Origin: Paraburkholderia sp. SOS3
GTDB lineage: Bacteria > Pseudomonadota > Gammaproteobacteria > Burkholderiales > Burkholderiaceae
Length of the DNA stretch: 64,000 nt
Assembly (NCBI RefSeq): GCF_001922345.1
Contig: NZ_CP018812.1
Coordinates: 1,550,001-1,614,000, forward strand
Reading direction: 5' to 3'
Position 1 is the stretch's first letter. Each line of letters begins with the position of its first letter. The notes beneath the pieces were generated by a model. That model made no database searches, was not told the DNA's origin, and saw nothing but the letters and a program-made list of their open reading frames with translations. Shown in pieces: positions 1 through 64,000 of the stretch. The translations under genes were made by a program, and so were the position numbers.

Positions 1-1241
1 ATGCGGAAGGTTTGCCCGCGGGCCGGCAATTCACGGACGCGTTCGGCGAGGTGCATGCGCCGTTTGCATTGTCGGCCAACCCAGCCTACGGTTTTCAGGG
101 CTGCTCGTTCGCGGACCCCGATCATGCGTATGATGCGGGCCGGGTCCACCTTGCCAACGGCGCGATGAACGGCTTCCTGCTCACGCCCGATACGAACCAG
201 ACGCGCGGCGACCTGCTGCCGATCGGCTTCTTCCAGCAGGCGGACCTCGATTTCTATCGGAACGCGGTGCCGCTCTATACGGTTTGCGACTACTACATGA
301 GCGGCATTCTCGCGGACACGTTTCCGAATCGCGTGTATCTGCATAGTGGCGAAACGGACCGCCTCAGCGATACGCTCGATACGTCGCAGCTACCGACGAT
401 CTGGGACCGGCTCGACGCGAAGGGCATCACATCGGCCTACTATTTTCACGACGTGCCGTTCACCGCGCTATACGGCGCGCGTTATGTGGGCCGCTCGAAG
501 CTCTTCAGCGATTTTCTGTCCGATGCGGCCGCCGGTTCCCTGCCGTCGTTCTGCATGGTCGACCCGAGTTTCGGCGGCGAAGCGCAGGGCATCTCGAACG
601 ACGACCATCCGCACGCGGACGTGCGCAATGGCCAGGTGCTGCTCGGGCAAATCTACGAGGCGTTGCGCTCGAGTCCGACGTGGAGTTCGACGCTCATGAT
701 CGTGGTCTACGACGAGTGGGGCGGGTTCATGGAGCACGTCGCGTCGCCGCTCAAGCCCGTATCCGCGGCGGAGCAGGCGCTCGGCAACGACGGACGCCTG
801 GGCTTGCGTGTGCCGTGCATGCTGCTCGGTCCGCGCGTGAGCGCGAATCAGGTTGCGCGCTATCCGTTCGATCCGAGCTCGATTCATCAATTGCTCCAGT
901 GGCGTTTCGGTCTTGACCCGCTCGGCGTGCGCGCGAGCGATCCGACCACGTTCAACCTTGCGTACGCGCTCGATCTGACCCATCCGCCGCGCACCGATGC
1001 GCCGCCAGTCGCCGTTGCGCAGGGGCCGTTCGGCGCGGCGTGTCCGCTCGTGCCCGCGGGTGGCAGCGGCATCGGCTCGATCGACAATGCGCAGCAGACC
1101 GGCGTGCCGGCGTCGGGTACGGCTGCATCCGGTACGGCGGCATCGGGTACGACGGCTTCGGGCGAACTCCAGCGGAGCGTGCCGGGCGGCCGCTTTTCCG
1201 ATTTGCGTGCGAAGGCGACGGCGCTTGGCTTTCCGCAATAG
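1..1241 (+). CDS. Phosphoesterase family protein (phospholipase C / acid phosphatase-like), 5' truncated by window edge
   Basis: The reading frame is open to the left edge, so the N-terminus and the usual early catalytic NTxxH region lie outside the window. About 412 residues are visible. They read as the PF04185-type phosphoesterase fold: SNDDHPHADVRNGQ about half way along, then VVYDEWGGFMEHV, which carry Asp/His metal ligands of this family. Such enzymes hydrolyse phosphomonoesters or phospholipids, usually in the periplasm or outside the cell. The last 90 residues after the fold are low complexity and include a short ASGTA repeat encoded by a 15-bp tandem repeat. Substrate cannot be told from sequence. 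The family call is firm, the choice between acid phosphatase and phospholipase C is not. Confidence 0.85.
   Translation, partial: AEGLPAGRQFTDAFGEVHAPFALSANPAYGFQGCSFADPDHAYDAGRVHLANGAMNGFLLTPDTNQTRGDLLPIGFFQQADLDFYRNAVPLYTVCDYYMSGILADTFPNRVYLHSGETDRLSDTLDTSQLPTIWDRLDAKGITSAYYFHDVPFTALYGARYVGRSKLFSDFLSDAAAGSLPSFCMVDPSFGGEAQGISNDDHPHADVRNGQVLLGQIYEALRSSPTWSSTLMIVVYDEWGGFMEHVASPLKPVSAAEQALGNDGRLGLRVPCMLLGPRVSANQVARYPFDPSSIHQLLQWRFGLDPLGVRASDPTTFNLAYALDLTHPPRTDAPPVAVAQGPFGAACPLVPAGGSGIGSIDNAQQTGVPASGTAASGTAASGTTASGELQRSVPGGRFSDLRAKATALGFPQ
1110..1169 (+). repeat. Short in-frame 15-bp tandem repeat (ASGTA units)
   Basis: Three to four imperfect 15-bp units, of the form GCGTCGGGTACGGCT, run through the 3' end of the phosphoesterase gene. 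They encode a flexible Ala-Ser-Gly-Thr linker. Because the period is a multiple of three, unit number can change without a frameshift. Confidence 0.75.
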
Positions 1242-1310
1242 CGCGCGCGGCGAGGAATCTTCGATGACGGGCTTGCACATAGCAGGGCCATATCTGCTAT
1301 CGTCGCGGGC

Positions 1311-2240
1311 ATGCCGCCAATCATATCGATATCCAATCTATCCAAGACCTACGCATCCGGCTTCCACGCGCTCAAAGGAATCAACCTGTCGATCGGGCGC
1401 GGGGAAATCTTCGCGTTGCTCGGGCCGAACGGTGCGGGCAAGACGACGCTGATCAGCATCGTCTGCGGGATCGTCAGGGCATCCGCCGGGTCCGTCGTCG
1501 TCGACGGGCATGATATCCAGCACGATTACCGCGCCGCGCGCGAGCTGATCGGCCTCGTGCCGCAGGAGCTCACGACCGATGCGTTCGAAACCGTGTGGGC
1601 CACCGTTTCGTTTAGCCGCGGCCTGTTCGGCAAGCCGAAAAACCCCGCATACATCGAAAAGGTGCTGCGCGACCTCTCGTTGTGGGAGAAGCGCGATAAC
1701 CGCATCATGACGCTGTCGGGCGGCATGAAGCGCCGCGTGCTGATCGCGAAGGCGTTGTCGCACGAGCCGCGCGTGCTGTTCCTCGACGAGCCGACCGCGG
1801 GCGTCGACGTCGAGTTGCGGCGCGACATGTGGCGCCTCGTGCGTTCGCTGACCACGAGCGGTGTGACGGTGGTGCTGACCACGCACTACATCGAGGAAGC
1901 GGAGGAGATGGCCGATCGCATCGGCGTCATCAACGCTGGCGAAATCGTGATCGTGGAAGAGAAGCGGGAACTGATCCGCAAGCTCGGCAAGAAGCAGTTG
2001 CGATTGCATCTCGAAGCGCCGCTTGGCGTGGTCCCCGCGGCGCTGGCCGACTATGGGCTCGAAATCGCCAACGGCGGCGCCGAACTCGTCTATACCTACG
2101 ACTCGGAGCGCGAGCGCGCTGGCATCGCCGCGCTGCTCAACGACCTGAACCATGCGGGCATCCGCTTCAAGGACCTGCAGACGTCGCAAAGCTCGCTCGA
2201 AGATATCTTCGTGAGCCTCGTGCGAGGGCAATCATCATGA
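1311..2240 (+). CDS. ABC transporter ATP-binding protein (DrrA/NodI-like)
   Basis: This 309-residue nucleotide-binding subunit belongs to an ABC-2 type exporter. Walker A GPNGAGKT is at residues 38-45, the signature LSGGMKRR at 135-142, and Walker B LFLDEP with the following TAGVD at 156-166. The H-loop follows as [15 protein letters not shown]. The C-terminal 80 residues resemble the regulatory extension of DrrA/NodI-like ATPases. The stop overlaps the start of the permease by four bases (ATGA), so the two are translationally coupled. Substrate is unknown. Proteins of this class export drugs, polyketides or polysaccharide components. The start has only a weak ribosome site. Confidence 0.93.
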
Positions 2241-2998
2241 ACCTGCATGCGATCCGCGCGATTTACCGCTTCGAAATGGCGCGCACCGGGCGCACGCTGA
2301 TGCAAAGCATCGTCGCACCCGTCATTTCCACCTCGCTTTACTTCGTCGTGTTCGGTGCGGCGATCGGCTCGCGTATTCGAGAAGTCGAGGGCGTCAGCTA
2401 CGGCTCGTTCATCGTGCCGGGGCTCATCATGCTGTCGCTGTTGTCGCAGAGCATTTCGAATGCGTCGTTCGGCATCTATTTTCCGCGCTTCACGGGTACC
2501 ATTTACGAGCTGCTTTCGGCACCCGTGTCGTATCTCGAGATCGTGATCAGCTATGTCGGTGCGGCCGCAACGAAGTCGATCATTCTCGGGCTCATCATTC
2601 TCGCGACGGCGGGACTGTTCGTACCGCTGCAGATTCAGCATCCGCTGTGGATGGTGCTGTTTCTCGTGCTGACTTCGGTCACGTTCAGTCTGCTCGGTTT
2701 CATCATAGGCATCTGGGCCGACAACTTCGAGAAGCTGCAGATCGTTCCGCTCCTCATCATCACGCCGCTGACTTTCCTCGGCGGCAGCTTCTATTCGGTC
2801 GCGATGCTGCCGCCGGGCTGGCGCATCGTGGCGCTGTTCAACCCGATCGTGTATCTGATCAGCGGCTTCCGGTGGAGCTTTTATGGGCTTGCCGACGTGA
2901 GCGTCGCGATCAGCCTCGGCATGACGGCCCTTTTTCTCGCGGTGTTTCTCGTGGTCATCGCGTGGATCTTTAAAACGGGCTATCGCCTCAAGTCGTAG
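2237..2998 (+). CDS. ABC-2 type transporter permease
   Basis: A 253-residue inner-membrane protein with about six hydrophobic segments. The conserved ABC-2 membrane region includes a stretch near [18 protein letters not shown], the typical loop before the last two helices. It starts inside the stop codon of the ATPase gene, so ATPase and permease form one exporter. The next gene starts 82 bases downstream and is unrelated by family, so the exporter is a two-gene unit. Cargo is unknown. Confidence 0.93.
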
Positions 2999-3079
2999 TA
3001 GGATGGACATTCGTCGCGGGCCTGCTGCGCTGGTTGCAGGCCTGTCCGCCTTCGCCATGCTCCGTCGCGAGGTGCCTCC

Positions 3080-4297
3080 ATGGCTCTCAAACCGTCACGA
3101 CCGCTGCGTCTGTTCGCGGAACATCTTCGCGAACGGCGCGTCAGTCTGACCGAGCGATGGATGAGGGCCGTGTTCAACGATGCGGATCTGTCGGAGTCGG
3201 ACCGCCTTACGTACGAACAGCTGGCCGATCACGTTCCTTCCATTCTCGAAGAACTCTGCAGCGCCTTCGAAGATCAGGATCTCGACCAGGTCGAGCCGTC
3301 GATCGAACAGGACGCGAAACTGCATGGCAGGCTGCGCTGGAAGCAGGGCTATCGCATCGACGAACTCGTGCGCGAACTCGATTTGCTGCGGCAGGTGTTG
3401 TTCGGTGCGATCTTCAACTACGCGGAACAGTATCCGGCGTTTTCGCGGCGTCACGAGGAACGCGCGCGGCATTTCATCGACGAGGCGATCAGTTTCGTGA
3501 CGCTCACGTCGATCCGCGAGGTCATGACCGAGCGCGACCGCAAGATCGACGAATACACGGGCCGGCTCGAACGCGCGAATCATGAACTGCTGCTCAAGCA
3601 GAAGCTCGTCGGCGAATTGTATGAATCGCGGATGCAGCTCACGCGCAGCGTCGTGCACGATCTGCGCAACTTTCTCAATGTGTTTTCGATGGCGTTGCAG
3701 ATGATTGCGCGCGCGCCGGCAAAGACCGATGCGGCGCTCGCGCTCGCTAACCGGCAGGTCGGCGACATGAAGACGCTCGTCGACGAACTCGTCGAATATT
3801 CGATCGTGCTCGGCGATACGAATCCATTCGCCACCGAGGCCATCGATCTGCGCGCGCTGTTCGACGAACTGGTGGCCTCGTGCGGCCCCACGGTGGAAGC
3901 GAAAGGCTTGCGCCTCGTGCAACGGTTCGATCGCGAACTGGGGACGATCGTGTCGAACCGGCTCAAGCTCAAGCAGATCGCACTCAATCTGTTGTCCAAC
4001 GCGGCCAAGTACACGAAGGCGGGTGAGGTCGAACTCGATATGCACGCGTGCGGCGAGATGCAGTGGTGCCTGCGGGTGTCGGACACCGGCGTCGGGATCG
4101 GTGCGGCCGATCAGGAGCGCGTCTTCAAGGAATTCGAGCGCGCAACGCACGAGGATGTGCCGGGCGTCGGGCTCGGGCTCGCGATCGTGCGCGAACTGTG
4201 CCGCACGCTGCATGGAGATCTGCGATTTGCGTCGCACGAAGGCGAGGGGACGACGTTCGAGATTATTTTTCCGCTGCGGCTCGATACGGACGGGTGA
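3080..4297 (+). CDS. Sensor histidine kinase with RsbRD_N-like N-terminal domain
   Basis: This 405-residue cytosolic kinase has no membrane segment. Residues about 10-150 form an all-helical domain like the RsbRD/RsbT-coantagonist N-terminus. The dimerisation/phosphoacceptor helix follows with SVVHDLRN (His193). The ATPase domain has ALNLLSNAAKY (N-box) near 301-311, DTGVGIG (G1) near 335 and GVGLGLAI (G2) near 365. A GAGGTG ribosome site precedes the ATG. No response regulator is adjacent, so the partner is elsewhere, or the protein works through another output. It follows the ABC exporter on the same strand and a strong terminator closes the unit. Confidence 0.9.
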   Translation: MALKPSRPLRLFAEHLRERRVSLTERWMRAVFNDADLSESDRLTYEQLADHVPSILEELCSAFEDQDLDQVEPSIEQDAKLHGRLRWKQGYRIDELVRELDLLRQVLFGAIFNYAEQYPAFSRRHEERARHFIDEAISFVTLTSIREVMTERDRKIDEYTGRLERANHELLLKQKLVGELYESRMQLTRSVVHDLRNFLNVFSMALQMIARAPAKTDAALALANRQVGDMKTLVDELVEYSIVLGDTNPFATEAIDLRALFDELVASCGPTVEAKGLRLVQRFDRELGTIVSNRLKLKQIALNLLSNAAKYTKAGEVELDMHACGEMQWCLRVSDTGVGIGAADQERVFKEFERATHEDVPGVGLGLAIVRELCRTLHGDLRFASHEGEGTTFEIIFPLRLDTDG

Positions 4298-4352
4298 TGC
4301 GCTTCATGCTGCGGTGCGGATGCGGTTGATACGCAAAGTGGAATTCAAACGA

Positions 4353-4384
4353 GAAAGGCCGGGTATTTCACCCGGCCTTTCTTT
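4353..4384. terminator. Bidirectional intrinsic terminator
   Basis: A 12-bp perfect stem (GAAAGGCCGGGT / ACCCGGCCTTTC) with a 5-nt ATTTC loop is followed by TTTA. It separates the rightward histidine kinase gene from the leftward transporter genes and can serve both. Confidence 0.9.
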
Positions 4385-4411
4385 ATTCGTTCAAGCGAAG
4401 CGGTCGTGCGC

Positions 4412-4540
4412 TCAGCCGAACAGCTTGACTGCCTGCAGTAGCGTGTTGGTCACGCCCCATGCGAGCGGAATCAGCACATACAGCCAGAAGATAATGAGCA
4501 GGCCCTTGTTGGACGGATGCTCCTGAGTCGTGGTGTTCAT
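4412..4540 (-). CDS. Small membrane protein, probable MFS transporter small subunit
   Basis: A 42-residue ORF, MNTTTQEHPSNKG followed by one hydrophobic helix (LLIIFWLYVLIPLAWGV) and a short amphipathic tail. It lies 10 nt downstream of the larger MFS gene on the same strand. A clear ribosome site (AGAGGA) sits in that gap. The single-helix layout and position immediately 3' of an OFA-family transporter match the tiny peptides that I recall being annotated as MFS small subunits in Burkholderiales. Its role (stability or transport partner) is inferred. It is followed by the bidirectional terminator. Confidence 0.75.
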   Translation of the reverse strand: MNTTTQEHPSNKGLLIIFWLYVLIPLAWGVTNTLLQAVKLFG

Positions 4541-4550
4541 AAGGTCCTCT

Positions 4551-5954
4551 TTATTTCTCGGCGGCCAGTTGGGCTTCGGTCATATGGTGCTTGTCGTCGA
4601 CGCGTTTCACGAGCAGGTTGCAGATGAAGCCGACCACGAGCAGCACGGCCATCAGGTGCACGGTCAGCGTGTACGCATCGGCTTTCGCGACGCCGTGTGC
4701 GACTTCGTACGCACGAATGTAGTTCACGAGCACCGGGCCCGCCACGCCTGCCGCGGCCCATGCGGTCAGCAGACGGCCGTGGATGCCGCCGACGAAAGCG
4801 GTGCCGAACATGTCGGCAAGATACGCCGGCACGGTCGAGAAGCCGCCGCCGTACATCGACAGGATCACGCAGTACGACAGCACGAAGAGCGCGATATTGC
4901 CCGAATCCGCGAAGGTCGGCACGAAGTAGTACAGCACCGCGCCGAGCACGAAGAAGATGAAGTACGTGTTCTTGCGGCCGACCCAGTCCGACGCCGACGC
5001 CCAGATGAAGCGGCCGCCCATGTTGAACAGCGACAGCAGGCCGACGAAGCCGGCTGCGGCCGCGGCCGTCACCGTGCTCTTGAAGCTCTCCTGAATCATC
5101 ACCGACGCCTGGCCGAGAATGCCGATGCCGGCCGTCACGTTCAGGAACAGCACGAGCCAGATCAGGTAGAACTGGGGCGTCTTGAGCGCCTGGTCGATAT
5201 GCACGTGGTTGCGCGTGATCATCTTCGTCGTCGTGGTCGCGGGCGGCGTCCAGCCGGCCGGCTTCCAGTCCGCCGGCGGCACGCGGATCGCGAGCGAGCC
5301 GATCGTCATCGAGATGAAGTATGCGATGCCGAGCACGACGAACGTTTCGGCGACGCCGATGCTCGTGGCGCTCTTGAAGTGATTCATCAGCGCCACCGAC
5401 AACGGCGCGGCAATCATCGCGCCGCCGCCGAAGCCCATGATCGCCATGCCGGTCGCCATGCCGCGGCGGTCCGGGAACCAGCGGATCAGCGTCGAGACCG
5501 GCGAGACGTAGCCAAGACCGAGGCCGATGCCGCCGATCACGCCGTAGCCGAGATACAGCAACCAGATCTGGTGCGTCCACACGCCGACTGCGGAAACGAG
5601 GAAGCCGCCGCCGAAGCAGCATGCGGCAGTAAACATCGTGCGGCGCGGGCCGACGTGCTCGAGCCACTTGCCGGCGAATGCGGCCGACAGGCCGAGAAAC
5701 ACGATCGCGAGCGAGAAGATCCAGCCCAGCGTGGTCAGCGTCCAGTCGTCCGGTGCGGACTGCGTAATGCCGATCACCTTCGTCAGCGGTCCGTTGAACA
5801 CGGAGAATGCGTAGGCCTGACCGATACACAGGTGCACGGCGAGGGCGGCCGGCGGCACCATCCAGCGCGAGAAGCCTGGGCGGGCGACAGTTGCCTGCTT
5901 AGAAAAGAACGAAGGCGCGCCGGATTTATCGCCGGGCTTTGTAATACTGCTCAT
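4551..5954 (-). CDS. OFA-family MFS transporter (oxalate/formate antiporter family)
   Basis: A 467-residue inner-membrane carrier with 12 predicted helices. The first helices carry the family pattern QAYAFSVFNGPLTK, and the loop between helices 8 and 9 reads GRFIWASASDWVGRKNT, as in the OFA (YhjX/OxlT) family. The Arg equivalent to OxlT Arg272 is present (GGRF), but the helix-11 Lys that binds oxalate in OxlT is replaced: the site reads TAWAAAG, not TAKG. It may therefore carry another carboxylate such as formate, pyruvate or glyoxylate. It is transcribed with the 42-residue peptide downstream. Upstream lies a long AT-rich regulatory region shared with the divergent gntR operon. Confidence 0.85.
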   Translation of the reverse strand: MSSITKPGDKSGAPSFFSKQATVARPGFSRWMVPPAALAVHLCIGQAYAFSVFNGPLTKVIGITQSAPDDWTLTTLGWIFSLAIVFLGLSAAFAGKWLEHVGPRRTMFTAACCFGGGFLVSAVGVWTHQIWLLYLGYGVIGGIGLGLGYVSPVSTLIRWFPDRRGMATGMAIMGFGGGAMIAAPLSVALMNHFKSATSIGVAETFVVLGIAYFISMTIGSLAIRVPPADWKPAGWTPPATTTTKMITRNHVHIDQALKTPQFYLIWLVLFLNVTAGIGILGQASVMIQESFKSTVTAAAAAGFVGLLSLFNMGGRFIWASASDWVGRKNTYFIFFVLGAVLYYFVPTFADSGNIALFVLSYCVILSMYGGGFSTVPAYLADMFGTAFVGGIHGRLLTAWAAAGVAGPVLVNYIRAYEVAHGVAKADAYTLTVHLMAVLLVVGFICNLLVKRVDDKHHMTEAQLAAEK

Positions 5955-6494
5955 GTGGTCGGTCTCCGATGGGGTGCGTCTTGCTCGTTATCGGTCGTCG
6001 GCTGTTTAACTTGAGGGTTTTTGACGCGACGGCCTGTTATCGGACCAAAAAGCGGACCCAAAAAACTCATGAATAGCATATGCAGGTAGATTGCATATGA
6101 CGGCGCGCCGCACAAACGCCGTCGTGCCGATTTGCGAGACAATATTGTGTGCGGTCGCGGTTGGCAATATGAAGTCAGGAAACATATTACTGATGCGCCG
6201 CGATCATGATGCGATGCGGAATTTCAAGGCTGCGTAAGGCGATTGTTGGTGTGCCTGGATGCGTGCCGAATGGGTGATGTCGCTATTTTGCAGTGCAGCG
6301 AAACATCGAACATGGCACGTATGATCAATGTGTTTTACCTAATCTGGCGTGCACGGCGGGCGCTCGCATGTTAGGTTTTTCACCGAGTTCAAAAAGCAAC
6401 AACCCTTGATATACTACATACAAAGTTATTGACGTATGTCGCAGCGCAGCATATGATTGAGTCATTCTGAACACTCAATCGTATGGAGCTTGAA
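5955..6494. promoter_or_regulatory. Divergent regulatory region between OFA transporter and gntR operon
   Basis: About 540 bases without a convincing gene, distinctly more AT-rich than the flanks. The heptamer GCATATG occurs at 6076-6082, 6093-6099 and 6449-6455. A GntR-type site lies at 6407-6421. An 8-bp perfect inverted repeat, GATTGAGT at 6455-6462 and ACTCAATC at 6473-6480, stands directly before the small-ORF start and could form a leader hairpin. Confidence 0.55.
6407..6421 (+). promoter_or_regulatory. Predicted operator for the adjacent GntR regulator (degenerate copy)
   Basis: TGATATACTACATAC matches 12 of 15 positions of TGATATATCACATAC found in the sucC/frc intergenic region. It overlaps a plausible -10 (TATACT, 6410-6415) with TTCAAA (6388-6393) 16 bp upstream. 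This placement suggests autoregulation of the small ORF-gntR operon. Confidence 0.55.
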
Positions 6495-6719
6495 ATGGAT
6501 TTCGTATCTCTGGCGCTGCTTGCCGTTGGTTTCGTGGGTCTCGGCGCTGCCGCGACCGTTTTGCTGACTAATATGGTTCCGCTGCATGTTGCATCGCTCG
6601 CCGCGAAGCACGGTCGGTACGCTGGCCTCGCGGGCGCTCATGGCGACGCGATCGTGCAGGCACCGGTCCGTGCATCCGTTAAGAAAGAGGCGATGAATGT
6701 CGTCGGAACTTCAAACTGA
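6495..6719 (+). CDS. Small membrane protein preceding gntR
   Basis: A 74-residue ORF. MDFVSLALLAVGFVGLGAAATVLL gives one transmembrane helix, followed by a short polar tail. I chose the ATG at 6495 because GGAG stands 6 bases before it; the in-frame ATG at 6483 lacks a ribosome site. Its 3' end overlaps the gntR start by 23 bases, which implies translational coupling. I do not recognise a family. Position upstream of the regulator suggests a sensory or transport accessory role, but this is only inference. Confidence 0.5.
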   Translation: MDFVSLALLAVGFVGLGAAATVLLTNMVPLHVASLAAKHGRYAGLAGAHGDAIVQAPVRASVKKEAMNVVGTSN

Positions 6720-7419
6720 AAACGTAGTGGCCTCGCCGTTGACGCTGGCGCTGCAACCTATCAATGCGAGCGCCAGCTTGCGCGACCAGGCCTATGCGAT
6801 GTTGCGCCAGGCGATTGCCGACGCGGACATCTATCAGTCGAAGGACGAAATACGGCTCGACGAGCGTTTGCTTAGCGAAACGCTCGGCGTGAGCCGCACG
6901 CCGGTGCGTGAAGCGATGACGCTGCTCGAGCAGGAAGGCTTTCTGCGCATGGTGCCGCGGCGCGGTATCTATATTGTGCGCAAGAGCAAGCGCGAAATCG
7001 TCGAGATGATCCAGATGTGGGCGGCGCTCGAGAGCATGGCCGCGCGCCTCGCCACGTTGCATGCCACCGACGAGGAAATCGCGCGGCTGCGCCATATGTT
7101 CGACAGCTTCCGCGACACGACGCCGGCCGAGCATATCGCCGAATATTCGGACGCGAATATCGCGTTTCATCAGGCGATCGTCGAGTTGTCGAAGTCGCAG
7201 ATGATTCTCGAGACGATCAAGAATGTCTTTATTCATGTGCGCGCGATTCGCCGGCTGACGATCTCGCAGAGCGACCGCGCGTCGCGCTCGATCGTCGATC
7301 ATCTGCGCATTATCGAGGCGCTCGAACAGCGCGATACCGAACTCGCCGAGCGGCTCGTGCGGCAGCATTCGCTCGATCTTGCGGACTTCATCGAGGCGAA
7401 TTGCGATTTTCTTGATTGA
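6697..7419 (+). CDS. GntR-family transcriptional regulator (FadR/FCD subfamily)
   Basis: A 240-residue regulator. The N-terminal winged helix (residues about 28-95) contains LDERLLSETLGVSRTPVREA, the standard GntR recognition helix. The C-terminal FCD domain, all helical, holds the metal/effector ligands D..H and later H positions (DANIAFHQAIV, IVDHLRIIEAL, VRQHS). Such proteins bind short palindromes and respond to organic acids. It sits between the transporter and sucCD/frc, and repeats of one palindrome lie in all the relevant promoters, so I infer it controls this locus. The start has GAAAGAGG 6 bases upstream. Confidence 0.92.
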   Translation: MSSELQTENVVASPLTLALQPINASASLRDQAYAMLRQAIADADIYQSKDEIRLDERLLSETLGVSRTPVREAMTLLEQEGFLRMVPRRGIYIVRKSKREIVEMIQMWAALESMAARLATLHATDEEIARLRHMFDSFRDTTPAEHIAEYSDANIAFHQAIVELSKSQMILETIKNVFIHVRAIRRLTISQSDRASRSIVDHLRIIEALEQRDTELAERLVRQHSLDLADFIEANCDFLD

Positions 7420-7470
7420 GCGATTGATCGTCGCGAGAGTGCGTCGCGCTGCTGCGTGGAAGGAAGAAGG

Positions 7471-7504
7471 AAAGCCAGCGGGTGGATCGCCCGCTGGCTT
7501 TTTT
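7471..7504 (+). terminator. Intrinsic terminator after gntR
   Basis: A 12-bp stem AAAGCCAGCGGG / CCCGCTGGCTTT with a 7-nt loop and six T residues ends the gntR transcript. The leftward sucD gene converges on it. Confidence 0.92.
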
Positions 7505-7595
7505 GCATCTGCGAACCCGCTTGTTTCGTTATATTCGTGAAAGGCGTATCTATTCGTGCGCCCTTGTTGTCTACCTGCTCGCTAGTGCTCGCCGG

Positions 7596-8474
7596 TCAAA
7601 GCCCACGCAGCGCCTGCACCATCGTTTCACCAAGCGCCGCCGGCGATTGCGAGACGTGAATCCCCGCTGAGCGCATCGCGTCGATTTTCGCGCTGGCCGT
7701 TCCCTTGCCGCCCGAGATGATCGCGCCCGCGTGACCCATGCGGCGGCCCGGCGGCGCACTGGTGCCGGCGATAAAGCCGACCACCGGCTTTTTCGTGCGC
7801 GCCTCCTTGAGAAACTGCGCGGCGTCTTCTTCGGCGGAGCCGCCGATCTCGCCGATCATGATGATGCCGTGCGTATCGTCGTCGGCGAGAAACATCTCGA
7901 GGCAGTCGATGAAATTCGTCCCGTTCACCGGATCGCCGCCGATGCCGATGCAGGTGGTTTGTCCAAGGCCCGCGGCCGTGGTTTGCGCCACCGCTTCATA
8001 GGTCAGCGTGCCCGAACGCGATACGACGCCGATCTTCCCCGGCCGGTGAATATGGCCGGGCATGATGCCGATCTTGCATTGCCCCGGCGTGATCACGCCG
8101 GGGCAGTTGGGCCCGATCAGGCGCGTGTCCGAGCCGGCGAGCGCGCGCTTGACGCGCACCATGTCGACGACGGGAATGCCTTCGGTAATGCAGACGACGA
8201 GCGGCACGTGCGCGTCGACGGCTTCGAGAATCGCATCGGCGGCGACGGGCGGCGGCACATAAATAACCGATGCGTTCGCACCCGTCGCATCGACGGCATC
8301 GGCGACGGTATCGAACACCGGCAGCCCGAGATGCATCGAGCCGCCTTTGCCCGGCGTCACGCCGCCGACCATTTGCGTGCCGTACGCGAGTGCCTGTTCG
8401 GAATGGAAGCTGCCTTGCGACCCGGTGAAGCCCTGGCAGATCACTTTGGTATTGTGGTCGATCAGAACGGCCAT
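7596..8474 (-). CDS. sucD: Succinate-CoA ligase-type alpha subunit (NDP-forming)
   Basis: A 292-residue alpha subunit of the succinyl-CoA synthetase family: CoA-binding Rossmann domain ([13 protein letters not shown] near residue 12) and ligase domain with the phospho-histidine loop GHAGAIIS near residue 250. Start chosen at [10 protein letters not shown], one nucleotide after the beta-subunit stop (TGAcATG), so both subunits are coupled. A catabolic copy inside an oxalate locus is unlikely to be the housekeeping TCA enzyme. It could activate succinate or malate (as in the MtkAB malate-CoA ligase of methylotrophs), which sequence alone cannot decide. Confidence 0.9.
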
Positions 8475-8475
8475 G

Positions 8476-9735
8476 TCAGTGTGCTCCCGAGTGTTGAACG
8501 GCGGCGGTTTGCTTCGGCGCCTGCGGTTGTGCGTTGTCGTTCGCTTTCTGGCGAATCGAGGAGACGACCTTGTCGGCCGCATCGGCAAGATGGTCGGCGG
8601 ACAAGATCGGCAAACCGGAGTCGCGCAGAATCTGCTTGCCGGGTTCGACGTTCGTGCCTTCGAGGCGTACCACGAGCGGCACGCGCAGATCGATCTCGCG
8701 CGCGGCGCTGACGACGCCTTCCGCGATGACGTCGCAGCGCATGATGCCGCCGAAGATATTGACGAGGATCGCTTCGACTTTCGGATCGCGCAGAATCAGC
8801 CGGAATGCGGTCGCCACCCGTTCCTTCGTCGCGCCGCCGCCGACGTCGAGAAAGTTCGCCGGCTCGCCGCCGTAGAGCTTGATGATGTCCATCGTCGCCA
8901 TGGCGAGGCCGGCGCCGTTGACCATGCAACCAATGTTGCCGTCGAGCGTCACGTAGTTGAGCCCGTGTTTTGCAGCTTCGAGTTCGGCCGGATCTTCTTC
9001 GGCCTCGTCGCGCAGCGCTTCGATCGACGGATGCCGGAACAGCGCGTTGTCGTCGAAGTTGATCTTCGCATCGAGCGCTACGACGTCGCCCCACGCGGTC
9101 ACGACGAGCGGATTGATCTCGACGATCGACGCGTCGAGTTCGACGAACGCGCGGTACGCATTCAGAATGAACTGCGTCGCCGACTTGACCTGACTGCCGG
9201 CGAGGCCGAGACCGAACGCGATCTTTCGCGCGTGGAACGGCTGCAGGCCAGTGGCCGGATCGACCGCAACTTTCAGGATCTTTTCGGGCGTGCGCGCTGC
9301 GACCTCCTCGATTTCCATGCCGCCTTCGGTCGATGCCATCACGGTGATGCGCGATGTTGCGCGATCGATGAGCATGCCGAGATACAGCTCGCGCTCGATC
9401 GCGCAGCCTTCCTCGATATAGACGCGCTTCACCTCGCGGCCGGCCGGACCCGTCTGCTTTGTCACGAGCACCGACGACAGCATCTGCGCCGCGTTCTGCG
9501 CGACCTCGTCGACTGTCCTGACGACGCGCACGCCGCCCGCGCCATTGGGATCGTTCGCAAAGCGGCCCGCACCGCGGCCGCCCGCATGAATTTGCGATTT
9601 GACGACCCACAGCGCGCCGCCGAGTTCGCGTGCCGCCGCGGCCGCTTCTTGCGGCGTGAACGCGACGCGGCCGTTCGGCACGGCGACGCCGTAGCCTCTC
9701 AGCAGTTCCTTCGCCTGATATTCGTGAATGTTCAC
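8476..9735 (-). CDS. sucC: Succinate-CoA ligase-type beta subunit (ADP-grasp)
   Basis: A 419-residue beta subunit. The start is GTG ([12 protein letters not shown]) with GAGGAG just upstream; longer in-frame starts lack a ribosome site and the family begins exactly here. The ATP-grasp domain reads [14 protein letters not shown] near residue 50, and the C-terminal part reads FLDVGGGAT and [10 protein letters not shown], with the CoA-ligase motif. There is a 20-residue Gln/Ala/Pro tail beyond the family's usual end. It resembles the MtkA/alphaproteobacterial SucC group more than the short E. coli type. It is expressed from a promoter mirrored with frc. Confidence 0.9.
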
Positions 9736-9808
9736 AGACTCCTCCTCACTGGATGTATTTCGGGATCGGGGCAGTGGGGGAAAGACTTCTCTTGACGGGC
9801 TGTGAAAT

Positions 9809-9837
9809 ATGGTATGTGATATATCAGAACGGTTCAA
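9809..9837 (-). promoter_or_regulatory. Predicted sucC promoter with operator in its spacer
   Basis: On the minus strand, TTGAAC (-35, 9832-9837) and TACCAT (-10, 9809-9814) are separated by exactly 17 bp. That spacer contains TGATATATCACA (9815-9826), nearly the whole GntR-type palindrome. A bound repressor would block RNA polymerase. Confidence 0.65.
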
Positions 9838-10192
9838 GGGACTAGGGTGGTCGGTATTTTCCCTCGGTTGCGCGTCCAGCGCGCCGGAAAACCGAGCGCA
9901 AAACCTTGCCAGTAAAGGACTTGACGCAATTCAAGCTTGCGCGCCGCAGCATCAAAATACGCTTGATGCATTGTGATATATCACATACCGTATTGATCGG
10001 GGCATGCGAGATGCGCGTCGTGTACGAGGCCTGGCAAGACCGGCTACGTCCGCGGTAACCGCCAGATAACGCATAGGAGACAACTTATGTCCGCTAGAGT
10101 TTTATCCCCCAGTACCGGCATCGGAGGCCGGCATCGCGCACTGCCCGTTTCATCCGACCATGAACAGGTGAAGCAAGGGAAGGAGACAAATC
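9838..10192. promoter_or_regulatory. Divergent intergenic region sucC / frc
   Basis: About 355 bases without a supported gene. It contains the frc promoter-operator and a leader of about 200 bases before frc. AAGGGAAGGAGACAAATC supplies the frc ribosome site. The sucC operator lies just inside the left border. Confidence 0.7.
9963..9991 (+). promoter_or_regulatory. Predicted frc promoter with operator in its spacer
   Basis: On the plus strand, TTGATG (-35, 9963-9968) and TACCGT (-10, 9986-9991) are separated by 17 bp holding the perfect 14-bp palindrome TGTGATATATCACA (9972-9985). The arrangement is a mirror image of the sucC promoter 130 bp away, so both are likely to be controlled by the same regulator. 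Confidence 0.65.
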
Positions 10193-11440
10193 ATGGCTAA
10201 GGCACTCGACGGTGTGCGCATTCTCGATTTCACGCATGTGCAATCCGGACCGACCTGCACGCAGCTGCTCGCATGGTTCGGCGCCGATGTGATCAAGGTG
10301 GAGAGGGCCGGTACCGGCGACGTGACGCGCGAGCAGCTGCGCGACATCCCGGACGCGGACAGCCTTTACTTCACGATGCTCAATCACAACAAGCGGTCGG
10401 TAACGATCGACACGAAGAACCCGGAAGGCAAGAAGGTTCTCGAAACGCTGATCAAGACCTGCGACGTGCTCGTCGAAAATTTCGCTCCGGGCGCGCTCGA
10501 TCGCATGGGCTTCACATGGGAGCGCATCCAGGAACTCAATCCGCAGATGATCGTCGCGTCGGTGAAGGGCTTTGGTCCCGGGCCGTACGAGGACTGCAAG
10601 GTCTACGAGAATGTCGCGCAATGCGCGGGCGGCGCGGCATCGACGACCGGTTTCGACGATGGTCCGCCGGTCGTGACCGGTGCGCAGATCGGCGATAGCG
10701 GCACCGGCCTGCATCTCGCACTTGGCATCGTGACCGCGCTGTTCCAGCGGACAAAGACGAATCGCGGCCAGAAGGTGCTCGCCGCGATGCAGGACGGCGT
10801 GCTGAACCTGTGCCGCGTGAAGCTGCGCGACCAGCAGCGTCTCGCGCGCACCGGCGTCATGAAGGAATACCCACAGTATCCGAACGGCACCTTCGGCGAG
10901 GCCGTGCCGCGTGCCGGCAATGCGTCCGGCGGCGGCCAGCCGGGGTGGATCCTCAAGTGCAAGGGCTGGGAAGCGGACCCGAACGCTTATATCTACTTCA
11001 TCACGCAGGCGCCTGTGTGGGCGAAGATCTGCAACGTGATCGGCAAGGAAGAGTGGGCGACCGATCCCGACTATGCGACGCCGGCCGCGCGTCTGCCGCA
11101 CCTCAAGGAAATCTTCGCCGAGATCGAACGCTGGACGATGACGAAGACGAAGTTCGAGGCGATGGATATCCTCAACAAGTACGACATTCCGTGTGGTCCG
11201 ATTCTGTCGATGAAGGAGATCGCCGAAGACGAATCGCTGCGCAAGACAGGCACGATCGTCGAAGTCGATCATCCGGTGCGCGGCAAGTATCTGACCGTCG
11301 GCAATCCTATCAAGCTGTCCGATAGCCCCACGGATGTCACGCGCTCCCCGTTGCTGGGCGAGCACACCGACGAAGTGATGACCGAGCTCGGCTATTCGGC
11401 GCAACAGATCGCGGCGTTGCGTACCGCGGGTGCGATCTGA
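10193..11440 (+). CDS. frc: Formyl-CoA:oxalate CoA-transferase
   Basis: A 415-residue class III CoA-transferase that moves CoA from formyl-CoA (or another donor) to oxalate, giving oxalyl-CoA in the cytosol. It aligns from memory along its whole length with E. coli Frc: [21 protein letters not shown] at the N-terminus, catalytic Asp168 in GDSGTGLHL (E. coli Asp169), and the mobile glycine loop at 245-249, here SGGGQ instead of GGGGQ. AGGAGA precedes the ATG. Oxalyl-CoA decarboxylase, the usual partner, is absent from the window. The next gene encodes an NDP-forming CoA ligase. Confidence 0.95.
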
Positions 11441-11475
11441 GCCGCAGTGGTCCGATTGGACGAAGTTCGATAGCG

Positions 11476-11520
11476 GAAGCCGACAGGCGCGCGTGTTCAC
11501 GTGTCGCCTGTCGGCGCTTC
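11476..11520. promoter_or_regulatory. Strong hairpin between frc and the acyl-CoA synthetase gene
   Basis: GAAGC-CGACAGGCG pairs with CGCCTGTCG-GCGCTTC with a 2-nt bulge and a 15-nt loop. No T-run follows, so it is more likely an mRNA processing or stability element between two operon genes than a terminator. Confidence 0.5.
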
Positions 11521-11587
11521 AGTTGGTGTTTTAACCGGCAATTGGCAGGCCGGGCGGCTTCATAACCAGAATCGGAGACATGACGAT

Positions 11588-13780
11588 ATGGCACACGAAG
11601 ACTCCCCCTCGCTGCGGGAACGCGGCGGCGCTCACTCGTCCGACAAGGCGGTTGCGCCGAACAAGGCCGTCGTGCAGCACATCCTCGATAACGTAAAAGA
11701 GGAAGGCCGAAATTCGCTGACGGCGCCGGAAGGCAAGCTTGTATGTGACGCGTACGGCATTGCCGTGCCGAAAGAAGGGTTGGCGACCGACGCGCACGAG
11801 GCCGCGCAGATCGCGGCGCAAATGGGTTTCCCGGTGGTGCTGAAGATCGTGTCGCCCGAAATCCTGCACAAGACGGAAGCGGGCGGCGTGCTGGTCGGCC
11901 TCAAGAGCGAAGCCGAAGTCGAGCGTGGCTTCGCGACGATCATGGACAACGCGAAGCGCTATAACGCGAGCGCGAACCTGCACGGCGTGCAAGTGCAGCA
12001 GATGGTAGGCGGCGGGCAGGAAGTGATTGTCGGCGCGGTAAGCGACCCGTCGTTCGGCAAGCTCGTTGCGTTCGGCCTCGGCGGCGTGCTCGTCGAAGTC
12101 CTCAAGGACATCACGTTTCGTCTCGCTCCCGCGACGCGCGACGACGCGCGTTCGATGCTCGACAGCATCGCCGCGGCGGAGATTCTGAAGGGCGTGCGCG
12201 GCGGCGATGCGGTCGACCGCGAAGCGCTTGCGGCACTGATCGAAAACGTCTCGCGCCTCGTTTCCGACTTTCCGCAGATCTCCGAGCTCGACCTGAATCC
12301 GGTTTTCGCGAGCAAGGACGGCGCGATCGCGGCGGACGTGCGCATCGTGCTGGATTTCGCGCCGCCGGCGCCGCGTTACCGGCCGAGCCAGCAGGACATC
12401 GTGCGGCAGATGAACCGCATCATGCGGCCCGACCGCATTGCGGTGATCGGAGCGTCGGCCGAAGACGGCAAGATCGGCAACTCCGTGATGAAGAACCTCA
12501 TCAACGGCGGTTATCAGGGCGAGATTCTGCCGATTCATCCGAAGTCCGAAGAGATTCTCGGACGTAAGGCTTACAGAAGCGTGCTCGACGTACCGGGTGA
12601 TATCGACGTCGCGGTGTTTGCGATCCCGGCGAAATTCGTCGCGGCCGCGCTGACCGAAGTCGGCAAAAAGAAGATTCCGGGCGCGGTGCTGATCCCGTCG
12701 GGCTTCGCCGAAACGGGCAATGTGGAAGGTCAGGAAGAGATCGTGCGTATCGCGCGCGAGTACGACATTCGCCTCATGGGCCCGAACATCTACGGCTTCT
12801 ACTACACGCCGAAGAACCTCTGCGCGACCTTCTGCACGCCGTACGACGTGCAGGGCAAGGCTGCGCTCTCGTCGCAATCGGGCGGCATCGGCATGGCGAT
12901 CATCGGGTTCTCGCGCTCCGCAAGAATGGGCGTGTCCGCGATCGTCGGTCTCGGCAACAAATCGGATATCGACGAAGACGACCTGCTGACGTTCTTCGAA
13001 CAGGACGACCATACCGAAATCATCGCGCAGCACTGCGAAGACCTGAAAGACGGACGTGCATTCGCGGAAGCGGCGGCACGCGTGTCGAAGAAAAAGCCGG
13101 TGGTCGTGCTGAAGGCGGGTCGCACGAGCATGGGCGCACGTGCGGCAAGTTCGCACACGGGCGCACTCGCGGGCAACGACCGCATCTACGAGGATGTGTT
13201 CAGGCAGTGCGGCGTGATCCGCGCGCGATCGCTGCGCGATCTGCTCGAGTTTGCGCGCGGCATTCCGAAGCTGCCGACGCCGCAGGGCGAGAACGTCGTG
13301 ATCATCACCGGCGCGGGCGGCTCGGGCGTGCTGCTGTCGGACGCTTGCGTCGACAACGGTCTTTCGTTGATGACGATGCCTGCCGATCTCGACGCGGCAT
13401 TCCGGAAATTCATTCCGCCGTTCGGCGCCGCGGGCAATCCGGTCGACATCACGGGCGGCGAGCCGCCGACCACGTACGCAAACACGATACGTCTCGGTCT
13501 CGAGGATCCGCGCATTCACTCGATCATCCTCGGCTACTGGCACACGATCATCACGCCGCCGATGGTGTTCGCGAAGCTCGTGATCGAAGTGAAGGAGGAA
13601 ATGAAAGCGAAGGGCATCGAGAAGCCAATCGTCGCGTCGCTAGCAGGCGACGTGCAGGTCGAGGAAGCGGCCGAATATCTGTACGAGCACGGCGTACCGG
13701 CTTATGCGTATTCGACTGAAATTCCGGTAGCGGTGCTCGGTGCGAAGTACAAGTGGGCGCGCGGCGCAGGGAAAATCTGA
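11588..13780 (+). CDS. Fused NDP-forming acyl-CoA synthetase (acetate-CoA ligase family)
   Basis: A 730-residue single-chain ligase of the ACD superfamily. An ATP-grasp domain comes first (residues about 30-250, GFPVVLKIVSPEILHKTEAGG). Then comes a CoA-binding domain (RIAVIGASAEDGKIGNS near 285) and a succinyl-CoA-ligase-like domain with the phospho-His in SSHTGALAG near 520. Start at ATG 11588 has GGAGAC upstream; the longer frame to 11501 lacks a ribosome site. It converts acyl-CoA + NDP + Pi to acid + NTP, or the reverse. Downstream of frc it could form formyl-CoA or oxalyl-CoA, or recycle CoA from a downstream acyl-CoA; the substrate is inferred only. Confidence 0.9.
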   Translation: MAHEDSPSLRERGGAHSSDKAVAPNKAVVQHILDNVKEEGRNSLTAPEGKLVCDAYGIAVPKEGLATDAHEAAQIAAQMGFPVVLKIVSPEILHKTEAGGVLVGLKSEAEVERGFATIMDNAKRYNASANLHGVQVQQMVGGGQEVIVGAVSDPSFGKLVAFGLGGVLVEVLKDITFRLAPATRDDARSMLDSIAAAEILKGVRGGDAVDREALAALIENVSRLVSDFPQISELDLNPVFASKDGAIAADVRIVLDFAPPAPRYRPSQQDIVRQMNRIMRPDRIAVIGASAEDGKIGNSVMKNLINGGYQGEILPIHPKSEEILGRKAYRSVLDVPGDIDVAVFAIPAKFVAAALTEVGKKKIPGAVLIPSGFAETGNVEGQEEIVRIAREYDIRLMGPNIYGFYYTPKNLCATFCTPYDVQGKAALSSQSGGIGMAIIGFSRSARMGVSAIVGLGNKSDIDEDDLLTFFEQDDHTEIIAQHCEDLKDGRAFAEAAARVSKKKPVVVLKAGRTSMGARAASSHTGALAGNDRIYEDVFRQCGVIRARSLRDLLEFARGIPKLPTPQGENVVIITGAGGSGVLLSDACVDNGLSLMTMPADLDAAFRKFIPPFGAAGNPVDITGGEPPTTYANTIRLGLEDPRIHSIILGYWHTIITPPMVFAKLVIEVKEEMKAKGIEKPIVASLAGDVQVEEAAEYLYEHGVPAYAYSTEIPVAVLGAKYKWARGAGKI

Positions 13781-13869
13781 CGCGGGCCGGATCGTTGTGT
13801 GTGCAACAAGCGGTGGCGTGGCTCTCTCACAATCATCAGGAGCCGCGTCGCTTGCGCAACGGAGTAAGC

Positions 13870-14685
13870 ATGGAAACCTGGATGCGTTTTGTGTCGAGTG
13901 ACGGTCGTATTGTGTTCGGCAAGGTGGACGGCGCGGATCTGCATGAGCACCTGAGCCTCGAACATCCGGTGCCGACCGGTGCGGTGCTGCCGGTGCGCGC
14001 GCTCAAACCTTTGGCGCCATGCGCGCCGCGAAAAGTGATCGCGCTGTGGAACAATTTCCATGCACTGGCTGCGAAGCTCGAAAAGCCGGTGCCCGCGCAT
14101 CCGCTCTTTCTGATCAAACCCGCTGAATCGGTGATCGGTGCCGAGGAGCCGATTCTGCGGCCCGCGCACTATGCGGGGAAGATCGCCTACGAAGGCGAAC
14201 TGGGCATCGTGATCGGCAAGCGCTGCCGCAATGCGAGCGTCGAAGAAGCGGGCGCCTCGATTTTCGGCTACACGATCGTCAACGACGTGACGGCCGCGGA
14301 ACTGCTGAACGAGAATCCGCATTTCCCTCAATGGTGCAGAGCGAAAGGCTTCGATACTTTCTGTTGTATCGGCCCCGCGATCGCAACGGATTTCGACTGG
14401 CGCTCGGCAAGTGTCGTGACGACACTCGAGGGTGTCGAACGTCAGAACTATCCGCTCTCCGATATGGTGTTCACGCCGGCAGAGCAGGTCAGCATGATTT
14501 CCCAGGATATGACGCTGGAGCCCGGCGACGTCATCGCCTGCGGCACGTCGCTTGGCGTCGGCTCGATCAAGGATGGCGCATCGGTGTCGGTCACGATCGC
14601 CGGGATCGGCACCTTGACGAACCGGCTCGCGGCAGCGGGCGATAAGGTGCGGCAAGCTGCAACTGCCGCCGCCGGCGCGGTTTGA
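13870..14685 (+). CDS. Fumarylacetoacetate hydrolase family protein
   Basis: A 271-residue protein of the FAH superfamily. The metal-binding core is seen as KIAYEGELGIVIGKRC and later NDVTAAELL, with the C-terminal LEPGDVIACGTSLGVGS. Family members hydrolyse C-C bonds in 1,3-diketo acids or decarboxylate oxaloacetate. Start at ATG 13870 follows GGAGTAAGC. It lies 89 bases after the acyl-CoA synthetase on the same strand, so it is probably in the frc operon. In this setting oxaloacetate decarboxylase or a hydrolytic step on a glyoxylate-derived product is possible but unproven. Confidence 0.88.
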   Translation: METWMRFVSSDGRIVFGKVDGADLHEHLSLEHPVPTGAVLPVRALKPLAPCAPRKVIALWNNFHALAAKLEKPVPAHPLFLIKPAESVIGAEEPILRPAHYAGKIAYEGELGIVIGKRCRNASVEEAGASIFGYTIVNDVTAAELLNENPHFPQWCRAKGFDTFCCIGPAIATDFDWRSASVVTTLEGVERQNYPLSDMVFTPAEQVSMISQDMTLEPGDVIACGTSLGVGSIKDGASVSVTIAGIGTLTNRLAAAGDKVRQAATAAAGAV

Positions 14686-14729
14686 TACGGCATGGAAAGA
14701 AGATCGGTAATACGGATCGTGGAGACAAC

Positions 14730-15503
14730 ATGCCGAATGGAATGGCCGATTCCGGTCAGCGAGATATCAGTGAAGTGAGCGGCAGGCGGCAATCGATGGT
14801 TGCACTTGCAACAATCGGCTGCTGCATCGTGGGCCTTGCGTCGCTCGCCGGTGGCTTTGCGCGATATTTTTCGTCGGCGGCGATATGGACGGCGAGGGAT
14901 AGCGGCGAACGCATCGGTCTTTACATCGCCGTGTTTGCCGGCGCGTTACTGCTGTCCGCGTCGGCGATCGCATTCTTCAGACTACGCAATACGATGCGCG
15001 ACGCAGTGCACGCGCATATCAGCGCATGTCCGGGCTGTGCGGTGGTCGATTTTGTCGCATTGTTGTTGTGCGTCTGGCTCGGCTATGGCTTCGTGACGGA
15101 AGCATCGCCGGCCATCGGGTTTGCGGTTCTGCTGGCCGCGGGCGGTCTCGCAGCCGCATTGGGCGTGCATCTCGCGATGACGGTCGATGATCGCTATGGT
15201 TTGCTCCATGCAGCAGCGCATGGCCGCCGGCAGCACACCGCGCAGGCGGCGCGCACGCGGTGCGGCTCAGCGCGGTGGCGCGAGGCGCTGTTTCGCGTCG
15301 AATGGCGTGCCGATGTCATGGACGCACAGGCTGCTGACGATTTCACACAGCGCTGGACGTTGACGGTTGCATCGAAGCGCCGCGGCGGCGGTATGAACAT
15401 TGGCAGCCCGTCGCGCGTTCGTGTACGACGTCACTGCGGGCAGCGCGTGCGCAGCCACATGCACGCCAACACACACGCCCGTAACCGGAGCCTCGCGCGA
15501 TGA
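14730..15503 (+). CDS. Hypothetical membrane protein
   Basis: A 257-residue ORF with GGAG 6 bases before ATG. Residues 1-150 contain four hydrophobic segments (around 22-45, 65-85, 105-125 and 128-150). The last 100 residues are Arg- and His-rich and unlike a membrane protein, so the reading frame may be shifted near 15190 or the true protein may be shorter. I do not recognise a family. It follows the FAH gene in the same direction and may be the last gene of the frc operon. Confidence 0.5.
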   Translation: MPNGMADSGQRDISEVSGRRQSMVALATIGCCIVGLASLAGGFARYFSSAAIWTARDSGERIGLYIAVFAGALLLSASAIAFFRLRNTMRDAVHAHISACPGCAVVDFVALLLCVWLGYGFVTEASPAIGFAVLLAAGGLAAALGVHLAMTVDDRYGLLHAAAHGRRQHTAQAARTRCGSARWREALFRVEWRADVMDAQAADDFTQRWTLTVASKRRGGGMNIGSPSRVRVRRHCGQRVRSHMHANTHARNRSLAR

Positions 15504-15589
15504 AGCGATGTCCGCGCGGATCTGATCGGCATGAACGGGCGCTCGCGATAGCGCACCGGTTAGCCAATGCTCGCGCGGTGCCGGCCGCA

Positions 15590-15892
15590 TTATTCGGCGG
15601 CTGCTTCGCGGTAAAACTCAGACTTCTTCTGGAAAATCAGCTGAGCGAGAAAGTCGGCGTCGTACGCCTTCAGCAGATGCGCATGGAACCGCTCGATATA
15701 GGCGGTGATACGCGCGATTTCGCTGTTGAATTCCTGCTTCAAGACGTCGAGCGTTTCGCTGTCCCAGCGAAAACGCAGACCGAGGTCGCTGAAAGCGCTG
15801 TTGTACGCGCACAGGCTGGGATCTTCGGGGCTGTTCGCGGCGACGCGAGCAGCGGGCGAAGCGGTGAGCGTGGCAACCGAAGTGTGATTCAT
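15590..15892 (-). CDS. Conserved-looking small soluble protein in the oxalate locus
   Basis: A 100-residue ORF starting MNHTSVATL with CAGGAG upstream. Its middle and C-terminal half read as an amphipathic helical domain (LRFRWDSETLDVLKQEFNSE then ITAYIERFHAHLLKAYDADFLAQLIFQKK). I do not recognise the family. It lies 3' of a LysR gene on the same strand and has its own upstream palindrome. Codon use is normal for the region, which supports a real gene. Confidence 0.65.
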   Translation of the reverse strand: MNHTSVATLTASPAARVAANSPEDPSLCAYNSAFSDLGLRFRWDSETLDVLKQEFNSEIARITAYIERFHAHLLKAYDADFLAQLIFQKKSEFYREAAAE

Positions 15893-15977
15893 GGCGGGAC
15901 TCCTGAGCTGGCGAGTGATAAGACTCGCCTCAAGCATAGAAGCCCTGATGGATTTGCAATAGTTAAAGTTTTATTTG

Positions 15978-15993
15978 GATTCCATATGGAATC
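15978..15993. promoter_or_regulatory. Perfect 16-bp palindrome upstream of the small protein gene
   Basis: GATTCCATATGGAATC lies 86 bp upstream of the 100-residue protein's start and overlaps the stop of the LysR gene. An AT-rich stretch with a possible -10 lies between it and the gene, so it is positioned like an operator. Confidence 0.5.
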
Positions 15994-16936
15994 ACTTATG
16001 GGTGATCAGCCGCGTGACGCGCGTGATCTCTTCTATATGATTAGCGCCTTCTTCCATCAGGAACTGTTTGAACGCGACCGCGACGGGCGGCAGGCGCTTG
16101 TTCTTCCGGTGGACGACGTACCAGTTCAGCATTACGGGAAAACCCTCGACATCGAGCACCGTGAGATGGCCGACCTGCAATTCGAGGCTGATCGTGTGCG
16201 CGGAGAGGAAGGCGATGCCCATGCCGGCGATCACGGCCTGTTTGATCGTCTCGGTGCTCTTGATCTCCATGGCGATCTTCAGGTTCGTCAGGCGTCCCGC
16301 GAAGCCTTCCTCCATCGAATTCCAGGTGTCCGAGCCGCGCTCGCGCACAACGAACGCTTCCTCGGCGAGCTGCGCCATCCTGATGTGACGTTTGCCCGCC
16401 AGCGGGTGGTTCGGCGGCGCGACGATCACATACGGGTGCGGCGCGAACGCTTCGTTGATGGCATCCATTTCGTGCGGCGGGCGAACCATCACCGCAAGGT
16501 CCGTCTGGTTCGTCGCCAGTTGATGCAGCAGTTCCTCGCGGTTATGCACCGCAAGGTTCAACTCGACGCCCGTGTAGCGGCGCGTGAATTCGGCGAGCAA
16601 CCGCGGAAAGAAATAGTCGCCCGCACTGATCACAGCGACGTTCAGCTTGCCGCCCGAGACGCCCTTAAGCTGACTCATCGCTTCGTCGACTTCGTGGAAC
16701 TGCTGGATGATCGTCCGGCTGTAGTGAAGCATCTCGTTGCCGGCTGTCGTCAGATAGATCTTTTTGCCGAGTTGTTCGAAGAGCGGCAGGCCCGCGTGCT
16801 CTTCGAGCTGCCTGACCTGGGTGGACACTGCGGGTTGCGTCAGATGAAGTTCTTCCGCGGCGCGGGAAAAACTCAGATGCCGGGCGACAGTCTCGAACAC
16901 CTTCAACTGGCGGAGTGTCGCGTTTCTCATCGTCAT
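15992..16936 (-). CDS. LysR-family transcriptional regulator (CbbR-like)
   Basis: A 314-residue regulator. The N-terminal HTH reads LRQLKVFETVARHLSFSRAAEELHLTQPAVSTQVRQLE, typical of LysR and close to CbbR. The C-terminal effector domain has VISAGDYFFPRLLAEF and GMGIAFLSAHTI. Start at MTMRNATLR keeps the usual distance to the HTH. It is divergent from the oxlT gene 375 bp away, the classic LysR arrangement, so it probably controls that antiporter in response to oxalate or a product. Confidence 0.92.
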   Translation of the reverse strand: MTMRNATLRQLKVFETVARHLSFSRAAEELHLTQPAVSTQVRQLEEHAGLPLFEQLGKKIYLTTAGNEMLHYSRTIIQQFHEVDEAMSQLKGVSGGKLNVAVISAGDYFFPRLLAEFTRRYTGVELNLAVHNREELLHQLATNQTDLAVMVRPPHEMDAINEAFAPHPYVIVAPPNHPLAGKRHIRMAQLAEEAFVVRERGSDTWNSMEEGFAGRLTNLKIAMEIKSTETIKQAVIAGMGIAFLSAHTISLELQVGHLTVLDVEGFPVMLNWYVVHRKNKRLPPVAVAFKQFLMEEGANHIEEITRVTRLITHK

Positions 16937-17310
16937 GGCCGATGTATAAGCTGGAATGAATCGACATGGTAACAAGATTTAATTATCCGTAATTCAGCAA
17001 TGACCCTAGCATCAACCTAAATGGCGGCGTCTGCCTGTGTACATTGGGTTTACAGCTTGCTTGATGCGCGGGTTAACGCTTAGGCCCAGAATGAGGGCGT
17101 CGAAGCTGAAACAGAGCTTGCCTGAATGTTTGGGTCGCTGATTTTTTTGGACCGACGGAATGACGCCTGGCGTCTGACCGTTTGCGTATAGCAGTGAACC
17201 GGCAGTTGCCGTTTTTAGACCCGGCGTAACGATCGGGGTAGAACTACAAAGTGGCATGCATGTAATCCGGCAATCCGGCCGGTTGCAGAAAACATATCGG
17301 AGACAAAGCA
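16937..17310. promoter_or_regulatory. Divergent region between LysR gene and oxlT
   Basis: 374 bases without a gene. An inverted repeat AATTA-TCCG-TAATT at 16981-16994 has the T-N11-A style of LysR sites and lies about 45 bp from the LysR start, a usual autoregulation site. AACATATCGGAGACAAAGC gives the oxlT ribosome site (CGGAG). Confidence 0.5.
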
Positions 17311-18648
17311 ATGGAAGACATCTCTCGGCAGGCTCCGGCCCCCGCGTTCTGGCGGAACCGCTGGTGCCAACTCTTCGTCGGCATCTTGTGCATGGCGCTG
17401 GTCGCCAATCTGCAATACGCGTGGACGCTATTCGTCGCACCGATGAACGCGCGTCATCACTGGGGCCAGGCTTCAATCCAGCTTGCGTTCTCCATCTTCA
17501 TCCTGACTGAAACGTGGCTCGTTCCACTGGAGGGTTATCTCGTCGACCGGTTCGGTCCGCGTCCCGTCGTCGCGGTTGGGGCGCTTTGCGCAGGACTCGC
17601 CTGGGTAATGAATTCGTTTGCGACCACGCTTCCCGAGTTGTATGCGGCAGCGGTCATCGCGGGTATCGGTGCGGGCGGCGTTTATGGCACTTGCGTCGGC
17701 AATGCGCTAAAGCTGTTCCCGGATCGTCGCGGTCTCGCAGCGGGTTTGACCGCAGCGGGCTTCGGCGCGGGTGCGGCCGTGACGGTCATTCCGATTGCGA
17801 ACATGATCACGGCGCAGGGCTACGAGCACACGTTCCTGTTCTTCGGCATCTTGCAGGGCGTGGTGATTTTCATCCTCTCGATGCTGTTGAGGAAGCCTGA
17901 AGCGCACAAGGGGCCGGCGATCAAGCGCAAGTTCGCGGTGTCAAAGACCGACTACACGCCTGGCCAGATGATCAAGGCGCCGGTGTTCTGGGTCATCTAC
18001 GTGTGCTTCGTCGCGGTTGCGGCGGGCGGCCTGATGGCGACAGCGCAAATCGGTCCGATCGCGAAGGACTTCGGTCTAGCCAAGCTTCCGATGACGTTGT
18101 TCGGCGCAACGTTGCCGCTGCTCACGATGACGCTGTCGATCGACAATATCTGCAACGGCTTCACGCGTCCGCTGTGCGGCTTCATTTCGGACAAGATCGG
18201 ACGCGAAAACACGATGTTCGCGATTTTCATCGGCGAAGGTCTCGCGCTTCTCGGGCTGATGGAATACGGCACGAATCCGTATGCGTTCATGACGTTCGCC
18301 GCATTGATCTTCCTGTTCTGGGGCGAAATCTTCTCGATCTTCCCGGCCATTTGCGCGGACACGTTTGGCAGTAAATTCGCCGCATCCAACGCGGGCACGC
18401 TGTACACCGCGAAGGGCACCGCATCGCTGCTCGTGCCGGTCGCATCGGTGCTTGCGGCGACGGGCGGCTGGAATCTCGTGTTCATCGTGTCGGCGGTGAT
18501 CACGATCGCGGCCGGCGTCTCGGCGAAGTTCGTGCTTGCGCCGATGCGTGCACGCTGGATCGAGGCGAGCGACCCGCTCGTGAGCGACGCCACCAAAAGT
18601 GGTGGCCCGTCACGACTGAGCACGTGGCCCGAGCAAACGGGCGAGTAA
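17311..18648 (+). CDS. oxlT: Oxalate:formate antiporter
   Basis: A 445-residue MFS carrier with 12 predicted helices. It keeps both cationic residues that bind the dicarboxylate in Oxalobacter OxlT: Arg286 in NGFTRPLCGFISDKIGREN (OxlT Arg272) and Lys368 in TAKGTASLL (OxlT Lys355). It should import oxalate in exchange for formate or another carboxylate. Divergent LysR gene upstream; second LysR gene 102 bases downstream. The C-terminal 30 residues are a polar tail. The earlier OFA transporter in this locus lacks the Lys, so this is the better oxalate importer. Confidence 0.93.
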   Translation: MEDISRQAPAPAFWRNRWCQLFVGILCMALVANLQYAWTLFVAPMNARHHWGQASIQLAFSIFILTETWLVPLEGYLVDRFGPRPVVAVGALCAGLAWVMNSFATTLPELYAAAVIAGIGAGGVYGTCVGNALKLFPDRRGLAAGLTAAGFGAGAAVTVIPIANMITAQGYEHTFLFFGILQGVVIFILSMLLRKPEAHKGPAIKRKFAVSKTDYTPGQMIKAPVFWVIYVCFVAVAAGGLMATAQIGPIAKDFGLAKLPMTLFGATLPLLTMTLSIDNICNGFTRPLCGFISDKIGRENTMFAIFIGEGLALLGLMEYGTNPYAFMTFAALIFLFWGEIFSIFPAICADTFGSKFAASNAGTLYTAKGTASLLVPVASVLAATGGWNLVFIVSAVITIAAGVSAKFVLAPMRARWIEASDPLVSDATKSGGPSRLSTWPEQTGE

Positions 18649-18750
18649 TGACGTAAATGAGGACGCAAATGAGCCGGCCTGCAATCGAGCCGTAACTCGC
18701 GGCAATCACAGGTCGGCCATTTCGCCTCACAGGAGCCAAGCGGCGTACAC

Positions 18751-19779
18751 ATGAACGTTTCATTGCAGCAACTGAAGGTGTTCGTCGCTGTCGCGCGCCA
18801 GCGCAGCTTTACGCGCGCCGCGCGCGAGTTCGATCTGACGCAGTCGGCGGTAAGCCGCTGCGTCCGCGAACTCGAGGAAGCAATCTCGTTGCGACTGTTC
18901 GATCGGACCACGCGCCAGGTCGAACTGACGCTGGCCGGCGCGAGCCTTGCGCGGCGCATCGGGCAACTGCTCGACGAAATCGATCTGACATTGCGCGAGG
19001 AGCGCGCGGCACACCACGGCCATACGGGCGTCGTCACCGTCGCGAGCAACCCTGTGCTGTCGTCGAGCTGGATACCTGAATGCATTGCCCGTTGCGCGAC
19101 CGTCTTTCCCGGACTTGTCGTCGATGTCAAAGATGAGCCGCAAGACGCCGTGCTCGCTAGTGTCGATCAAGGCGATGTCGATTTCGGCGTCGTCTCGGAC
19201 TTCGACGTGCACAGCAACGATACCTTGCTGGCCCACCCTCTATTTTCCACCCCTCTTTGCGCGGTTCTGCCCGACACGCACGCGCTGGCCCGCGGCACGA
19301 CGCTGATGTGGAGTGCGCTCGGCGACGCGTCGCTGATCACGCTCAATGGCGACGCCGGCAGCCGTGGCGCGGTCGAGCGCGGGATCGGTGCGCACCGTGT
19401 GCACGTGCGGCGCATGCAGGAATGCGGGCACGTCGCGGCGGTGATGCGCATGATCGAACTGGGGCTCGGAATCGGCGTGCTGCCGGTTGGCGCACACTGG
19501 CCGGCGCCCGCCGCGCGGCTCGTGGCGCGTCCCTTGCTGCCCGAAGTATCGTTCACGACGATGCTCGTGCGGCACCGCAACCGGACCTTGCGGCCCAATG
19601 CCGAAGCCGTGTGGTCGCTCTTCTGCGACCGCGGTCGCGCACCGGGCCGCACATCCGGTACGGCGCGCGCCGACGGACATGTGTCGTCCGAGCCTGCAAC
19701 GGCCGCGCCTGCGCCCGTTGCATCTGCGCCGGCCGCATCCGCTGGCGCAGCGCCGCTGCGTACGTCCAGACAAGCCTGA
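18751..19779 (+). CDS. LysR-family transcriptional regulator
   Basis: A 342-residue regulator, HTH at residues 1-60 (QLKVFVAVARQRSFTRAAREFDLTQSAVSRCVRELE). The effector domain starts at about 90 and its middle reads VDFGVVSDFDVHSNDTLLAHPLF. The last 45 residues are an Ala/Pro-rich tail beyond the normal LysR end. An AGGAGCC ribosome site precedes ATG. It is followed on the same strand by an aldehyde dehydrogenase gene, so it may regulate it. Confidence 0.9.
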   Translation: MNVSLQQLKVFVAVARQRSFTRAAREFDLTQSAVSRCVRELEEAISLRLFDRTTRQVELTLAGASLARRIGQLLDEIDLTLREERAAHHGHTGVVTVASNPVLSSSWIPECIARCATVFPGLVVDVKDEPQDAVLASVDQGDVDFGVVSDFDVHSNDTLLAHPLFSTPLCAVLPDTHALARGTTLMWSALGDASLITLNGDAGSRGAVERGIGAHRVHVRRMQECGHVAAVMRMIELGLGIGVLPVGAHWPAPAARLVARPLLPEVSFTTMLVRHRNRTLRPNAEAVWSLFCDRGRAPGRTSGTARADGHVSSEPATAAPAPVASAPAASAGAAPLRTSRQA

Positions 19780-19834
19780 AAAAAAAGTCGACGCTTCGGT
19801 AGGCCCGGGATCTGTCTTTGCAAGGAGTACAACC

Positions 19835-21286
19835 ATGGGCACTGAATCCGACCTTCGGCAGCACGATCTGCTAATCAATGGAGAGCGCGTGCCGCCCACG
19901 AGCGGCGAATACTCGGTCGATGTCGACCCCGCCACTGAACAGCCGATTGCGCGCGTCGCGCGAGGCAACGCCGCGGATGTCGACGCTGCGGTGCGCGCGG
20001 CACGCGCGGCGCTTCCCGTCTGGAACGGCATGCGTGCGGGCGAGCGCGCGCGCATTCTCACGCGCTTTGCCGATCTGCTGCGCGAGAATCAGCACGAAAT
20101 CGCCGAACTCGAAAGCCTCGACGGCGGAAAGCCGATTTCCGGGGTATTGCGCCAGGATATTCCGGCTGCGATCGATACGCTCGCGTACTACGCGGGCTGG
20201 TGCGACAAGATTCACGGCGAAGTCGTGCCGGTCCGGCCCGACGCGCTCACTTATACAGTGCGCGAGCCCGTCGGCGTTGTCGCCGCGATCGTGCCGTGGA
20301 ATTTCCCGCTGATGATCGGCATGTGGAAAATCGCGCCGGCGCTCGCGTGCGGCTGCACGCTGATCGTGAAGCCCGCGGAAATCACCCCTCTATCGGCGCT
20401 TCGCGTGGCTGCGCTCGCGCTCGAAGCGGGCGTGCCACCGGGCGCATTCAACGTCGTGACGGGCAAGGGCAGTGTAGTCGGCGATGCACTCGTCGCGCAT
20501 CCGGGCGTCGATAAGGTGACGTTCACCGGTTCGCCGTCGGTCGGTCGAGGCATTCTGCAGGGCGCGGCGAGCAACTTCAAACGCGTCACGCTGGAACTCG
20601 GCGGCAAGTCGGCGAACGTGATCTTTCCCGATGCGAATCTCGACAACGCCGTGCGTGCGGCAGCATCGGGCGTGTTTTTCAATACGGGGCAGGTGTGCTC
20701 GGCAGGCTCGCGCATTCTTGCGCATCGAGATGTCTACGATGGTGTCGTCGAGCGCCTCTGCGTGCGTGCGCAGTCGATCAAGGTAGGTGACCCGGCGCAG
20801 CGCGAAACGGGCATGGGACCGCTGATTTCCGATGCGCAGATGAAAACGGTGCTTGGTTATATCGAAGTTGGCAAGAACGAAGGCGCGTCGCTCGTGACAG
20901 GCGGCACGCGAATCGGCGAGCGTGGTTATTTCGTCGAACCGACTGTTTTTGCAAACGTCGAGCATGAGATGCGTATCTCGCAGGAGGAGATCTTCGGACC
21001 CGTTGCAAGCGTGATCAGATTCGACGACGAGGCCGACGCGATCCGGATTGCCAACGGCACGCCATATAGTCTCGCGGCAGGCGTATGGAGCGCCGATATC
21101 GGCCGCGTGCATCGCGTTGCGCATGCACTCCGGGCGGGCACCGTCTGGATCAATACGTACGGCTATACCGATGTGCGTTTGCCATGGGGAGGGGCGGGCG
21201 ACTCGGGCTTCGGCCGCGAACACGGGGACGTCGCAATCGAAAACTTCACGGAGCCGAAGTCGATCTGGCTCGCAATCGATCATTGA
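19835..21286 (+). CDS. NAD(P)-dependent aldehyde dehydrogenase
   Basis: A 483-residue ALDH-superfamily enzyme. NAD-binding VPWNFPLMIGMWK near residue 150, catalytic Glu in LELGGKSAN near 250, catalytic Cys in NTGQVCSAGSR near 285, and the C-terminal LPWGGAGDSGFGRE. Start at ATG 19835 has AAGGAG 7 bases upstream; the longer upstream frame overlaps the LysR gene and is a shadow. Nearest broad match is betaine/aminoaldehyde-type ALDH. In this locus it may oxidise an aldehyde acid such as glyoxylate or a semialdehyde; the substrate is not visible. Confidence 0.9.
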   Translation: MGTESDLRQHDLLINGERVPPTSGEYSVDVDPATEQPIARVARGNAADVDAAVRAARAALPVWNGMRAGERARILTRFADLLRENQHEIAELESLDGGKPISGVLRQDIPAAIDTLAYYAGWCDKIHGEVVPVRPDALTYTVREPVGVVAAIVPWNFPLMIGMWKIAPALACGCTLIVKPAEITPLSALRVAALALEAGVPPGAFNVVTGKGSVVGDALVAHPGVDKVTFTGSPSVGRGILQGAASNFKRVTLELGGKSANVIFPDANLDNAVRAAASGVFFNTGQVCSAGSRILAHRDVYDGVVERLCVRAQSIKVGDPAQRETGMGPLISDAQMKTVLGYIEVGKNEGASLVTGGTRIGERGYFVEPTVFANVEHEMRISQEEIFGPVASVIRFDDEADAIRIANGTPYSLAAGVWSADIGRVHRVAHALRAGTVWINTYGYTDVRLPWGGAGDSGFGREHGDVAIENFTEPKSIWLAIDH

Positions 21287-21409
21287 CATCAGTGATCAGA
21301 ACAGGCCGTATGACTGAATGCCCGATGGCGCGCAAATAGAACGAGCATCGAACGCAGGGCTGCGTTCGATTCCCGCCGGTCAATCATGACCTTGGACGTT
21401 CTCGTGCTG

Positions 21410-22387
21410 TTACTCGCCGCTCAACGCCATTCTTTCGCGCATCTTGACGAGCGCGAGCACCACGTCGATAGTCGGCGTCGGCTCGCCGACCAGGCGGCCC
21501 ATTTCCTGCACGACAGTGAGAAGCGGATCGATCTCCATTGGCCGGCGATGCTCGAGGTCGACGAGCGTCGACGTCTTGTGCGCACCAACCGAACCCGCAC
21601 CGTCGATGCGCCGTTCGATGTCGACGCGGAAGTGCACGCCGAGCGGCTCGGCAATGCGCTGAGCTTCAGCCATCATCGTGCGGCACACGTTGCGCGTGCC
21701 TGGATCGCCCGCGAGCAGATCGAGCGTCGCGTGCGTTAGCGCGCTAATCGGGTTGAAGCACAGATTGCCCCACAGCTTGAGCCAGATTTCATCGCGGATT
21801 TTGTCGCGAATCGGCGCATCGAAGCCGGCCGCCTGCATCATTTCATGAAGCGCCTGAATACGCGGCGTGCGCTCGCCGCTCGGTTCGCCGATCGGAAACT
21901 TCTTGCCGTATACGTGTTTGATCACACCCGGTTCGATGATTTCCGCTGCCGGATACAGCACGCAGCCGATCGCGCGTTCCGGTCCAAGCTTGTTCCATTG
22001 CGTGCCGTCCGGGTCGATGCTCGACAGCCGCGTGCCTGCGAACTTGCCGCCATGCTGATAGAAGTACCAGTACGGAATGCCGTTCACGCCGGTGATGACG
22101 GCGGTGTGCTTGCCGAGCAGCGGCTGCATCGCATCGACGACGCCCGGAACCGAGTGCGCCTTCAGCGTGATGAGCACGTAATCCTGTACGCCGAGTTCGC
22201 TCGGGTCGGACGTGCAACGAACACGCGCGGACACTTCCTCGCCGTCCATCAATACGCGTACGCCGTGCTCGCGCATTGCAGCGAGGTGCGGACCGCGCGC
22301 AACGAAACTGACATCCGCACCGGCGCGCGCGAGTTGCACGCCCATCAACGCTCCAATCGCCCCTGCTCCAAAAACACAGATCTTCAT
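21410..22387 (-). CDS. PanE/ApbA-family reductase, candidate oxalyl-CoA reductase
   Basis: A 325-residue NADP-dependent reductase of the 2-dehydropantoate 2-reductase family. Rossmann motif GAGAIGALMG is at residues 7-16. The catalytic helix RDEIWLKLWGNLCFNPISALT carries the Lys and Asn of PanE (E. coli Lys176 region). Next to frc and oxlT, ketopantoate is an unlikely substrate. In Methylobacterium extorquens AM1 a PanE-family protein (PanE2) reduces oxalyl-CoA to glyoxylate, and this gene is the obvious candidate for that step here. The function is inferred from family plus context. Confidence 0.85.
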   Translation of the reverse strand: MKICVFGAGAIGALMGVQLARAGADVSFVARGPHLAAMREHGVRVLMDGEEVSARVRCTSDPSELGVQDYVLITLKAHSVPGVVDAMQPLLGKHTAVITGVNGIPYWYFYQHGGKFAGTRLSSIDPDGTQWNKLGPERAIGCVLYPAAEIIEPGVIKHVYGKKFPIGEPSGERTPRIQALHEMMQAAGFDAPIRDKIRDEIWLKLWGNLCFNPISALTHATLDLLAGDPGTRNVCRTMMAEAQRIAEPLGVHFRVDIERRIDGAGSVGAHKTSTLVDLEHRRPMEIDPLLTVVQEMGRLVGEPTPTIDVVLALVKMRERMALSGE

Positions 22388-22581
22388 GATGTTCGCCCTA
22401 ATGACATTGAAAACCCGCTTGCCTCCTGTGCCGGCTTAATAGTTCTTGCCGATGCCGGCATCTTTCGGTGCGTGCTGCGAGCGCAAAGCGCGTCGAGCGT
22501 CACGCATCCGTAACAGGCGATATAGTGAGCATAGGGGCCTGCATCGATTGAGGACAGTTAAAGTTTATCGCCAAATGCATT

Positions 22582-22591
22582 AGTAATTACT
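22582..22591. promoter_or_regulatory. Palindrome upstream of the PanE-family gene
   Basis: AGTAATTACT is a perfect palindrome, extendable to 18 bp (CATTAGTAATTACTTATG) with one mismatched pair. It lies 195 bp upstream of the reductase start, in an AT-rich stretch. A regulator site is possible. Confidence 0.35.
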
Positions 22592-22622
22592 TATGCGTGC
22601 CGACGACCTGCGGCCGAGGACA

Positions 22623-23252
22623 TCAGCTTTGCGCGCGCCGCACCAGCAGAAAGCTCACACCGATTGCGCCGAGGAACATCCCGCAGCAGCGATTGAACCA
22701 GCGCCGCACGCCGGCGCGCGTGAGCCATTTGCCGAGGTACATGCCTGCTCCCGCATAGAGCGCGATAGCGAGCCATTCGAGAACGAGAAAGCTTGCGCCG
22801 AGCACGGCGAATTGCTGCAGCATCGGCTTCGCGATGTCGACGAATTGAGGGAGAAACGCTGTAAACACGAGAATGGCCTTCGGATTTCCCGCAGCGACCA
22901 GGCATTCCTGACGCGCGATGCGAAGGAGCGACGCATCTTCGTGTTCGCGTTGCGCATCGAGCGGCACCGCATCGCTTCGCCACAATTGAATGGCGAGCCA
23001 GATCAGATACGCGGCGCCGGCGAGTTTGATTGCGAGGAAGAACACTTCCGACGCGTGCAGTACGACTGCGAGACCCGTTGCGGCGAGCACCAGCATCAAG
23101 GCGAATGCGACGAGGCGACCCGTGCCTGCGACGAACGCGGTCGTGAATCCATGGCGTGCCGCAACGTTGATCGACAACAGATTGTTCGGTCCTGGAGCCA
23201 TGTTGATTGCAAAGCATGCGGGCAGGAAAAAGAGCCAGGCGGTGAAGGACAT
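22623..23252 (-). CDS. LysE/RhtB-family amino acid exporter
   Basis: A 209-residue inner-membrane protein with five to six helices. The N-terminal hallmark NMAPGPNNLLSINVAARHG is that of LysE/RhtB translocators. GNPKAILVFTAFLPQFVD in the middle is the second family motif. Such proteins export amino acids or derivatives by proton antiport. It lies downstream of nothing on its strand and is not obviously linked to the oxalate genes. Confidence 0.92.
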   Translation of the reverse strand: MSFTAWLFFLPACFAINMAPGPNNLLSINVAARHGFTTAFVAGTGRLVAFALMLVLAATGLAVVLHASEVFFLAIKLAGAAYLIWLAIQLWRSDAVPLDAQREHEDASLLRIARQECLVAAGNPKAILVFTAFLPQFVDIAKPMLQQFAVLGASFLVLEWLAIALYAGAGMYLGKWLTRAGVRRWFNRCCGMFLGAIGVSFLLVRRAQS

Positions 23253-23696
23253 GATGATCGTATGTTGTCGAACGAAATTAAGGGCTGGAAAACGACACCC
23301 CCAAGCTTCGCGCTTCTAGCGTCATGCGCACGTGTCGTTTCAGCAGTGAAGGGCTTTCATTGTAGCGGCAGCGTCTTCGCGTTTTAGTGCGTCGGCGTAT
23401 GTTCCGATGATTGACACGTGTGTGCGTTCATACAAAAACTCAGGAAATGTCCTATTCACGTAATGCGCATTCGCCACTAGACTGTTGCCTTCTTTGCCGG
23501 GCTGCGTGGCGCGATGAGGTGAACTTTCATGTGTTCGTCGTAAAGATCGGTTCAATCCGTTCACTTCATTCGTAGTACGTCACGCCGATGCCGTGCGTTA
23601 ATCGCACTGCCGCTCACGCCCGCAGCCTTTCTGTTTCGACTGCGAGATATCCACGTGACGGTACGCCTACGTTCTTCTCTCGCGCACGGTCAGCGT
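23253..23696. other. Intergenic region without supported gene
   Basis: About 440 bases between the LysE gene and the M23 peptidase gene. Only short ORFs with poor codon use are present. I see no clear promoter, repeat or terminator in it. Confidence 0.5.
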
Positions 23697-25073
23697 ATGT
23701 CTCCCAAGGCTTCGCTTCCAGCGCGTCTCCAACACAATCCGCTGTTCACCGCCGCTGCACGCGCGGCATTTCTGATCGGCATTGCAGCCAGTTGCGGGCT
23801 TCCCGCGGCTTCCGGCGCGCCGACACTCGTCGCCGCCCACATGGCCTTGCACACGCCGTTCAGCGGTACCACGAATGTACCGTCGCGCGCGACGCAAGCC
23901 GATCAATTGGCGCAGACGGCGAACGAGCCGCAGCGCGAAGCGAACGTCGCGACCGATGCATCCGATCTGCGCGATGCCATCGGATCGCTGTGGGCGACCC
24001 GTGGCGATAAGCCGGCATCATCCGAGACGACGTTGCGCTACGGCGCGCCGATCCTTGCGTCGATGTGCGGCTCGGCGCCCGCGCTGTGCGTACCCGACGA
24101 ATACCTCGACGCGGTACGCAACTGGCCGGTCGACGGCAACGCCGATAGCGAAGCGGGCGGCGACGCGTCACGCTTCCCGCTTGCCAGTGCATCGTCATGG
24201 GCGCCCTCCGAGGCGCGCGACGAATCGCGCTTCGTCACGCGCTCGGGACCGATCGAGCACGATTTACACGACGCGCTGACTCAAGCCGGTTTGCCGGCCG
24301 ATATCGTCGCGCAGCTCGATCATCTGTTCGCGGGCCGGCTCGACGCGGCTTTCGCCACGATGCCCGGCGACGGGTTTCGCATCATCTACGAGCGTGCCGA
24401 TCTGTCGGATGCGGTCACGCGTCATCCGCGCCTTACTGCTGCGGAAGTCCGGCTCGGCGATCGCACCTACACAGCGCTCTGGTTCGTCGCGCCCGGCAGC
24501 ACGCATGGCGAGTACTATGCGTTCGACGGCAGTCTGCTGCCTGGTGAGCCGTTCGCGATGCCGGTCGATTACGATCGGATCAGTTCGCCGTTCGGCGTGC
24601 GCATGCATCCAGTGTTCGGCGAGGAACGCTTTCACACCGGCGTCGACCTGACTGCTCGTTCCGGGGCGCCAGTGCTCGCGGCCGCGGCCGGCACGGTCGA
24701 ATTCGTCGGCGTGCGCAGCGGCTACGGCCGTCACATCGTGATCGATCATGGCGACGGCTATACGACCTGCTACGCGCATCTGTCCTCGTTCGCGCGCGGT
24801 TTGCGCAAGGGCATGAAGATCTCGCAAGGCGAGCGCATCGGCGCGGTCGGCCGCACCGGCGTCGCAACCGGCCCGCACCTCCATTACGAAGTGCGAATCA
24901 ACGACGAGCCAGTCGACCCGCTCAAGTTGACTGAACGCGACTTCACGGCACCGCTTACCCCCGCGCAGCGCTTCGCGCTGACGCAGGCCGCGGGAGCTGC
25001 GCAGGAGCAATTGACCGCGATGTCCGAAAGCAGCACGCGCCTCGCTTCGACCCGGCCTGCGCCGCTTTTCTAA
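23697..25073 (+). CDS. M23-family metallopeptidase (LytM-type peptidoglycan endopeptidase)
   Basis: A 458-residue exported protein. Residues about 12-40 form a signal peptide-like hydrophobic stretch. The middle part includes an OapA/LysM-like helper region. The C-terminal LytM domain is complete: SPFGVRMHPVFGEERFHTGVD with the first metal His/Asp, later YAHLSSF and GPHLHYEV with the remaining zinc ligands. It should cut peptide cross-links in peptidoglycan. A further in-frame GTG start at 23655 is possible; neither has a strong ribosome site. Confidence 0.9.
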   Translation: MSPKASLPARLQHNPLFTAAARAAFLIGIAASCGLPAASGAPTLVAAHMALHTPFSGTTNVPSRATQADQLAQTANEPQREANVATDASDLRDAIGSLWATRGDKPASSETTLRYGAPILASMCGSAPALCVPDEYLDAVRNWPVDGNADSEAGGDASRFPLASASSWAPSEARDESRFVTRSGPIEHDLHDALTQAGLPADIVAQLDHLFAGRLDAAFATMPGDGFRIIYERADLSDAVTRHPRLTAAEVRLGDRTYTALWFVAPGSTHGEYYAFDGSLLPGEPFAMPVDYDRISSPFGVRMHPVFGEERFHTGVDLTARSGAPVLAAAAGTVEFVGVRSGYGRHIVIDHGDGYTTCYAHLSSFARGLRKGMKISQGERIGAVGRTGVATGPHLHYEVRINDEPVDPLKLTERDFTAPLTPAQRFALTQAAGAAQEQLTAMSESSTRLASTRPAPLF

Positions 25074-25281
25074 GTGCAATGCGATGCGCGCCGCGATTCG
25101 CCTGCGGTCACGCGGACAGCGGGCGTGTTTGACACGCCGCCGGCCGCTTTGCGCGGCAGGACTATCCGTCATCCTTAGAATTTCGCGCGCCGGGCACGGT
25201 CTACGCCGTGCTGCACAGAGGAGTGTTCGTTCTCGAACGTAGAAGTGCTACGATGCCCTGACGACGATGATGGAGGTGGAA

Positions 25282-25590
25282 ATGGCTACCTATGCTATCG
25301 ATGCCGTACGCATTAACCCGAGTACGGACCGCGTCACCCACGTTCGCTGGGCACTCGTCAACCCAAAAACGAACGAGTGGTTGTCGCCGCAAGAGATCGT
25401 CGAGGTATCGGACGTCGTCCATGCGATTCATGCAGGCAATGCGGTCTGGTCGCTATTTACGCTAGGCGGAATGAAACTGCTCGGGCCGAAAATCAAAACC
25501 GTTGCCCACACCGATGGCCTCGACGGCATCGACACCGATATTCCCGACGGCCACGTCGAGAAATTCATGGACGACCTGCCACGGGTCTGA
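25282..25590 (+). CDS. Small conserved hypothetical protein (DUF3892-like)
   Basis: A 102-residue protein starting MATYAIDAVR with TGGAGGTGG 5 bases upstream; the in-frame ATG at 25267 is less suited. Pattern of alternating beta strands ending DGLDGIDTDIP...LPRV resembles DUF3892, whose members are small beta-rich proteins of unknown role. A family match from memory, so only moderate confidence. Confidence 0.7.
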   Translation: MATYAIDAVRINPSTDRVTHVRWALVNPKTNEWLSPQEIVEVSDVVHAIHAGNAVWSLFTLGGMKLLGPKIKTVAHTDGLDGIDTDIPDGHVEKFMDDLPRV

Positions 25591-25741
25591 CTCTTCGACC
25601 GTTATCTCTATTGCGGTGCGCCATGCAGCGATTGCAAGACGTGCGGCGCTCCACCGTCGTTTGAAAGAAGCTCGCGTTGCGTCGCACAGCCCGATTTGGA
25701 CCGTGTCGGTGCGACGGTGCGGACGTTCGAGGAGAGACGCG

Positions 25742-27412
25742 ATGACGCACATGTTCGACGAAGGCCTTGGCCGCTGCGAAGCGAACTACGTGCCGCTCAC
25801 GCCGATCGATTTCATTGCGCGCGCCGCCGAGATTTACGGCGATCGCCCAGCCATCGTATACGCCGACGTGCGGCGCAACTGGCGCGAAACGCACGAGCGC
25901 GCATGCCGCCTCGCAAGCGCGCTGCAACGCGCGAACATCGGCCGCGGCGACACGGTGGCAGTGCTGCTGCCGAATATCCCCGCGATGATCGAAGCGCATT
26001 TCGGCGTGCCGATGGCCGGCGCCGTGCTTAATACCATCAATACGCGGCTCGATATCGCATCGATTCTTTTCATGCTGCGCCATGGCGAGGCGAAGTTGCT
26101 GATCGTCGATAACGAATTCGCCGAACTCACTCAGCGCGCCGCGCTCGAATTGCCGTCGCTGCGCATCGTCAGTGTCAGCGATACGCTGCCTGCCGATGCA
26201 CTCGCGTTTTCGCGTGCGACCGATTACGAAGCATTCCTGCTCGACGGCGACCCGCGCTTCGTCTGGACGCCGCCCGCCGACGAATGGGACGCGATCGCGC
26301 TGAACTACACGTCGGGAACGACGGGCGATCCGAAGGGCGTCGTCTATCACCACCGCGGCGCATATCTGAACGCGCTCAGCAATATTCTCGAATGGGACAT
26401 GCCGAAGCATGCCGTGTATTTGTGGACACTGCCGCTTTTCCACTGCAATGGCTGGTGTTTTCCGTGGACAATCGCGGCGCGCGCAGGTGTCAACGTCTGC
26501 CTGCGCAAGTTCGACGCGAAGACGGTGTTCGACCTGATTCGTCGCGAGCGCGTGACGCACTATTGCGGCGCGCCGATCGTGCAGAGCGCGCTCGCAAATG
26601 CACCTGCCGAATGGCGCCAGGGGATCACGCATCAGGTGTCGACGATGGTGGCAGGCGCACCGCCATCTCCCGCGGTCATTGCGCGAATGAAGGAAATCGG
26701 CTTCGATCTCACGCACGTCTACGGCTTGACCGAGGTGTATGGGCCCGCGTCTGTCTGCGCGAAGCAGCAGGGCTGGGACGCACTATGCGACGATGACCGC
26801 GCACGCATGAACGCGCGCCAGGGCGTGCGATATCACCTGCAGGCGGCCGCGGCCGTGCTCGATCCGCAAACGCTCGAACCGGTGCCGTGCGACGGCGCAA
26901 CGCATGGCGAGGTCATGTTTCGCGGCAATATCTGTATGAAGGGCTATTTGAAAAACCAGCACGCGACCGCGGAGGCATTCCGCGGCGGCTGGTTTCACAC
27001 CGGCGATATCGGCGTGCTGATGCCGGACGGCTACTTCCGCATTACCGACCGCAGCAAGGACATCATCATCTCGGGCGGCGAGAATATCTCGAGCATCGAA
27101 GTGGAAGACGCGCTGTACCGGCACCCGGCGGTGTCGGTGGCGGCGGTGGTCGCGATGCCCGATGCGAAGTGGGGCGAAGTGCCGTGTGCGTTTATCGAGC
27201 TCAAAGAGGGTGCGCGCGCCACAGCCGATGAGATGATCGCGCACTGCCGGATGCTGCTTGCGGGCTACAAGGTGCCTAAAGCCGTGTTTTTCGGTGAATT
27301 GCCGAAAACGTCTACCGGCAAGATCCAGAAGTTCGAACTGCGTGCACGCGTAAAATCGGCACACGCAATCGATGTTTCAAATCCCGTCACAGTCCCGCGC
27401 GGTGCGCGGTAA
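25742..27412 (+). CDS. AMP-forming acyl-CoA synthetase
   Basis: A 556-residue ANL-superfamily ligase which activates a carboxylic acid to acyl-CoA using ATP. P-loop YTSGTTGDPKG is near residue 188, then YGLTEVYGP near 332, the hinge RITDRSKDIIISGGENIS near 435, and the C-terminal Lys in LPKTSTGKIQKFELR near 525. Start at ATG 25742 has GAGGAGAG upstream; the longer frame lacks a ribosome site and crosses a poorly coding stretch. Short- to medium-chain fatty acid is likely by overall type. Its end overlaps the convergent LysE gene by 26 bases. Confidence 0.92.
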   Translation: MTHMFDEGLGRCEANYVPLTPIDFIARAAEIYGDRPAIVYADVRRNWRETHERACRLASALQRANIGRGDTVAVLLPNIPAMIEAHFGVPMAGAVLNTINTRLDIASILFMLRHGEAKLLIVDNEFAELTQRAALELPSLRIVSVSDTLPADALAFSRATDYEAFLLDGDPRFVWTPPADEWDAIALNYTSGTTGDPKGVVYHHRGAYLNALSNILEWDMPKHAVYLWTLPLFHCNGWCFPWTIAARAGVNVCLRKFDAKTVFDLIRRERVTHYCGAPIVQSALANAPAEWRQGITHQVSTMVAGAPPSPAVIARMKEIGFDLTHVYGLTEVYGPASVCAKQQGWDALCDDDRARMNARQGVRYHLQAAAAVLDPQTLEPVPCDGATHGEVMFRGNICMKGYLKNQHATAEAFRGGWFHTGDIGVLMPDGYFRITDRSKDIIISGGENISSIEVEDALYRHPAVSVAAVVAMPDAKWGEVPCAFIELKEGARATADEMIAHCRMLLAGYKVPKAVFFGELPKTSTGKIQKFELRARVKSAHAIDVSNPVTVPRGAR

Positions 27413-28025
27413 AAATCAGCCGCAGGCCGAGCGCCGCAATCGCCGTCGCGGCGAGGCGATCGATGCCCTTCTTCGCTTTCGCGTAAAGCTCGCGCGCGTG
27501 GCGGCTCGAAAAGAACACGGCAACGAGCGTGTACCAGCCGGCTTCGATCGCAAACACTGCAGGGGGCAGCACGGCATACGACCATGCCGGCGGGTGTTGC
27601 GGCAGCAGCGCGGCAAAGATACTGCCATAGAAAATCGCAGTTTTCGGATTGCTCAGTTGCGTAGAGAGACCGACCCAGAACGAGCGCCGCGTATCGCCGC
27701 GCGCGTCGGTCTTCATGCCGTCGAACGTGAGCGGCGCGGCCGCGCCGCGCCATATCTTCGACGCGATATAAATCAGATAAAGGCCGCCAGCGATTTTTAA
27801 GCTCACATATAGCCATTCGACCGCGGCCAATACCGTGTAAAGACCCAAAAGCGCGATGCCGCTAAAGAACACGCCGCCAATGCCCATCCCTAGTGCGGTA
27901 GCAAGGCCGTCGCGTCGCGACAGACCGATAGCGTTGCGTGCAACCACGAGAAAGCTGGGGCCGGGACTCATGGCGCCGATCAGCAGTGCGCCGAGGATCG
28001 CGGCGATGGCGGCTTGAGCGGTCAT
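27387..28025 (-). CDS. LysE-family translocator
   Basis: A 212-residue membrane protein with six predicted helices. SPGPSFLVVARNAIG is the LysE hallmark and STQLSNPKTAIFYGSIFAALLP the second motif. Start at ATG 28025 follows GGAGGACATTTT; the longer frame to 28205 has no ribosome site. It is convergent with the acyl-CoA synthetase and overlaps it, so read-through antisense transcription is possible. Confidence 0.9.
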   Translation of the reverse strand: MTAQAAIAAILGALLIGAMSPGPSFLVVARNAIGLSRRDGLATALGMGIGGVFFSGIALLGLYTVLAAVEWLYVSLKIAGGLYLIYIASKIWRGAAAPLTFDGMKTDARGDTRRSFWVGLSTQLSNPKTAIFYGSIFAALLPQHPPAWSYAVLPPAVFAIEAGWYTLVAVFFSSRHARELYAKAKKGIDRLAATAIAALGLRLIFTAHRAGL

Positions 28026-28244
28026 AAAATGTCCTCCGTGAGATGGTTTTGCTAAATCGCAATGCAGGCGCGATGACGCGACGAACAGGCTTGCACGATA
28101 GCATGTCCTCGACGGGCCGCCGCCGCAGCGCTGTGCAAAAGAATATTTTTTGCTCGGGTCAATAAAGAATTTATACCGGCGGAAAAACCGGCGCGCTGTC
28201 CGCAAACATCGAGCCGGCGCGGTTCTTGCCGTTGCACTGCACGA

Positions 28245-28526
28245 TTGTCCGTCACCTGGCGCTGCGTAAAATCAGTGTAGAATCGCAGGCAAATCAGAGA
28301 AGCGACCCGCGACGCACTGGGTTCCATCAGCGAACGCTCGCCACGGCCATGCCGCATATGATTCACGCACACCACTCATCTGACGCGCAAGGTAAATCGC
28401 GGGCGGGCATTCGCCGTCAATCAGGCTTGTTGGGTATGGCCGGTATTCCTGTATCGTCAGGGCCGCTTGCCTCGTCCGTCTGGTTCGTCTAAAGGCTTCG
28501 CTGAAATGGCGAAGCCTTTGTGTTTT
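28245..28526 (+). ncRNA. Candidate small RNA or leader RNA ahead of the H-NS-like gene
   Basis: TTGTCC (28245-28250) and TAAAAT (28267-28272) with a 16-bp spacer form a plausible promoter. No ORF with good codon use follows. The transcript would end at a strong hairpin, AAAGGCTTCGC / GCGAAGCCTTT (28491-28519) followed by GTGTTTT. Length would be about 245 nt. It ends 38 bases before the H-NS-like start, so it could also be an attenuated leader. Confidence 0.45.
28491..28526 (+). terminator. Intrinsic terminator upstream of the H-NS-like gene
   Basis: An 11-bp perfect stem AAAGGCTTCGC / GCGAAGCCTTT with a 7-nt loop and a T-rich tail. No protein gene ends here, so it must close a non-coding transcript. 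Confidence 0.8.
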
Positions 28527-28563
28527 ATAACGCGCGCAAATCGAGCCGCGATATCGATACTTT

Positions 28564-28818
28564 ATGAAAGAACGAGAGGAACATCGATTGTTCGACGCCG
28601 ACGGTGAGGCGCGCGACCGGCTGATCGTGTGGATCAGACGCCGCATGGAAGAGTACGGTATTTCAATCGAAGCGTTGGCCGCAGCGCTAACCGAAGATGC
28701 GGCGACTCCGAAATACCGCGACGCTTACGGCAACACATGGGACGGCAAGGGCGAACGCCCGGACTGGCTCACGCGCGCGATCAACGCGGGGCAGGATATC
28801 GAGCATTTTCGTTGTTAG
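28564..28818 (+). CDS. Short H-NS family DNA-binding protein
   Basis: An 84-residue protein. The C-terminal 35 residues, YRDAYGNTWDGKGERPDWLTRAI, form the H-NS DNA-binding domain with its TWDGKGERP AT-hook-like loop. The N-terminal 45 residues are a single charged helix, shorter than the two-part oligomerisation region of full H-NS, so it may form only dimers or act as a modulator of full-length H-NS. GAACGAGAGGAAC is within the start of the gene; the ribosome site before ATG is weak. Confidence 0.85.
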   Translation: MKEREEHRLFDADGEARDRLIVWIRRRMEEYGISIEALAAALTEDAATPKYRDAYGNTWDGKGERPDWLTRAINAGQDIEHFRC

Positions 28819-28832
28819 GCGGCTCGACGAAA

Positions 28833-28866
28833 AAAGCCCGCGAAAAAAAGCCCGCTTATGCGGGCT
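28833..28866 (-). terminator. Hairpin with T-runs on the minus strand
   Basis: AGCCCGC-TTAT-GCGGGCT at 28849-28866. On the minus strand it is followed by seven T and a second T-run. On the plus strand only As follow. A minus-strand terminator with no minus-strand protein gene to its right suggests an unannotated transcript in 28870-29120. Confidence 0.55.
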
Positions 28867-29120
28867 GAAAAAACTGCTAGGAGTTTCGTTGCGAGATGAC
28901 TCGCAGGCCGGACTTTACCGCCGCAATGTGAAAGCTGCGTGACTCTTCCGCTGCTTGCAATGGGGCGGACCGGACCCTGCATGTGACGCATTTGACAGGG
29001 CGCCTGTGAATGTTACGGTGCGCATGAGGTGGGTGGGGCGCCGATCGCGGAGGTCGGCGCGAGCGAACGCGCTGAGCGTTGGAGCTCCGTTGCCGGCGTG
29101 TCCGCATAAGCGAGGACAGT
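28867..29120. other. Intergenic region before the FAD/Fe-S dehydrogenase
   Basis: Roughly 250 bases with only poor ORFs. It would contain the promoter of the dehydrogenase gene and perhaps a short minus-strand RNA ending at the hairpin at 28849-28866. Confidence 0.4.
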
Positions 29121-32100
29121 GTGAATTCAAGCGAAGACCAGCTGATCGACGAAACTCCACGCGCGGCGCGCGCGCAACCGGCGAAGCCGTTTAGCGGCAG
29201 CGCCGCCCTGCTGCAGCGGCTCGAAGCCGATCTGCGCGGGCGCGTGCGAGGCGAAGTGCGCTTCGATCAGGGTTCGAAGGCGCTTTACGCAGCCGATGCG
29301 TCGAATTACCGGCAGGTGCCGATTGCCGTCGTCGTGCCGCAAGATATTGACGATCTGATCGCGACGATCGCCGCCTGCGAGCGCAACGACGTGCCGGTTC
29401 TGCCGCGCGGCGGCGGCACATCGCAGAGCGGGCAGTGCGTCAACGTCGCGGTCATTGCGGATGCGAGCAAATTCGTCAACCGCATCGTGTCGGTCGATCC
29501 GGCGGCACGCACGGCGATCGTCGAACCGGGCGTGGTCTGCGATTCGTTGCGCGACGCAGCCGAGCAACATGGCCTGACATTCGCGCCGGACCCGGCGACT
29601 CATAGCCGCTGCACGCTCGGCGGCATGATCGGCAACAATTCGTGCGGCGCGCACTCGGTCATGGCCGGCAAGACGGTCGAAAACATCGAAGCGCTCGAAG
29701 TGCTGACCTACGATGGCGCGCGTTTCTGGGTTGGCCCCACGTCCGAAGACGAACTCGCGCGCATCATTGCCGCGGGCGGTCGTCAGGGCGAGATCTATGC
29801 GGCGCTCAAAGCGCTGCGCGACCGGTACGCTGCGCAGATTCGCGCGAAATTCCCGCAAATAAAGCGCCGTGTCTCGGGCTTCAACCTCGATCAATTGTTG
29901 CCGGAGAACGGCTTTAACGTCGCGCGCGCACTCGTAGGAACCGAAGGCACGTGCGCTGTCACGCTGCAAGCGAAGGTGCGCCTCGTGCATAGTCCGGCGC
30001 AGCGCGTGATGCTGGTGGTCGGCTTCGACAATATTTACGTCGCGGCCGACGCCGTGCCGCATTTCATGCGCTTCAAGCCAATCGCGATCGAAGGACTCGA
30101 TCGTGTGATGATTCGCGGCTTGCAGGCGCGCGGCCTGAAGGCCGAGGAAATTGCGTTGCTGCCGCCGGGCGACGCGTGGGTCGTGCTCGAATTCGGCGCC
30201 GATACGCAGGAGGCCGCCGTGCACGCCGCACAGGAAGCGGCGCGTTATTTCGAAGCAGGGCAGGCCGGTCCCAATGTGTCGACGAAGCTGGTCGAGGCGC
30301 GCGCGCTGCAAAACAAGGTGTGGTCGATTCGCGAGACGGGTGCCTCGGCGGTCGCATTGACGATCGAGCCCGGCAGTCCCGATCCGGTGGTCGGCTGGGA
30401 GGACGCCGCTGTCGACCCGATGCGGCTCGGCGATTATCTGCGCGCATTTCAGGCGTTGGTCGACCGTTACGGCTACGAGACGTCGCTATATGGCCACTTC
30501 GGCGACGGCTGCGTGCATGCGCGCATCACATTCGACTTGCGCACGCACGAGAGCATCGGCCACTGGCGCGAATTTCTGCGCGAGGCGGCGCATCTGGTCG
30601 TCGAGTTCGGCGGCTCGCTGTCGGGCGAGCACGGAGACGGTCAGGCGAAGGCCGAGTTCCTGCCCGTGATGTATGGCGACGAACTGATGCAGGCGATGGA
30701 GCAGTTCAAGGCGATCTGGGATCCTCAGCACCGGATGAACCCGGGCAAGGTCGTGCATCCCTACCGCGCCGATGAGAACCTGCGCATGGGTCCGACGTAC
30801 AAGCCCGTCACGATACAAACGAAGCTCACGTTCGCGAGCCGCGAGGGCGATGGCTTCCGGCGTGCCGTCGAGCGCTGCATCGGCATGGGCAAATGCCGCT
30901 CGCTCGAAGGCGGCACGATGTGTCCGAGCTATCGCGCATCGCGCGAGGAAGCGTATTCGACGCGCGGCCGCGCACATCTGTTCTGGGAGATGCTGCAAGG
31001 CGAGACGATCAAAGGCGGCTGGCAAAGCGAAGAGATCAAGGAGGCGCTCGACACCTGCCTTGCGTGCAAGGGCTGTAAATCCGATTGCCCGACACATACC
31101 GATATGGCGTCGTATAAGGCCGAGTTCTTCTCGCATTACTACGAGAAGCATCGCCGTCCGCGGCAAGCATGGTTTATGGGGCGCATCGGCGAATGGGCGC
31201 CGTTTGCCGCGCGCGTCGCGCCGCTCGCGAATCTGATGACGTCGGCGCCGCTGATCGGCCCGATCGGCAAATGGGTCGCGGGCGTGGCACAGGCGCGCCG
31301 GTTGCCCGCATTCGCGCGACGCACGTACCGGCAGATCGCAGCGCAACAGCAGCAGAAGACGACCTCGAACGCAGCCGGCCATACAGGCAGCGCGCTCGAC
31401 GCGCGCGGTGCATCGGCAAATAAGGTCATTCTGTGGGTCGATACGTTCAACGACCATTTCACGCCCGAGATCGCCTCGGCGGCAGCCGATGTGCTGACGC
31501 GTCTCGGTTTCGAGGTCGTTCTGCCGAAGAAGCGCCTGTGTTGCGGCCGGCCGCTGTACGACTTTGGCCTGCTCGATCGCGCGCGCGAACTGCTCGTGAA
31601 CGTGCTCGACGATCTCGCCGACGACATTGCCGCCGGCGTACCGCTCGTCGGGCTCGAGCCCGGCTGCCTGTCGGTTTTCAAGGACGAATTGCTCAAACAG
31701 CTGCCCGACAGTGACGCAGCGCGGCGCCTGTCCGCGCAGACTTTCCTGTTCTCCGATTTCGTCGCGCGACAGCCGTTCGAGTGGCCGAAACTCGATGCGC
31801 AAGTCATCGTGCACGGTCATTGCCATCAGAAGACGCTGTTCGGCATGCAAGGCGACACGGCGCTACTCGAGCGCCTTGGCGTGCAGTGGAAGTTGCTCGA
31901 TACCGGTTGCTGTGGCATGGCGGGTTCGTTCGGTTTCAACGAAGCGCACTACGCAATGTCGGAGAAGATCGGCGAAGACAAGCTGTTCCCTGCCGTACGC
32001 GCGGCTTCGCAACAGACGATCGTCTTGACCAACGGCTTTAGCTGCCGCGAGCAGATCGAACATGGGACAGGCCGGCATGCGCTGCATATCGCGCAACTTG

Positions 32101-32165
32101 CGCAGCGGGCGCTCGCGCAAGGTTCGGCGCAAGCGAGTCGCGCGACGGCGGCGACCGCGGTCTAG
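29121..32165 (+). CDS. FAD-linked oxidase / Fe-S (CCG) fusion dehydrogenase, YdiJ-like
   Basis: A 1014-residue fusion like E. coli YdiJ (1018 residues, a D-2-hydroxy acid dehydrogenase). FAD_binding_4 domain first (VLPRGGGTSQSGQ, TLGGMIGNNSCGAHS), then FAD-oxidase C domain (HFGDGCVHARITF, GEHGDGQAKAEF). Next come two Fe-S Cys clusters (CIGMGKCRSLEGGTMC, CLACKGCKSDCP), then CCG repeats (RLCCGRPLYDFG, DTGCCGMAGSFGF). Start is GTG 29121 with CGAGGACA upstream. Likely substrate is a D-2-hydroxy acid such as D-2-hydroxyglutarate, D-lactate or glycolate. The XRE-cupin gene converges on it 28 bases away. Confidence 0.93.
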   Translation: MNSSEDQLIDETPRAARAQPAKPFSGSAALLQRLEADLRGRVRGEVRFDQGSKALYAADASNYRQVPIAVVVPQDIDDLIATIAACERNDVPVLPRGGGTSQSGQCVNVAVIADASKFVNRIVSVDPAARTAIVEPGVVCDSLRDAAEQHGLTFAPDPATHSRCTLGGMIGNNSCGAHSVMAGKTVENIEALEVLTYDGARFWVGPTSEDELARIIAAGGRQGEIYAALKALRDRYAAQIRAKFPQIKRRVSGFNLDQLLPENGFNVARALVGTEGTCAVTLQAKVRLVHSPAQRVMLVVGFDNIYVAADAVPHFMRFKPIAIEGLDRVMIRGLQARGLKAEEIALLPPGDAWVVLEFGADTQEAAVHAAQEAARYFEAGQAGPNVSTKLVEARALQNKVWSIRETGASAVALTIEPGSPDPVVGWEDAAVDPMRLGDYLRAFQALVDRYGYETSLYGHFGDGCVHARITFDLRTHESIGHWREFLREAAHLVVEFGGSLSGEHGDGQAKAEFLPVMYGDELMQAMEQFKAIWDPQHRMNPGKVVHPYRADENLRMGPTYKPVTIQTKLTFASREGDGFRRAVERCIGMGKCRSLEGGTMCPSYRASREEAYSTRGRAHLFWEMLQGETIKGGWQSEEIKEALDTCLACKGCKSDCPTHTDMASYKAEFFSHYYEKHRRPRQAWFMGRIGEWAPFAARVAPLANLMTSAPLIGPIGKWVAGVAQARRLPAFARRTYRQIAAQQQQKTTSNAAGHTGSALDARGASANKVILWVDTFNDHFTPEIASAAADVLTRLGFEVVLPKKRLCCGRPLYDFGLLDRARELLVNVLDDLADDIAAGVPLVGLEPGCLSVFKDELLKQLPDSDAARRLSAQTFLFSDFVARQPFEWPKLDAQVIVHGHCHQKTLFGMQGDTALLERLGVQWKLLDTGCCGMAGSFGFNEAHYAMSEKIGEDKLFPAVRAASQQTIVLTNGFSCREQIEHGTGRHALHIAQLAQRALAQGSAQASRATAATAV

Positions 32166-32192
32166 AGCAGTTGTGCGGAAACAGCCGGCCGG

Positions 32193-32822
32193 CTACTTTT
32201 TCCTGGCCGGTTCGGCGTTCGGCTGCACGAATTCGGCGCCCGTCGCCACCCACAGCACGTCGGCGTCCTCTTCGCTCGTCGACACCGCCGCGTGACCGGT
32301 ACGGCTATCGAAATAGATGCTGTCGCCAGCATTCAGATGCGTCGGTGCGTACAACTCCGAGTACAGGCACACGCTGCCGCTGATCACATAGAGAAACTCT
32401 TCGCCTTCGTGGCGGCCCCAATCGTCGAACGCATCGAGCGTGTGCGCGGAAATGCGGATGCGAAACGGCAGCATCGCCTTGTGGGCGAGATCCGTCGCCA
32501 GCAATTCCATCTGATAGCCGCGGTACGCGTGACGCTGCCCCCCATTCTTGCGCGTGACTGCACGGCGGCCGCCTGCGCCTGATTTCTGCGTCGCGCCGAA
32601 CAGGTCGGTCAGATCGATTTTGAGGCCGAGCACGATCTTTTGCAGCACGTCGAAGGTCGGCGACATCAGCCCGTTTTCCACTTTCGACAATGTGGAGCGC
32701 GACACGCCGCACAGGCGGCTCGCGTTTTCCAGCGTCAGATCGAGCGCGACCCGCGCGGCGCGCACGCGCCGGCCGAGGTCAGACGTCGCGGACTCGGCGG
32801 GTTTGGCGGAAGCGGTATCCAT
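32193..32822 (-). CDS. XRE-family regulator with cupin domain
   Basis: A 209-residue regulator. HTH_3 at residues 15-75 (LDLTLENASRLCGVSRSTLSKVENG) and a C-terminal cupin_2 barrel (DWGRHEGEEFLYVISGSVCLYSE...AGDSIYFDSRTGHA) that binds a small effector. Start at MDTASAKP by family length. It converges on the YdiJ-like gene, so control of that gene would need a site further away. Other targets are possible. Confidence 0.9.
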   Translation of the reverse strand: MDTASAKPAESATSDLGRRVRAARVALDLTLENASRLCGVSRSTLSKVENGLMSPTFDVLQKIVLGLKIDLTDLFGATQKSGAGGRRAVTRKNGGQRHAYRGYQMELLATDLAHKAMLPFRIRISAHTLDAFDDWGRHEGEEFLYVISGSVCLYSELYAPTHLNAGDSIYFDSRTGHAAVSTSEEDADVLWVATGAEFVQPNAEPARKK

Positions 32823-33318
32823 GTGCGTGGCGTGTGTGGGAGACGGTTGGCGGCGCACGATAGAGAGAGGTCGCCGTACGACTGCCGCATTGATCGGCTC
32901 AGGCGAGCGGCTCAGTCCATCGGCTCAGTACCGGTGCAATCGATCCGTCGTTGTTTCCGATAATAACATCCGAATTGCGAGCGGCTGGCGCGCGTGCCTC
33001 GAACCACGAATACAGGGGTTGCCAGCGAGCGCGCCGTGTTTCCCATCGGAAAACAGCGGACGCGCCGCTACATCGCGCAGATCATTCACACAACTGTCAC
33101 ACATGACGCGCGATGCGATTGCCGCCTTGCCGCGCTCTCAACAGGCAGCGAGGCCGACTATTCCGCCGAACGGCATTAATTGACTGCGGAGGTTCGTGTC
33201 GCCGCGCGCTCCTTCGCTACTGTGCTCGTTCAACCTGCCCAATAGGCTAAAAATGCACCTATGCGAGTTTGGTGCCGGAACCTGGCGGGACACGCCACCA
33301 AACTTGCATGGGGTGCAA
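32823..33318. other. Intergenic region without supported gene
   Basis: About 495 bases between the XRE-cupin gene and the OmpR-type gene (both leftward). It carries the promoter of the XRE-cupin gene. A TTCGT-N15-TTCGC pair at 33193-33217 is noted but has no downstream gene in the right direction. Confidence 0.45.
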
Positions 33319-34068
33319 TCAGAACGGATGGGCGACGACGGCTTCGCTGATTCTCGCAGACGCGACCGTGGCGGGCCGCGTTTTGACGAGGTCGAACACG
33401 TAGCCGATCGAATAGACGGTTTTGAGCTGGAGATTACTGTGCTCACCGAGCGACAGTTTGCTGCGGAGCTTGTAGATATGCTGCTCGATCGAACGGCTCG
33501 CGATGATCGCCTCCTTGCCCCAGACCGCGCGCGCAATCTGTTCGCGCGTGAGGAGCGTGCCGGCGTTCGCGAACAGCAGCCATGCGAGCGTCAGTTCGCG
33601 CGCGGTCAGCTTGATGTGCTGGCCGTTGATGCTGATCGCACTCGTCGAACGGTCGATCGTGTATTCGCCGAGCGAAATGCGGCTGTCGGAATGCGTGCCG
33701 CCGCCGTTCTTCGCGATCGTGCGGCGCGCACGCGCCAGCACTTCCTTTGCGCTCGGCGTGCCGACCGCTATCTCGTCGACGCCGGCGTCGAGCGCCTCGA
33801 TGATGCTGTCCGTGTCCCACGACTGGCCGATCATCATCACCGGCAGGTCGCGGCGGAAGTGGCAGGCGCGCCACGACAGCACGCCCCGGCCGGCGGCGAC
33901 GCTTCGGCCCGCGTCGAACAGCACGAGCGCCGCATCGTGACGTTCGAGAAAACGGATCAACGGAAGCTCGCTCGTAAAGCGGATGCAGCGGTAGTTGCCG
34001 TCCTCTTCGAATGCCTTGTCGATCTCGCGAAACAAGTGGTCGTTTTGTGTGTAAAAGGCAATCTGCAT
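33319..34068 (-). CDS. OmpR-type response regulator with degenerate receiver (HrpG-like by context)
   Basis: A 249-residue protein. The N-terminal receiver-like domain (1-115) has an Asp in VLFDAG but lacks the usual pair of acidic residues after beta-1, so phosphorylation is doubtful. The C-terminal winged helix reads LTARELTLAWLLFANAGTLLTREQIARAVWG...SIEQHIYKLRSKL. Start at MQIAFYTQ has CGGAG upstream. No histidine kinase is adjacent. It is divergent from an HrpB-like AraC regulator, as in the HrpG/HrpB cascade of Ralstonia. Confidence 0.8.
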   Translation of the reverse strand: MQIAFYTQNDHLFREIDKAFEEDGNYRCIRFTSELPLIRFLERHDAALVLFDAGRSVAAGRGVLSWRACHFRRDLPVMMIGQSWDTDSIIEALDAGVDEIAVGTPSAKEVLARARRTIAKNGGGTHSDSRISLGEYTIDRSTSAISINGQHIKLTARELTLAWLLFANAGTLLTREQIARAVWGKEAIIASRSIEQHIYKLRSKLSLGEHSNLQLKTVYSIGYVFDLVKTRPATVASARISEAVVAHPF

Positions 34069-34485
34069 GATTTCTCCGTAACGATCACCGCGCTTCGCAA
34101 TGAAGCGCAATCCACCCCGGCGGGTCAGGTCCATGGTCGTTGGCTACGAACGGTCGTCGCGTCGTGCTCTGTCCAACACAACACGCGATAGAGGGGGCGT
34201 ATTCCCACTTTGCATCCGAAAGCTGCACATCTGATCGCGCGAAGTGTTGCCTCACACGCAAAGCCGAAAGTTATTCGGCAAGCGTACGGAAAATGAAAGA
34301 AAGTGCCGGGAAGCGAACCTTCGAGGGTCGTCAATCCTCAACAATGCTCAAGTTCATGTAACGTGCGGGATTATTGAGAATCCCGGCCGACGATTTGGCT
34401 ACATTGGGTTCCGTTGCGGTGTTCGGGTTTGCCCGGGCACCCGGACGTTTGACACGTCCGCACAGAATCGCCAACGGAGCCCGCC
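34069..34485. promoter_or_regulatory. Divergent intergenic region OmpR-like / AraC-like
   Basis: About 417 bases, more AT-rich than the genes. A 7-bp inverted repeat CGGGATT-ATTGAG-AATCCCG at 34366-34385 lies about 100 bp before the AraC-type start and may be a regulator site. No gene supported. Confidence 0.45.
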
Positions 34486-35934
34486 ATGCTTGCCACCTTC
34501 TACTTCCCCTACGTCTCGATGTTGACGTCGACATCGATCCCTCCCGCATTGACCGAGCTCATTTCCGAGGGCCGGATACAGGCCGCCGCCGCCCAGGCGT
34601 CGCGCCACGTCGACACCTGCGATCCCGATCTGCTTCCCGGCCTGCTGCAATTGCACGGCGATCTACAGATGGCGGTCGGCATGGATGTCGATGCCGAGGA
34701 GTCGTACCGGGAAGCGCAGAAGCTGATGCGCGCGTCGAAGGAACAGGTGCGATTCGCGTCTTGCCGCAACGCCGGCTGGCAGGCGCTGTTCCGCTGCCGC
34801 TACGGCACGGCGATGTCGTGCTTCATGCGCCTCGTCGACCAGCCGGGCAGCGAACTGGCGCTGCGCCTCGAAGGCTACTTCGGCATGTTCGGCGTGCTGT
34901 TCGGCCTTGGCCGTCTACGGGATGCGGACGGCGTACTCGACGCGCTCGACGATCTGATCGACGATTCGAGCACGACGCTCAAAAACGCACGCGGCTGGCG
35001 CGAACTGCTGACGGCCGTGCGTTTCGACGTCGCCACGCAAAGCGAGCTGCGCTCGCATCCGGAGTTGAGCGACCACGTATACTGGCAATCGGGCCTTGCC
35101 GGCGAGGGTGCGCCGCGCATCGCGCCGATGCAGGGTACGACGCCGCGCGTGAGCACATACACGGTGCAGATGCCGCTCCTGCGCGCACGCACCGATTACC
35201 TCAAGCAGCTGATGCAGCTCGCGAACGGCCAGCGCGACGTCGGCCATGTGCTCGGCGCACATGCGGACTGGGCGGGTAAGCAAGGTATCGCGAGCTACCA
35301 GGGCGCGGTGCGCATCGAGATCGTGCTCGCGAGCCTCGCCGGCGGCGCGCCCGCGCTGGCCGAATCGATCCTCACGCTGCTCAATGCGGAAGTGCGGATG
35401 CCGCAAAGCCATCGACAGCTCGAGTATCTGTACTGCTTCGCGAAGCTGCGCCATCAGCAGGAGCGCAACGCGGAATCGCTGCGCGTCTACACGCGCTATG
35501 CGCTGACGGCGATGCGCTGCATTCGTGACGAAGCGGGCGCGCTCGCGCGTTACGCGCAGCGCACGGTGCGTGTGCCGGAGCAACTCGACGATATCGGCGC
35601 GCGGCTGCCTGCGCGTTATCGCCGCGCGTACCGGTATCTGGTCGATAATCTCGATCGCAAGGATCTGTCGATTCGCGAGATCGCCGGTGAAATTGGTGTG
35701 ACCGAGCGCGCGTTGCAAAGCGCGTTCAAGAGCAGCCTCGGTTCGACGCCGAGCGAGATCGTGCGCCGCCTGCGCATGGAACGCATCCGCGCCGAATTGC
35801 AGACATCCGAAGGTGCACACGAAAACGGCATTCTCGCCACGGCGAACAAGTGGGGCGTCAGCAACCGCTCGACGCTCGTGAACAGCTATCGCCGCGAGTT
35901 CAACGAAGCGCCTTCCGATACGCTGAATCGCTAG
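34486..35934 (+). CDS. AraC-family regulator with TPR-like N-terminus (HrpB/HrpX-like)
   Basis: A 482-residue regulator. The first 370 residues are helical repeats (DLLPGLLQLHGDLQMAVGMDVDAEESYREAQKL and more) resembling TPR units, as in HrpB of Ralstonia (about 477 residues). The C-terminal 100 residues form the AraC HTH (LSIREIAGEIGVTERALQSAFKSSLGSTPSEIVRRLRMERI). HrpB proteins activate type III secretion genes, but none lie in this window. Its targets are therefore elsewhere, or it has been adopted for another function. A terminator follows. Confidence 0.82.
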   Translation: MLATFYFPYVSMLTSTSIPPALTELISEGRIQAAAAQASRHVDTCDPDLLPGLLQLHGDLQMAVGMDVDAEESYREAQKLMRASKEQVRFASCRNAGWQALFRCRYGTAMSCFMRLVDQPGSELALRLEGYFGMFGVLFGLGRLRDADGVLDALDDLIDDSSTTLKNARGWRELLTAVRFDVATQSELRSHPELSDHVYWQSGLAGEGAPRIAPMQGTTPRVSTYTVQMPLLRARTDYLKQLMQLANGQRDVGHVLGAHADWAGKQGIASYQGAVRIEIVLASLAGGAPALAESILTLLNAEVRMPQSHRQLEYLYCFAKLRHQQERNAESLRVYTRYALTAMRCIRDEAGALARYAQRTVRVPEQLDDIGARLPARYRRAYRYLVDNLDRKDLSIREIAGEIGVTERALQSAFKSSLGSTPSEIVRRLRMERIRAELQTSEGAHENGILATANKWGVSNRSTLVNSYRREFNEAPSDTLNR

Positions 35935-35976
35935 GCCAGGCAGCGGCATTTCGCTTTAAACGGTGTTCCCATTGGT

Positions 35977-36009
35977 GATGACGCATGCGCGTCATCGCCT
36001 TCTTTTTTT
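35977..36009 (+). terminator. Intrinsic terminator after the HrpB-like gene
   Basis: An 8-bp perfect stem GATGACGC / GCGTCATC with ATGC loop, then CCTTC and seven T. Confidence 0.88.
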
Positions 36010-36129
36010 GTGCTCGCGCACGCCGCGATTGACGAAACGGATGGTGTGAGCCGACCTGGTCGCTTAGCCGAAAGCGGGAAGGCTCGAGCGGCTAAGCGTT
36101 TCTGGTCTCGCTGATCTGGAAAGAGCGGG

Positions 36130-37089
36130 CTAACCTAGCGTGCGGTGCTCCGCCGAAGCCGAATTGGCCTTGCCGAACAGTTGATCGACGCCTTGCCCGG
36201 AGATCTGCTTGCCGATCGCCATCAGATCAAGGCCCTTGTTCTCCCCGCCGACAAGGGCGTAGTGCAACTCGTCCTGCCGCCACGTGACGACGTTCATATC
36301 GGACACGGTCGCCTGCGCGACTGCCACGTCCGGCCGCATGTCTTTCATCACACACAATGCAACCGGCGGGCCTTCCGGAGGCAAATACTCGATCTGCACG
36401 AGCGGCTTGCCCTGAAAACGCAGACGCGTGACGCGCTTGAACGTGAGACCGGCAGAGCTCAGGTCGGGCACGCGCAACGATAGTTTGTCGTCTTGACGGA
36501 TCTGCGCGACCGTTTGCGCGGACGTCTCGGTGTCGACGGGGCCGAACGCAACGGTTTCACGCGAATAAAGCTTCTGATAATCGACTACTGCCCGAATCCA
36601 CGTCGAAGGTCCATTCGATGCGGTGGTCAACGCGCTCTGTGCAGGGTTGAGGCCCGGTGCGAGACGCAATACCCCGCCGAAACAGAACGCGCCTGCCACG
36701 AACGCCACCGCGAGCCACGCAGGCGCGACGCGCATTCGCGAACGCACGGGCGCAGACGGCGGCATTTTCGCGTCATGTTCAATGTGCGCGTCGTTCGCGC
36801 TGCGGTCCGACGACACAGGTTCGGATGCAGACGACGACGCAGATGCAGCGCTGGCCGGCGCCGTATGAGCGCGCGCCAGAGCTTCGATTTTTTTCGTCAG
36901 GCTTTCGGGGACCGGAGGCAGCTTCTGGTCGGCGAACGCATCGTTATACGGCAGACGCGATGCTGAAAACAGCGCTACACGCTCGGCCGCTTCGGGAGAA
37001 GCCGCGATCTCCTTTTCGATTTCCTGACGTTCGATAGGCGATAGGTCACCGTCGACATACGCCATGAGTAGCATGTCGTCCAGTTTCAT
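36130..37089 (-). CDS. Transmembrane anti-sigma factor
   Basis: A 319-residue protein. The first 45 residues form a cytoplasmic anti-sigma domain (LLMAYVDGDLSPIERQEIEKEI) without the HxxxCxxC zinc motif. A Ser/Ala-rich linker leads to one membrane helix (about 123-143), and the rest is a periplasmic domain. It starts inside the stop codon of the ECF sigma gene (ATGA overlap), so it binds and holds that sigma factor until a periplasmic signal releases it. The signal is likely linked to the SrpA-type peroxidase encoded upstream in the same operon. Confidence 0.88.
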   Translation of the reverse strand: MKLDDMLLMAYVDGDLSPIERQEIEKEIAASPEAAERVALFSASRLPYNDAFADQKLPPVPESLTKKIEALARAHTAPASAASASSSASEPVSSDRSANDAHIEHDAKMPPSAPVRSRMRVAPAWLAVAFVAGAFCFGGVLRLAPGLNPAQSALTTASNGPSTWIRAVVDYQKLYSRETVAFGPVDTETSAQTVAQIRQDDKLSLRVPDLSSAGLTFKRVTRLRFQGKPLVQIEYLPPEGPPVALCVMKDMRPDVAVAQATVSDMNVVTWRQDELHYALVGGENKGLDLMAIGKQISGQGVDQLFGKANSASAEHRTLG

Positions 37090-37634
37090 GACACTTCGCC
37101 CTTGCTCTTAACCGCATTCTTCATTTTCTGGCCTTCCCGCACGCCGAAGTGCGCACCTATGGCCTGGCGTGCCCGCGACAAACGGCTCATGACCGTTCCG
37201 ACTGGCACCTCGAGGACTTCTGCAGCCTCGCTATAGCTCAGGCCTTCCACCGCAACCAAAAGCATAACGACGCGTTGTGCTTCCGGCAAGCGTGAGACCG
37301 CATCGATGATCTGTCCGTTCATCACTTGAACTTCAGGCGAACGTGCAGCCGGGTCGGCAACGGTTTCGAGCAATGCGTCGTCCCATTGCATGCTGGAGCG
37401 GCTGCGCACGCTGCGTGCGCGCAACTCGTTGATCCATGTCGAATGCACAATAGAAAACATCCAGCTAAGCGGCGCCGTGCCGGGCCTTAACTGATGAGCA
37501 CGCTCGAGAGCGCGCACGCACGCGCGCTGAACAAGATCCTCCGCATCGTGCTGATCACCGGTGATGCGCAGCGCGAACGCCCACAGGCGCGGCAGCATGC
37601 CCGGCAGGAGGCTGGGTAAGTCTGCGTCGGTCAT
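37086..37634 (-). CDS. ECF-type RNA polymerase sigma factor
   Basis: A 182-residue sigma-70 factor with only regions 2 and 4. Region 2: ITGDQHDAEDLVQRACVRALERA. Region 4: LPEAQRVVMLLVAVEGLSYSEAAEVLEVPVGTVMSRLSRAR. Start at MTDADLPSLL by family length; the longer frame to 37727 has no ribosome site. It overlaps the anti-sigma gene by four bases. The catalase-like gene lies 144 bases upstream on the same strand. Confidence 0.92.
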   Translation of the reverse strand: MTDADLPSLLPGMLPRLWAFALRITGDQHDAEDLVQRACVRALERAHQLRPGTAPLSWMFSIVHSTWINELRARSVRSRSSMQWDDALLETVADPAARSPEVQVMNGQIIDAVSRLPEAQRVVMLLVAVEGLSYSEAAEVLEVPVGTVMSRLSRARQAIGAHFGVREGQKMKNAVKSKGEVS

Positions 37635-37778
37635 CGACGGAGTTCCTCGTTTGTCCCTTGTAGTAATCGAAACGCGTCGTCCAAGGCGACGCTTGGTGCG
37701 GCCGTAGATGGGAACACACGGCAACATACGAGTTTAACTTCTCGTAATAAAGTCTGCTGAGCATTGCTTGTTCTAACG

Positions 37779-38888
37779 CTAACGTTTGCTTGAGTAACGA
37801 ACTTCTTCCGACATGCGCCGGTAAAACGACTCCATATACGTGGCCGAGCGCGCAGCGAGCAGCGGGTCCGCGGACGGCTCGATACCGGCCGGCAAAACCA
37901 GCGGATCGAAATCGACGTTGCGGCAAGGCCCATCGATTTGCGCCTCCGCGTGGTCGATAACCAGTGTGCCCGCATCGATGCGCTCGCGATCAGGCGTTTG
38001 CGGCCAGACCCTCGTCGCATCGTTGATCGCATCGCCCGGCTGCGCGACCGCGAGCATCAGATGCCAGCGCAACGGACCGCGACCCAGCGTGTTGACGAGC
38101 CGATGCGCGAGAAAATCCGGATCGCGGCGTTGCGTCGCATCGACGGGCTGGTACGCAGCGTCGGGCACCATGCTCCAGCGCACGTATCGCGAAGTGCCGT
38201 CCGCTTTAACGAAGCGGAATGCGCTGACGCTGTAGTACGTTGCGTTGTCGAAGCCTGACGAAGCGGGATGTGCTCTGTTCCATTCACGAAATGCGCGCGC
38301 GTCCGGATGCTGTGCCTCGAACGCGGCGATGCGGGCGGGATCCGGCTTCCCGGTTGCTTTGTCCACGCGATGCGCCGCGAGTTCCGCTACGAACTCGTCC
38401 GGCGTCCTCACGGAAAAAATCGGCGCCGAGTTCATCGCAGTGCGCCACTCCTGTGCGTCCGGAACCGCGAAACGCAGTGCGAGGCTGCGTAGGCGCGATT
38501 CTCCGTCGGCTACGGTCGGATTCGTGCCCGGTACCGAAAAGCGTCCGACGACGGGAATCACGCCAGGCGCGAACACGTGTGCGCGAGAAAGCGCGGTGCC
38601 CGCACCGTTGCTTTCGAATCGGCCAGTGACGCAAATACCTTTAGCGTGATTACGGCGGAAACCCGGGTGCGGGCCCGTTACGGATTCGAATGTATTGACG
38701 ATGCGCGTGGCCGAAAGCGGCGCGCGATGAATGGGCCAACCGACCCAGCCCGCGGAGAACGCATAAGCGAACGAAATCCCGCCGATCGCGACGACGATGA
38801 TCGCGTAACGCAGCAGAAGCGATGGAGAAGCCCACCCTGCCTGCGACGCGTGCAACACTTTATTCAGGTACTCGAACGTTTTCGCCAT
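37779..38888 (-). CDS. Catalase-family peroxidase (SrpA-type)
   Basis: A 369-residue heme peroxidase of the small catalase-related SrpA group. One N-terminal membrane helix (about 26-50) anchors it facing the periplasm. The heme-distal His lies in RNHAKGICVTGRFE near residue 80. Other family positions include FSVPGTNPTVADGESRLRSLALRF and the proximal region SATYMESFYRRMSEEVRY near the C-terminus. It should remove peroxide or organic peroxides. Its position directly upstream of an ECF sigma/anti-sigma pair suggests one stress-response operon. Confidence 0.9.
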   Translation of the reverse strand: MAKTFEYLNKVLHASQAGWASPSLLLRYAIIVVAIGGISFAYAFSAGWVGWPIHRAPLSATRIVNTFESVTGPHPGFRRNHAKGICVTGRFESNGAGTALSRAHVFAPGVIPVVGRFSVPGTNPTVADGESRLRSLALRFAVPDAQEWRTAMNSAPIFSVRTPDEFVAELAAHRVDKATGKPDPARIAAFEAQHPDARAFREWNRAHPASSGFDNATYYSVSAFRFVKADGTSRYVRWSMVPDAAYQPVDATQRRDPDFLAHRLVNTLGRGPLRWHLMLAVAQPGDAINDATRVWPQTPDRERIDAGTLVIDHAEAQIDGPCRNVDFDPLVLPAGIEPSADPLLAARSATYMESFYRRMSEEVRYSSKR

Positions 38889-39311
38889 CGATAATTTCCA
38901 GCCTGGCTCGGCCTTTGGTTCGTCGGGGCGATGGCCCGATGCGTTGCATCGGGCGAGGACCCGCCAGGACCTTTCGACGCTAACCCGCGCTTATGAAGCA
39001 GCGAGCGTCGTTCAGCGCGCAATCAGGCGGATGAGTATAGCCGAGCGCCGCCCTCCATGCAGCGTTTCGGGCGCATTTCAATTAGGGCTCGGATTAAAGA
39101 CGGCGAATGCGATGGAGGGCGAACGAATGAGGCTGTTAAAGATGCTCAAGCGCTTTCGGGCTTTACGCCCCGCACATTCATTTCTGTCGGCTTGTTTAGT
39201 GCCAAATGGTCATTTGTTTAGTTCCGCGCGCCGGAGAGCGACGTCCGGCAGCGCTTTTCGTCTTGATTGTTTCGAAAATTGAATTAGCGATTCTTTATCG
39301 ACGCGATTAAC
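38889..39311. other. Intergenic region without supported gene
   Basis: About 420 bases between two leftward genes. A rightward ORF at 38944-39282 has poor codon use and no family signal. The stretch should contain the promoter of the peroxidase-sigma operon; I see no clear ECF-type site. Confidence 0.4.
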
Positions 39312-40103
39312 TTACGCATTAAAGAATAGCCGCGCGAGTTCGGCGCCCGGATCCTGCGCGCGCATGAACGCTTCGCCGACGAGGAACGTGTCGACGCCCG
39401 CATCGCGCATCCTCTCGACATCGGCGGGGCGCAAAATGCCTGACTCGGTGACGACGATCCGGTCTTCCGGAATGTCGCGCAGCATGCCTAGCGTGGTGTC
39501 GAGCGTGACCTCGAAAGTGCGCAGATTGCGGTTATTGATGCCCACCAGAGGCGTTTTTAGCGTCAATGCAACGTCCAGTTCTTCGCGCGAATGGACCTCG
39601 ACAAGCACAGCCATCTTCAGCGAATGCGCAAGCGCTTCGAACTCGCGCATTTGCGCGGGTTCGAGTGCCGCGGCGATCAGCAGAATGCAGTCGGCGCCCA
39701 TCGCGCGCGCTTCGTGGAACTGATAGGGGTCGACCATGAAGTCTTTGCGCAGCACGGGCAAGTTGCAGGCGTTGCGCGCGGCGGTCAGATCCGCCGGGGA
39801 GCCTTGAAAGAAGTTGCGGTCGGTCAGCACCGACATGCAGGCCGCACCGTGCCGCTGATACGACGCGGAGATCTGCGCGGGTTCGAATGGGTCGCGAATC
39901 AGTCCTTTGGACGGGCTTGCCTTTTTTGCTTCCGCGATGACTGCGGGCAGGCCGCTCGCATGCTTTGCGCGCAGCGCGCCGACGAAGTCGCGCACGGGTT
40001 GCACTTGTGCTTCGCGCTGCAATACCTCGATTGGCTTCGCTTGCCGGTTCGCGGCGATCTCTTCGCGCTTGACGGAAACGATTCTGGTCAGAACATCGGA
40101 CAT
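39312..40103 (-). CDS. trpC: Indole-3-glycerol phosphate synthase
   Basis: A 263-residue TIM barrel that closes the indole ring in tryptophan synthesis. [16 protein letters not shown] is the substrate-binding loop with its catalytic Lys near residue 55. [27 protein letters not shown], then [17 protein letters not shown] and FLVGEAFM follow the family order. Start at MSDVLTRIV matches family length. It stands alone: no trpE, trpG or trpD is in the window, although these are usually contiguous in the Burkholderiaceae. It may therefore be a second copy. Confidence 0.95.
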
Positions 40104-40427
40104 GGTGATCTCGCTGGGCTTCAAGGTAAGAAATAAAACGGTTCGTTCGCGCCGACACGCCGTGCACGAATGGAAGCCAATGCCGGGAGGGAAAGACATG
40201 GAGTGATCGGGCAAATCGTAAGCGCAATTCGATTTGCTTGCCATGAATCGGGATTGACTTGAGCCGTACATCCTTGACAGGCGTGTCGCCTATCTGAACA
40301 GCCGTACGCGCCCGATATTCCAGCGAAATGCAGTGATGCAAAGCACGCCGATTTGCGGCATGCGGCTCAATCGCGCCCGCGAAACGGGCGAATGGCGCGA
40401 TTCAGTCCCGCATGCGTGCGGCGGATG
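40104..40427. other. Intergenic region with hairpin downstream of the molybdoenzyme gene
   Basis: About 320 bases without a gene. AATCGCGCC at 40369-40377 pairs with GGCGCGATT at 40394-40402, with an inner GC pairing. This hairpin closes the leftward molybdoenzyme operon but has no T-run. The trpC promoter must also lie here. Confidence 0.45.
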
Positions 40428-41255
40428 TCACGAACCGCTGTACCAGTTGTAGCCCTGATCTTCCCAATAACCGCCCGGATATTCGTTGGTCACGAAGATC
40501 GCCGCGATATGTTTCGGGTTCTTGAAACCGAGCTTGGTCGGCACACGCAGTTTGAGTGGGTAGCCGTATTTCGGCGGCAGCGGTTCGCTGCCGAAGTCGA
40601 GCGTGAGCTGGGTCTGCGGATGCAGCGCGGTCGCCATGTCGAGACTCGTGTAATAGTGGTCCGCGCATTTGAAGCCGACATAGCGCGCGCTCGTATCGGC
40701 GCCGATGCGCTGCAGGAACGTACGAAACGGCACGCCGCGCCATTCGCCGATCGCGCTCCATCCCTCGATGCAAATGTGCCGCGTAATCTGCGAGGTTTGC
40801 GGCAGTTTGCGCAGACGCGCGAGATTCCAGTCGCTTTTATCGGCGACGAGGCCCGACACTTCGAGTGCATAGTCGGAACCGTCGATATCGGGCACGTTGT
40901 ACTCGGGGTAAAACGCGTTGAACGGAAACGGCGTGGTGATCTGGCTCGCGGAATAGGTTGGCGCAAGCCGGTTCGGGTTGAACAGCCACGCCTGCACGCG
41001 ATCGTTCCAGCGCGACATGGCCCATAAGACCTTGTCGACGGAATCGCCGTCCTGCATATTGCAGCCCGACAGCATGGCGAGCGCGCCGAGCGACAGCGAC
41101 GAGCGCAGGAAAAGGCGCCGTTCGACGCGTTCGATTTGCGGCTTGTGATCGGCGAGTACGATGCGCTCGCGCAGCGGCTGCGCGCGGGAATCGCGGGCGG
41201 CGCCGGCGTCTGTCGCACTCACGTTTTGGTCGATGGGTTTGCGCGAAGAATTCAT
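40428..41255 (-). CDS. Molybdopterin-dependent sulfite oxidase-fold oxidoreductase (MsrP-like)
   Basis: A 275-residue enzyme. The N-terminus has a long charged leader followed by RRLFLRSSLSLGALAMLSGC, an RR-type export signal ending in a lipobox-like Cys. The catalytic domain holds the molybdenum-ligand Cys in RHICIEGWSAIGEWRGVP and YSADHYYTS-type substrate loop (here FKCADHYYTSLD). MsrP repairs oxidised methionine in the periplasm. It begins within the stop of the cytochrome b gene (ATGA overlap), so the two form a membrane-fed reductase. The exact substrate is inferred from the fold. Confidence 0.88.
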   Translation of the reverse strand: MNSSRKPIDQNVSATDAGAARDSRAQPLRERIVLADHKPQIERVERRLFLRSSLSLGALAMLSGCNMQDGDSVDKVLWAMSRWNDRVQAWLFNPNRLAPTYSASQITTPFPFNAFYPEYNVPDIDGSDYALEVSGLVADKSDWNLARLRKLPQTSQITRHICIEGWSAIGEWRGVPFRTFLQRIGADTSARYVGFKCADHYYTSLDMATALHPQTQLTLDFGSEPLPPKYGYPLKLRVPTKLGFKNPKHIAAIFVTNEYPGGYWEDQGYNWYSGS

Positions 41256-41902
41256 GCGTCGGTGCCTCCATGAACGACGCGTCGCGCGCGGCCGGTGATC
41301 ATCGACGGCAGCGTGCGCGGAACAAGCAGGACAAGTGCGAGATGCACGACCACGAAGCCGACCACGCCGGCCATCGCGGCAAAATGCACGCGCCGCGCGA
41401 AGTCGTAGCCGCCGAAGAAGCCGGCGAGCCAGTAGAACTGCACCGGCTTCCAGATCGAGAGCCCCGACGCGACGAGCAGCACGCCCAGCAGCAGCACGAC
41501 GATATACAGCAGCCGCTGTACTGCGTTGTAGACGCCCGTTTCGTGGGGCAGACGGAAGGTCGCCGCGCGCACGAAATCGCGCAGCACGTCGCGCGGATGA
41601 ACGGGCAGGAAATGCTTGCGGAAATGCCGCGTCGCAAGGCCATGCATCAGATAGACGATGCCGTTCGCCACGAGCAGCCACATCGCGGCGAAATGCCATG
41701 CGATCGAGCCGCCGAGCCAGCCGCCGACGGTCGCCCATACGGGAAATCTGAACGGAAAGAGCGGCGACGCGTTGTAGATTGCCCAGCCGCTCATCACCAT
41801 GCAGACCATCGCAAATGCGTTGACCCAATGCGTGATGCGCACGACGAGCGTGTGCACGACGACGCGTTGCGTACGCGTGCCCTTAGGTGCTTGTTCTGCC
41901 AT
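41252..41902 (-). CDS. Cytochrome b561-domain membrane protein, electron donor to the molybdoenzyme
   Basis: A 216-residue inner-membrane protein with four helices and paired heme-ligand His (RITHWVNAF, IAWHFAAMW, RRVHFAAMA, VVHLAL), as in Ni-hydrogenase-type cytochrome b. It is not the MsrQ family although it takes the same place. It passes quinol electrons to the molybdoenzyme encoded next. Start at MAEQAPKG. A short gap separates it from the exported protein gene upstream. Confidence 0.9.
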   Translation of the reverse strand: MAEQAPKGTRTQRVVVHTLVVRITHWVNAFAMVCMVMSGWAIYNASPLFPFRFPVWATVGGWLGGSIAWHFAAMWLLVANGIVYLMHGLATRHFRKHFLPVHPRDVLRDFVRAATFRLPHETGVYNAVQRLLYIVVLLLGVLLVASGLSIWKPVQFYWLAGFFGGYDFARRVHFAAMAGVVGFVVVHLALVLLVPRTLPSMITGRARRVVHGGTDA

Positions 41903-42076
41903 CGAATGTGTGTCCCGCTTGAATCGCTTGAATCGATCGATCGCCGGCCGACATTCGGCCGATGAAACGGCGAAGCCGGCGGCCATCCCCGAAGCGAGCG
42001 GGTCAGGCGGCCGGCGTGATCGCGGCGCGCGCGTTTCTCCTGTCTGGCGAGATTGCGTTGCCGCTCGCGGCGTTGC

Positions 42077-42688
42077 TTACATCGGCGGCGTGACGCCGTT
42101 CTTACCCGCCGAAATGAAATTCGCCGTCAACGAACCGTCAGCTTCCTTGTGCGCAAACAGCACGACCTTCGCACCCGGCACGAGCAGCGACTTGTCACCC
42201 GGTTCGAGGTCGACGATAGGCACGTCTTCCGGCACGAAAATCTTCTTCTCGCCGCCCTTGTAGCTGACGGTAATCGTGCGGCCGTTGCTGACCTTGACGT
42301 TGCCGACCGTGCCGTTCGTCATCGAGCTGTTCTGGCCGAGATCCCACGGACGATGACCGTCGCCGGTGCCGCGCATGCTTTCCGGGAACACATGCACTTC
42401 GAGCGCCTTCAGCGTGCCGTTTGCCTGCGGGATCGCAGCGGTGCCGATGTAGCTGTTTGGCTTGATCTCGTTGATCTTCGCGAGCGTGACCGCACGGATC
42501 GGCGTGTCTTGCGGGACCTTTACGTCGAGGTCCTTACCGTCGCGCGTGTGCACTTTGAGCGCGTCGCCTGCAAACGACGTAATCGTGCCGCGCACGCCGG
42601 TCGGTTGTTGCGCGCTCTGCGCATAGGCAGCCGGGCCTGCGGCGAGAAACGCGCCGGCCGCGAGCGCCGGTGCGACGATATTGCGCAT
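42077..42688 (-). CDS. Exported hypothetical protein (DUF5666-like beta domain)
   Basis: A 203-residue protein with signal peptide MRNIVAPALAAGAFLAAGPAAYA. The mature part has a beta-rich repeat (GVRGTITSFAGDALKVHTRDGKD and later GTVGNVKVSNGRTITVSYKGGEK), as in periplasmic OB-like metal or stress proteins. Start at ATG 42688 is preferred by the signal peptide; 42712 is possible. It is first in the leftward operon with the cytochrome and molybdoenzyme and is divergent from the two-component system. Confidence 0.75.
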   Translation of the reverse strand: MRNIVAPALAAGAFLAAGPAAYAQSAQQPTGVRGTITSFAGDALKVHTRDGKDLDVKVPQDTPIRAVTLAKINEIKPNSYIGTAAIPQANGTLKALEVHVFPESMRGTGDGHRPWDLGQNSSMTNGTVGNVKVSNGRTITVSYKGGEKKIFVPEDVPIVDLEPGDKSLLVPGAKVVLFAHKEADGSLTANFISAGKNGVTPPM

Positions 42689-42842
42689 GAAACCGCCTGG
42701 AACAAGCTTCATCTGTTGCCTTACCGGTTGTTGAGAATTCGTGCAGCGTAATAGCCTCAGTGGCTCCTGAAAGTGACCGATGTATGACAAAAACGTCATG
42801 AACGAGAAGTGAGCGCGGCATAGAATCCCGGGAGGCAAATTG

Positions 42843-43529
42843 ATGACAACAGGCGATATGGGCATTCTCGTGATCGAAGACGATCCGAAGACCGGCGACT
42901 ATCTGAAGAAGGGGTTGCGCGAAAGCGGCTATGCGGTCGATCTCGCGCGAACCGGTACCGATGGCCTGCATATGGCGCTCGAACATTCCTACGACCTCGT
43001 CGTGCTCGATGTGATGCTGCCTGGCGTCGACGGTTGGGAAATCATGCGGTCGCTGCGTGCAAAGCGCGATGTGCCGGTGATTTTCCTCACGGCGCGCGAT
43101 CATGTAAGCGACCGCATCCGCGGACTCGAGCTCGGTGCGGACGATTACCTCGTCAAGCCGTTCTCGTTCACCGAACTCGTGTTGCGCATCCGCACCCTGC
43201 TGCGCCGCGGGGTGATGCGCGAAAGCGACGTGTTTCAGGTGGCCGACCTGAAGCTCGACGTGCTGCGCAGGAAGGCGACTCGCGAAGGCGTCGAGATTCC
43301 GCTGACGAACAAGGAGTTCATGCTGTTGCATCTGCTCGTGCGCCGGCAGGGCGAGGCGCTATCGCGCACGCAGATCGCTTCGGAGGTGTGGGACATGAAC
43401 TTCGACAGCGATACGAATGTGGTCGACGTGGCGGTCAAGCGGCTGCGTGCGAAGATCGACCATCCGTTCGAAAAGAAACTGATTCATACGGTGCGCAGCA
43501 TCGGCTACACGCTCGACGACGGTTCATGA
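42843..43529 (+). CDS. Response regulator, OmpR family (CusR/CopR-type)
   Basis: A 228-residue two-component regulator. Receiver with acidic pair IEDDPKTG, phospho-Asp in [14 protein letters not shown] near residue 53, conserved Lys in [10 protein letters not shown] near 103. The C-terminal winged helix reads [30 protein letters not shown]...[12 protein letters not shown]. Start at ATG 42843 has GGGAGG 7 bases upstream. It overlaps the kinase gene by four bases. The divergent operon is the likely target. Confidence 0.94.
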
Positions 43530-44920
43530 AACTCTGGACGAGGCGTTCGCTGATCTTCCGCACGACGGTGCTGTTCGCGCTGATCGCGTGCTCGGTGACG
43601 GCCGCGCTCGGCGCGTATTTCTATCATTCGCAGCGCATTGCGCTCGAACATCGCGCCGATATTGCGCTGATGAGCCGGGCCGAGCATTTCAGCCGGCTCG
43701 CACGGCAGATGTACACCGTCAACGAACTGAAAGCGCGGCCGCTACTGTTCGAATCGATGCTCGGCGCGGAGCAGGACGTGCTGATTTTTCGCCGCCCCGG
43801 CGAGCCGCCGTTTATCGACGTCAATCCCGATCATCTGCCGGTGCCCGATCTCGGCGACTCGCGCGCGCATCAGCCGCGCCTTGCCGGCATCAGCGAAACA
43901 TCGCTGCCCAACGGCGTGCGCGTGCACTGGACCTACGCAACCACGCTCGCCCGCGAGGACGGCGAGCCGGTTACCGTCATTGCCGGCCATCCGCTGACGA
44001 GCGAGACGCACATTCTGGCCGAGTATCGCGACCGGATCGTTCTCGCGACGCTCGCCGGCGCACTCGCGGCGATACTGCTCGCGCACGGCGTATTGCGGCG
44101 CGGCTTTCGCCCGGTGCGCGAAATCGCGATGCGTGCCGCGCAGATCAACCCGACGAGCCTCTCGGTGCGCCTCGACAGCCGTCAGGCGCCAGCCGAATTG
44201 CGATTGCTCACCGACGCGTTCAACGCGATGCTCGATCGCCTTGCCGAAGGCTATCAACGGCTGTCGCAATTTTCGGCCGACCTCGCGCATGAAATCCGCA
44301 CGCCGGTCAATGTGCTGATCGGCCAGACGCAAGTGACGCTCGCGCAAACGCGCGACGTCGACGAGTATCAGCAGACGCTCGAATCGAATCTCGAAGAGCT
44401 GAACCGGCTTAGCCATCTAGCGGAAAACATGCTGTTTCTCGCGCGTGCCGATCATGCGGCGCTTGCCATTGCGCGCGAACCGGTCGCGCTTGCCGACGAA
44501 CTCAACAAGATCGCCGAATACTTCGAAGGCATCGCCGACGAGCGCGGCATACGCTTTAACGTCGATGCGCGCGGTGCACTGTTTGCCGACCCGATGCTGT
44601 GCCGGCGAGCAATCAACAATCTCGTCGTCAATGCGGTGCGCTACGGCGCGAACGATACGGTCGTCCGCCTGAAAGGCGACGAGGACGAACGAGGCTCGAC
44701 GATCGTCGTCGAAAACGACGGGCAGATTCCGGCCGATCTGATGGGTCGCCTGTTCGACCGCTTCTATCGCGCCGATGCGGCGCGCAGCAGGTTTACCGAA
44801 TCGAGCGGATTGGGGCTTGCGATCGTGAAGGCCATTATGAATCTGCATGGCGGCAGTGCGTCGGTGTCCTGCCCGGCGCCGAGCATCGTACGTTTCGAAT
44901 TGCACTTCCCGCGCGCGTAG
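43526..44920 (+). CDS. Heavy-metal-type sensor histidine kinase (CusS/HprS-type)
   Basis: A 464-residue membrane kinase. Two helices (about 10-32 and 168-190) enclose a periplasmic sensor of about 135 residues, as in CusS. HAMP follows ([18 protein letters not shown]), then the H-box [19 protein letters not shown] with His near 255, N-box [11 protein letters not shown] near 370, and [17 protein letters not shown] near 430. It starts within the regulator stop (ATGA). The signal may be metal or, like HprS, oxidative/chlorine stress; the neighbouring molybdoenzyme favours the latter. Confidence 0.93.
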
Positions 44921-45183
44921 CGGCGGAAAATTCCCGCGAATCCAATTCCGCCGGCGCGGCATAATTTCTTATAGGAAACAAATGTGCCGCGGTCTTGCTG
45001 GATGGAGTGCCGCGTGGGTTCCGCGCTCCACGGTCACTCGGGAAAACCCTTCCTTTCGTGTATTTAAGGCGCGTTTGGCCGATCAGCCTGCGATGCTGTC
45101 ATTCACCTTGTCGCCATAAAGCCCGGCATGTATAGTCTTTGGACCGTCTTTTGTTTCGTATTGGAAATTCAAAAGGAGCCAAG

Positions 45184-46683
45184 ATGAACGCCTCGACCAT
45201 CCTCGCCGAACTCGGCATTGCCGACGCGGTGCAAGCGGGCGACATCGCCGTGCATTCGCCGATCACCGGCGAACTGATCGGCCGCGCGCCGAACCGCTCG
45301 GCCGCGCAAGTCGATGCGGCCCTCGCCGCTGCGAAACAGGCGTTCGCCGTGTGGCGCAACGTGCCCGCACCGCGGCGCGGCGAACTCGTGCGCCTGCTCG
45401 GCAACCGGCTGCGCGAAAAGAAACAGGCGCTGGGCAGCCTCGTGTCGCTCGAAACCGGCAAGATCCTGCAGGAAGGACTCGGCGAAGTGCAGGAGATGAT
45501 CGACATCTGCGATTTCGCGGTCGGTTTGTCGCGGCAACTGTACGGCCTCACGATCGCGTCCGAGCGGCCCGGTCACCGCATGGCCGAGACGTGGCATCCG
45601 CTTGGCACCTGCGTCGTGATTTCGGCGTTCAATTTTCCGGTGGCCGTGTGGTCATGGAACGCGGCGCTTGCGCTCGTGTGCGGCAATGCGGTGGTGTGGA
45701 AGCCTTCGGAAAAGACGCCGCTTACGGCAATCGCGGTCGATCACATCCTGAACGACGCATTGCGCGAATTCGGCGATGCGCCGGCCGGGCTCACGGCGGT
45801 CGTCACGGGTGGACGCGAGGTGGGCGCGAAACTCGTCGCCGATCCGCGCGCATCGATCGTCAGCGCGACCGGCAGTACGGAAATGGGCCGCACGGTCGGC
45901 GCGGAAGTCGCAAAGCGTTTCGGCCGCTCGCTGCTCGAGCTCGGCGGCAACAATGCCGGCATCGTCACACCGAGCGCGGACCGCGAACTCGCGCTGCGGG
46001 CGATCCTGTTTTCGGCGGTCGGCACGGCGGGGCAACGCTGCACGTCGCTGCGGCGGCTGTTCGTGCACGAAAGCGTCTATGAAAAGACCGTCGAAAGCCT
46101 CAAGCAACTTTATGCGAAGGTGCCGATCGGCAATCCGCTCGAAAGGGGCACGTTGATGGGCCCGCTGATCGACAAGCCTTCGTTCGAGCGGATGCAGGCC
46201 GCGCTGGAACAGGCGCGTGCCGAAGGCGGCAAGGTGACGGGCGGCGAGCGCGTCGAAGTCGAAGGACATGAAGGCGGCTACTACGTGCGTCCGGCGATCG
46301 TCGAAATGCCGTCGCAGACGGCAGTCGTGCTCAAGGAGACGTTCGCGCCGATTCTCTATGTGATGCGCTACAAGGAATTCGATGCGGCCGTCGACGCGAA
46401 TAACGCGGCCGCGCATGGGCTTTCTTCGTGTGTGTTCACCACCGATCTGCGCGAGGCGGAACGCTTCCTGTCCGCGTCGGGCAGCGATTGCGGCATCGCG
46501 AACGTCAACATCGGGCCAAGCGGCGCGGAAATCGGCGGCGCGTTCGGCGGCGAAAAGGAAACGGGCGGCGGGCGCGAATCGGGCTCCGATGCGTGGAAAG
46601 CGTATATGCGCCGCGCGACGAACACCGTCAACTATTCGTCCGCGCTGCCGCTCGCGCAAGGCATCGATTTCAATCTCGGTTGA
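45184..46683 (+). CDS. ALDH7-family semialdehyde dehydrogenase (AmaB-type, P6C dehydrogenase)
   Basis: A 499-residue aldehyde dehydrogenase of the ALDH7/antiquitin group. Family marks: MAETWHPLGTCVVISAFNFPVAVWSWN near residue 140, LLELGGNNAGIV with the catalytic Glu near 260, GTAGQRCTSLRRLF with the catalytic Cys near 295, and GGAFGGEKETGGGRESGSDAWK, typical of this group. The enzyme oxidises L-piperideine-6-carboxylate to 2-aminoadipate in lysine catabolism. AAAAGGAGCC precedes ATG. The FAD oxidase gene follows by 58 bases. Confidence 0.9.
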   Translation: MNASTILAELGIADAVQAGDIAVHSPITGELIGRAPNRSAAQVDAALAAAKQAFAVWRNVPAPRRGELVRLLGNRLREKKQALGSLVSLETGKILQEGLGEVQEMIDICDFAVGLSRQLYGLTIASERPGHRMAETWHPLGTCVVISAFNFPVAVWSWNAALALVCGNAVVWKPSEKTPLTAIAVDHILNDALREFGDAPAGLTAVVTGGREVGAKLVADPRASIVSATGSTEMGRTVGAEVAKRFGRSLLELGGNNAGIVTPSADRELALRAILFSAVGTAGQRCTSLRRLFVHESVYEKTVESLKQLYAKVPIGNPLERGTLMGPLIDKPSFERMQAALEQARAEGGKVTGGERVEVEGHEGGYYVRPAIVEMPSQTAVVLKETFAPILYVMRYKEFDAAVDANNAAAHGLSSCVFTTDLREAERFLSASGSDCGIANVNIGPSGAEIGGAFGGEKETGGGRESGSDAWKAYMRRATNTVNYSSALPLAQGIDFNLG

Positions 46684-46741
46684 TGGGCGAAGCGCCGTCG
46701 CGCTTATCTTTGTCATTGCTGTCACTGTTGGAGCAGCACGC

Positions 46742-47914
46742 GTGAGTGAGAAAGTCGTCATCGTCGGCGGGGGCGTGATCGGCAGTTCGATCGCGTATTT
46801 TCTGCGCGTGTCCAATCCTACCGTCCACGTGACCGTGATCGAGCGCGATCCGAGCTATGCGCGCTCGTCCTCGGCATTGTCGGCCGCATCGATCCGGCAG
46901 CAGTTTTCGACGCCGCTGTCGGTGCAGATGTCGCTATTCGGTATCGAATTTCTGCGCTCGATTGGCGAACGGCTCGCGATCGACGGCATCCAGCCGTCGA
47001 TCGATCTGCATGAAGGCGGTTACCTGTTCCTGGCGACGCCGGCCGGCGTCGCCACGCTGCGCGACAATCATGCGCTGCAAACGAGGCTTGGCGCGGATAT
47101 CCGTTTTCTCGAGCAACACGCGCTCGCGCAGCGCTTTCCGTGGCTCAATACCGAAGACCTCGCGGCTGGCGCGTTAGGCGAAAGCGGCGAAGGCTGGTTC
47201 GACGGCTACGGGCTCGTGCAGGCGCTGCGCAAGAAGGCGCAGGCGCTGGGCGCGCGCTACGTTGCCGACGACGTGACCGCACTGATTCGCGACGGCCGGC
47301 GCGTGACGCAAGTGACGACCGCGAGCGGCGCCGTGTATCCGTGCGATACGGTAGTCAATGCGGCCGGCGCGTGGTCGCGCCGCGTCGCCACGATGCTCGA
47401 CCTCGAATTGCCCGTGTATGCGCGTCGCCGCAGCATCTTCAACGTCAGTTCACCGGCGCGGCTCGAACGGTGCCCGTTGCTGATCGACCCGAGCGGCGTG
47501 TATTTCCGGCCCGAAGGGCAAACCTATATTTGCGGCACGTCTCCAGACGCCGACAACGACCCCGACGATCTGCCGCTCGATCAGGTCGACCATGAGCTCT
47601 TCGACGATCTGATCTGGCCGACGCTCGCGCATCGCGTGCCGCAGTTCGAGGCGTTGCGGGTGCTGCATGCGTGGTCAGGCTATTACGAATACAACGTATT
47701 CGATCAGAACGCGATCATCGGTCTTCATCCCGACGTCGACAATTGCATCTTCGCGAACGGCTTCAGCGGACATGGCTTGCAGCAAGGTCCGGCGACGGGC
47801 CGCGGCGTCAGCGAGCTGATCCTGCACGGACGGTACACGACGCTCGATCTGTCGATGCTCGGCTTTAACCGCGTGCTCGCGAATCGTCCGTTCATCGAGA
47901 AGAACGTTGTCTGA
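46742..47914 (+). CDS. FAD-dependent amino acid oxidoreductase (DadA/pipecolate oxidase-like)
   Basis: A 390-residue DAO-fold oxidase with the N-terminal dinucleotide motif VVIVGGGVIGSSIAYFL and the C-terminal FANGFSGHGLQQGPATGR. Start is GTG 46742 with GGAG 9 bases upstream. Linked to the ALDH7 gene, it probably oxidises L-pipecolate (or a related amino acid) to the piperideine that the ALDH uses. In Pseudomonas this pair is AmaA and AmaB. The family of AmaA differs somewhat, so the substrate is inferred. Confidence 0.85.
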   Translation: MSEKVVIVGGGVIGSSIAYFLRVSNPTVHVTVIERDPSYARSSSALSAASIRQQFSTPLSVQMSLFGIEFLRSIGERLAIDGIQPSIDLHEGGYLFLATPAGVATLRDNHALQTRLGADIRFLEQHALAQRFPWLNTEDLAAGALGESGEGWFDGYGLVQALRKKAQALGARYVADDVTALIRDGRRVTQVTTASGAVYPCDTVVNAAGAWSRRVATMLDLELPVYARRRSIFNVSSPARLERCPLLIDPSGVYFRPEGQTYICGTSPDADNDPDDLPLDQVDHELFDDLIWPTLAHRVPQFEALRVLHAWSGYYEYNVFDQNAIIGLHPDVDNCIFANGFSGHGLQQGPATGRGVSELILHGRYTTLDLSMLGFNRVLANRPFIEKNVV

Positions 47915-48383
47915 ACGACGAACGCCGTGCTTCGCCATGAACGGCTAACTTGCACGGTTTGCGGCGCGCACGCCGAACATCAATTGCGTCAAGGAGTTGC
48001 GCGAGTCTTGCGCAGGATGTCCACGGCTTTTTCCACACGAACTGTGGATAACATAAGCGCCAGCACAGACCCCGACGTCGAGGTCGTTGGCTTATTGCGA
48101 GCACGGCGACGAATCTCCGATGCATCAAACACTTGCGTAAGTCATGCGCAGGTTATGCACACGCTTATCAAGCGAATCTGTTGATAACCTCAACCTCTCT
48201 CGCAACCGCTACTTAACTTCTCTGAAGCTCGACACGCAGATTGCGCGTCTTTATCAGACGTTCTTAAGACGGTTGTCAAATTGTGTGCGCATCGATCAAC
48301 ACACATCGAACGGACCGTATCATCCGCTTCAACCAATCAGGCGATATTTAGCTTGAAACTGACGTTGAAGGGGAGAGAAACTC
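47915..48383. other. AT-rich intergenic region with DnaA-box-like sites
   Basis: About 470 bases, no gene. TGTGGATAA (48043-48051) and TTATGCACA (48153-48161) both match the DnaA box TTATNCACA in opposite orientations, and TGTTGATAA (48179-48187) has one mismatch. No dnaA, parAB or repA lies in the window. It also carries the promoter of vgrG, whose ribosome site is GGGGAGAG. Confidence 0.5.
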
Positions 48384-50729
48384 GTGTATCTACCGCCGGC
48401 CACGCCGGACGCGTCGTCGCGTCCAGACGCTCACCAGTACTACCGCCTCGATATACCGCAATCGCGCAGTTGCGCGCAGGCCGATGTGTTTTCGTTCGAG
48501 GGTCAGCGCGCGATCGGCGAGCCGACGCGATATGTGATCCGCTTCACGCATCCGCGGCACGATCTCGCGCGCAGCGAATATCTGAACAAGCCGGCGACCT
48601 TCATCATCCAGCCGCCGCAGCAGCAGTGGAGCGATCCCGAGCCGGAGCGGCGGGTCTTCGGTGTGACGACCGGATTTGCATTGTTGAACAGCAATCGCGA
48701 CGAGTCCAGTTATGAAGTGGTGCTGGAGTCGCGCATGGCGCTGTTGCGCAATAACCCGAAGAGCCGTTTCTTCGTCGACAGGAGCGATCCCGAAATCATC
48801 GCGCAGGTTCTGCGCGAAAACGGCTTCGACAAGCTACTCGCGGATTTCGAACTGACGCTGTATCGCACCTACCGCAAGCGCGAGTTCGTCATGCAGTGGG
48901 GCGAGGACGACCTCGCCTTTATCACGCGGCTGTGCCGCCGCTCGGGGCTCTGGTACGTCTGCGACGAAGGCCGGCGTTGCGAGAAAGTGCGCTTTTGCGA
49001 CGACCTCACGCACTACCGCCGCGACCCGAATCTCAACGTGGCGTGGCAGCCGTTCAGCGGCATGCAGAGCAATGGCGTCGAATCGGTCGACTCGCTCGAG
49101 ATACGCGCGACGACCATCGCGACGCGTTACACGGTGCGCACGTTCAGCGCCGAAAGCCCGCTGGACAAGCCGGTTGAAGCCAGCTACGAGATACGCGACG
49201 ACCCCACCACATCGGGCGAAGCGTATATCTGGGGTTCGCCGTACCTGAGCGCCGGCGAGGCCAGCGACGAAGCGCGGCTGCGCGGCGAAGCATCACGCGC
49301 CGCGCAGATCGAGTATCGCGGTACGTGCGACATGCTCGATCTCGCGCCAGGCAGCGTGTTGAAGCTATCGAACCGTGAACTGCCCGACGCGAAACACGGC
49401 TTGCTCGCCGTGCGCGTGACGTGCGGCGCCTCGCGCGGCAAAGGCTATCGCGTCGGTTTCACCGCGATTCCGTCAGACCGGTTTTACCGTCTGCCGCTGC
49501 TTGAAGAAACGTGGCCCAGGGTGCAGGGGCCGGTGACAGGCCGCATCGCATCGACGGGCGGCTACAAGGACCCGTACATCGACGAACAGGGGCGCTATAT
49601 CGTCGACCTCCATCTCGACCGCGACCCTCGCACGCCGGGCCTGAACAGTTGCCCGATGCGGCTCGCGAAACCGTTCGCGGGCGCCGGGCGCACGGGCTTT
49701 CACTTCGGGCTGGTCGAGGGGACCGTCGTGACCGTCGCGTTCATGTGGGGCAATCCCGATCTGCCATACATCAGCCAGGTGCTGCACACGGCCCAGCACA
49801 TGGACCCGATCGTCGCCGGCCGGCCTTGGGACGCGCGCGACACGCTCCGAACGCGTGCGAACAACACGCTCGAATTCGACAACTTCGAGGGCGAGGAGCA
49901 CATCAAGGTTGCGACCGAGCATGGGAAGTCGCAGCTCAATCTCGGGCATACGGCCGATCGCGACGGAAACGTGCGCGGGGCAGGGTTCGAGCTGCGCACA
50001 GATCTGAAGGGCAATGTGCGCGGCGGAGAAGGCTTGCATCTGTCGGCCGACAAGCAGGCCGATGCGCTCGGCGAGCAGGCCGACACGAAGCACATGGTTT
50101 CCCGCTTCGAGTTGACCCAGGCCCAGGCGCAGGCGCTCGCCGACATCGCCGCAGAGGCGAAAGCCGAGATCGCGGACATCAAGGCACAAAACCACTGGCT
50201 CAAGAACGAGCTCGATAGCCTGAAGCAGGCGGTGATCGCGATATCCGCGCCGCACGGCATCGGCATGGCAACCGATGGGCCCGTGATGGTATCGGCACGC
50301 CGCGATGTGAGCGTGGCGACATCGTCCGCATTCAATGTCAGTGCGATCCAAAAGATTGCGATCGCAGCGGGCGAGGCCTTGTCGCTGTTCTCGCAGAACT
50401 TCGGCATCGGGCTGATCGCCGCGCGCGGCAAGGTGCGGATACAGGCGCAAACCGACGAACTCGAGCTCGCGTCACAGCGGGACATGCATATTCGCAGCAC
50501 CGAAGGGCGCGTGCTGATCGAGGCGGAAAAGGAAATCCTGATCCGTTGCGGCCGTTCGTATTACCAGATCACGCCTCACGGCATCACGCATGCGACGCCG
50601 GGCGATTACGTCGAGCGCGCGCATTCGTGGAGCAGGGTCGATCCGGATGGGGCGGTGACTCGCGCTTCGTTGCCGCATGCAAATGGGCTGTCCGACCTCG
50701 ATGGCCACGGCTCGAAATTTTCCGGTTGA
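48384..50729 (+). CDS. vgrG: Type VI secretion system tip protein VgrG
   Basis: A 781-residue VgrG spike. The gp27-like part fills about 1-380 and the gp5/OB-like part follows at about 380-480 (VTGRIASTGGYKDPYIDEQGRYIVDL, TVVTVAFMWGNPDLPYISQV). Then come the DUF2345 domain at about 600-730 and a beta-helix with a final SYYQITPHGITHATPGD. Start is GTG 48384. No other T6SS core gene is in the window, so this is an orphan vgrG which delivers the effector encoded next. Confidence 0.96.
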   Translation: MYLPPATPDASSRPDAHQYYRLDIPQSRSCAQADVFSFEGQRAIGEPTRYVIRFTHPRHDLARSEYLNKPATFIIQPPQQQWSDPEPERRVFGVTTGFALLNSNRDESSYEVVLESRMALLRNNPKSRFFVDRSDPEIIAQVLRENGFDKLLADFELTLYRTYRKREFVMQWGEDDLAFITRLCRRSGLWYVCDEGRRCEKVRFCDDLTHYRRDPNLNVAWQPFSGMQSNGVESVDSLEIRATTIATRYTVRTFSAESPLDKPVEASYEIRDDPTTSGEAYIWGSPYLSAGEASDEARLRGEASRAAQIEYRGTCDMLDLAPGSVLKLSNRELPDAKHGLLAVRVTCGASRGKGYRVGFTAIPSDRFYRLPLLEETWPRVQGPVTGRIASTGGYKDPYIDEQGRYIVDLHLDRDPRTPGLNSCPMRLAKPFAGAGRTGFHFGLVEGTVVTVAFMWGNPDLPYISQVLHTAQHMDPIVAGRPWDARDTLRTRANNTLEFDNFEGEEHIKVATEHGKSQLNLGHTADRDGNVRGAGFELRTDLKGNVRGGEGLHLSADKQADALGEQADTKHMVSRFELTQAQAQALADIAAEAKAEIADIKAQNHWLKNELDSLKQAVIAISAPHGIGMATDGPVMVSARRDVSVATSSAFNVSAIQKIAIAAGEALSLFSQNFGIGLIAARGKVRIQAQTDELELASQRDMHIRSTEGRVLIEAEKEILIRCGRSYYQITPHGITHATPGDYVERAHSWSRVDPDGAVTRASLPHANGLSDLDGHGSKFSG

Positions 50730-50765
50730 TCGCTTTATCGCAACGCCGCTTTTCGCATCGTCGAC

Positions 50766-53579
50766 ATGACTACTTCATTGAAATCGAGTCCACACGGACA
50801 TACGCCCTCTCATCCGCATGCTTCTGCCGCGCAGACGGCAAAATCCGCGAAACCGGCGAAACCGGTCAGGCAGCCCGCGCTCAAGTGGTGCTATCCGTTT
50901 CCATGCAAGCGCGGCGGCGAAGAGACCGATCCGCAGACGTTCTATCAGGCGCTCGGCATGATGAACGACGGATACTTTCCGCTCGCCGTGAATGGCTTTC
51001 CGCATGGGGGCGTGCATTTCGGAGCAGGGTCGGCGGCCAGCGTCGACCAGTCGGGCGGCGTGCGTCTGATCGCAGACGGGGAGATCGTTGCCTACAGGCT
51101 GGACCACGCCTATGCGCATCTTCAGTTCACGAAGGGTTCATGCTGGGCGCTTTATTCGACGGGCTTCGTGCTCACGCGTCATCGCATGACCCTGCCGCGT
51201 GCGCCGGGTACCACCGCGCCTCGGCCTGCCGATGAGACGCTGACGTTTTTCAGTCTGGCCTTGCATATGGCGGATTGGAGCACCTATGACGCAGACGCGA
51301 AGCTCGCGCGCCCTGGCTGGTGGCTCGGCGTGGATACGTATCGTGTGACGGGCAAGGAACGTGACGAGCACAGTGGTGCGGCCGGAGCCTTCTGCTTCAC
51401 GGAGCCGCAGACTGCAACGACGCATGCGCAGTTCACCGCAGGCATCAGAACGGCTTTCTTGCCCGAGAACAGCGAAATAAAGGTGGGTGAACGGCGCGGT
51501 GAATGGGCGCGTGTCAAAGCCGTTACCTCAGGCAATGCAATTGCGTTGCGTATTAACGGCCCGCGCGAGCAACACGGCAGCAGTGGTCAGAATGGCCAGC
51601 ACGCCGCCGGTTTTGACTATGGCTGGATCAATCTGCATGCGCAACAACCGTTGCGTGAGCCCGATGGCGTCGATCGTGTGGTGATTCCGCCGCAGCCAAT
51701 TGCAGTGAAGGCCGGCACGCTGCTGGGACAGATTGGCCAGTTCCTCGACTACGAACACTCGACGCCGTTGCCGCCGAAAACCGTTCGGCCACTCGTGCAT
51801 ATGGAAGTATTTGCGGGCGACGAGTTTGCTGCTTTTCTTGCCAGAAGCCGGGCGCGCGCGGCGCAATTGCCTGCGAGCGATCGCACGATTCTGATGATCG
51901 AGCCGGGTGCGAAGCTCGTGGTGCCGGCGGAGCCGGACATCGTGGTGCAACAGGATGGCGAACCGATGGAGAAGCTGATGGCGACGGCCGACAGTCCCGC
52001 GAGCGGGACGTGGATGAAGGTGCAGCCTTTGTGGCGTGACCCGTCCACCACGTTTGTCGTCCCGTACGGGAAGCCAATCTGGATCGCGCGCAGCAACAAA
52101 GACAAGCTCGATTCGCCGAAGGGCCTGCGCGCATGGAGACGGTTTCCGCTGCAGGTGAAGTCTCTTGCCGGACCCACGATCGACGACTCGCTGATCCTGC
52201 CGCGCGCGTACCTCGATGGCCTCGCGGACGATAGCCGTGTCGTCGACGATCAGGGCGTGCACTGGTGGGCGCTGCACGTGCCTGCGGGAAACGGTGGACG
52301 GACGTGGCGATGGGTTTGCGAAAAGGACCATCCCGGTACGAGATGGGAGAGCCCGTGGGCTTGGCCCGGATTCGAGATTGTCGATGCGACCGATATCAAG
52401 CTCACCGATGCGTTCCGGCGCAATCTTGTCGTGACCGATTCCGCGCAGGCGCGCGAGAAGGCTGAGTACGCCTCGTCGAAGGAGGCGGTCAACGCGAGCG
52501 CACTGCTGCGTCGCGTCGGACAGGTCGTCGCGCGCGTGCCTGCGCTGGATGGCAGTAAGCCGGATCTCGACACCGATGGCCGCGCAAAGGTGACAGCCGC
52601 GAAAATTCAGAGGGCAATGTTTCAGCGCGAGCTGGCGAGTCAGCTTGCGCATGTCGTTCTGCGCTATGAAAACGAGTGGGGTGGGAATGTCGAGCGCTGG
52701 CAGGCGCTAACACCGTTAATGCGCAATTCCCAGGAAAACTGGGAGTGCGAACTGCAGCGGGTCAGAAAGCTGCAATTGTGGGATGAGGTACGCGGTAAGG
52801 TCGAGGGTTTTCCGGATAGTCCAGTCGTTCAGCATATTCATCCGATTGCGCTGGTGGGGAATTTTCGCTGTAAATCGGTCGTTACAGTAGAGATGCTGAG
52901 GCAGATATGGCCCAGGCCGGCTGTCTCCGATGAGCGACTTTCTGGAATTGCGGCGGAAATCAATGCTAATTCTGAACGATATAAGTTAAATACGGAGCTG
53001 CGGCTAAGTCATTTTTTTGCTCAAATCATGCAGGAAGCTGGGCCATCTTGCACCTTGGAGGAAGATTTGCGCTATTACAGGCCGGACACGCTAAAGGCGC
53101 AGTTCAGGTATTTCAAGGAGAATCCAGCCGAGGCGGAGGCCTATGGGTCTCACTCGCCAGTTGCGGGGAACGCCGAAGCTATTGCCAATCGAGCGTATGC
53201 CGGAAAAAACGGTAATGGCGGAGTTTCAAGTGGCGATGGGTGGAAGTATCGCGGTAGAGGCCTGAAACAGACCACCGGTCGTTTCAATTACAAAGCCTTT
53301 GCGAAAGCCTATTCGCAGTACTGGCCTGGTGATGCTCCGGATTTTGAAAAGGATCCCGATCTCCTTTCCAGCGTAACTTATGGGACCCGCTCCGGAATCT
53401 ACTATTGGATCTCACATCGATTGTTCGAAATTGCCGATCAGACGACATATTCGAACATGAATGAAAGGGTTGATGGAATCACGGCTCTAATAAATAAAAA
53501 AACGGACAGCTATGATCAGCGGCGCGATAATTTTAAATGGATTATGCGAAATGGAGTGTTTCGAGATGTGCAGATATAA
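50766..53579 (+). CDS. VgrG-linked T6SS effector with C-terminal GH19-like (peptidoglycan hydrolase) domain
   Basis: A 937-residue protein. It begins with a Lys/Pro/His-rich leader. Residues about 60-125 (NDGYFPLAVNGFPHGGVHFGAG...LIADGEIVAYRLD) resemble an M23/LytM-like fold without full metal ligands. A long middle part has SH3-like stretches. The last 200 residues read as a GH19 chitinase/endolysin: FFAQIMQEAGPSC, YAGKNGNGGVSSGDGWKYRGRGLKQTTGRFNY and the terminal helices. The GH19 Glu pair may be represented by the Glu in MQEAG. Codon use turns AT-rich in the last 900 bases. Two exported proteins follow as candidate immunity. Confidence 0.85.
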   Translation: MTTSLKSSPHGHTPSHPHASAAQTAKSAKPAKPVRQPALKWCYPFPCKRGGEETDPQTFYQALGMMNDGYFPLAVNGFPHGGVHFGAGSAASVDQSGGVRLIADGEIVAYRLDHAYAHLQFTKGSCWALYSTGFVLTRHRMTLPRAPGTTAPRPADETLTFFSLALHMADWSTYDADAKLARPGWWLGVDTYRVTGKERDEHSGAAGAFCFTEPQTATTHAQFTAGIRTAFLPENSEIKVGERRGEWARVKAVTSGNAIALRINGPREQHGSSGQNGQHAAGFDYGWINLHAQQPLREPDGVDRVVIPPQPIAVKAGTLLGQIGQFLDYEHSTPLPPKTVRPLVHMEVFAGDEFAAFLARSRARAAQLPASDRTILMIEPGAKLVVPAEPDIVVQQDGEPMEKLMATADSPASGTWMKVQPLWRDPSTTFVVPYGKPIWIARSNKDKLDSPKGLRAWRRFPLQVKSLAGPTIDDSLILPRAYLDGLADDSRVVDDQGVHWWALHVPAGNGGRTWRWVCEKDHPGTRWESPWAWPGFEIVDATDIKLTDAFRRNLVVTDSAQAREKAEYASSKEAVNASALLRRVGQVVARVPALDGSKPDLDTDGRAKVTAAKIQRAMFQRELASQLAHVVLRYENEWGGNVERWQALTPLMRNSQENWECELQRVRKLQLWDEVRGKVEGFPDSPVVQHIHPIALVGNFRCKSVVTVEMLRQIWPRPAVSDERLSGIAAEINANSERYKLNTELRLSHFFAQIMQEAGPSCTLEEDLRYYRPDTLKAQFRYFKENPAEAEAYGSHSPVAGNAEAIANRAYAGKNGNGGVSSGDGWKYRGRGLKQTTGRFNYKAFAKAYSQYWPGDAPDFEKDPDLLSSVTYGTRSGIYYWISHRLFEIADQTTYSNMNERVDGITALINKKTDSYDQRRDNFKWIMRNGVFRDVQI

Positions 53580-53580
53580 A

Positions 53581-54105
53581 ATGACACATATAATAAAAAT
53601 GTGTGCCGCAACGCTCGCATTAATCTCAATTTCACTCAATGCGCAAGTGCTGTCGCCCTTCGTGCAGGACGATCACAAAAAAATGGGCATTGGGTTATTT
53701 TCACCAGCTGATGCTATCGAGATCAATCATATTGACTCGGATCCGGAAATTGTGAGCGTTGATTTCATTGGGGCGAATGGCAAGCGGGTTGCCGTTGCCG
53801 AGTTCAGCCAGACGGGGAGTGCAATGCCTGATGTGGCCAGTGTCTTTAAAGGTAAGTTCAAGGAACAGCCACTTCTCGTATTGATTGTAAAGTGGTATTT
53901 CTATCTTCCGGGCGTTGATACGGACGCAGACTACTATGAGATTCATGTCTTCAATGTATCGGAACATGGAACTCGCTTTTCGCGAAATGACTTCCTATCC
54001 CGTGTTTTTGGCTCTGGTTTTGATGGAAGGCATGAAGGAGAGTATTCCAGTTTCAAATATAAAGATGCTGGATCTGTCAGGAAGAGATTGCATGAACTTG
54101 AATAA
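53581..54105 (+). CDS. Candidate immunity protein 1 (exported, AT-rich)
   Basis: A 174-residue ORF that begins one base after the effector stop (TAAaATG), so the two are coupled. N-terminal signal peptide MTHIIKMCAATLALISISLNAQV sends it to the periplasm, where a peptidoglycan-cleaving effector would act. The rest is a mixed alpha/beta domain of unknown family. Base composition is clearly more AT-rich than the genome, as for many immunity genes gained by transfer. The longer frame from 53512 overlaps the effector and is not needed. Confidence 0.75.
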   Translation: MTHIIKMCAATLALISISLNAQVLSPFVQDDHKKMGIGLFSPADAIEINHIDSDPEIVSVDFIGANGKRVAVAEFSQTGSAMPDVASVFKGKFKEQPLLVLIVKWYFYLPGVDTDADYYEIHVFNVSEHGTRFSRNDFLSRVFGSGFDGRHEGEYSSFKYKDAGSVRKRLHELE

Positions 54106-54162
54106 TGGGACTTGTGCACGGCGTCCGCGGGGAGTGTTTCTTTATAGACTGGAAGGTGCAAA

Positions 54163-55002
54163 ATGAGCCGTGTGTTGCTTGTTATCATATTTATGGCATT
54201 CGGTAATCCGGTGTTCGCCTGTGGAAAATTTTCGGATGACATCGTAGAAAAACTGATGAAAAACGTACGCGCTGCGATGGTTCGTGCTAACGATATATCG
54301 ATGACGAACATCGGAAGCACCCCCTATATTTGCAAAGCGTGGGAGGCGTACCCGGGGCTGGATATCATAGTCATTCCTTACACGAGCTATGTGACGGGCG
54401 GGTCATATCCCAAGCATTCCGGATTTATTGTTTCAGTGGTCGACGAGGAAAAAAATATTTTGATCGGTTCTGTTGATGAGTCAGATCTATTCGATGCGGA
54501 GGTGCTCGAATTGTCTGGAGTGGAAATCGACGCGACGGATTACCAGATCGACGATTCCGCACATGCATTCGGCGTGCGATATTCACGCAAAAATACGTCG
54601 GAATCGCAACCATTTCATGAAGAATGGATAAGGCTCTATGTATTTCGCGGAATTCAGTTGAAGATGATTGCGGGCCCTATTTTGATGTCTCTGTACGAAC
54701 AAAGCGGCAATGGCAAGTGTGAATTTACTGGGAAGGAGGTGAAAACGTCAGTGGCGTGGGACAAGTCTGGGGCCGGCGGAAAGGGAGAATTCGTCGTCAA
54801 CGTCGATTCCAGATATTTCAACTCGGACACGGAAAGTTGCAACAGAACGACCAGCGAATGGACAAGGGATCGATACGACATGGAATTTGACGGGGAAACC
54901 TTCGTTGTTCCGCGTCCGCTACAGGATCCACTAAAAAACCTGAACCCTGATTGGATCGGAAGGCGCCCGGTGCCGGGACGCCCCTCGTTTTCGATCGAAT
55001 AG
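54163..55002 (+). CDS. Candidate immunity protein 2 / exported hypothetical protein
   Basis: A 279-residue ORF with signal peptide MSRVLLVIIFMAFGNPVFA followed by Cys, so it may be a lipoprotein. Beta-rich mature domain without a family I recognise (KHSGFIVSVVDEEKNILIGSVDESDLF). It follows candidate 1 by 57 bases, is equally AT-rich, and ends in a Pro/Arg-rich stretch. It may be a second immunity protein or a lipoprotein needed for resistance. The function is inferred from position and export only. Confidence 0.7.
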   Translation: MSRVLLVIIFMAFGNPVFACGKFSDDIVEKLMKNVRAAMVRANDISMTNIGSTPYICKAWEAYPGLDIIVIPYTSYVTGGSYPKHSGFIVSVVDEEKNILIGSVDESDLFDAEVLELSGVEIDATDYQIDDSAHAFGVRYSRKNTSESQPFHEEWIRLYVFRGIQLKMIAGPILMSLYEQSGNGKCEFTGKEVKTSVAWDKSGAGGKGEFVVNVDSRYFNSDTESCNRTTSEWTRDRYDMEFDGETFVVPRPLQDPLKNLNPDWIGRRPVPGRPSFSIE

Positions 55003-55104
55003 GTCAGGGAACACAGATAGTCGAACCATTGGCCGTTGCTTTGAGTGCCACCTGACCGGGACCTGGTACCTTGCGACCCGGCGGATAACAACTGCGAGAA
55101 CAAC

Positions 55105-55395
55105 ATGACCCTGCGCCACGACATCTGCGACGGCGACACCACCACAGCCGGCGGCCGCGTATCGGCCACTTCTGAACGCGACATGCTGCAGAACCGCGCC
55201 GTCGCTTACGAAGGCGACCCGGTCCACTGCCCGGCATGCAATAGCACAGGTCGCATCGTGTGCGCCGGAGATGGCGCGCGAGATCAAGGTCCGGACGGCC
55301 GGAAGTCCGCGCTTAGCGGCGACTGGTGCGTATGCAATTGCGCCGGGCATCCGCGTTTGATCGCCTCGCAAGATCGCTCCGGGCCTCGCGCATAA
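55105..55395 (+). CDS. PAAR-domain protein (T6SS spike tip)
   Basis: A 96-residue protein with PAAR-type repeats: GDTTTAGGRVSAT at the N-terminus, YEGDPVHCPAC with the Cys pair, GRIVCAGDG, then VCNCAGHPRLIASQ. PAAR proteins cap the VgrG trimer with a zinc-bound cone. Start is ATG 55105. It ends the orphan vgrG island, and composition has returned to the genomic high GC here. Confidence 0.9.
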   Translation: MTLRHDICDGDTTTAGGRVSATSERDMLQNRAVAYEGDPVHCPACNSTGRIVCAGDGARDQGPDGRKSALSGDWCVCNCAGHPRLIASQDRSGPRA

Positions 55396-55470
55396 GGGAC
55401 GTAAAAAGCGCACACGCGAGGCGCAGCGCTAAAGCGTTGGCACAGCGAATTGCGGCTCAGGGGGAACACG

Positions 55471-55986
55471 TCAACCTGTTCCCATCGCCTTCAGCCAATG
55501 CAGGTTATGCCACCGATGCGCCGACAAACGCGTCACGACAAACCACGCGCCCGCCCAAGCGGCCGCCACCACCAGCGCATCACATCGTCCGCTATTCCAC
55601 CAGTTCAGCGAATGACGCGCAGCGATCCACGGCACGCCGAGCGGGTTCGGCCAATCGGCGAGCAGATGCATGATGCCGCCGCACGCAAACCCGAACAGCG
55701 CCGCCGCGGCCGGATAATGTCCAAGCCAATGATAAGCAGCGGCGAGCAGCGCGATCCACGCGACACCCCAATGCGTCGCCGTACGATGCGTGATCCACAG
55801 TCTGCGCGTGCGCGACCACCACGCCACTTCGAGCCAATCGGGCGCAGTGCCGCCGGTTACGCCTGCGCCAAACGCAATCGCGATCCACACGTGATACGGG
55901 CCGCCGGCACCCGAATGAGCGACGATTGCCGCAGCAATCGCGCCAGCGGCCCATCCGGTCGCATGATGCGCAGCATTCGAAGCCAT
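55471..55986 (-). CDS. Membrane-bound metal-dependent hydrolase-like protein
   Basis: A 171-residue protein with several hydrophobic segments and the conserved His/Asp pattern of the YdjM-type family (THRTATHWGVAW, GGIMHLLADWPNPLG). The family is annotated as a membrane-bound metal-dependent hydrolase, LexA-controlled in some bacteria. No LexA box was looked for with certainty. It lies 10 bases downstream of a lipoprotein gene on the same strand. Confidence 0.8.
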   Translation of the reverse strand: MASNAAHHATGWAAGAIAAAIVAHSGAGGPYHVWIAIAFGAGVTGGTAPDWLEVAWWSRTRRLWITHRTATHWGVAWIALLAAAYHWLGHYPAAAALFGFACGGIMHLLADWPNPLGVPWIAARHSLNWWNSGRCDALVVAAAWAGAWFVVTRLSAHRWHNLHWLKAMGTG

Positions 55987-55996
55987 CCCGCTGCGG

Positions 55997-56332
55997 CTAC
56001 GTCGTGCACCGCGCGATCGCGAAGCGCAGTTCCTCTTCAGGCGGATCGTCCGACGTGCCCCGTACGACCTTCACCACCGAGCCGCCGCGCGACGGCGTCA
56101 GCGTAATGAAGTAGGACCCGTGCGACGATGACCCCACCGTGAGTTCGGTCGAACCGTTGTTGTTCGACGTATGCACGCGCGACAGACGCCTGTCGAGGCA
56201 ACGCGCAATATCCGATGTCTGGCGAGCGGACGATACATAGACCATCGTGCCGGATGCCGCGCTCTCGGGCCCGCGCGACGAACCGCAGGCCGCCACGAAC
56301 ACGAGCGGCGCGAGGAGAAGGAGTTTTTTCAT
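55997..56332 (-). CDS. Small lipoprotein
   Basis: A 111-residue protein with signal MKKLLLLAPLVFVAACG, lipobox VAAC, so it is attached to a membrane as a lipoprotein. The mature domain has one later Cys pair (ARCLDRRL, AIARCTT) and reads MVYVSSARQTSDIA. It may be a beta-alpha repeat domain. Function unknown. First gene of a leftward pair with the hydrolase-like gene. Confidence 0.85.
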   Translation of the reverse strand: MKKLLLLAPLVFVAACGSSRGPESAASGTMVYVSSARQTSDIARCLDRRLSRVHTSNNNGSTELTVGSSSHGSYFITLTPSRGGSVVKVVRGTSDDPPEEELRFAIARCTT

Positions 56333-56432
56333 CGTTGGGTCGTTTGAATGTCTGTGCCGATGCGATTGTCACACGCGTCAAAGCGCGACGAAAAGACGGT
56401 TTACATTCAGTAACCGGTCTGAGGCATTCACA

Positions 56433-56466
56433 AAAAAACGCGCGCGTCGTGAAGACGCGCGCGTTC
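56433..56466 (-). terminator. Intrinsic terminator after the porin gene
   Basis: On the minus strand AACGCGCGCGTC / GACGCGCGCGTT (12-bp stem, 5-nt loop) is followed by a run of seven T. It ends the porin transcript. Confidence 0.92.
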
Positions 56467-56543
56467 ATCGATGCAGGGCAGGGTATCGCTGCCTTATTTC
56501 AAACAGCCTTCAGGCCGCCATCGCACGGCCCGGCATCAACTGC

Positions 56544-57695
56544 TTAGAAGCGGTGACGCAGACCCACGGCAGCCGCGACCTGGTTGCCCGTCGACGACGG
56601 CTCGAGCGTGTTGATCGTCGCAACGTTAGCACCGAAATTGCCGAGCTCGCCCGATGCGTGCGAGTACACGCCTTCGAGATACACGTCCGTGCGCTTGCTC
56701 AGCGAGTAGTCGGTCGTCAGCGACACCGTGTGCCACTTCGGATCGCCGTTGTTCGCCGTGCCCGTCACCTTGCCGTCCGTGAACGTGTACGCGGCCGCGA
56801 GGCTCAACGCCGGCGTCAGTGCATAACGGCCGTTGACTTCGTAGTTGTCGAGGTGCAGGTTCATGCCTGCCACGCCCGGCAGCACGAAGCCGCCCGACGA
56901 GAGGCCTTGCACGCCGTCGAGTTGCGTATGCGTGTAGACGAAGTTCGCGGTGGCCGGGCCGTACGTATAGCCGATACCTGCGCCATACGTGCGCTGCTGG
57001 TTCGATGCGATGTTCGCGTTGCCGTTCTGCACCGAAACCGCACCACTCACGTTCGAGCCTGCGTTGTTCAGTTGCAGGTACGACGCAGCGATGTTCAACG
57101 GACCGTTGTTATACGATGCGCCCGCACTCCATGCGCGGTTCTGCGAGAACTGGCCCGCCTGGTTCGAGAAGCCATACAGGCCGCCGAACGTCAGACCGGA
57201 GTAGTTCGCGCTCGTGTACTTCACCGAGTTCTGAACCGAGAACGAGTTGTCGAGGTTGTCGTTATCGAACGGGTGCGCCGCGAGGTTGTTGCCGTAGCCG
57301 CCGCCCGCTGCCGACAGCGGTGCGAGGAAGTCGACCATCGAGTCATACTGGCGACCGAGCGTAACCGTACCGTACTGGTTGCTCTGCAAACCGACGAACG
57401 CCTGACGGTTGAACAGGTTGTTGCTCTGCGAGAACTGGCCGTTGTTCAGGTTGAAGCCGCTTTCCAACGTGAAGATCGCATGCAGACCGCCGCCGAGATC
57501 TTCGTTGCCCTTCAGGCCAAAGTACGTGTTCGACACGCTGCCGCTGGATTGCTGCCAGTTGCTATGGCCACCCTGGTTGTTCGAGTAGACGAGACCAGCA
57601 TCCAGCGTACCGTACAGCGTCACGCTACTTTGCGCATATACAGCCGGCGCGACGAATGCGCCGATGATGCTCGCAACGAAAAGGCTTTTTTTCAT
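56544..57695 (-). CDS. Gram-negative trimeric porin (Burkholderia Porin_4 type)
   Basis: A 383-residue outer-membrane porin. Signal peptide MKKSLFVASIIGAFVAPAVYA with cleavage before QSSVTLYGTLDAGL, the classic beta-proteobacterial porin start. Strands end with the C-terminal GLRHRF, a terminal Phe needed for BAM assembly. It forms a 16-strand barrel trimer for passive uptake of small solutes. Start at ATG 57695 has GGAG 11 bases upstream. An intrinsic terminator follows. Confidence 0.96.
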   Translation of the reverse strand: MKKSLFVASIIGAFVAPAVYAQSSVTLYGTLDAGLVYSNNQGGHSNWQQSSGSVSNTYFGLKGNEDLGGGLHAIFTLESGFNLNNGQFSQSNNLFNRQAFVGLQSNQYGTVTLGRQYDSMVDFLAPLSAAGGGYGNNLAAHPFDNDNLDNSFSVQNSVKYTSANYSGLTFGGLYGFSNQAGQFSQNRAWSAGASYNNGPLNIAASYLQLNNAGSNVSGAVSVQNGNANIASNQQRTYGAGIGYTYGPATANFVYTHTQLDGVQGLSSGGFVLPGVAGMNLHLDNYEVNGRYALTPALSLAAAYTFTDGKVTGTANNGDPKWHTVSLTTDYSLSKRTDVYLEGVYSHASGELGNFGANVATINTLEPSSTGNQVAAAVGLRHRF

Positions 57696-58088
57696 GGTTT
57701 GTAAACTCCGAGACAGTGCGTAGAGAATCGCGTTGATACTGTGCATACCGCCGATCGCGCGGCCGCCAGACGATCCGAAGCGAAGTTTATTCTGATTATT
57801 CCAGGCCCTAACTGCGTATCGCGCAACAATCAGTTCCGAAAATCGGAATAGCGCGATTAATCGTCGTAAGTGCGTTTAGATAAAGGGAAAATCGGGTGCG
57901 GCACCGACGATTGACATGCGTGTCAATCCCAAGGCTGTTGTTCGGGCGCGACGTGTCGTGCTTTCGCGAAAGAGAAGGAAAAGTTCGAAAATCGGAAAGC
58001 GGGCAATTTATTCGTGTGGTTTTTGGCAAAGAACTTTTCCACGATATGCAGTCGCCGCTGCAGCTGCATGCGCATACAATTGAGTTGC

Positions 58089-58116
58089 CCCTTGACCAAG
58101 GGTGGTCTTTTTTATC
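58089..58116 (+). terminator. First of two tandem plus-strand terminators
   Basis: CCCTT-GACC-AAGGG stem followed by TGGTC and six T. On its own it is weak. Confidence 0.55.
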
Positions 58117-58128
58117 TGTACTTTCTTT

Positions 58129-58153
58129 CGCGGCCTTCGGGCCGCGTTTTTTT
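58129..58153 (+). terminator. Second tandem terminator with UUCG tetraloop
   Basis: CGCGGCC-TTCG-GGCCGCG followed by seven T: a perfect 7-bp stem with the very stable TTCG tetraloop. Confidence 0.9.
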
Positions 58154-58480
58154 ACCGATTTATTTCGATTATTGCGCTATTCGAATTTATTCAGCTTTCG
58201 AACGATTGTAGGCGAAATAAACGATCGGTATTTGAAAAGTGCAATAACAGTCAATCGACAGCATCGTTGCTCGTCTTCAGGCATCGCAGCCTTGAGCGGA
58301 TCGGCGGAATTGCGCAGTTGAGCCATATCGGCTGACGCAGCCGCTATACGCGCAGGGACGGCACTCACCACGCAGGATGCGGGCGAAAGGGTTCTGCGAA
58401 GTTGTGGACAACCTGCACGGCACATGCATGCAGTGCCGTGCTGCGCGAAGCAAAGCGTCTCTTACCGTTTGCGAAGAGCC

Positions 58481-58924
58481 TTATTTGCGTTTGCAGAAGA
58501 TCGCCGTGATGTGCGGTCCGACATGATGCACGATCGCGTTGCTGCCCGCCTCGGTAACCGCCGCCTGCACCTTCTCGGTGTTGCCGAACACCACCGCGCC
58601 GTAAGCGGACTTCGCAAGTGGTTCGCCCTTGCCGCGCTTGAAAAGCGGGTCGTCGTGTTCGTAACCGACCACCGCGAACACAGTGAATCCGAATGCCGTG
58701 AGCCGCTCGCCGCGCACCGGCTGGAACGCATTGATCGAATTGCTTTCGACGCGCATCGGCTTCGGGTCGATCAGTTGCTGATCTGCAAGACTACCGATGA
58801 ACTCGTGCGCCGATTCGCCGCAAGCGAGCGCTGCATCGAGTTCGGCCGCGCGTGAAACGAGCGGTGTCGTGACGACAACGACGGCAATGAGCGCCGCGAA
58901 AAAGACAATGAAGGTGCGTTTCAT
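58481..58924 (-). CDS. Exported hypothetical protein
   Basis: A 147-residue protein with signal peptide MKRTFIVFFAALIAVVVVTTPLVSRA. The mature part starts AELDAALACGESAHEFIGSL and contains one Cys pair (first at LACGES, last at AIFCKRK). No family recognised. Start at ATG 58924 fits the signal peptide. Leftward, divergent from the lipid-headgroup operon. Confidence 0.75.
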   Translation of the reverse strand: MKRTFIVFFAALIAVVVVTTPLVSRAAELDAALACGESAHEFIGSLADQQLIDPKPMRVESNSINAFQPVRGERLTAFGFTVFAVVGYEHDDPLFKRGKGEPLAKSAYGAVVFGNTEKVQAAVTEAGSNAIVHHVGPHITAIFCKRK

Positions 58925-59167
58925 ATTCTTGGTCGAATGCACGCCGTGCTCGTCGGTCCTCAGGTCCAGTCGCGCTGCGCGACCGCGGCGCAATACCCAA
59001 CGCCATTCGAGGCACCCGACAATTTCACAACAACCCGGCAACAAAGGCGGCACTTTAGCCGGCTTTGTCAATTCCTGCTTGCGACGCTGGGCAAGCGATC
59101 CAGCCAAACCAACAGTTTCACGACAAATGCGGGCATGAAAGTTCATTCCCGTATATATTGCCGGGTT

Positions 59168-59896
59168 ATGACATCGAAAGAACCCCTATCAGCGGCGCCT
59201 GAGGTCACTAAAGGCACTAAAAGCGCTCCGCCGCCCAGAATGTGGGACGCCAAATTGGCGCGGCGGCTGATCATGCCGCTCGTCGATACCCGTGTCACAC
59301 CGAATCACCTCACCACCGTCCGGCTGCTGATCGGCCTTGCGGGCGCGCTTTGCCTCGCGCGTGGCGGGTACGGTTGGACCAACCTCGGTGCGTTCTTCAT
59401 CATCCTGTCCAATTTCGTCGATCACACCGACGGCGAACTGGCGCGCGTGAGCGGCAAATCGAGCCGCATCGGTCATTTTTACGATCTCGCTTCGGATGCA
59501 CTTGTCACCGTGCTGCTGTTCGGCGGCATCGGCTATGGCGTGCAGGCGGCGAACGTGCAGAGCTGGATCGGCATCTCCGTGCCGCCGTTCCTGCTTGGCT
59601 GCGTTGCAGGCGTGGCGGTCGCGCTGATCTTTTTCCTGCGCATGCGCATCGAGGAAATGGAAGGCAAGGCCGGCACGAAGCAGGCATCGGTCGGCGGCTT
59701 CGAAACCGAAGACGTGCTGTACCTGTTGCCGCTCGTGACGCTGTTTGGCGGTGTCACGCCGTTTCTGATCGCCGCTTCGATTGGCGCACCGCTCTTTGCC
59801 GCGTGGGTCGTGATCGACCACCGGCGCGTCATGCGTCGCAGTCGTCCGTTGATGGAAGCCAAGCAGGAAGCCAGTCAGATGTGGGTTAGCCGATGA
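59168..59896 (+). CDS. CDP-alcohol phosphatidyltransferase family protein
   Basis: A 242-residue membrane enzyme with about six helices. The full catalytic motif is visible: D-G-x2-A-R-x8-G-x3-D-x3-D in HTDGELARVSGKSSRIGHFYDLASD near residue 88. It transfers a phosphoalcohol between a CDP-alcohol and an alcohol or lipid. Start at ATG 59168; no strong ribosome site. The stop overlaps the next start (ATGA). With the nucleotidyltransferase downstream, it may use a cytidylylated headgroup made in the same operon. Confidence 0.92.
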   Translation: MTSKEPLSAAPEVTKGTKSAPPPRMWDAKLARRLIMPLVDTRVTPNHLTTVRLLIGLAGALCLARGGYGWTNLGAFFIILSNFVDHTDGELARVSGKSSRIGHFYDLASDALVTVLLFGGIGYGVQAANVQSWIGISVPPFLLGCVAGVAVALIFFLRMRIEEMEGKAGTKQASVGGFETEDVLYLLPLVTLFGGVTPFLIAASIGAPLFAAWVVIDHRRVMRRSRPLMEAKQEASQMWVSR

Positions 59897-60741
59897 GCAC
59901 GTCAGCCGAACGACCGTACGTCGTTATGCAAGCTTCTTCTCTCGCTGCCGGCTCGCCGCCGGCAGCGGCCGTTCCGGACCCTGACCGATCGGTCGCGGGT
60001 CGCGTGCGCGCGTTCGACAATCCACAGTTGCGCAAGCAGTTCGCCGACCAGGGCTCGTTCCTGTATCTCGACGAGTTCCTCGCGCCCGAAGTGACCGCGC
60101 AACTCATTGCGAGCGCGCGCGAGCTGCTTGGCGAAGTCAACCGCAATTATCTGCCTGGCCACAAGCAGGGTGGCAGCGTCAGCCGTCATACGATCGACCG
60201 GCTTGCGCCGTTCATCGCCGAGTTGTATCGCTCGAAGGAGCTGATCGGCTGGCTCGAGCAGCTGACCGGCGACAAACTGCTCGTCTCGCCCGACGACGAT
60301 CCGCATGCCTACGCGCTGTATTACTACACGCGTGCCGGCGACCATATCGGCTGGCATTACGACACGTCCTACTACGACGGCCGCCGCTATACGCTGCTGC
60401 TCGGCGTCATCGACGAATCGTCGTGCCGGCTCGACTACGAACTGCACACGAAAAATCCCGACGTGGCGGACGTGCCAGGTTCGGTGAAGATTCCGCCTGG
60501 CGGCCTCGTGTTCTTCGATGGCGACACGCTGCGCCATCGCATTACGGCGGCCAAAGACAACGAAATGCGCGTCTCGCTGACCTTCGAATACGTGACCGAT
60601 CCGAACATGCGCCCGTGGCGCCGCGTGATTTCGAACTTCAAGGACGCGATTGCGTATTTCGGTTTCCGCCAGGTATTCCGCCAGCTTGCCGGTGTTGGCA
60701 ATAAGGGCGGCAATAAGGGCAATAACGGAGGGCGCGCGTGA
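59893..60741 (+). CDS. 2-oxoglutarate/Fe(II)-dependent oxygenase family protein
   Basis: A 282-residue protein. The double-stranded beta-helix core has the iron triad as HYD in GWHYDTSYYDGRRYTLLLGV near residue 155 and the later His in GDTLRHRITAAKDNEMRVSLTFEY near 218, with the 2OG-binding Arg after it. It likely hydroxylates a substrate, in this context a lipid or headgroup. The C-terminal tail is Gly/Asn-rich. It starts in the stop codon of the upstream gene and ends in GTGA overlap with the next gene. Confidence 0.85.
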   Translation: MSTSAERPYVVMQASSLAAGSPPAAAVPDPDRSVAGRVRAFDNPQLRKQFADQGSFLYLDEFLAPEVTAQLIASARELLGEVNRNYLPGHKQGGSVSRHTIDRLAPFIAELYRSKELIGWLEQLTGDKLLVSPDDDPHAYALYYYTRAGDHIGWHYDTSYYDGRRYTLLLGVIDESSCRLDYELHTKNPDVADVPGSVKIPPGGLVFFDGDTLRHRITAAKDNEMRVSLTFEYVTDPNMRPWRRVISNFKDAIAYFGFRQVFRQLAGVGNKGGNKGNNGGRA

Positions 60742-61742
60742 GTCGGGCCGCCCTTATCCTGCTGACGATCGGCGGCGCGTTGTTCGTCGCGCTGCTCGCG
60801 TGGCAGGGCTTCGGCTCCGTCGCATCGACGCTGCTCACGGCAGGCTGGGGTCTCGCGCTCGTCGCGGCGCTGCATCTGCTGCCGCTCGTGCTCGATGCAG
60901 GTGCGATTTCCGTGCTGTTCGACAAGCGCCGCGACCGGGTAACCGGGCGCGATGCGGTGTTCGCGCGCTGGATCGGCGAATCGGTGAACAGCCTGTTGCC
61001 GGCCGGCCAGATCGGCGGCCCCGTGATGATGGTCCGCCAGCTCGCGCAGCGCGGCATGCCGATGCGCGATGCCGCCGCCGCGATCACCGTCAGCACGACC
61101 TTGCAGGCCATCGGCCAACTTGTTTTCGCGATGCTCGGCCTGTTGCTGTTCGGCGCATTTGCGTCGCATGGCGCATTCCATAACCTCGAGACGGCCGCGA
61201 CGATCGCGACTGCGGTGCTCGGCGCGATGGTGGTCGGCTTCTATCTGGCGCAGCGGCGCGGTCTGTTCGGGCGGGCGCTGCGCGCGATGTCGAAGGTTTT
61301 CGGCAAGCGCGACTGGTCGTCGCTGACGATGCGCGCCGACGCCGTCGATGCGGCGGTGCAGGCCTTGTACAGCGAGCGCCGCCGTGTCGTCGCGAGCTTC
61401 GTGCTGAGCCTTGCCGGCTGGGTGATCGGCACGGCGGAAGTGTGGCTCGCGCTGCGCTTTCTCGGCCACCCCGTCGATTGGGTCGACGCGCTGCTGCTCG
61501 AAAGCATCGGTCAGGCGATTCGCGGCGCCGCTTTTGCCATTCCGGGCTCGCTCGGCGTGCAGGAAGGCGGCTATCTGCTGCTCGCACCGCTCGTCGGCTT
61601 GCCGCCCGAGGCGGCACTCGCGTTGTCGCTGTCCAAGCGCGCACGCGAGTTGCTGCTCGGTCTGCCGGGACTGCTCTATCTGCATTTCAGCGAAAGAAGC
61701 TGGCAACGGCGGCGTACCACGCGCATGCCGGCCACCGATTGA
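60738..61742 (+). CDS. Lysylphosphatidylglycerol synthase TM-region / HpnL-like membrane protein
   Basis: A 334-residue membrane protein with eight or more helices of the UPF0104 / LPG_synthase_TM family (SVNSLLPAGQIGGPVMMVRQL, then IPGSLGVQEGGYLLLAPLVGL, both typical). Related proteins, including HpnL, move lipid intermediates across the membrane. Start is GTG 60738, overlapping the previous stop. In this operon it may flip the modified lipid. Function inferred from family and position. Confidence 0.85.
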   Translation: MSRAALILLTIGGALFVALLAWQGFGSVASTLLTAGWGLALVAALHLLPLVLDAGAISVLFDKRRDRVTGRDAVFARWIGESVNSLLPAGQIGGPVMMVRQLAQRGMPMRDAAAAITVSTTLQAIGQLVFAMLGLLLFGAFASHGAFHNLETAATIATAVLGAMVVGFYLAQRRGLFGRALRAMSKVFGKRDWSSLTMRADAVDAAVQALYSERRRVVASFVLSLAGWVIGTAEVWLALRFLGHPVDWVDALLLESIGQAIRGAAFAIPGSLGVQEGGYLLLAPLVGLPPEAALALSLSKRARELLLGLPGLLYLHFSERSWQRRRTTRMPATD

Positions 61743-61774
61743 TTCACCCGAAACCGAAAACAGAAGGACCGCGA

Positions 61775-62539
61775 ATGCGCGCCATCATTCTTGCCGCGGG
61801 CCTCGGCCTGCGTCTTCAGCAACAGCCCGGCGAACAATATCCGAAATGCCTGCTGCACTTTGACGGCATGACGTTGCTCGAGCGTCATCTGCAAATGCTC
61901 GACGCGGCAGGCGTGCATGACGTCGTGCTCGCGCTCGGCTTTCAGCCCGAATCGGTGGAAGCGGAACTGAAGCGGATCGGCTGGCATCGGCCCATCGAAA
62001 TCATGCTGAATCCGCGCTACGACCTCGGCAGCGTGCTGACCGTGCATACGGTCGCCGATGCGTTGACGCGCGGCGGCGACGTGCTGCTGATGGATGCGGA
62101 CGTGCTGTACGACGAGCGCATTCTGGCGCCGCTCGTGGCGGGGCAACAGGCGAACCGTCTGCTGATCGACCGCGACTTCGAAACCGGCGACGAGCCGGTT
62201 AAGCTGTGTCTGAAAGACGGCGTGCCGGTCGAGTTGCGCAAGCAGGTCGCGGCAAACCTCGCGTACGACACGATTGGCGAATCGATCGGTTTTTTCCGTC
62301 TGCGCGAAGAGGCGGCGAAGCGTTTTGCGCAGATCGTCGCGGGCTATATCGATAGCGGCCGCGCAAATCTGCCGCACGAAGAAGCGGTGCGCGACCTGAT
62401 GCTCGAACGCAGCCATGTATTCGAAACGGCCGACGTGACCGGTGCGCCGTGGATCGAAATCGACTTCCCGAACGACGTCGAGCGTGCGGCCGCCGAGATC
62501 CTGCCGTTGCTTCAGCCGTTGGTCGGCGCGTCGCGCTAA
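61775..62539 (+). CDS. Nucleotidyltransferase (NTP-transferase, phosphoalcohol cytidylyltransferase-like)
   Basis: A 254-residue protein. The N-terminal MRAIILAAGLGLRL gives the NTP-binding loop, PKCLLHFDGMTLLER the second motif, and LLMDADVLYDERIL the metal-binding Asp. This is the MobA-like / LicC group that attaches CMP or other NMP to phosphocholine, inositol-P and similar. It lies 32 bases after the flippase-like gene, with AGAAGGACC as ribosome site. It is expected to feed a CDP-alcohol to the phosphatidyltransferase. Confidence 0.9.
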   Translation: MRAIILAAGLGLRLQQQPGEQYPKCLLHFDGMTLLERHLQMLDAAGVHDVVLALGFQPESVEAELKRIGWHRPIEIMLNPRYDLGSVLTVHTVADALTRGGDVLLMDADVLYDERILAPLVAGQQANRLLIDRDFETGDEPVKLCLKDGVPVELRKQVAANLAYDTIGESIGFFRLREEAAKRFAQIVAGYIDSGRANLPHEEAVRDLMLERSHVFETADVTGAPWIEIDFPNDVERAAAEILPLLQPLVGASR

Positions 62540-62671
62540 CCCGCCTGTGCGGAGTTCGCTTCACGTCAAGTCGCGCCGCCATCCCGACATCGTTTCCGCG
62601 CGGTATCGTAACCGTTAAATGGTGGCGATACCGCGGTTGCAATATCGCGGCTTCCTTTTCCAAGCCCTTGC

Positions 62672-64000
62672 ATGCCTCTTGCATTAGGCGCCTTTATCGT
62701 TCCTTTGATCGTCGCCTGCGCGATGTTCATGGAGAACGTGGACTCGACAGTCATCGTCACGTCGCTGCCGGTGATTGCGCGCGACTTCGGCAGTAACCCG
62801 ATCACGCTGAAACTGGCGGTCACGAGCTACGTGATCGGGCTTGGCGTCTTCATCCCGATCTGCGGCTGGGTGGCCGACCGTTTCGGCTCGCGCACGGTGT
62901 TTCGTACGGCGATCGGCATCTTTGTCGCCGGTTCGCTGATGTGCGCGGCTTCGACGTCGCTCGCCACACTGGTTGCCGCGCGTTTCGTGCAAGGTGTAGG
63001 CGGCGCGCTGATGGTGCCGGTGGGGCGCATCATCATCTTCCGCTCGATGCCGAAGTCGGAGTTCATCCGCGCGGTCAACTATCTGACGGTGCCCGCACTG
63101 CTCGGACCGGTCGTCGGGCCGCCGATCGGCGGCTTCATTACGACGTATTTGCACTGGCGGCTTATTTTCTTCGTCAACGTGCCGATCGGTATTCTGGGCA
63201 TCTGGCTCACGAACCGGCATATCCAGAACCTGCGCGAAGCGCATCCCGGGCGGCTCGACTGGTTCGGCTTCCTGCTCTCGGCGAGCGGCGCGGCGTTGCT
63301 GATGCTCGGGCTCTCGCTGATCGGCACCGCGCTTGTGTCGGACATGGCAACGTTCGCGATGTGCGCGCTCGGCGCCGCGCTGCTGTTCGTCTACTGGTTC
63401 TACGCGAGCCGCGTCGAATCGCCGGTGCTCGATCTGAAGCTGCTGCGCATTCCGTCTTTTCATGCGAGCGTGGTGGGCGGTTCGCTATTTCGCATCGGCC
63501 TCGGCGCGGTGCCGTTCCTGTTGCCGCTCGCGCTGCAGGAAGGGCTCGGCATGACCGCATTCAAGTCCGGCTCGATTACCTGCGCGTCGGCGTTCGGCGC
63601 CATCTTCATGAAGACGATCGCGTTACGCGTGCTTGCACGCTTCGGCTTTCGAACCGTGCTGATCTATAACGCGGCATTCGCGGGCTGCGCGATCGCCGTC
63701 TATGGTCTGTTCTTTCCGGGCACGCCGCATTGGCTGATCTGGTGCGTCGTGCTCGTCGGCGGCATCTTTCCGTCGCTGCAGTTTACCTCGCTGAACTCGC
63801 TTGCGTATGCGGATATTCCGAGCCGAGACGTCGGCCGCGCAACCGGTGTGTCGAGCGTGATCCAGCAACTGTCGCTCGGTCTCGGCGTAACGATCGCCGG
63901 CATCGTGCTGCAGATTTCGCATGTGCTGCAGGGGCACAAAACAATCGTGTGGTCCGACTTCTGGCCGGCCTTCCTCGTGGTCGGTCTCTTCTCGTGCGCG
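62672..64000 (+). CDS. MFS drug:H+ antiporter-2 (DHA2) family transporter, 3' truncated by window edge
   Basis: The frame from ATG 62672 is open to the right edge (443 codons seen). The reading frame begins MPLALGAFIVPLIVACAMFMENVDST and continues as a 14-helix DHA2 type transporter. The family pattern NVDSTVIVTSLP near residue 22 corresponds to LDxTIVNVALP. GVGGALMVPVGRIII and GPVVGPPIGGFIT are motif C (antiporter motif) and neighbours. It probably exports a drug or a lipid-like compound. It follows the nucleotidyltransferase by 132 bases and may or may not belong to the same operon. Confidence 0.9.
   Translation, partial: MPLALGAFIVPLIVACAMFMENVDSTVIVTSLPVIARDFGSNPITLKLAVTSYVIGLGVFIPICGWVADRFGSRTVFRTAIGIFVAGSLMCAASTSLATLVAARFVQGVGGALMVPVGRIIIFRSMPKSEFIRAVNYLTVPALLGPVVGPPIGGFITTYLHWRLIFFVNVPIGILGIWLTNRHIQNLREAHPGRLDWFGFLLSASGAALLMLGLSLIGTALVSDMATFAMCALGAALLFVYWFYASRVESPVLDLKLLRIPSFHASVVGGSLFRIGLGAVPFLLPLALQEGLGMTAFKSGSITCASAFGAIFMKTIALRVLARFGFRTVLIYNAAFAGCAIAVYGLFFPGTPHWLIWCVVLVGGIFPSLQFTSLNSLAYADIPSRDVGRATGVSSVIQQLSLGLGVTIAGIVLQISHVLQGHKTIVWSDFWPAFLVVGLFSCA

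Follow-up and report, generated by a model that had tools for sequence, protein, structure and literature searches.

The window, the whole 64,000-nucleotide stretch analyzed here (C2:1550001-1614000 of Paraburkholderia sp. SOS3), encodes a formyl-CoA:oxalate CoA-transferase (frc, 10193..11440, + strand), an antiporter of the oxalate/formate family (oxlT, 17311..18648, +) and a PanE/ApbA-family reductase that is predicted to be an NADPH-dependent oxalyl-CoA reductase (panE, 21410..22387, -). Both frc and oxlT exceed the curated cut-offs of their family models (TIGR03253, 739 bits vs. 504; TIGR04259, 623 bits vs. 335). Asp168, Gln17 and Tyr59 are present in Frc, while OxlT has Arg286 and Lys368 and aligns with the oxalate:formate antiporter 8hpj. 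A sequence-only reading of this DNA had placed these three genes and the nearby aldehyde dehydrogenase correctly; its gene coordinates and residues were verified, and the family models and residues confirm what it said of Frc Asp168 and OxlT Arg286/Lys368.

Ahead of frc lie a GntR/FCD regulator gene (6697..7419, +) and, on the opposite strand, accessory genes for a sucD-like CoA ligase alpha subunit (7596..8474, -) and a sucC-like beta subunit of the succinate/malate-CoA ligase type (8476..9735, -). Two predicted operators, with no strand assigned, occur between sucC and frc: an exact 14-bp palindrome (9972..9985) and a copy of TGTGATATATCACA at 1 mismatch (9815..9828). Beyond frc are a fused ADP-forming acyl-CoA ligase, also accessory (11588..13780, +, with an uncertain start at 11501 or 11588), an FAH-family protein gene of a type that often adjoins panE (13870..14685, +) and an ORF (14682..15503, +), possibly a relic, part of which resembles PntB (35% over 124 aa). 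The oxlT gene is flanked by two LysR regulator genes (15992..16975, -; 18751..19779, +), the first of which has relatives in 32 other panE loci (66.6 to 96% identity). For the aldehyde dehydrogenase (19835..21286, +), which is kept in part of the same-genus loci fetched, a start near 19835 is more probable than the mechanical one at 19487.

The window PanE scores 509 bits on NF005089 (cut-off 223). It has the ApbA/PanE domains and retains Lys204, Asn208, Asn212 and Glu285, which we take to be the catalytic residues of the PanE family from their role in E. coli PanE. These residues are common to both groups, so residues alone were rejected as a means of separating the window protein from ketopantoate reductases. 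The retained residues, together with 166 bits on the generic PanE model, above its cut-off of 141, would fit an ordinary ketopantoate reductase, or another 2-oxo acid reductase, that resides near frc by chance. We consider this explanation improbable. Three other PanE-family genes in the genome score higher on the same model (274, 243 and 184 bits), so the best match is not the window gene, and 17 positions conserved in the window PanE family (≥90% of 129 sequences) are rare (≤25%) in 9 other PanE-like proteins. One of these, His270, occurs in 129/129 window-family rows and 0/9 of the others. Linkage of panE to oxalate genes across many families also argues against chance proximity. In the plasmid records listed, any name given to the panE-like gene includes the generic 2-dehydropantoate 2-reductase. 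Recognition of the family by its neighbors and by signature positions such as His270 could allow genome scans to separate bacteria that assimilate oxalate carbon from those that just oxidize it.

A panE-like gene is present in 41/46 same-genus genomes, and a window-type frc occurs no more than 15 kb away from 38/44 copies; the remaining 6/44 have no window-type frc on their contig. For a wider sample, 40 panE loci were fetched out of 53 places, 35 of which belong to the window's family by tree. An frc, oxc, oxlT-like or oxalate-CoA-ligase-like gene lies within 12 kb in 28/35 window-family loci and in 0/5 loci outside the family; leaving aside six loci that depend on an oxlT-like gene alone, the linked fraction is 22/35. 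Linkage of panE to oxalate genes, among them genes for oxalyl-CoA-forming enzymes, spans many families, with the locus counts not being independent, as many loci are congeners. The tree comprises 135 of 161 usable sequences (loci <11 kb were left out), and in 28/135 of its loci neither frc nor oxc, oxlT or a ligase gene is within range. Of these 28, 17 have no marker at all and 11 have no markers other than FAH, gcl-type, pnt or suc genes; 22/28 are inside the family. The wider contig scan covered the best 80 loci for a single seed protein, including five from Methylobacteriaceae. Neighboring genes were assigned by similarity thresholds rather than by a family model for each; among oxlT-like genes outside the window's own genome, one (L055) was checked against family models.

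The genome that carries the window panE also encodes a glyoxylate-using pathway. Glyoxylate carboligase (gcl) scores 1195 bits (cut-off 711), and hyi scores 389 bits (cut-off 353) and also passes the 2-oxo-tetronate isomerase model; both are on C1 near 2.87 Mb with a glxR-like gene, of which the fetched locus contains only the start. In other taxa such genes occur beside panE itself, with gcl, hyi, a reductase, pntAB and frc in Phyllobacterium and oxlT, pntAB and gcl in Azospirillum. The suggestion of the sequence-only reading that this PanE is an oxalyl-CoA reductase serving glyoxylate assimilation gains support from the oxalate-gene linkage, from the genomic gcl and from the published deletion of a homolog, apbA2, discussed below. 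The same enzyme working mainly in reverse would convert glyoxylate to oxalyl-CoA and so dispose of glyoxylate or glycolate. This seems to us decidedly improbable, as the adjoining oxlT-like and oxalate-CoA-ligase-like genes would supply oxalate inward and the pntAB neighbors suggest a supply of NADPH.

The sequence-only reading had also described oxc as missing, which holds for the window and not for the genome. None of the 12 oxc-like matches in a genome search is in C2:1550001-1614000, and the window therefore lacks the oxc of an frc-oxc-oxlT degradation locus. Two oxc genes above the family cut-off are present on C1, each next to its own frc, and a genome without oxc is therefore rejected. 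One locus (near 0.81 Mb) contains oxc1-frc1 with oxlT and pntAB, and the other includes a YfdE-like transferase. Frc takes CoA from formyl-CoA, the product of Oxc. Because of this known reaction, a pairing of Frc with PanE that had neither Oxc nor a CoA ligase would be expected to stall.

The exact 14-bp palindrome occurs twice in the 7.5 Mb genome, in the window frc promoter and the oxc1 promoter only. A GntR-type regulator gene resides near each copy, and the regulators of the window and of the oxc1 locus are 73% identical; these proteins are predicted to bind the palindrome. The assimilatory and oxidative gene sets appear to have a common switch. Weighing against the reading favored below, the window panE is on the opposite strand, 10 kb from frc, and no palindrome match at ≤3 mismatches accompanies it; the palindrome is also missing in 14/37 loci scanned. 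Both promoters were among the 34 upstream sequences from which the 14-mer was chosen, and that set also contained many of the 37 scanned loci; because of this overlap the two are not independent tests, and the genome-wide count is the stronger evidence. A narrow literature search found no published account of this operator. The palindrome defines a directly testable regulon across two replicons.

Use of oxalate by assimilation through glyoxylate only, with no decarboxylation to formyl-CoA, was what the sequence-only reading proposed, and both the lack of oxc in the window and the panE-frc linkage would fit it. The proposal fails on the two full-length oxc genes, one of which shares its exact palindrome with the window frc; a co-regulated oxc elsewhere in the genome was the finding that reading had itself named as contrary. 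The formyl-CoA requirement of Frc points the same way. Furthermore, loss of frc-oxc abolishes growth of C. necator on oxalate (PMC7486775), and loss of oxc alone abolished it in P. phytofirmans (PMC3886118), which suggests that a PanE arm may not carry growth by itself. We regard assimilation alone as extremely improbable.

Genes for CoA-activating enzymes vary beside panE. An oxalate-CoA-ligase-like gene of the AMP-forming type occurs in 67/161 panE loci and frc in 41/161, with both together in 0/161. Among solved structures, the ligase-like neighbor matches oxalate-CoA ligases best, at 416 and 409 bits, ahead of the next kind at 198 and 196 bits. Of 78 genomes searched for the fused ligase, its own included, 7 have it (E 1e-200), and in one locus (L190) panE, the fused ligase, FAH, gcl and hyi are consecutive. 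The role in C4 flow that the sequence-only reading gave the ligases and the FAH protein is speculative. In some relatives a ThDP-dependent enzyme gene lies beside frc. It was rejected as oxc (222 and 229 bits vs. a cut-off of 739 in the 2/3 proteins for which TIGR03254 is listed) and as gcl (no gcl model among the 25 families listed, out of 34 or 35 per protein); by solved structures, it is nearest to 2-hydroxyacyl-CoA lyases. Tentatively, unrelated CoA-activating enzymes (Frc, AMP-forming oxalate-CoA ligase, the fused ADP-forming type and perhaps the sucCD type, as in L196 and L106) may interchange beside panE, the window's ADP-forming ligases may have a new oxalate- or formate-CoA ligase activity, and the ThDP gene may encode a further formyl-CoA or oxalyl-CoA enzyme. 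The 161-locus neighbor counts raised our estimate for this proposal from about a quarter to rather under a third, and it is still doubtful. If true, the ADP-forming ligases would make Frc-driven reduction stoichiometrically possible, and interchangeable activating genes beside panE would, with the cross-replicon operator, give the locus additional interest.

Taken together, we favor (at a probability of roughly 0.84) a reading in which an oxalate regulon has two arms and the window encodes the reductive (assimilatory), NADPH-dependent one, which leads from oxalyl-CoA to glyoxylate. OxlT would import oxalate and Frc would load CoA onto it; the accessory ADP-forming ligases may help to replenish the supply of CoA thioesters. 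The PanE-like protein would reduce oxalyl-CoA to glyoxylate with NADPH, and glyoxylate would proceed to glycerate via gcl, hyi and the glxR-like gene. The oxidative arm, oxc1-frc1 on C1, would provide formyl-CoA to re-prime Frc, and oxidation of the formate would give reducing power. The GntR-type regulators would read TGTGATATATCACA and turn on the window frc/sucCD promoter and the oxc1 promoter on C1.

The route from oxalate to glyoxylate is already known in related bacteria. E. coli YfdW is the closest solved structure to the window Frc, and E. coli appears to be without an oxalyl-CoA reductase homolog, according to PMC3720670. In P. phytofirmans PsJN, PMC3886118 describes an oxlT-oxc-frc cluster plus extra frc and antiporter copies; one oxc is reported there, whereas the window genome has two. 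PanE2 of M. extorquens, characterized as converting oxalyl-CoA to glyoxylate (PMC8411744), belongs to the same protein family as the window PanE, and Methylobacterium homologs (~49% identity to the window PanE) form a sister clade in the tree. Within the M. oxalidis genus, 63/111 genomes have a panE match, one each. Among 18 of these loci that were read, oxalate-CoA-ligase-like genes occur in 13/18, FAH in 13/18 and oxlT-like genes in 10/18, and, unlike in the window, frc is in range in 0/18. The PanE proteins of C. metallidurans (CH34, 75%) and two close relatives are 74-75% identical to that of the window and 51-53% identical to those of five M. oxalidis-genus genomes, kinship being measured to the CH34 protein and Methylobacterium homologs rather than to H16 ApbA2 and AM1 PanE2 themselves. 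A comparison of MtdA proteins gave no full-length match to the solved M. extorquens chain among the genomes covered; MtdA of the nearest candidate genome resembles that chain closely but differs from it. In the two relatives panE occurs together with frc and oxc. In C. necator H16, deletion of apbA2, located beside frc-oxc, slows growth on oxalate, and ApbA2 is 51% identical to PanE2 (PMC7486775). ApbA2 is probably the Cupriavidus equivalent of the window PanE. Its deletion phenotypes in C. necator were published in 2020, so that such a route is not new for a beta-proteobacterium. Like H16, the window has a PanE-family gene near frc; unlike in H16, the oxc genes are on another replicon, and the window has additional genes for an aldehyde dehydrogenase, the fused ligase and the sucCD-like ligase.

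The window carries gntR, sucDC-like ligase genes, frc (formyl-CoA:oxalate CoA-transferase), a fused ADP-forming ligase gene, a FAH-family gene, a small PntB-like ORF, lysR, oxlT (oxalate/formate antiporter family), a second lysR, an aldehyde dehydrogenase gene and, on the opposite strand to frc, a PanE-family gene. This layout, described in a sequence-only reading, is real and conserved, and the residues named there (Frc Asp168; OxlT Arg286 and Lys368) are correct. The PntB-like ORF (window 14682-15503; 35% match, mainly to PntB residues 98-217) is possibly a relic; pntAB is found near the equivalent place in some relatives. The fused ligase is present in 7 of 78 genomes searched, including our own, and one match (G027:C21:100498-102756) contains a single in-frame TGA. 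Window positions 3080-4297 encode a protein of histidine kinase type that includes an RsbRD_N domain.

The same reading held that the reductase replaces decarboxylation of oxalyl-CoA, which is very probably wrong. Searching all three contigs of the genome (7.5 Mb) revealed no oxc-like gene (oxalyl-CoA decarboxylase) in the window and two oxc genes above the curated cut-off (739 bits) on contig C1, at 809169-810833 (oxc1, 995 bits) and 2530250-2531911 (947 bits); the absence of oxc is thus local to the window. The gene order is oxlT - GntR - oxc - frc - PAS - pntAB around oxc1 and frc - oxc - YfdE-like transferase at the second locus. Counting the one in the window, the genome has three frc copies; the window copy shares 71% and 65% identity with the other two.

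The oxc1 and window loci appear to share an operator. Scanning upstream regions for palindromes identified TGTGATATATCACA, with exactly two exact copies genome-wide, one ~210 bp before the window frc and one before oxc1. Eight genomic sites have ≤2 mismatches, four of them in these two promoters, and the reversed pattern gave no sites genome-wide; the other four (2 mismatches; C1:508627, C2:1036306, C2:1819569, C2:2699682) lie outside oxalate promoters. At ≤3 mismatches the oxc1 locus has three matches, a number reached in 0 of 200 shuffles; the window has two, reached in 17 of 100 shuffles, so that the weight there lies with the genome-wide exact-copy count. The second oxc locus has none. Both the window and oxc1 loci encode a GntR/FCD regulator (73% identical to each other), and we infer that such regulators pair with the palindrome. 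Across 37 loci, 44 sites occur in 23, all ≤700 bp upstream of frc, a ThDP enzyme gene, sucC, gntR, oxc or panE (two fall just inside the aligned sucC start); the 14 loci lacking sites are mostly outside the genus. Two Cupriavidus-type loci have a site 32 and 57 bp before panE, while panE has none in a third or in the window.

Linkage of panE to oxalate genes is conserved. Among the 78 genomes (46 of the same genus, our own included), a close PanE ortholog occurs in 41, all of that genus; 38 of 44 panE copies lie ≤15 kb from a window-type frc, and the other six are on contigs without one. The usual order across 20 loci examined is gntR - (ThDP) - frc - FAH - lysR - oxlT - (lysR) - (aldehyde dehydrogenase) - panE, with oxc and a second frc also in the cluster in three. 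One locus (L054, genome G008) keeps frc with only partial matches to panE, oxlT and pntA, and looks decayed.

Of 398 Pseudomonadota genomes, 51 have a panE match at E 1e-75. We fetched 40 of the 53 match places, and 35 belong to the window family by tree. A frc, oxc, oxlT-like or oxalate-CoA-ligase-like gene lies within 12 kb in 28 of these 35 (six through an oxlT-like gene alone) vs. none of the five outside loci. The seven exceptions are L106, which keeps sucCD, L111, L112 and L117, which keep FAH, and L113, L115 and L118. A single stretch of Phyllobacterium zundukense carries gcl-hyi-reductase, panE, pntAB, FAH, sucDC and frc; panE lies with oxlT, pntAB and gcl in Azospirillum ramasamyi, with gntR, sucDC, ThDP, frc, fused ligase and FAH in C. 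metallidurans CH34, and in the series lysR, oxlT, FAH, panE, oxc, frc in Duganella aceris. In Oxalobacter paraformigenes, panE has no counted neighbour in range.

A quick tree covers 135 sequences (oxalate neighbours at 107 loci, partial at 11, none at 17); clustering of the oxalate-neighbour label exceeds that in all 500 shuffles, near-copies contributing. The tree is midpoint-rooted with several long branches and its deep order is uncertain; the Methylobacterium proteins fall within a sister clade of the window family (~49% identity), and our genome's second close homologue (C1, 38% identical) falls outside it, with no oxalate neighbours. Catalytic residues are common to the family and ordinary PanE, and 17 positions, including His270, distinguish the family from nine other PanE-like proteins. 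Three other PanE-family genes of the genome outscore the window PanE against the generic PanE model, which suggests that pantothenate synthesis can be accounted for without the window gene.

CoA-activating genes beside panE vary. Two panE-adjacent ligases match oxalate-CoA ligase best among solved structures (5ie0, 416 bits vs. 198 for malonyl-CoA synthetase, the next kind; 409 vs. 196 bits). Across 161 panE loci an oxalate-CoA-ligase-like gene occurs in 67, frc in 41 and both in none, a pattern rather than a test, given the kinship among loci. Loci with such a ligase gene and no frc in range include L097-L101, L103-L105, L107-L109, L114, L124, L125 and L128. An ADP-forming ligase is the sole CoA-activating gene found in range in L190 (fused type) and in L106 and L196 (sucCD type, which could be housekeeping copies); L190, a beta-proteobacterial metagenome contig, has panE, fused ligase, FAH, gcl and hyi consecutively and no frc within the 10.5 kb covered. 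The ThDP enzyme gene, absent from the window, adjoins frc in relatives (L040:13573-15336, minus strand; also L046, L047, L048, L049, L055, L058, L102, L129, L134, L173 and L192). Its closest solved relatives are 2-hydroxyacyl-CoA lyases (282 bits), and three proteins checked fall under NCBIfam cut-offs among the matches listed.

In the proposed scheme OxlT would import oxalate, Frc would convert it to oxalyl-CoA, and PanE with NADPH would reduce this to glyoxylate, which could pass to glycerate via gcl-hyi-glxR on C1 (glxR read in part). Each reduction would consume one CoA thioester, drawn by Frc from formyl-CoA; the oxc1 arm would regenerate formyl-CoA and, with putative formate oxidation, supply reducing power, and ADP-forming ligases may enlarge the thioester pool. 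That other bacteria carry an oxalate-CoA ligase in place of frc next to panE is consistent with this supply logic.

The conserved linkage, together with deletion of the probable Cupriavidus counterpart, indicates that the window PanE is probably an oxalyl-CoA reductase, as first proposed from its sequence. In C. necator, apbA2 lies near frc-oxc and its product is 51% identical to PanE2; deleting apbA2 raised the doubling time on oxalate from 6.5 to 10 h, and a strain without frc-oxc no longer grew (PMC7486775). In P. phytofirmans, an oxc mutant lost growth on oxalate despite extra frc and antiporter copies (PMC3886118). The C. oxalaticus genome paper states a complete oxalate degradation and assimilation operon, its genes unlisted (PMC9476978), and PanE2 has been characterised and employed in vitro to convert oxalyl-CoA to glyoxylate (PMC8411744). 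The pathway is already known in Cupriavidus and Methylobacterium, and its novelty here is therefore modest.
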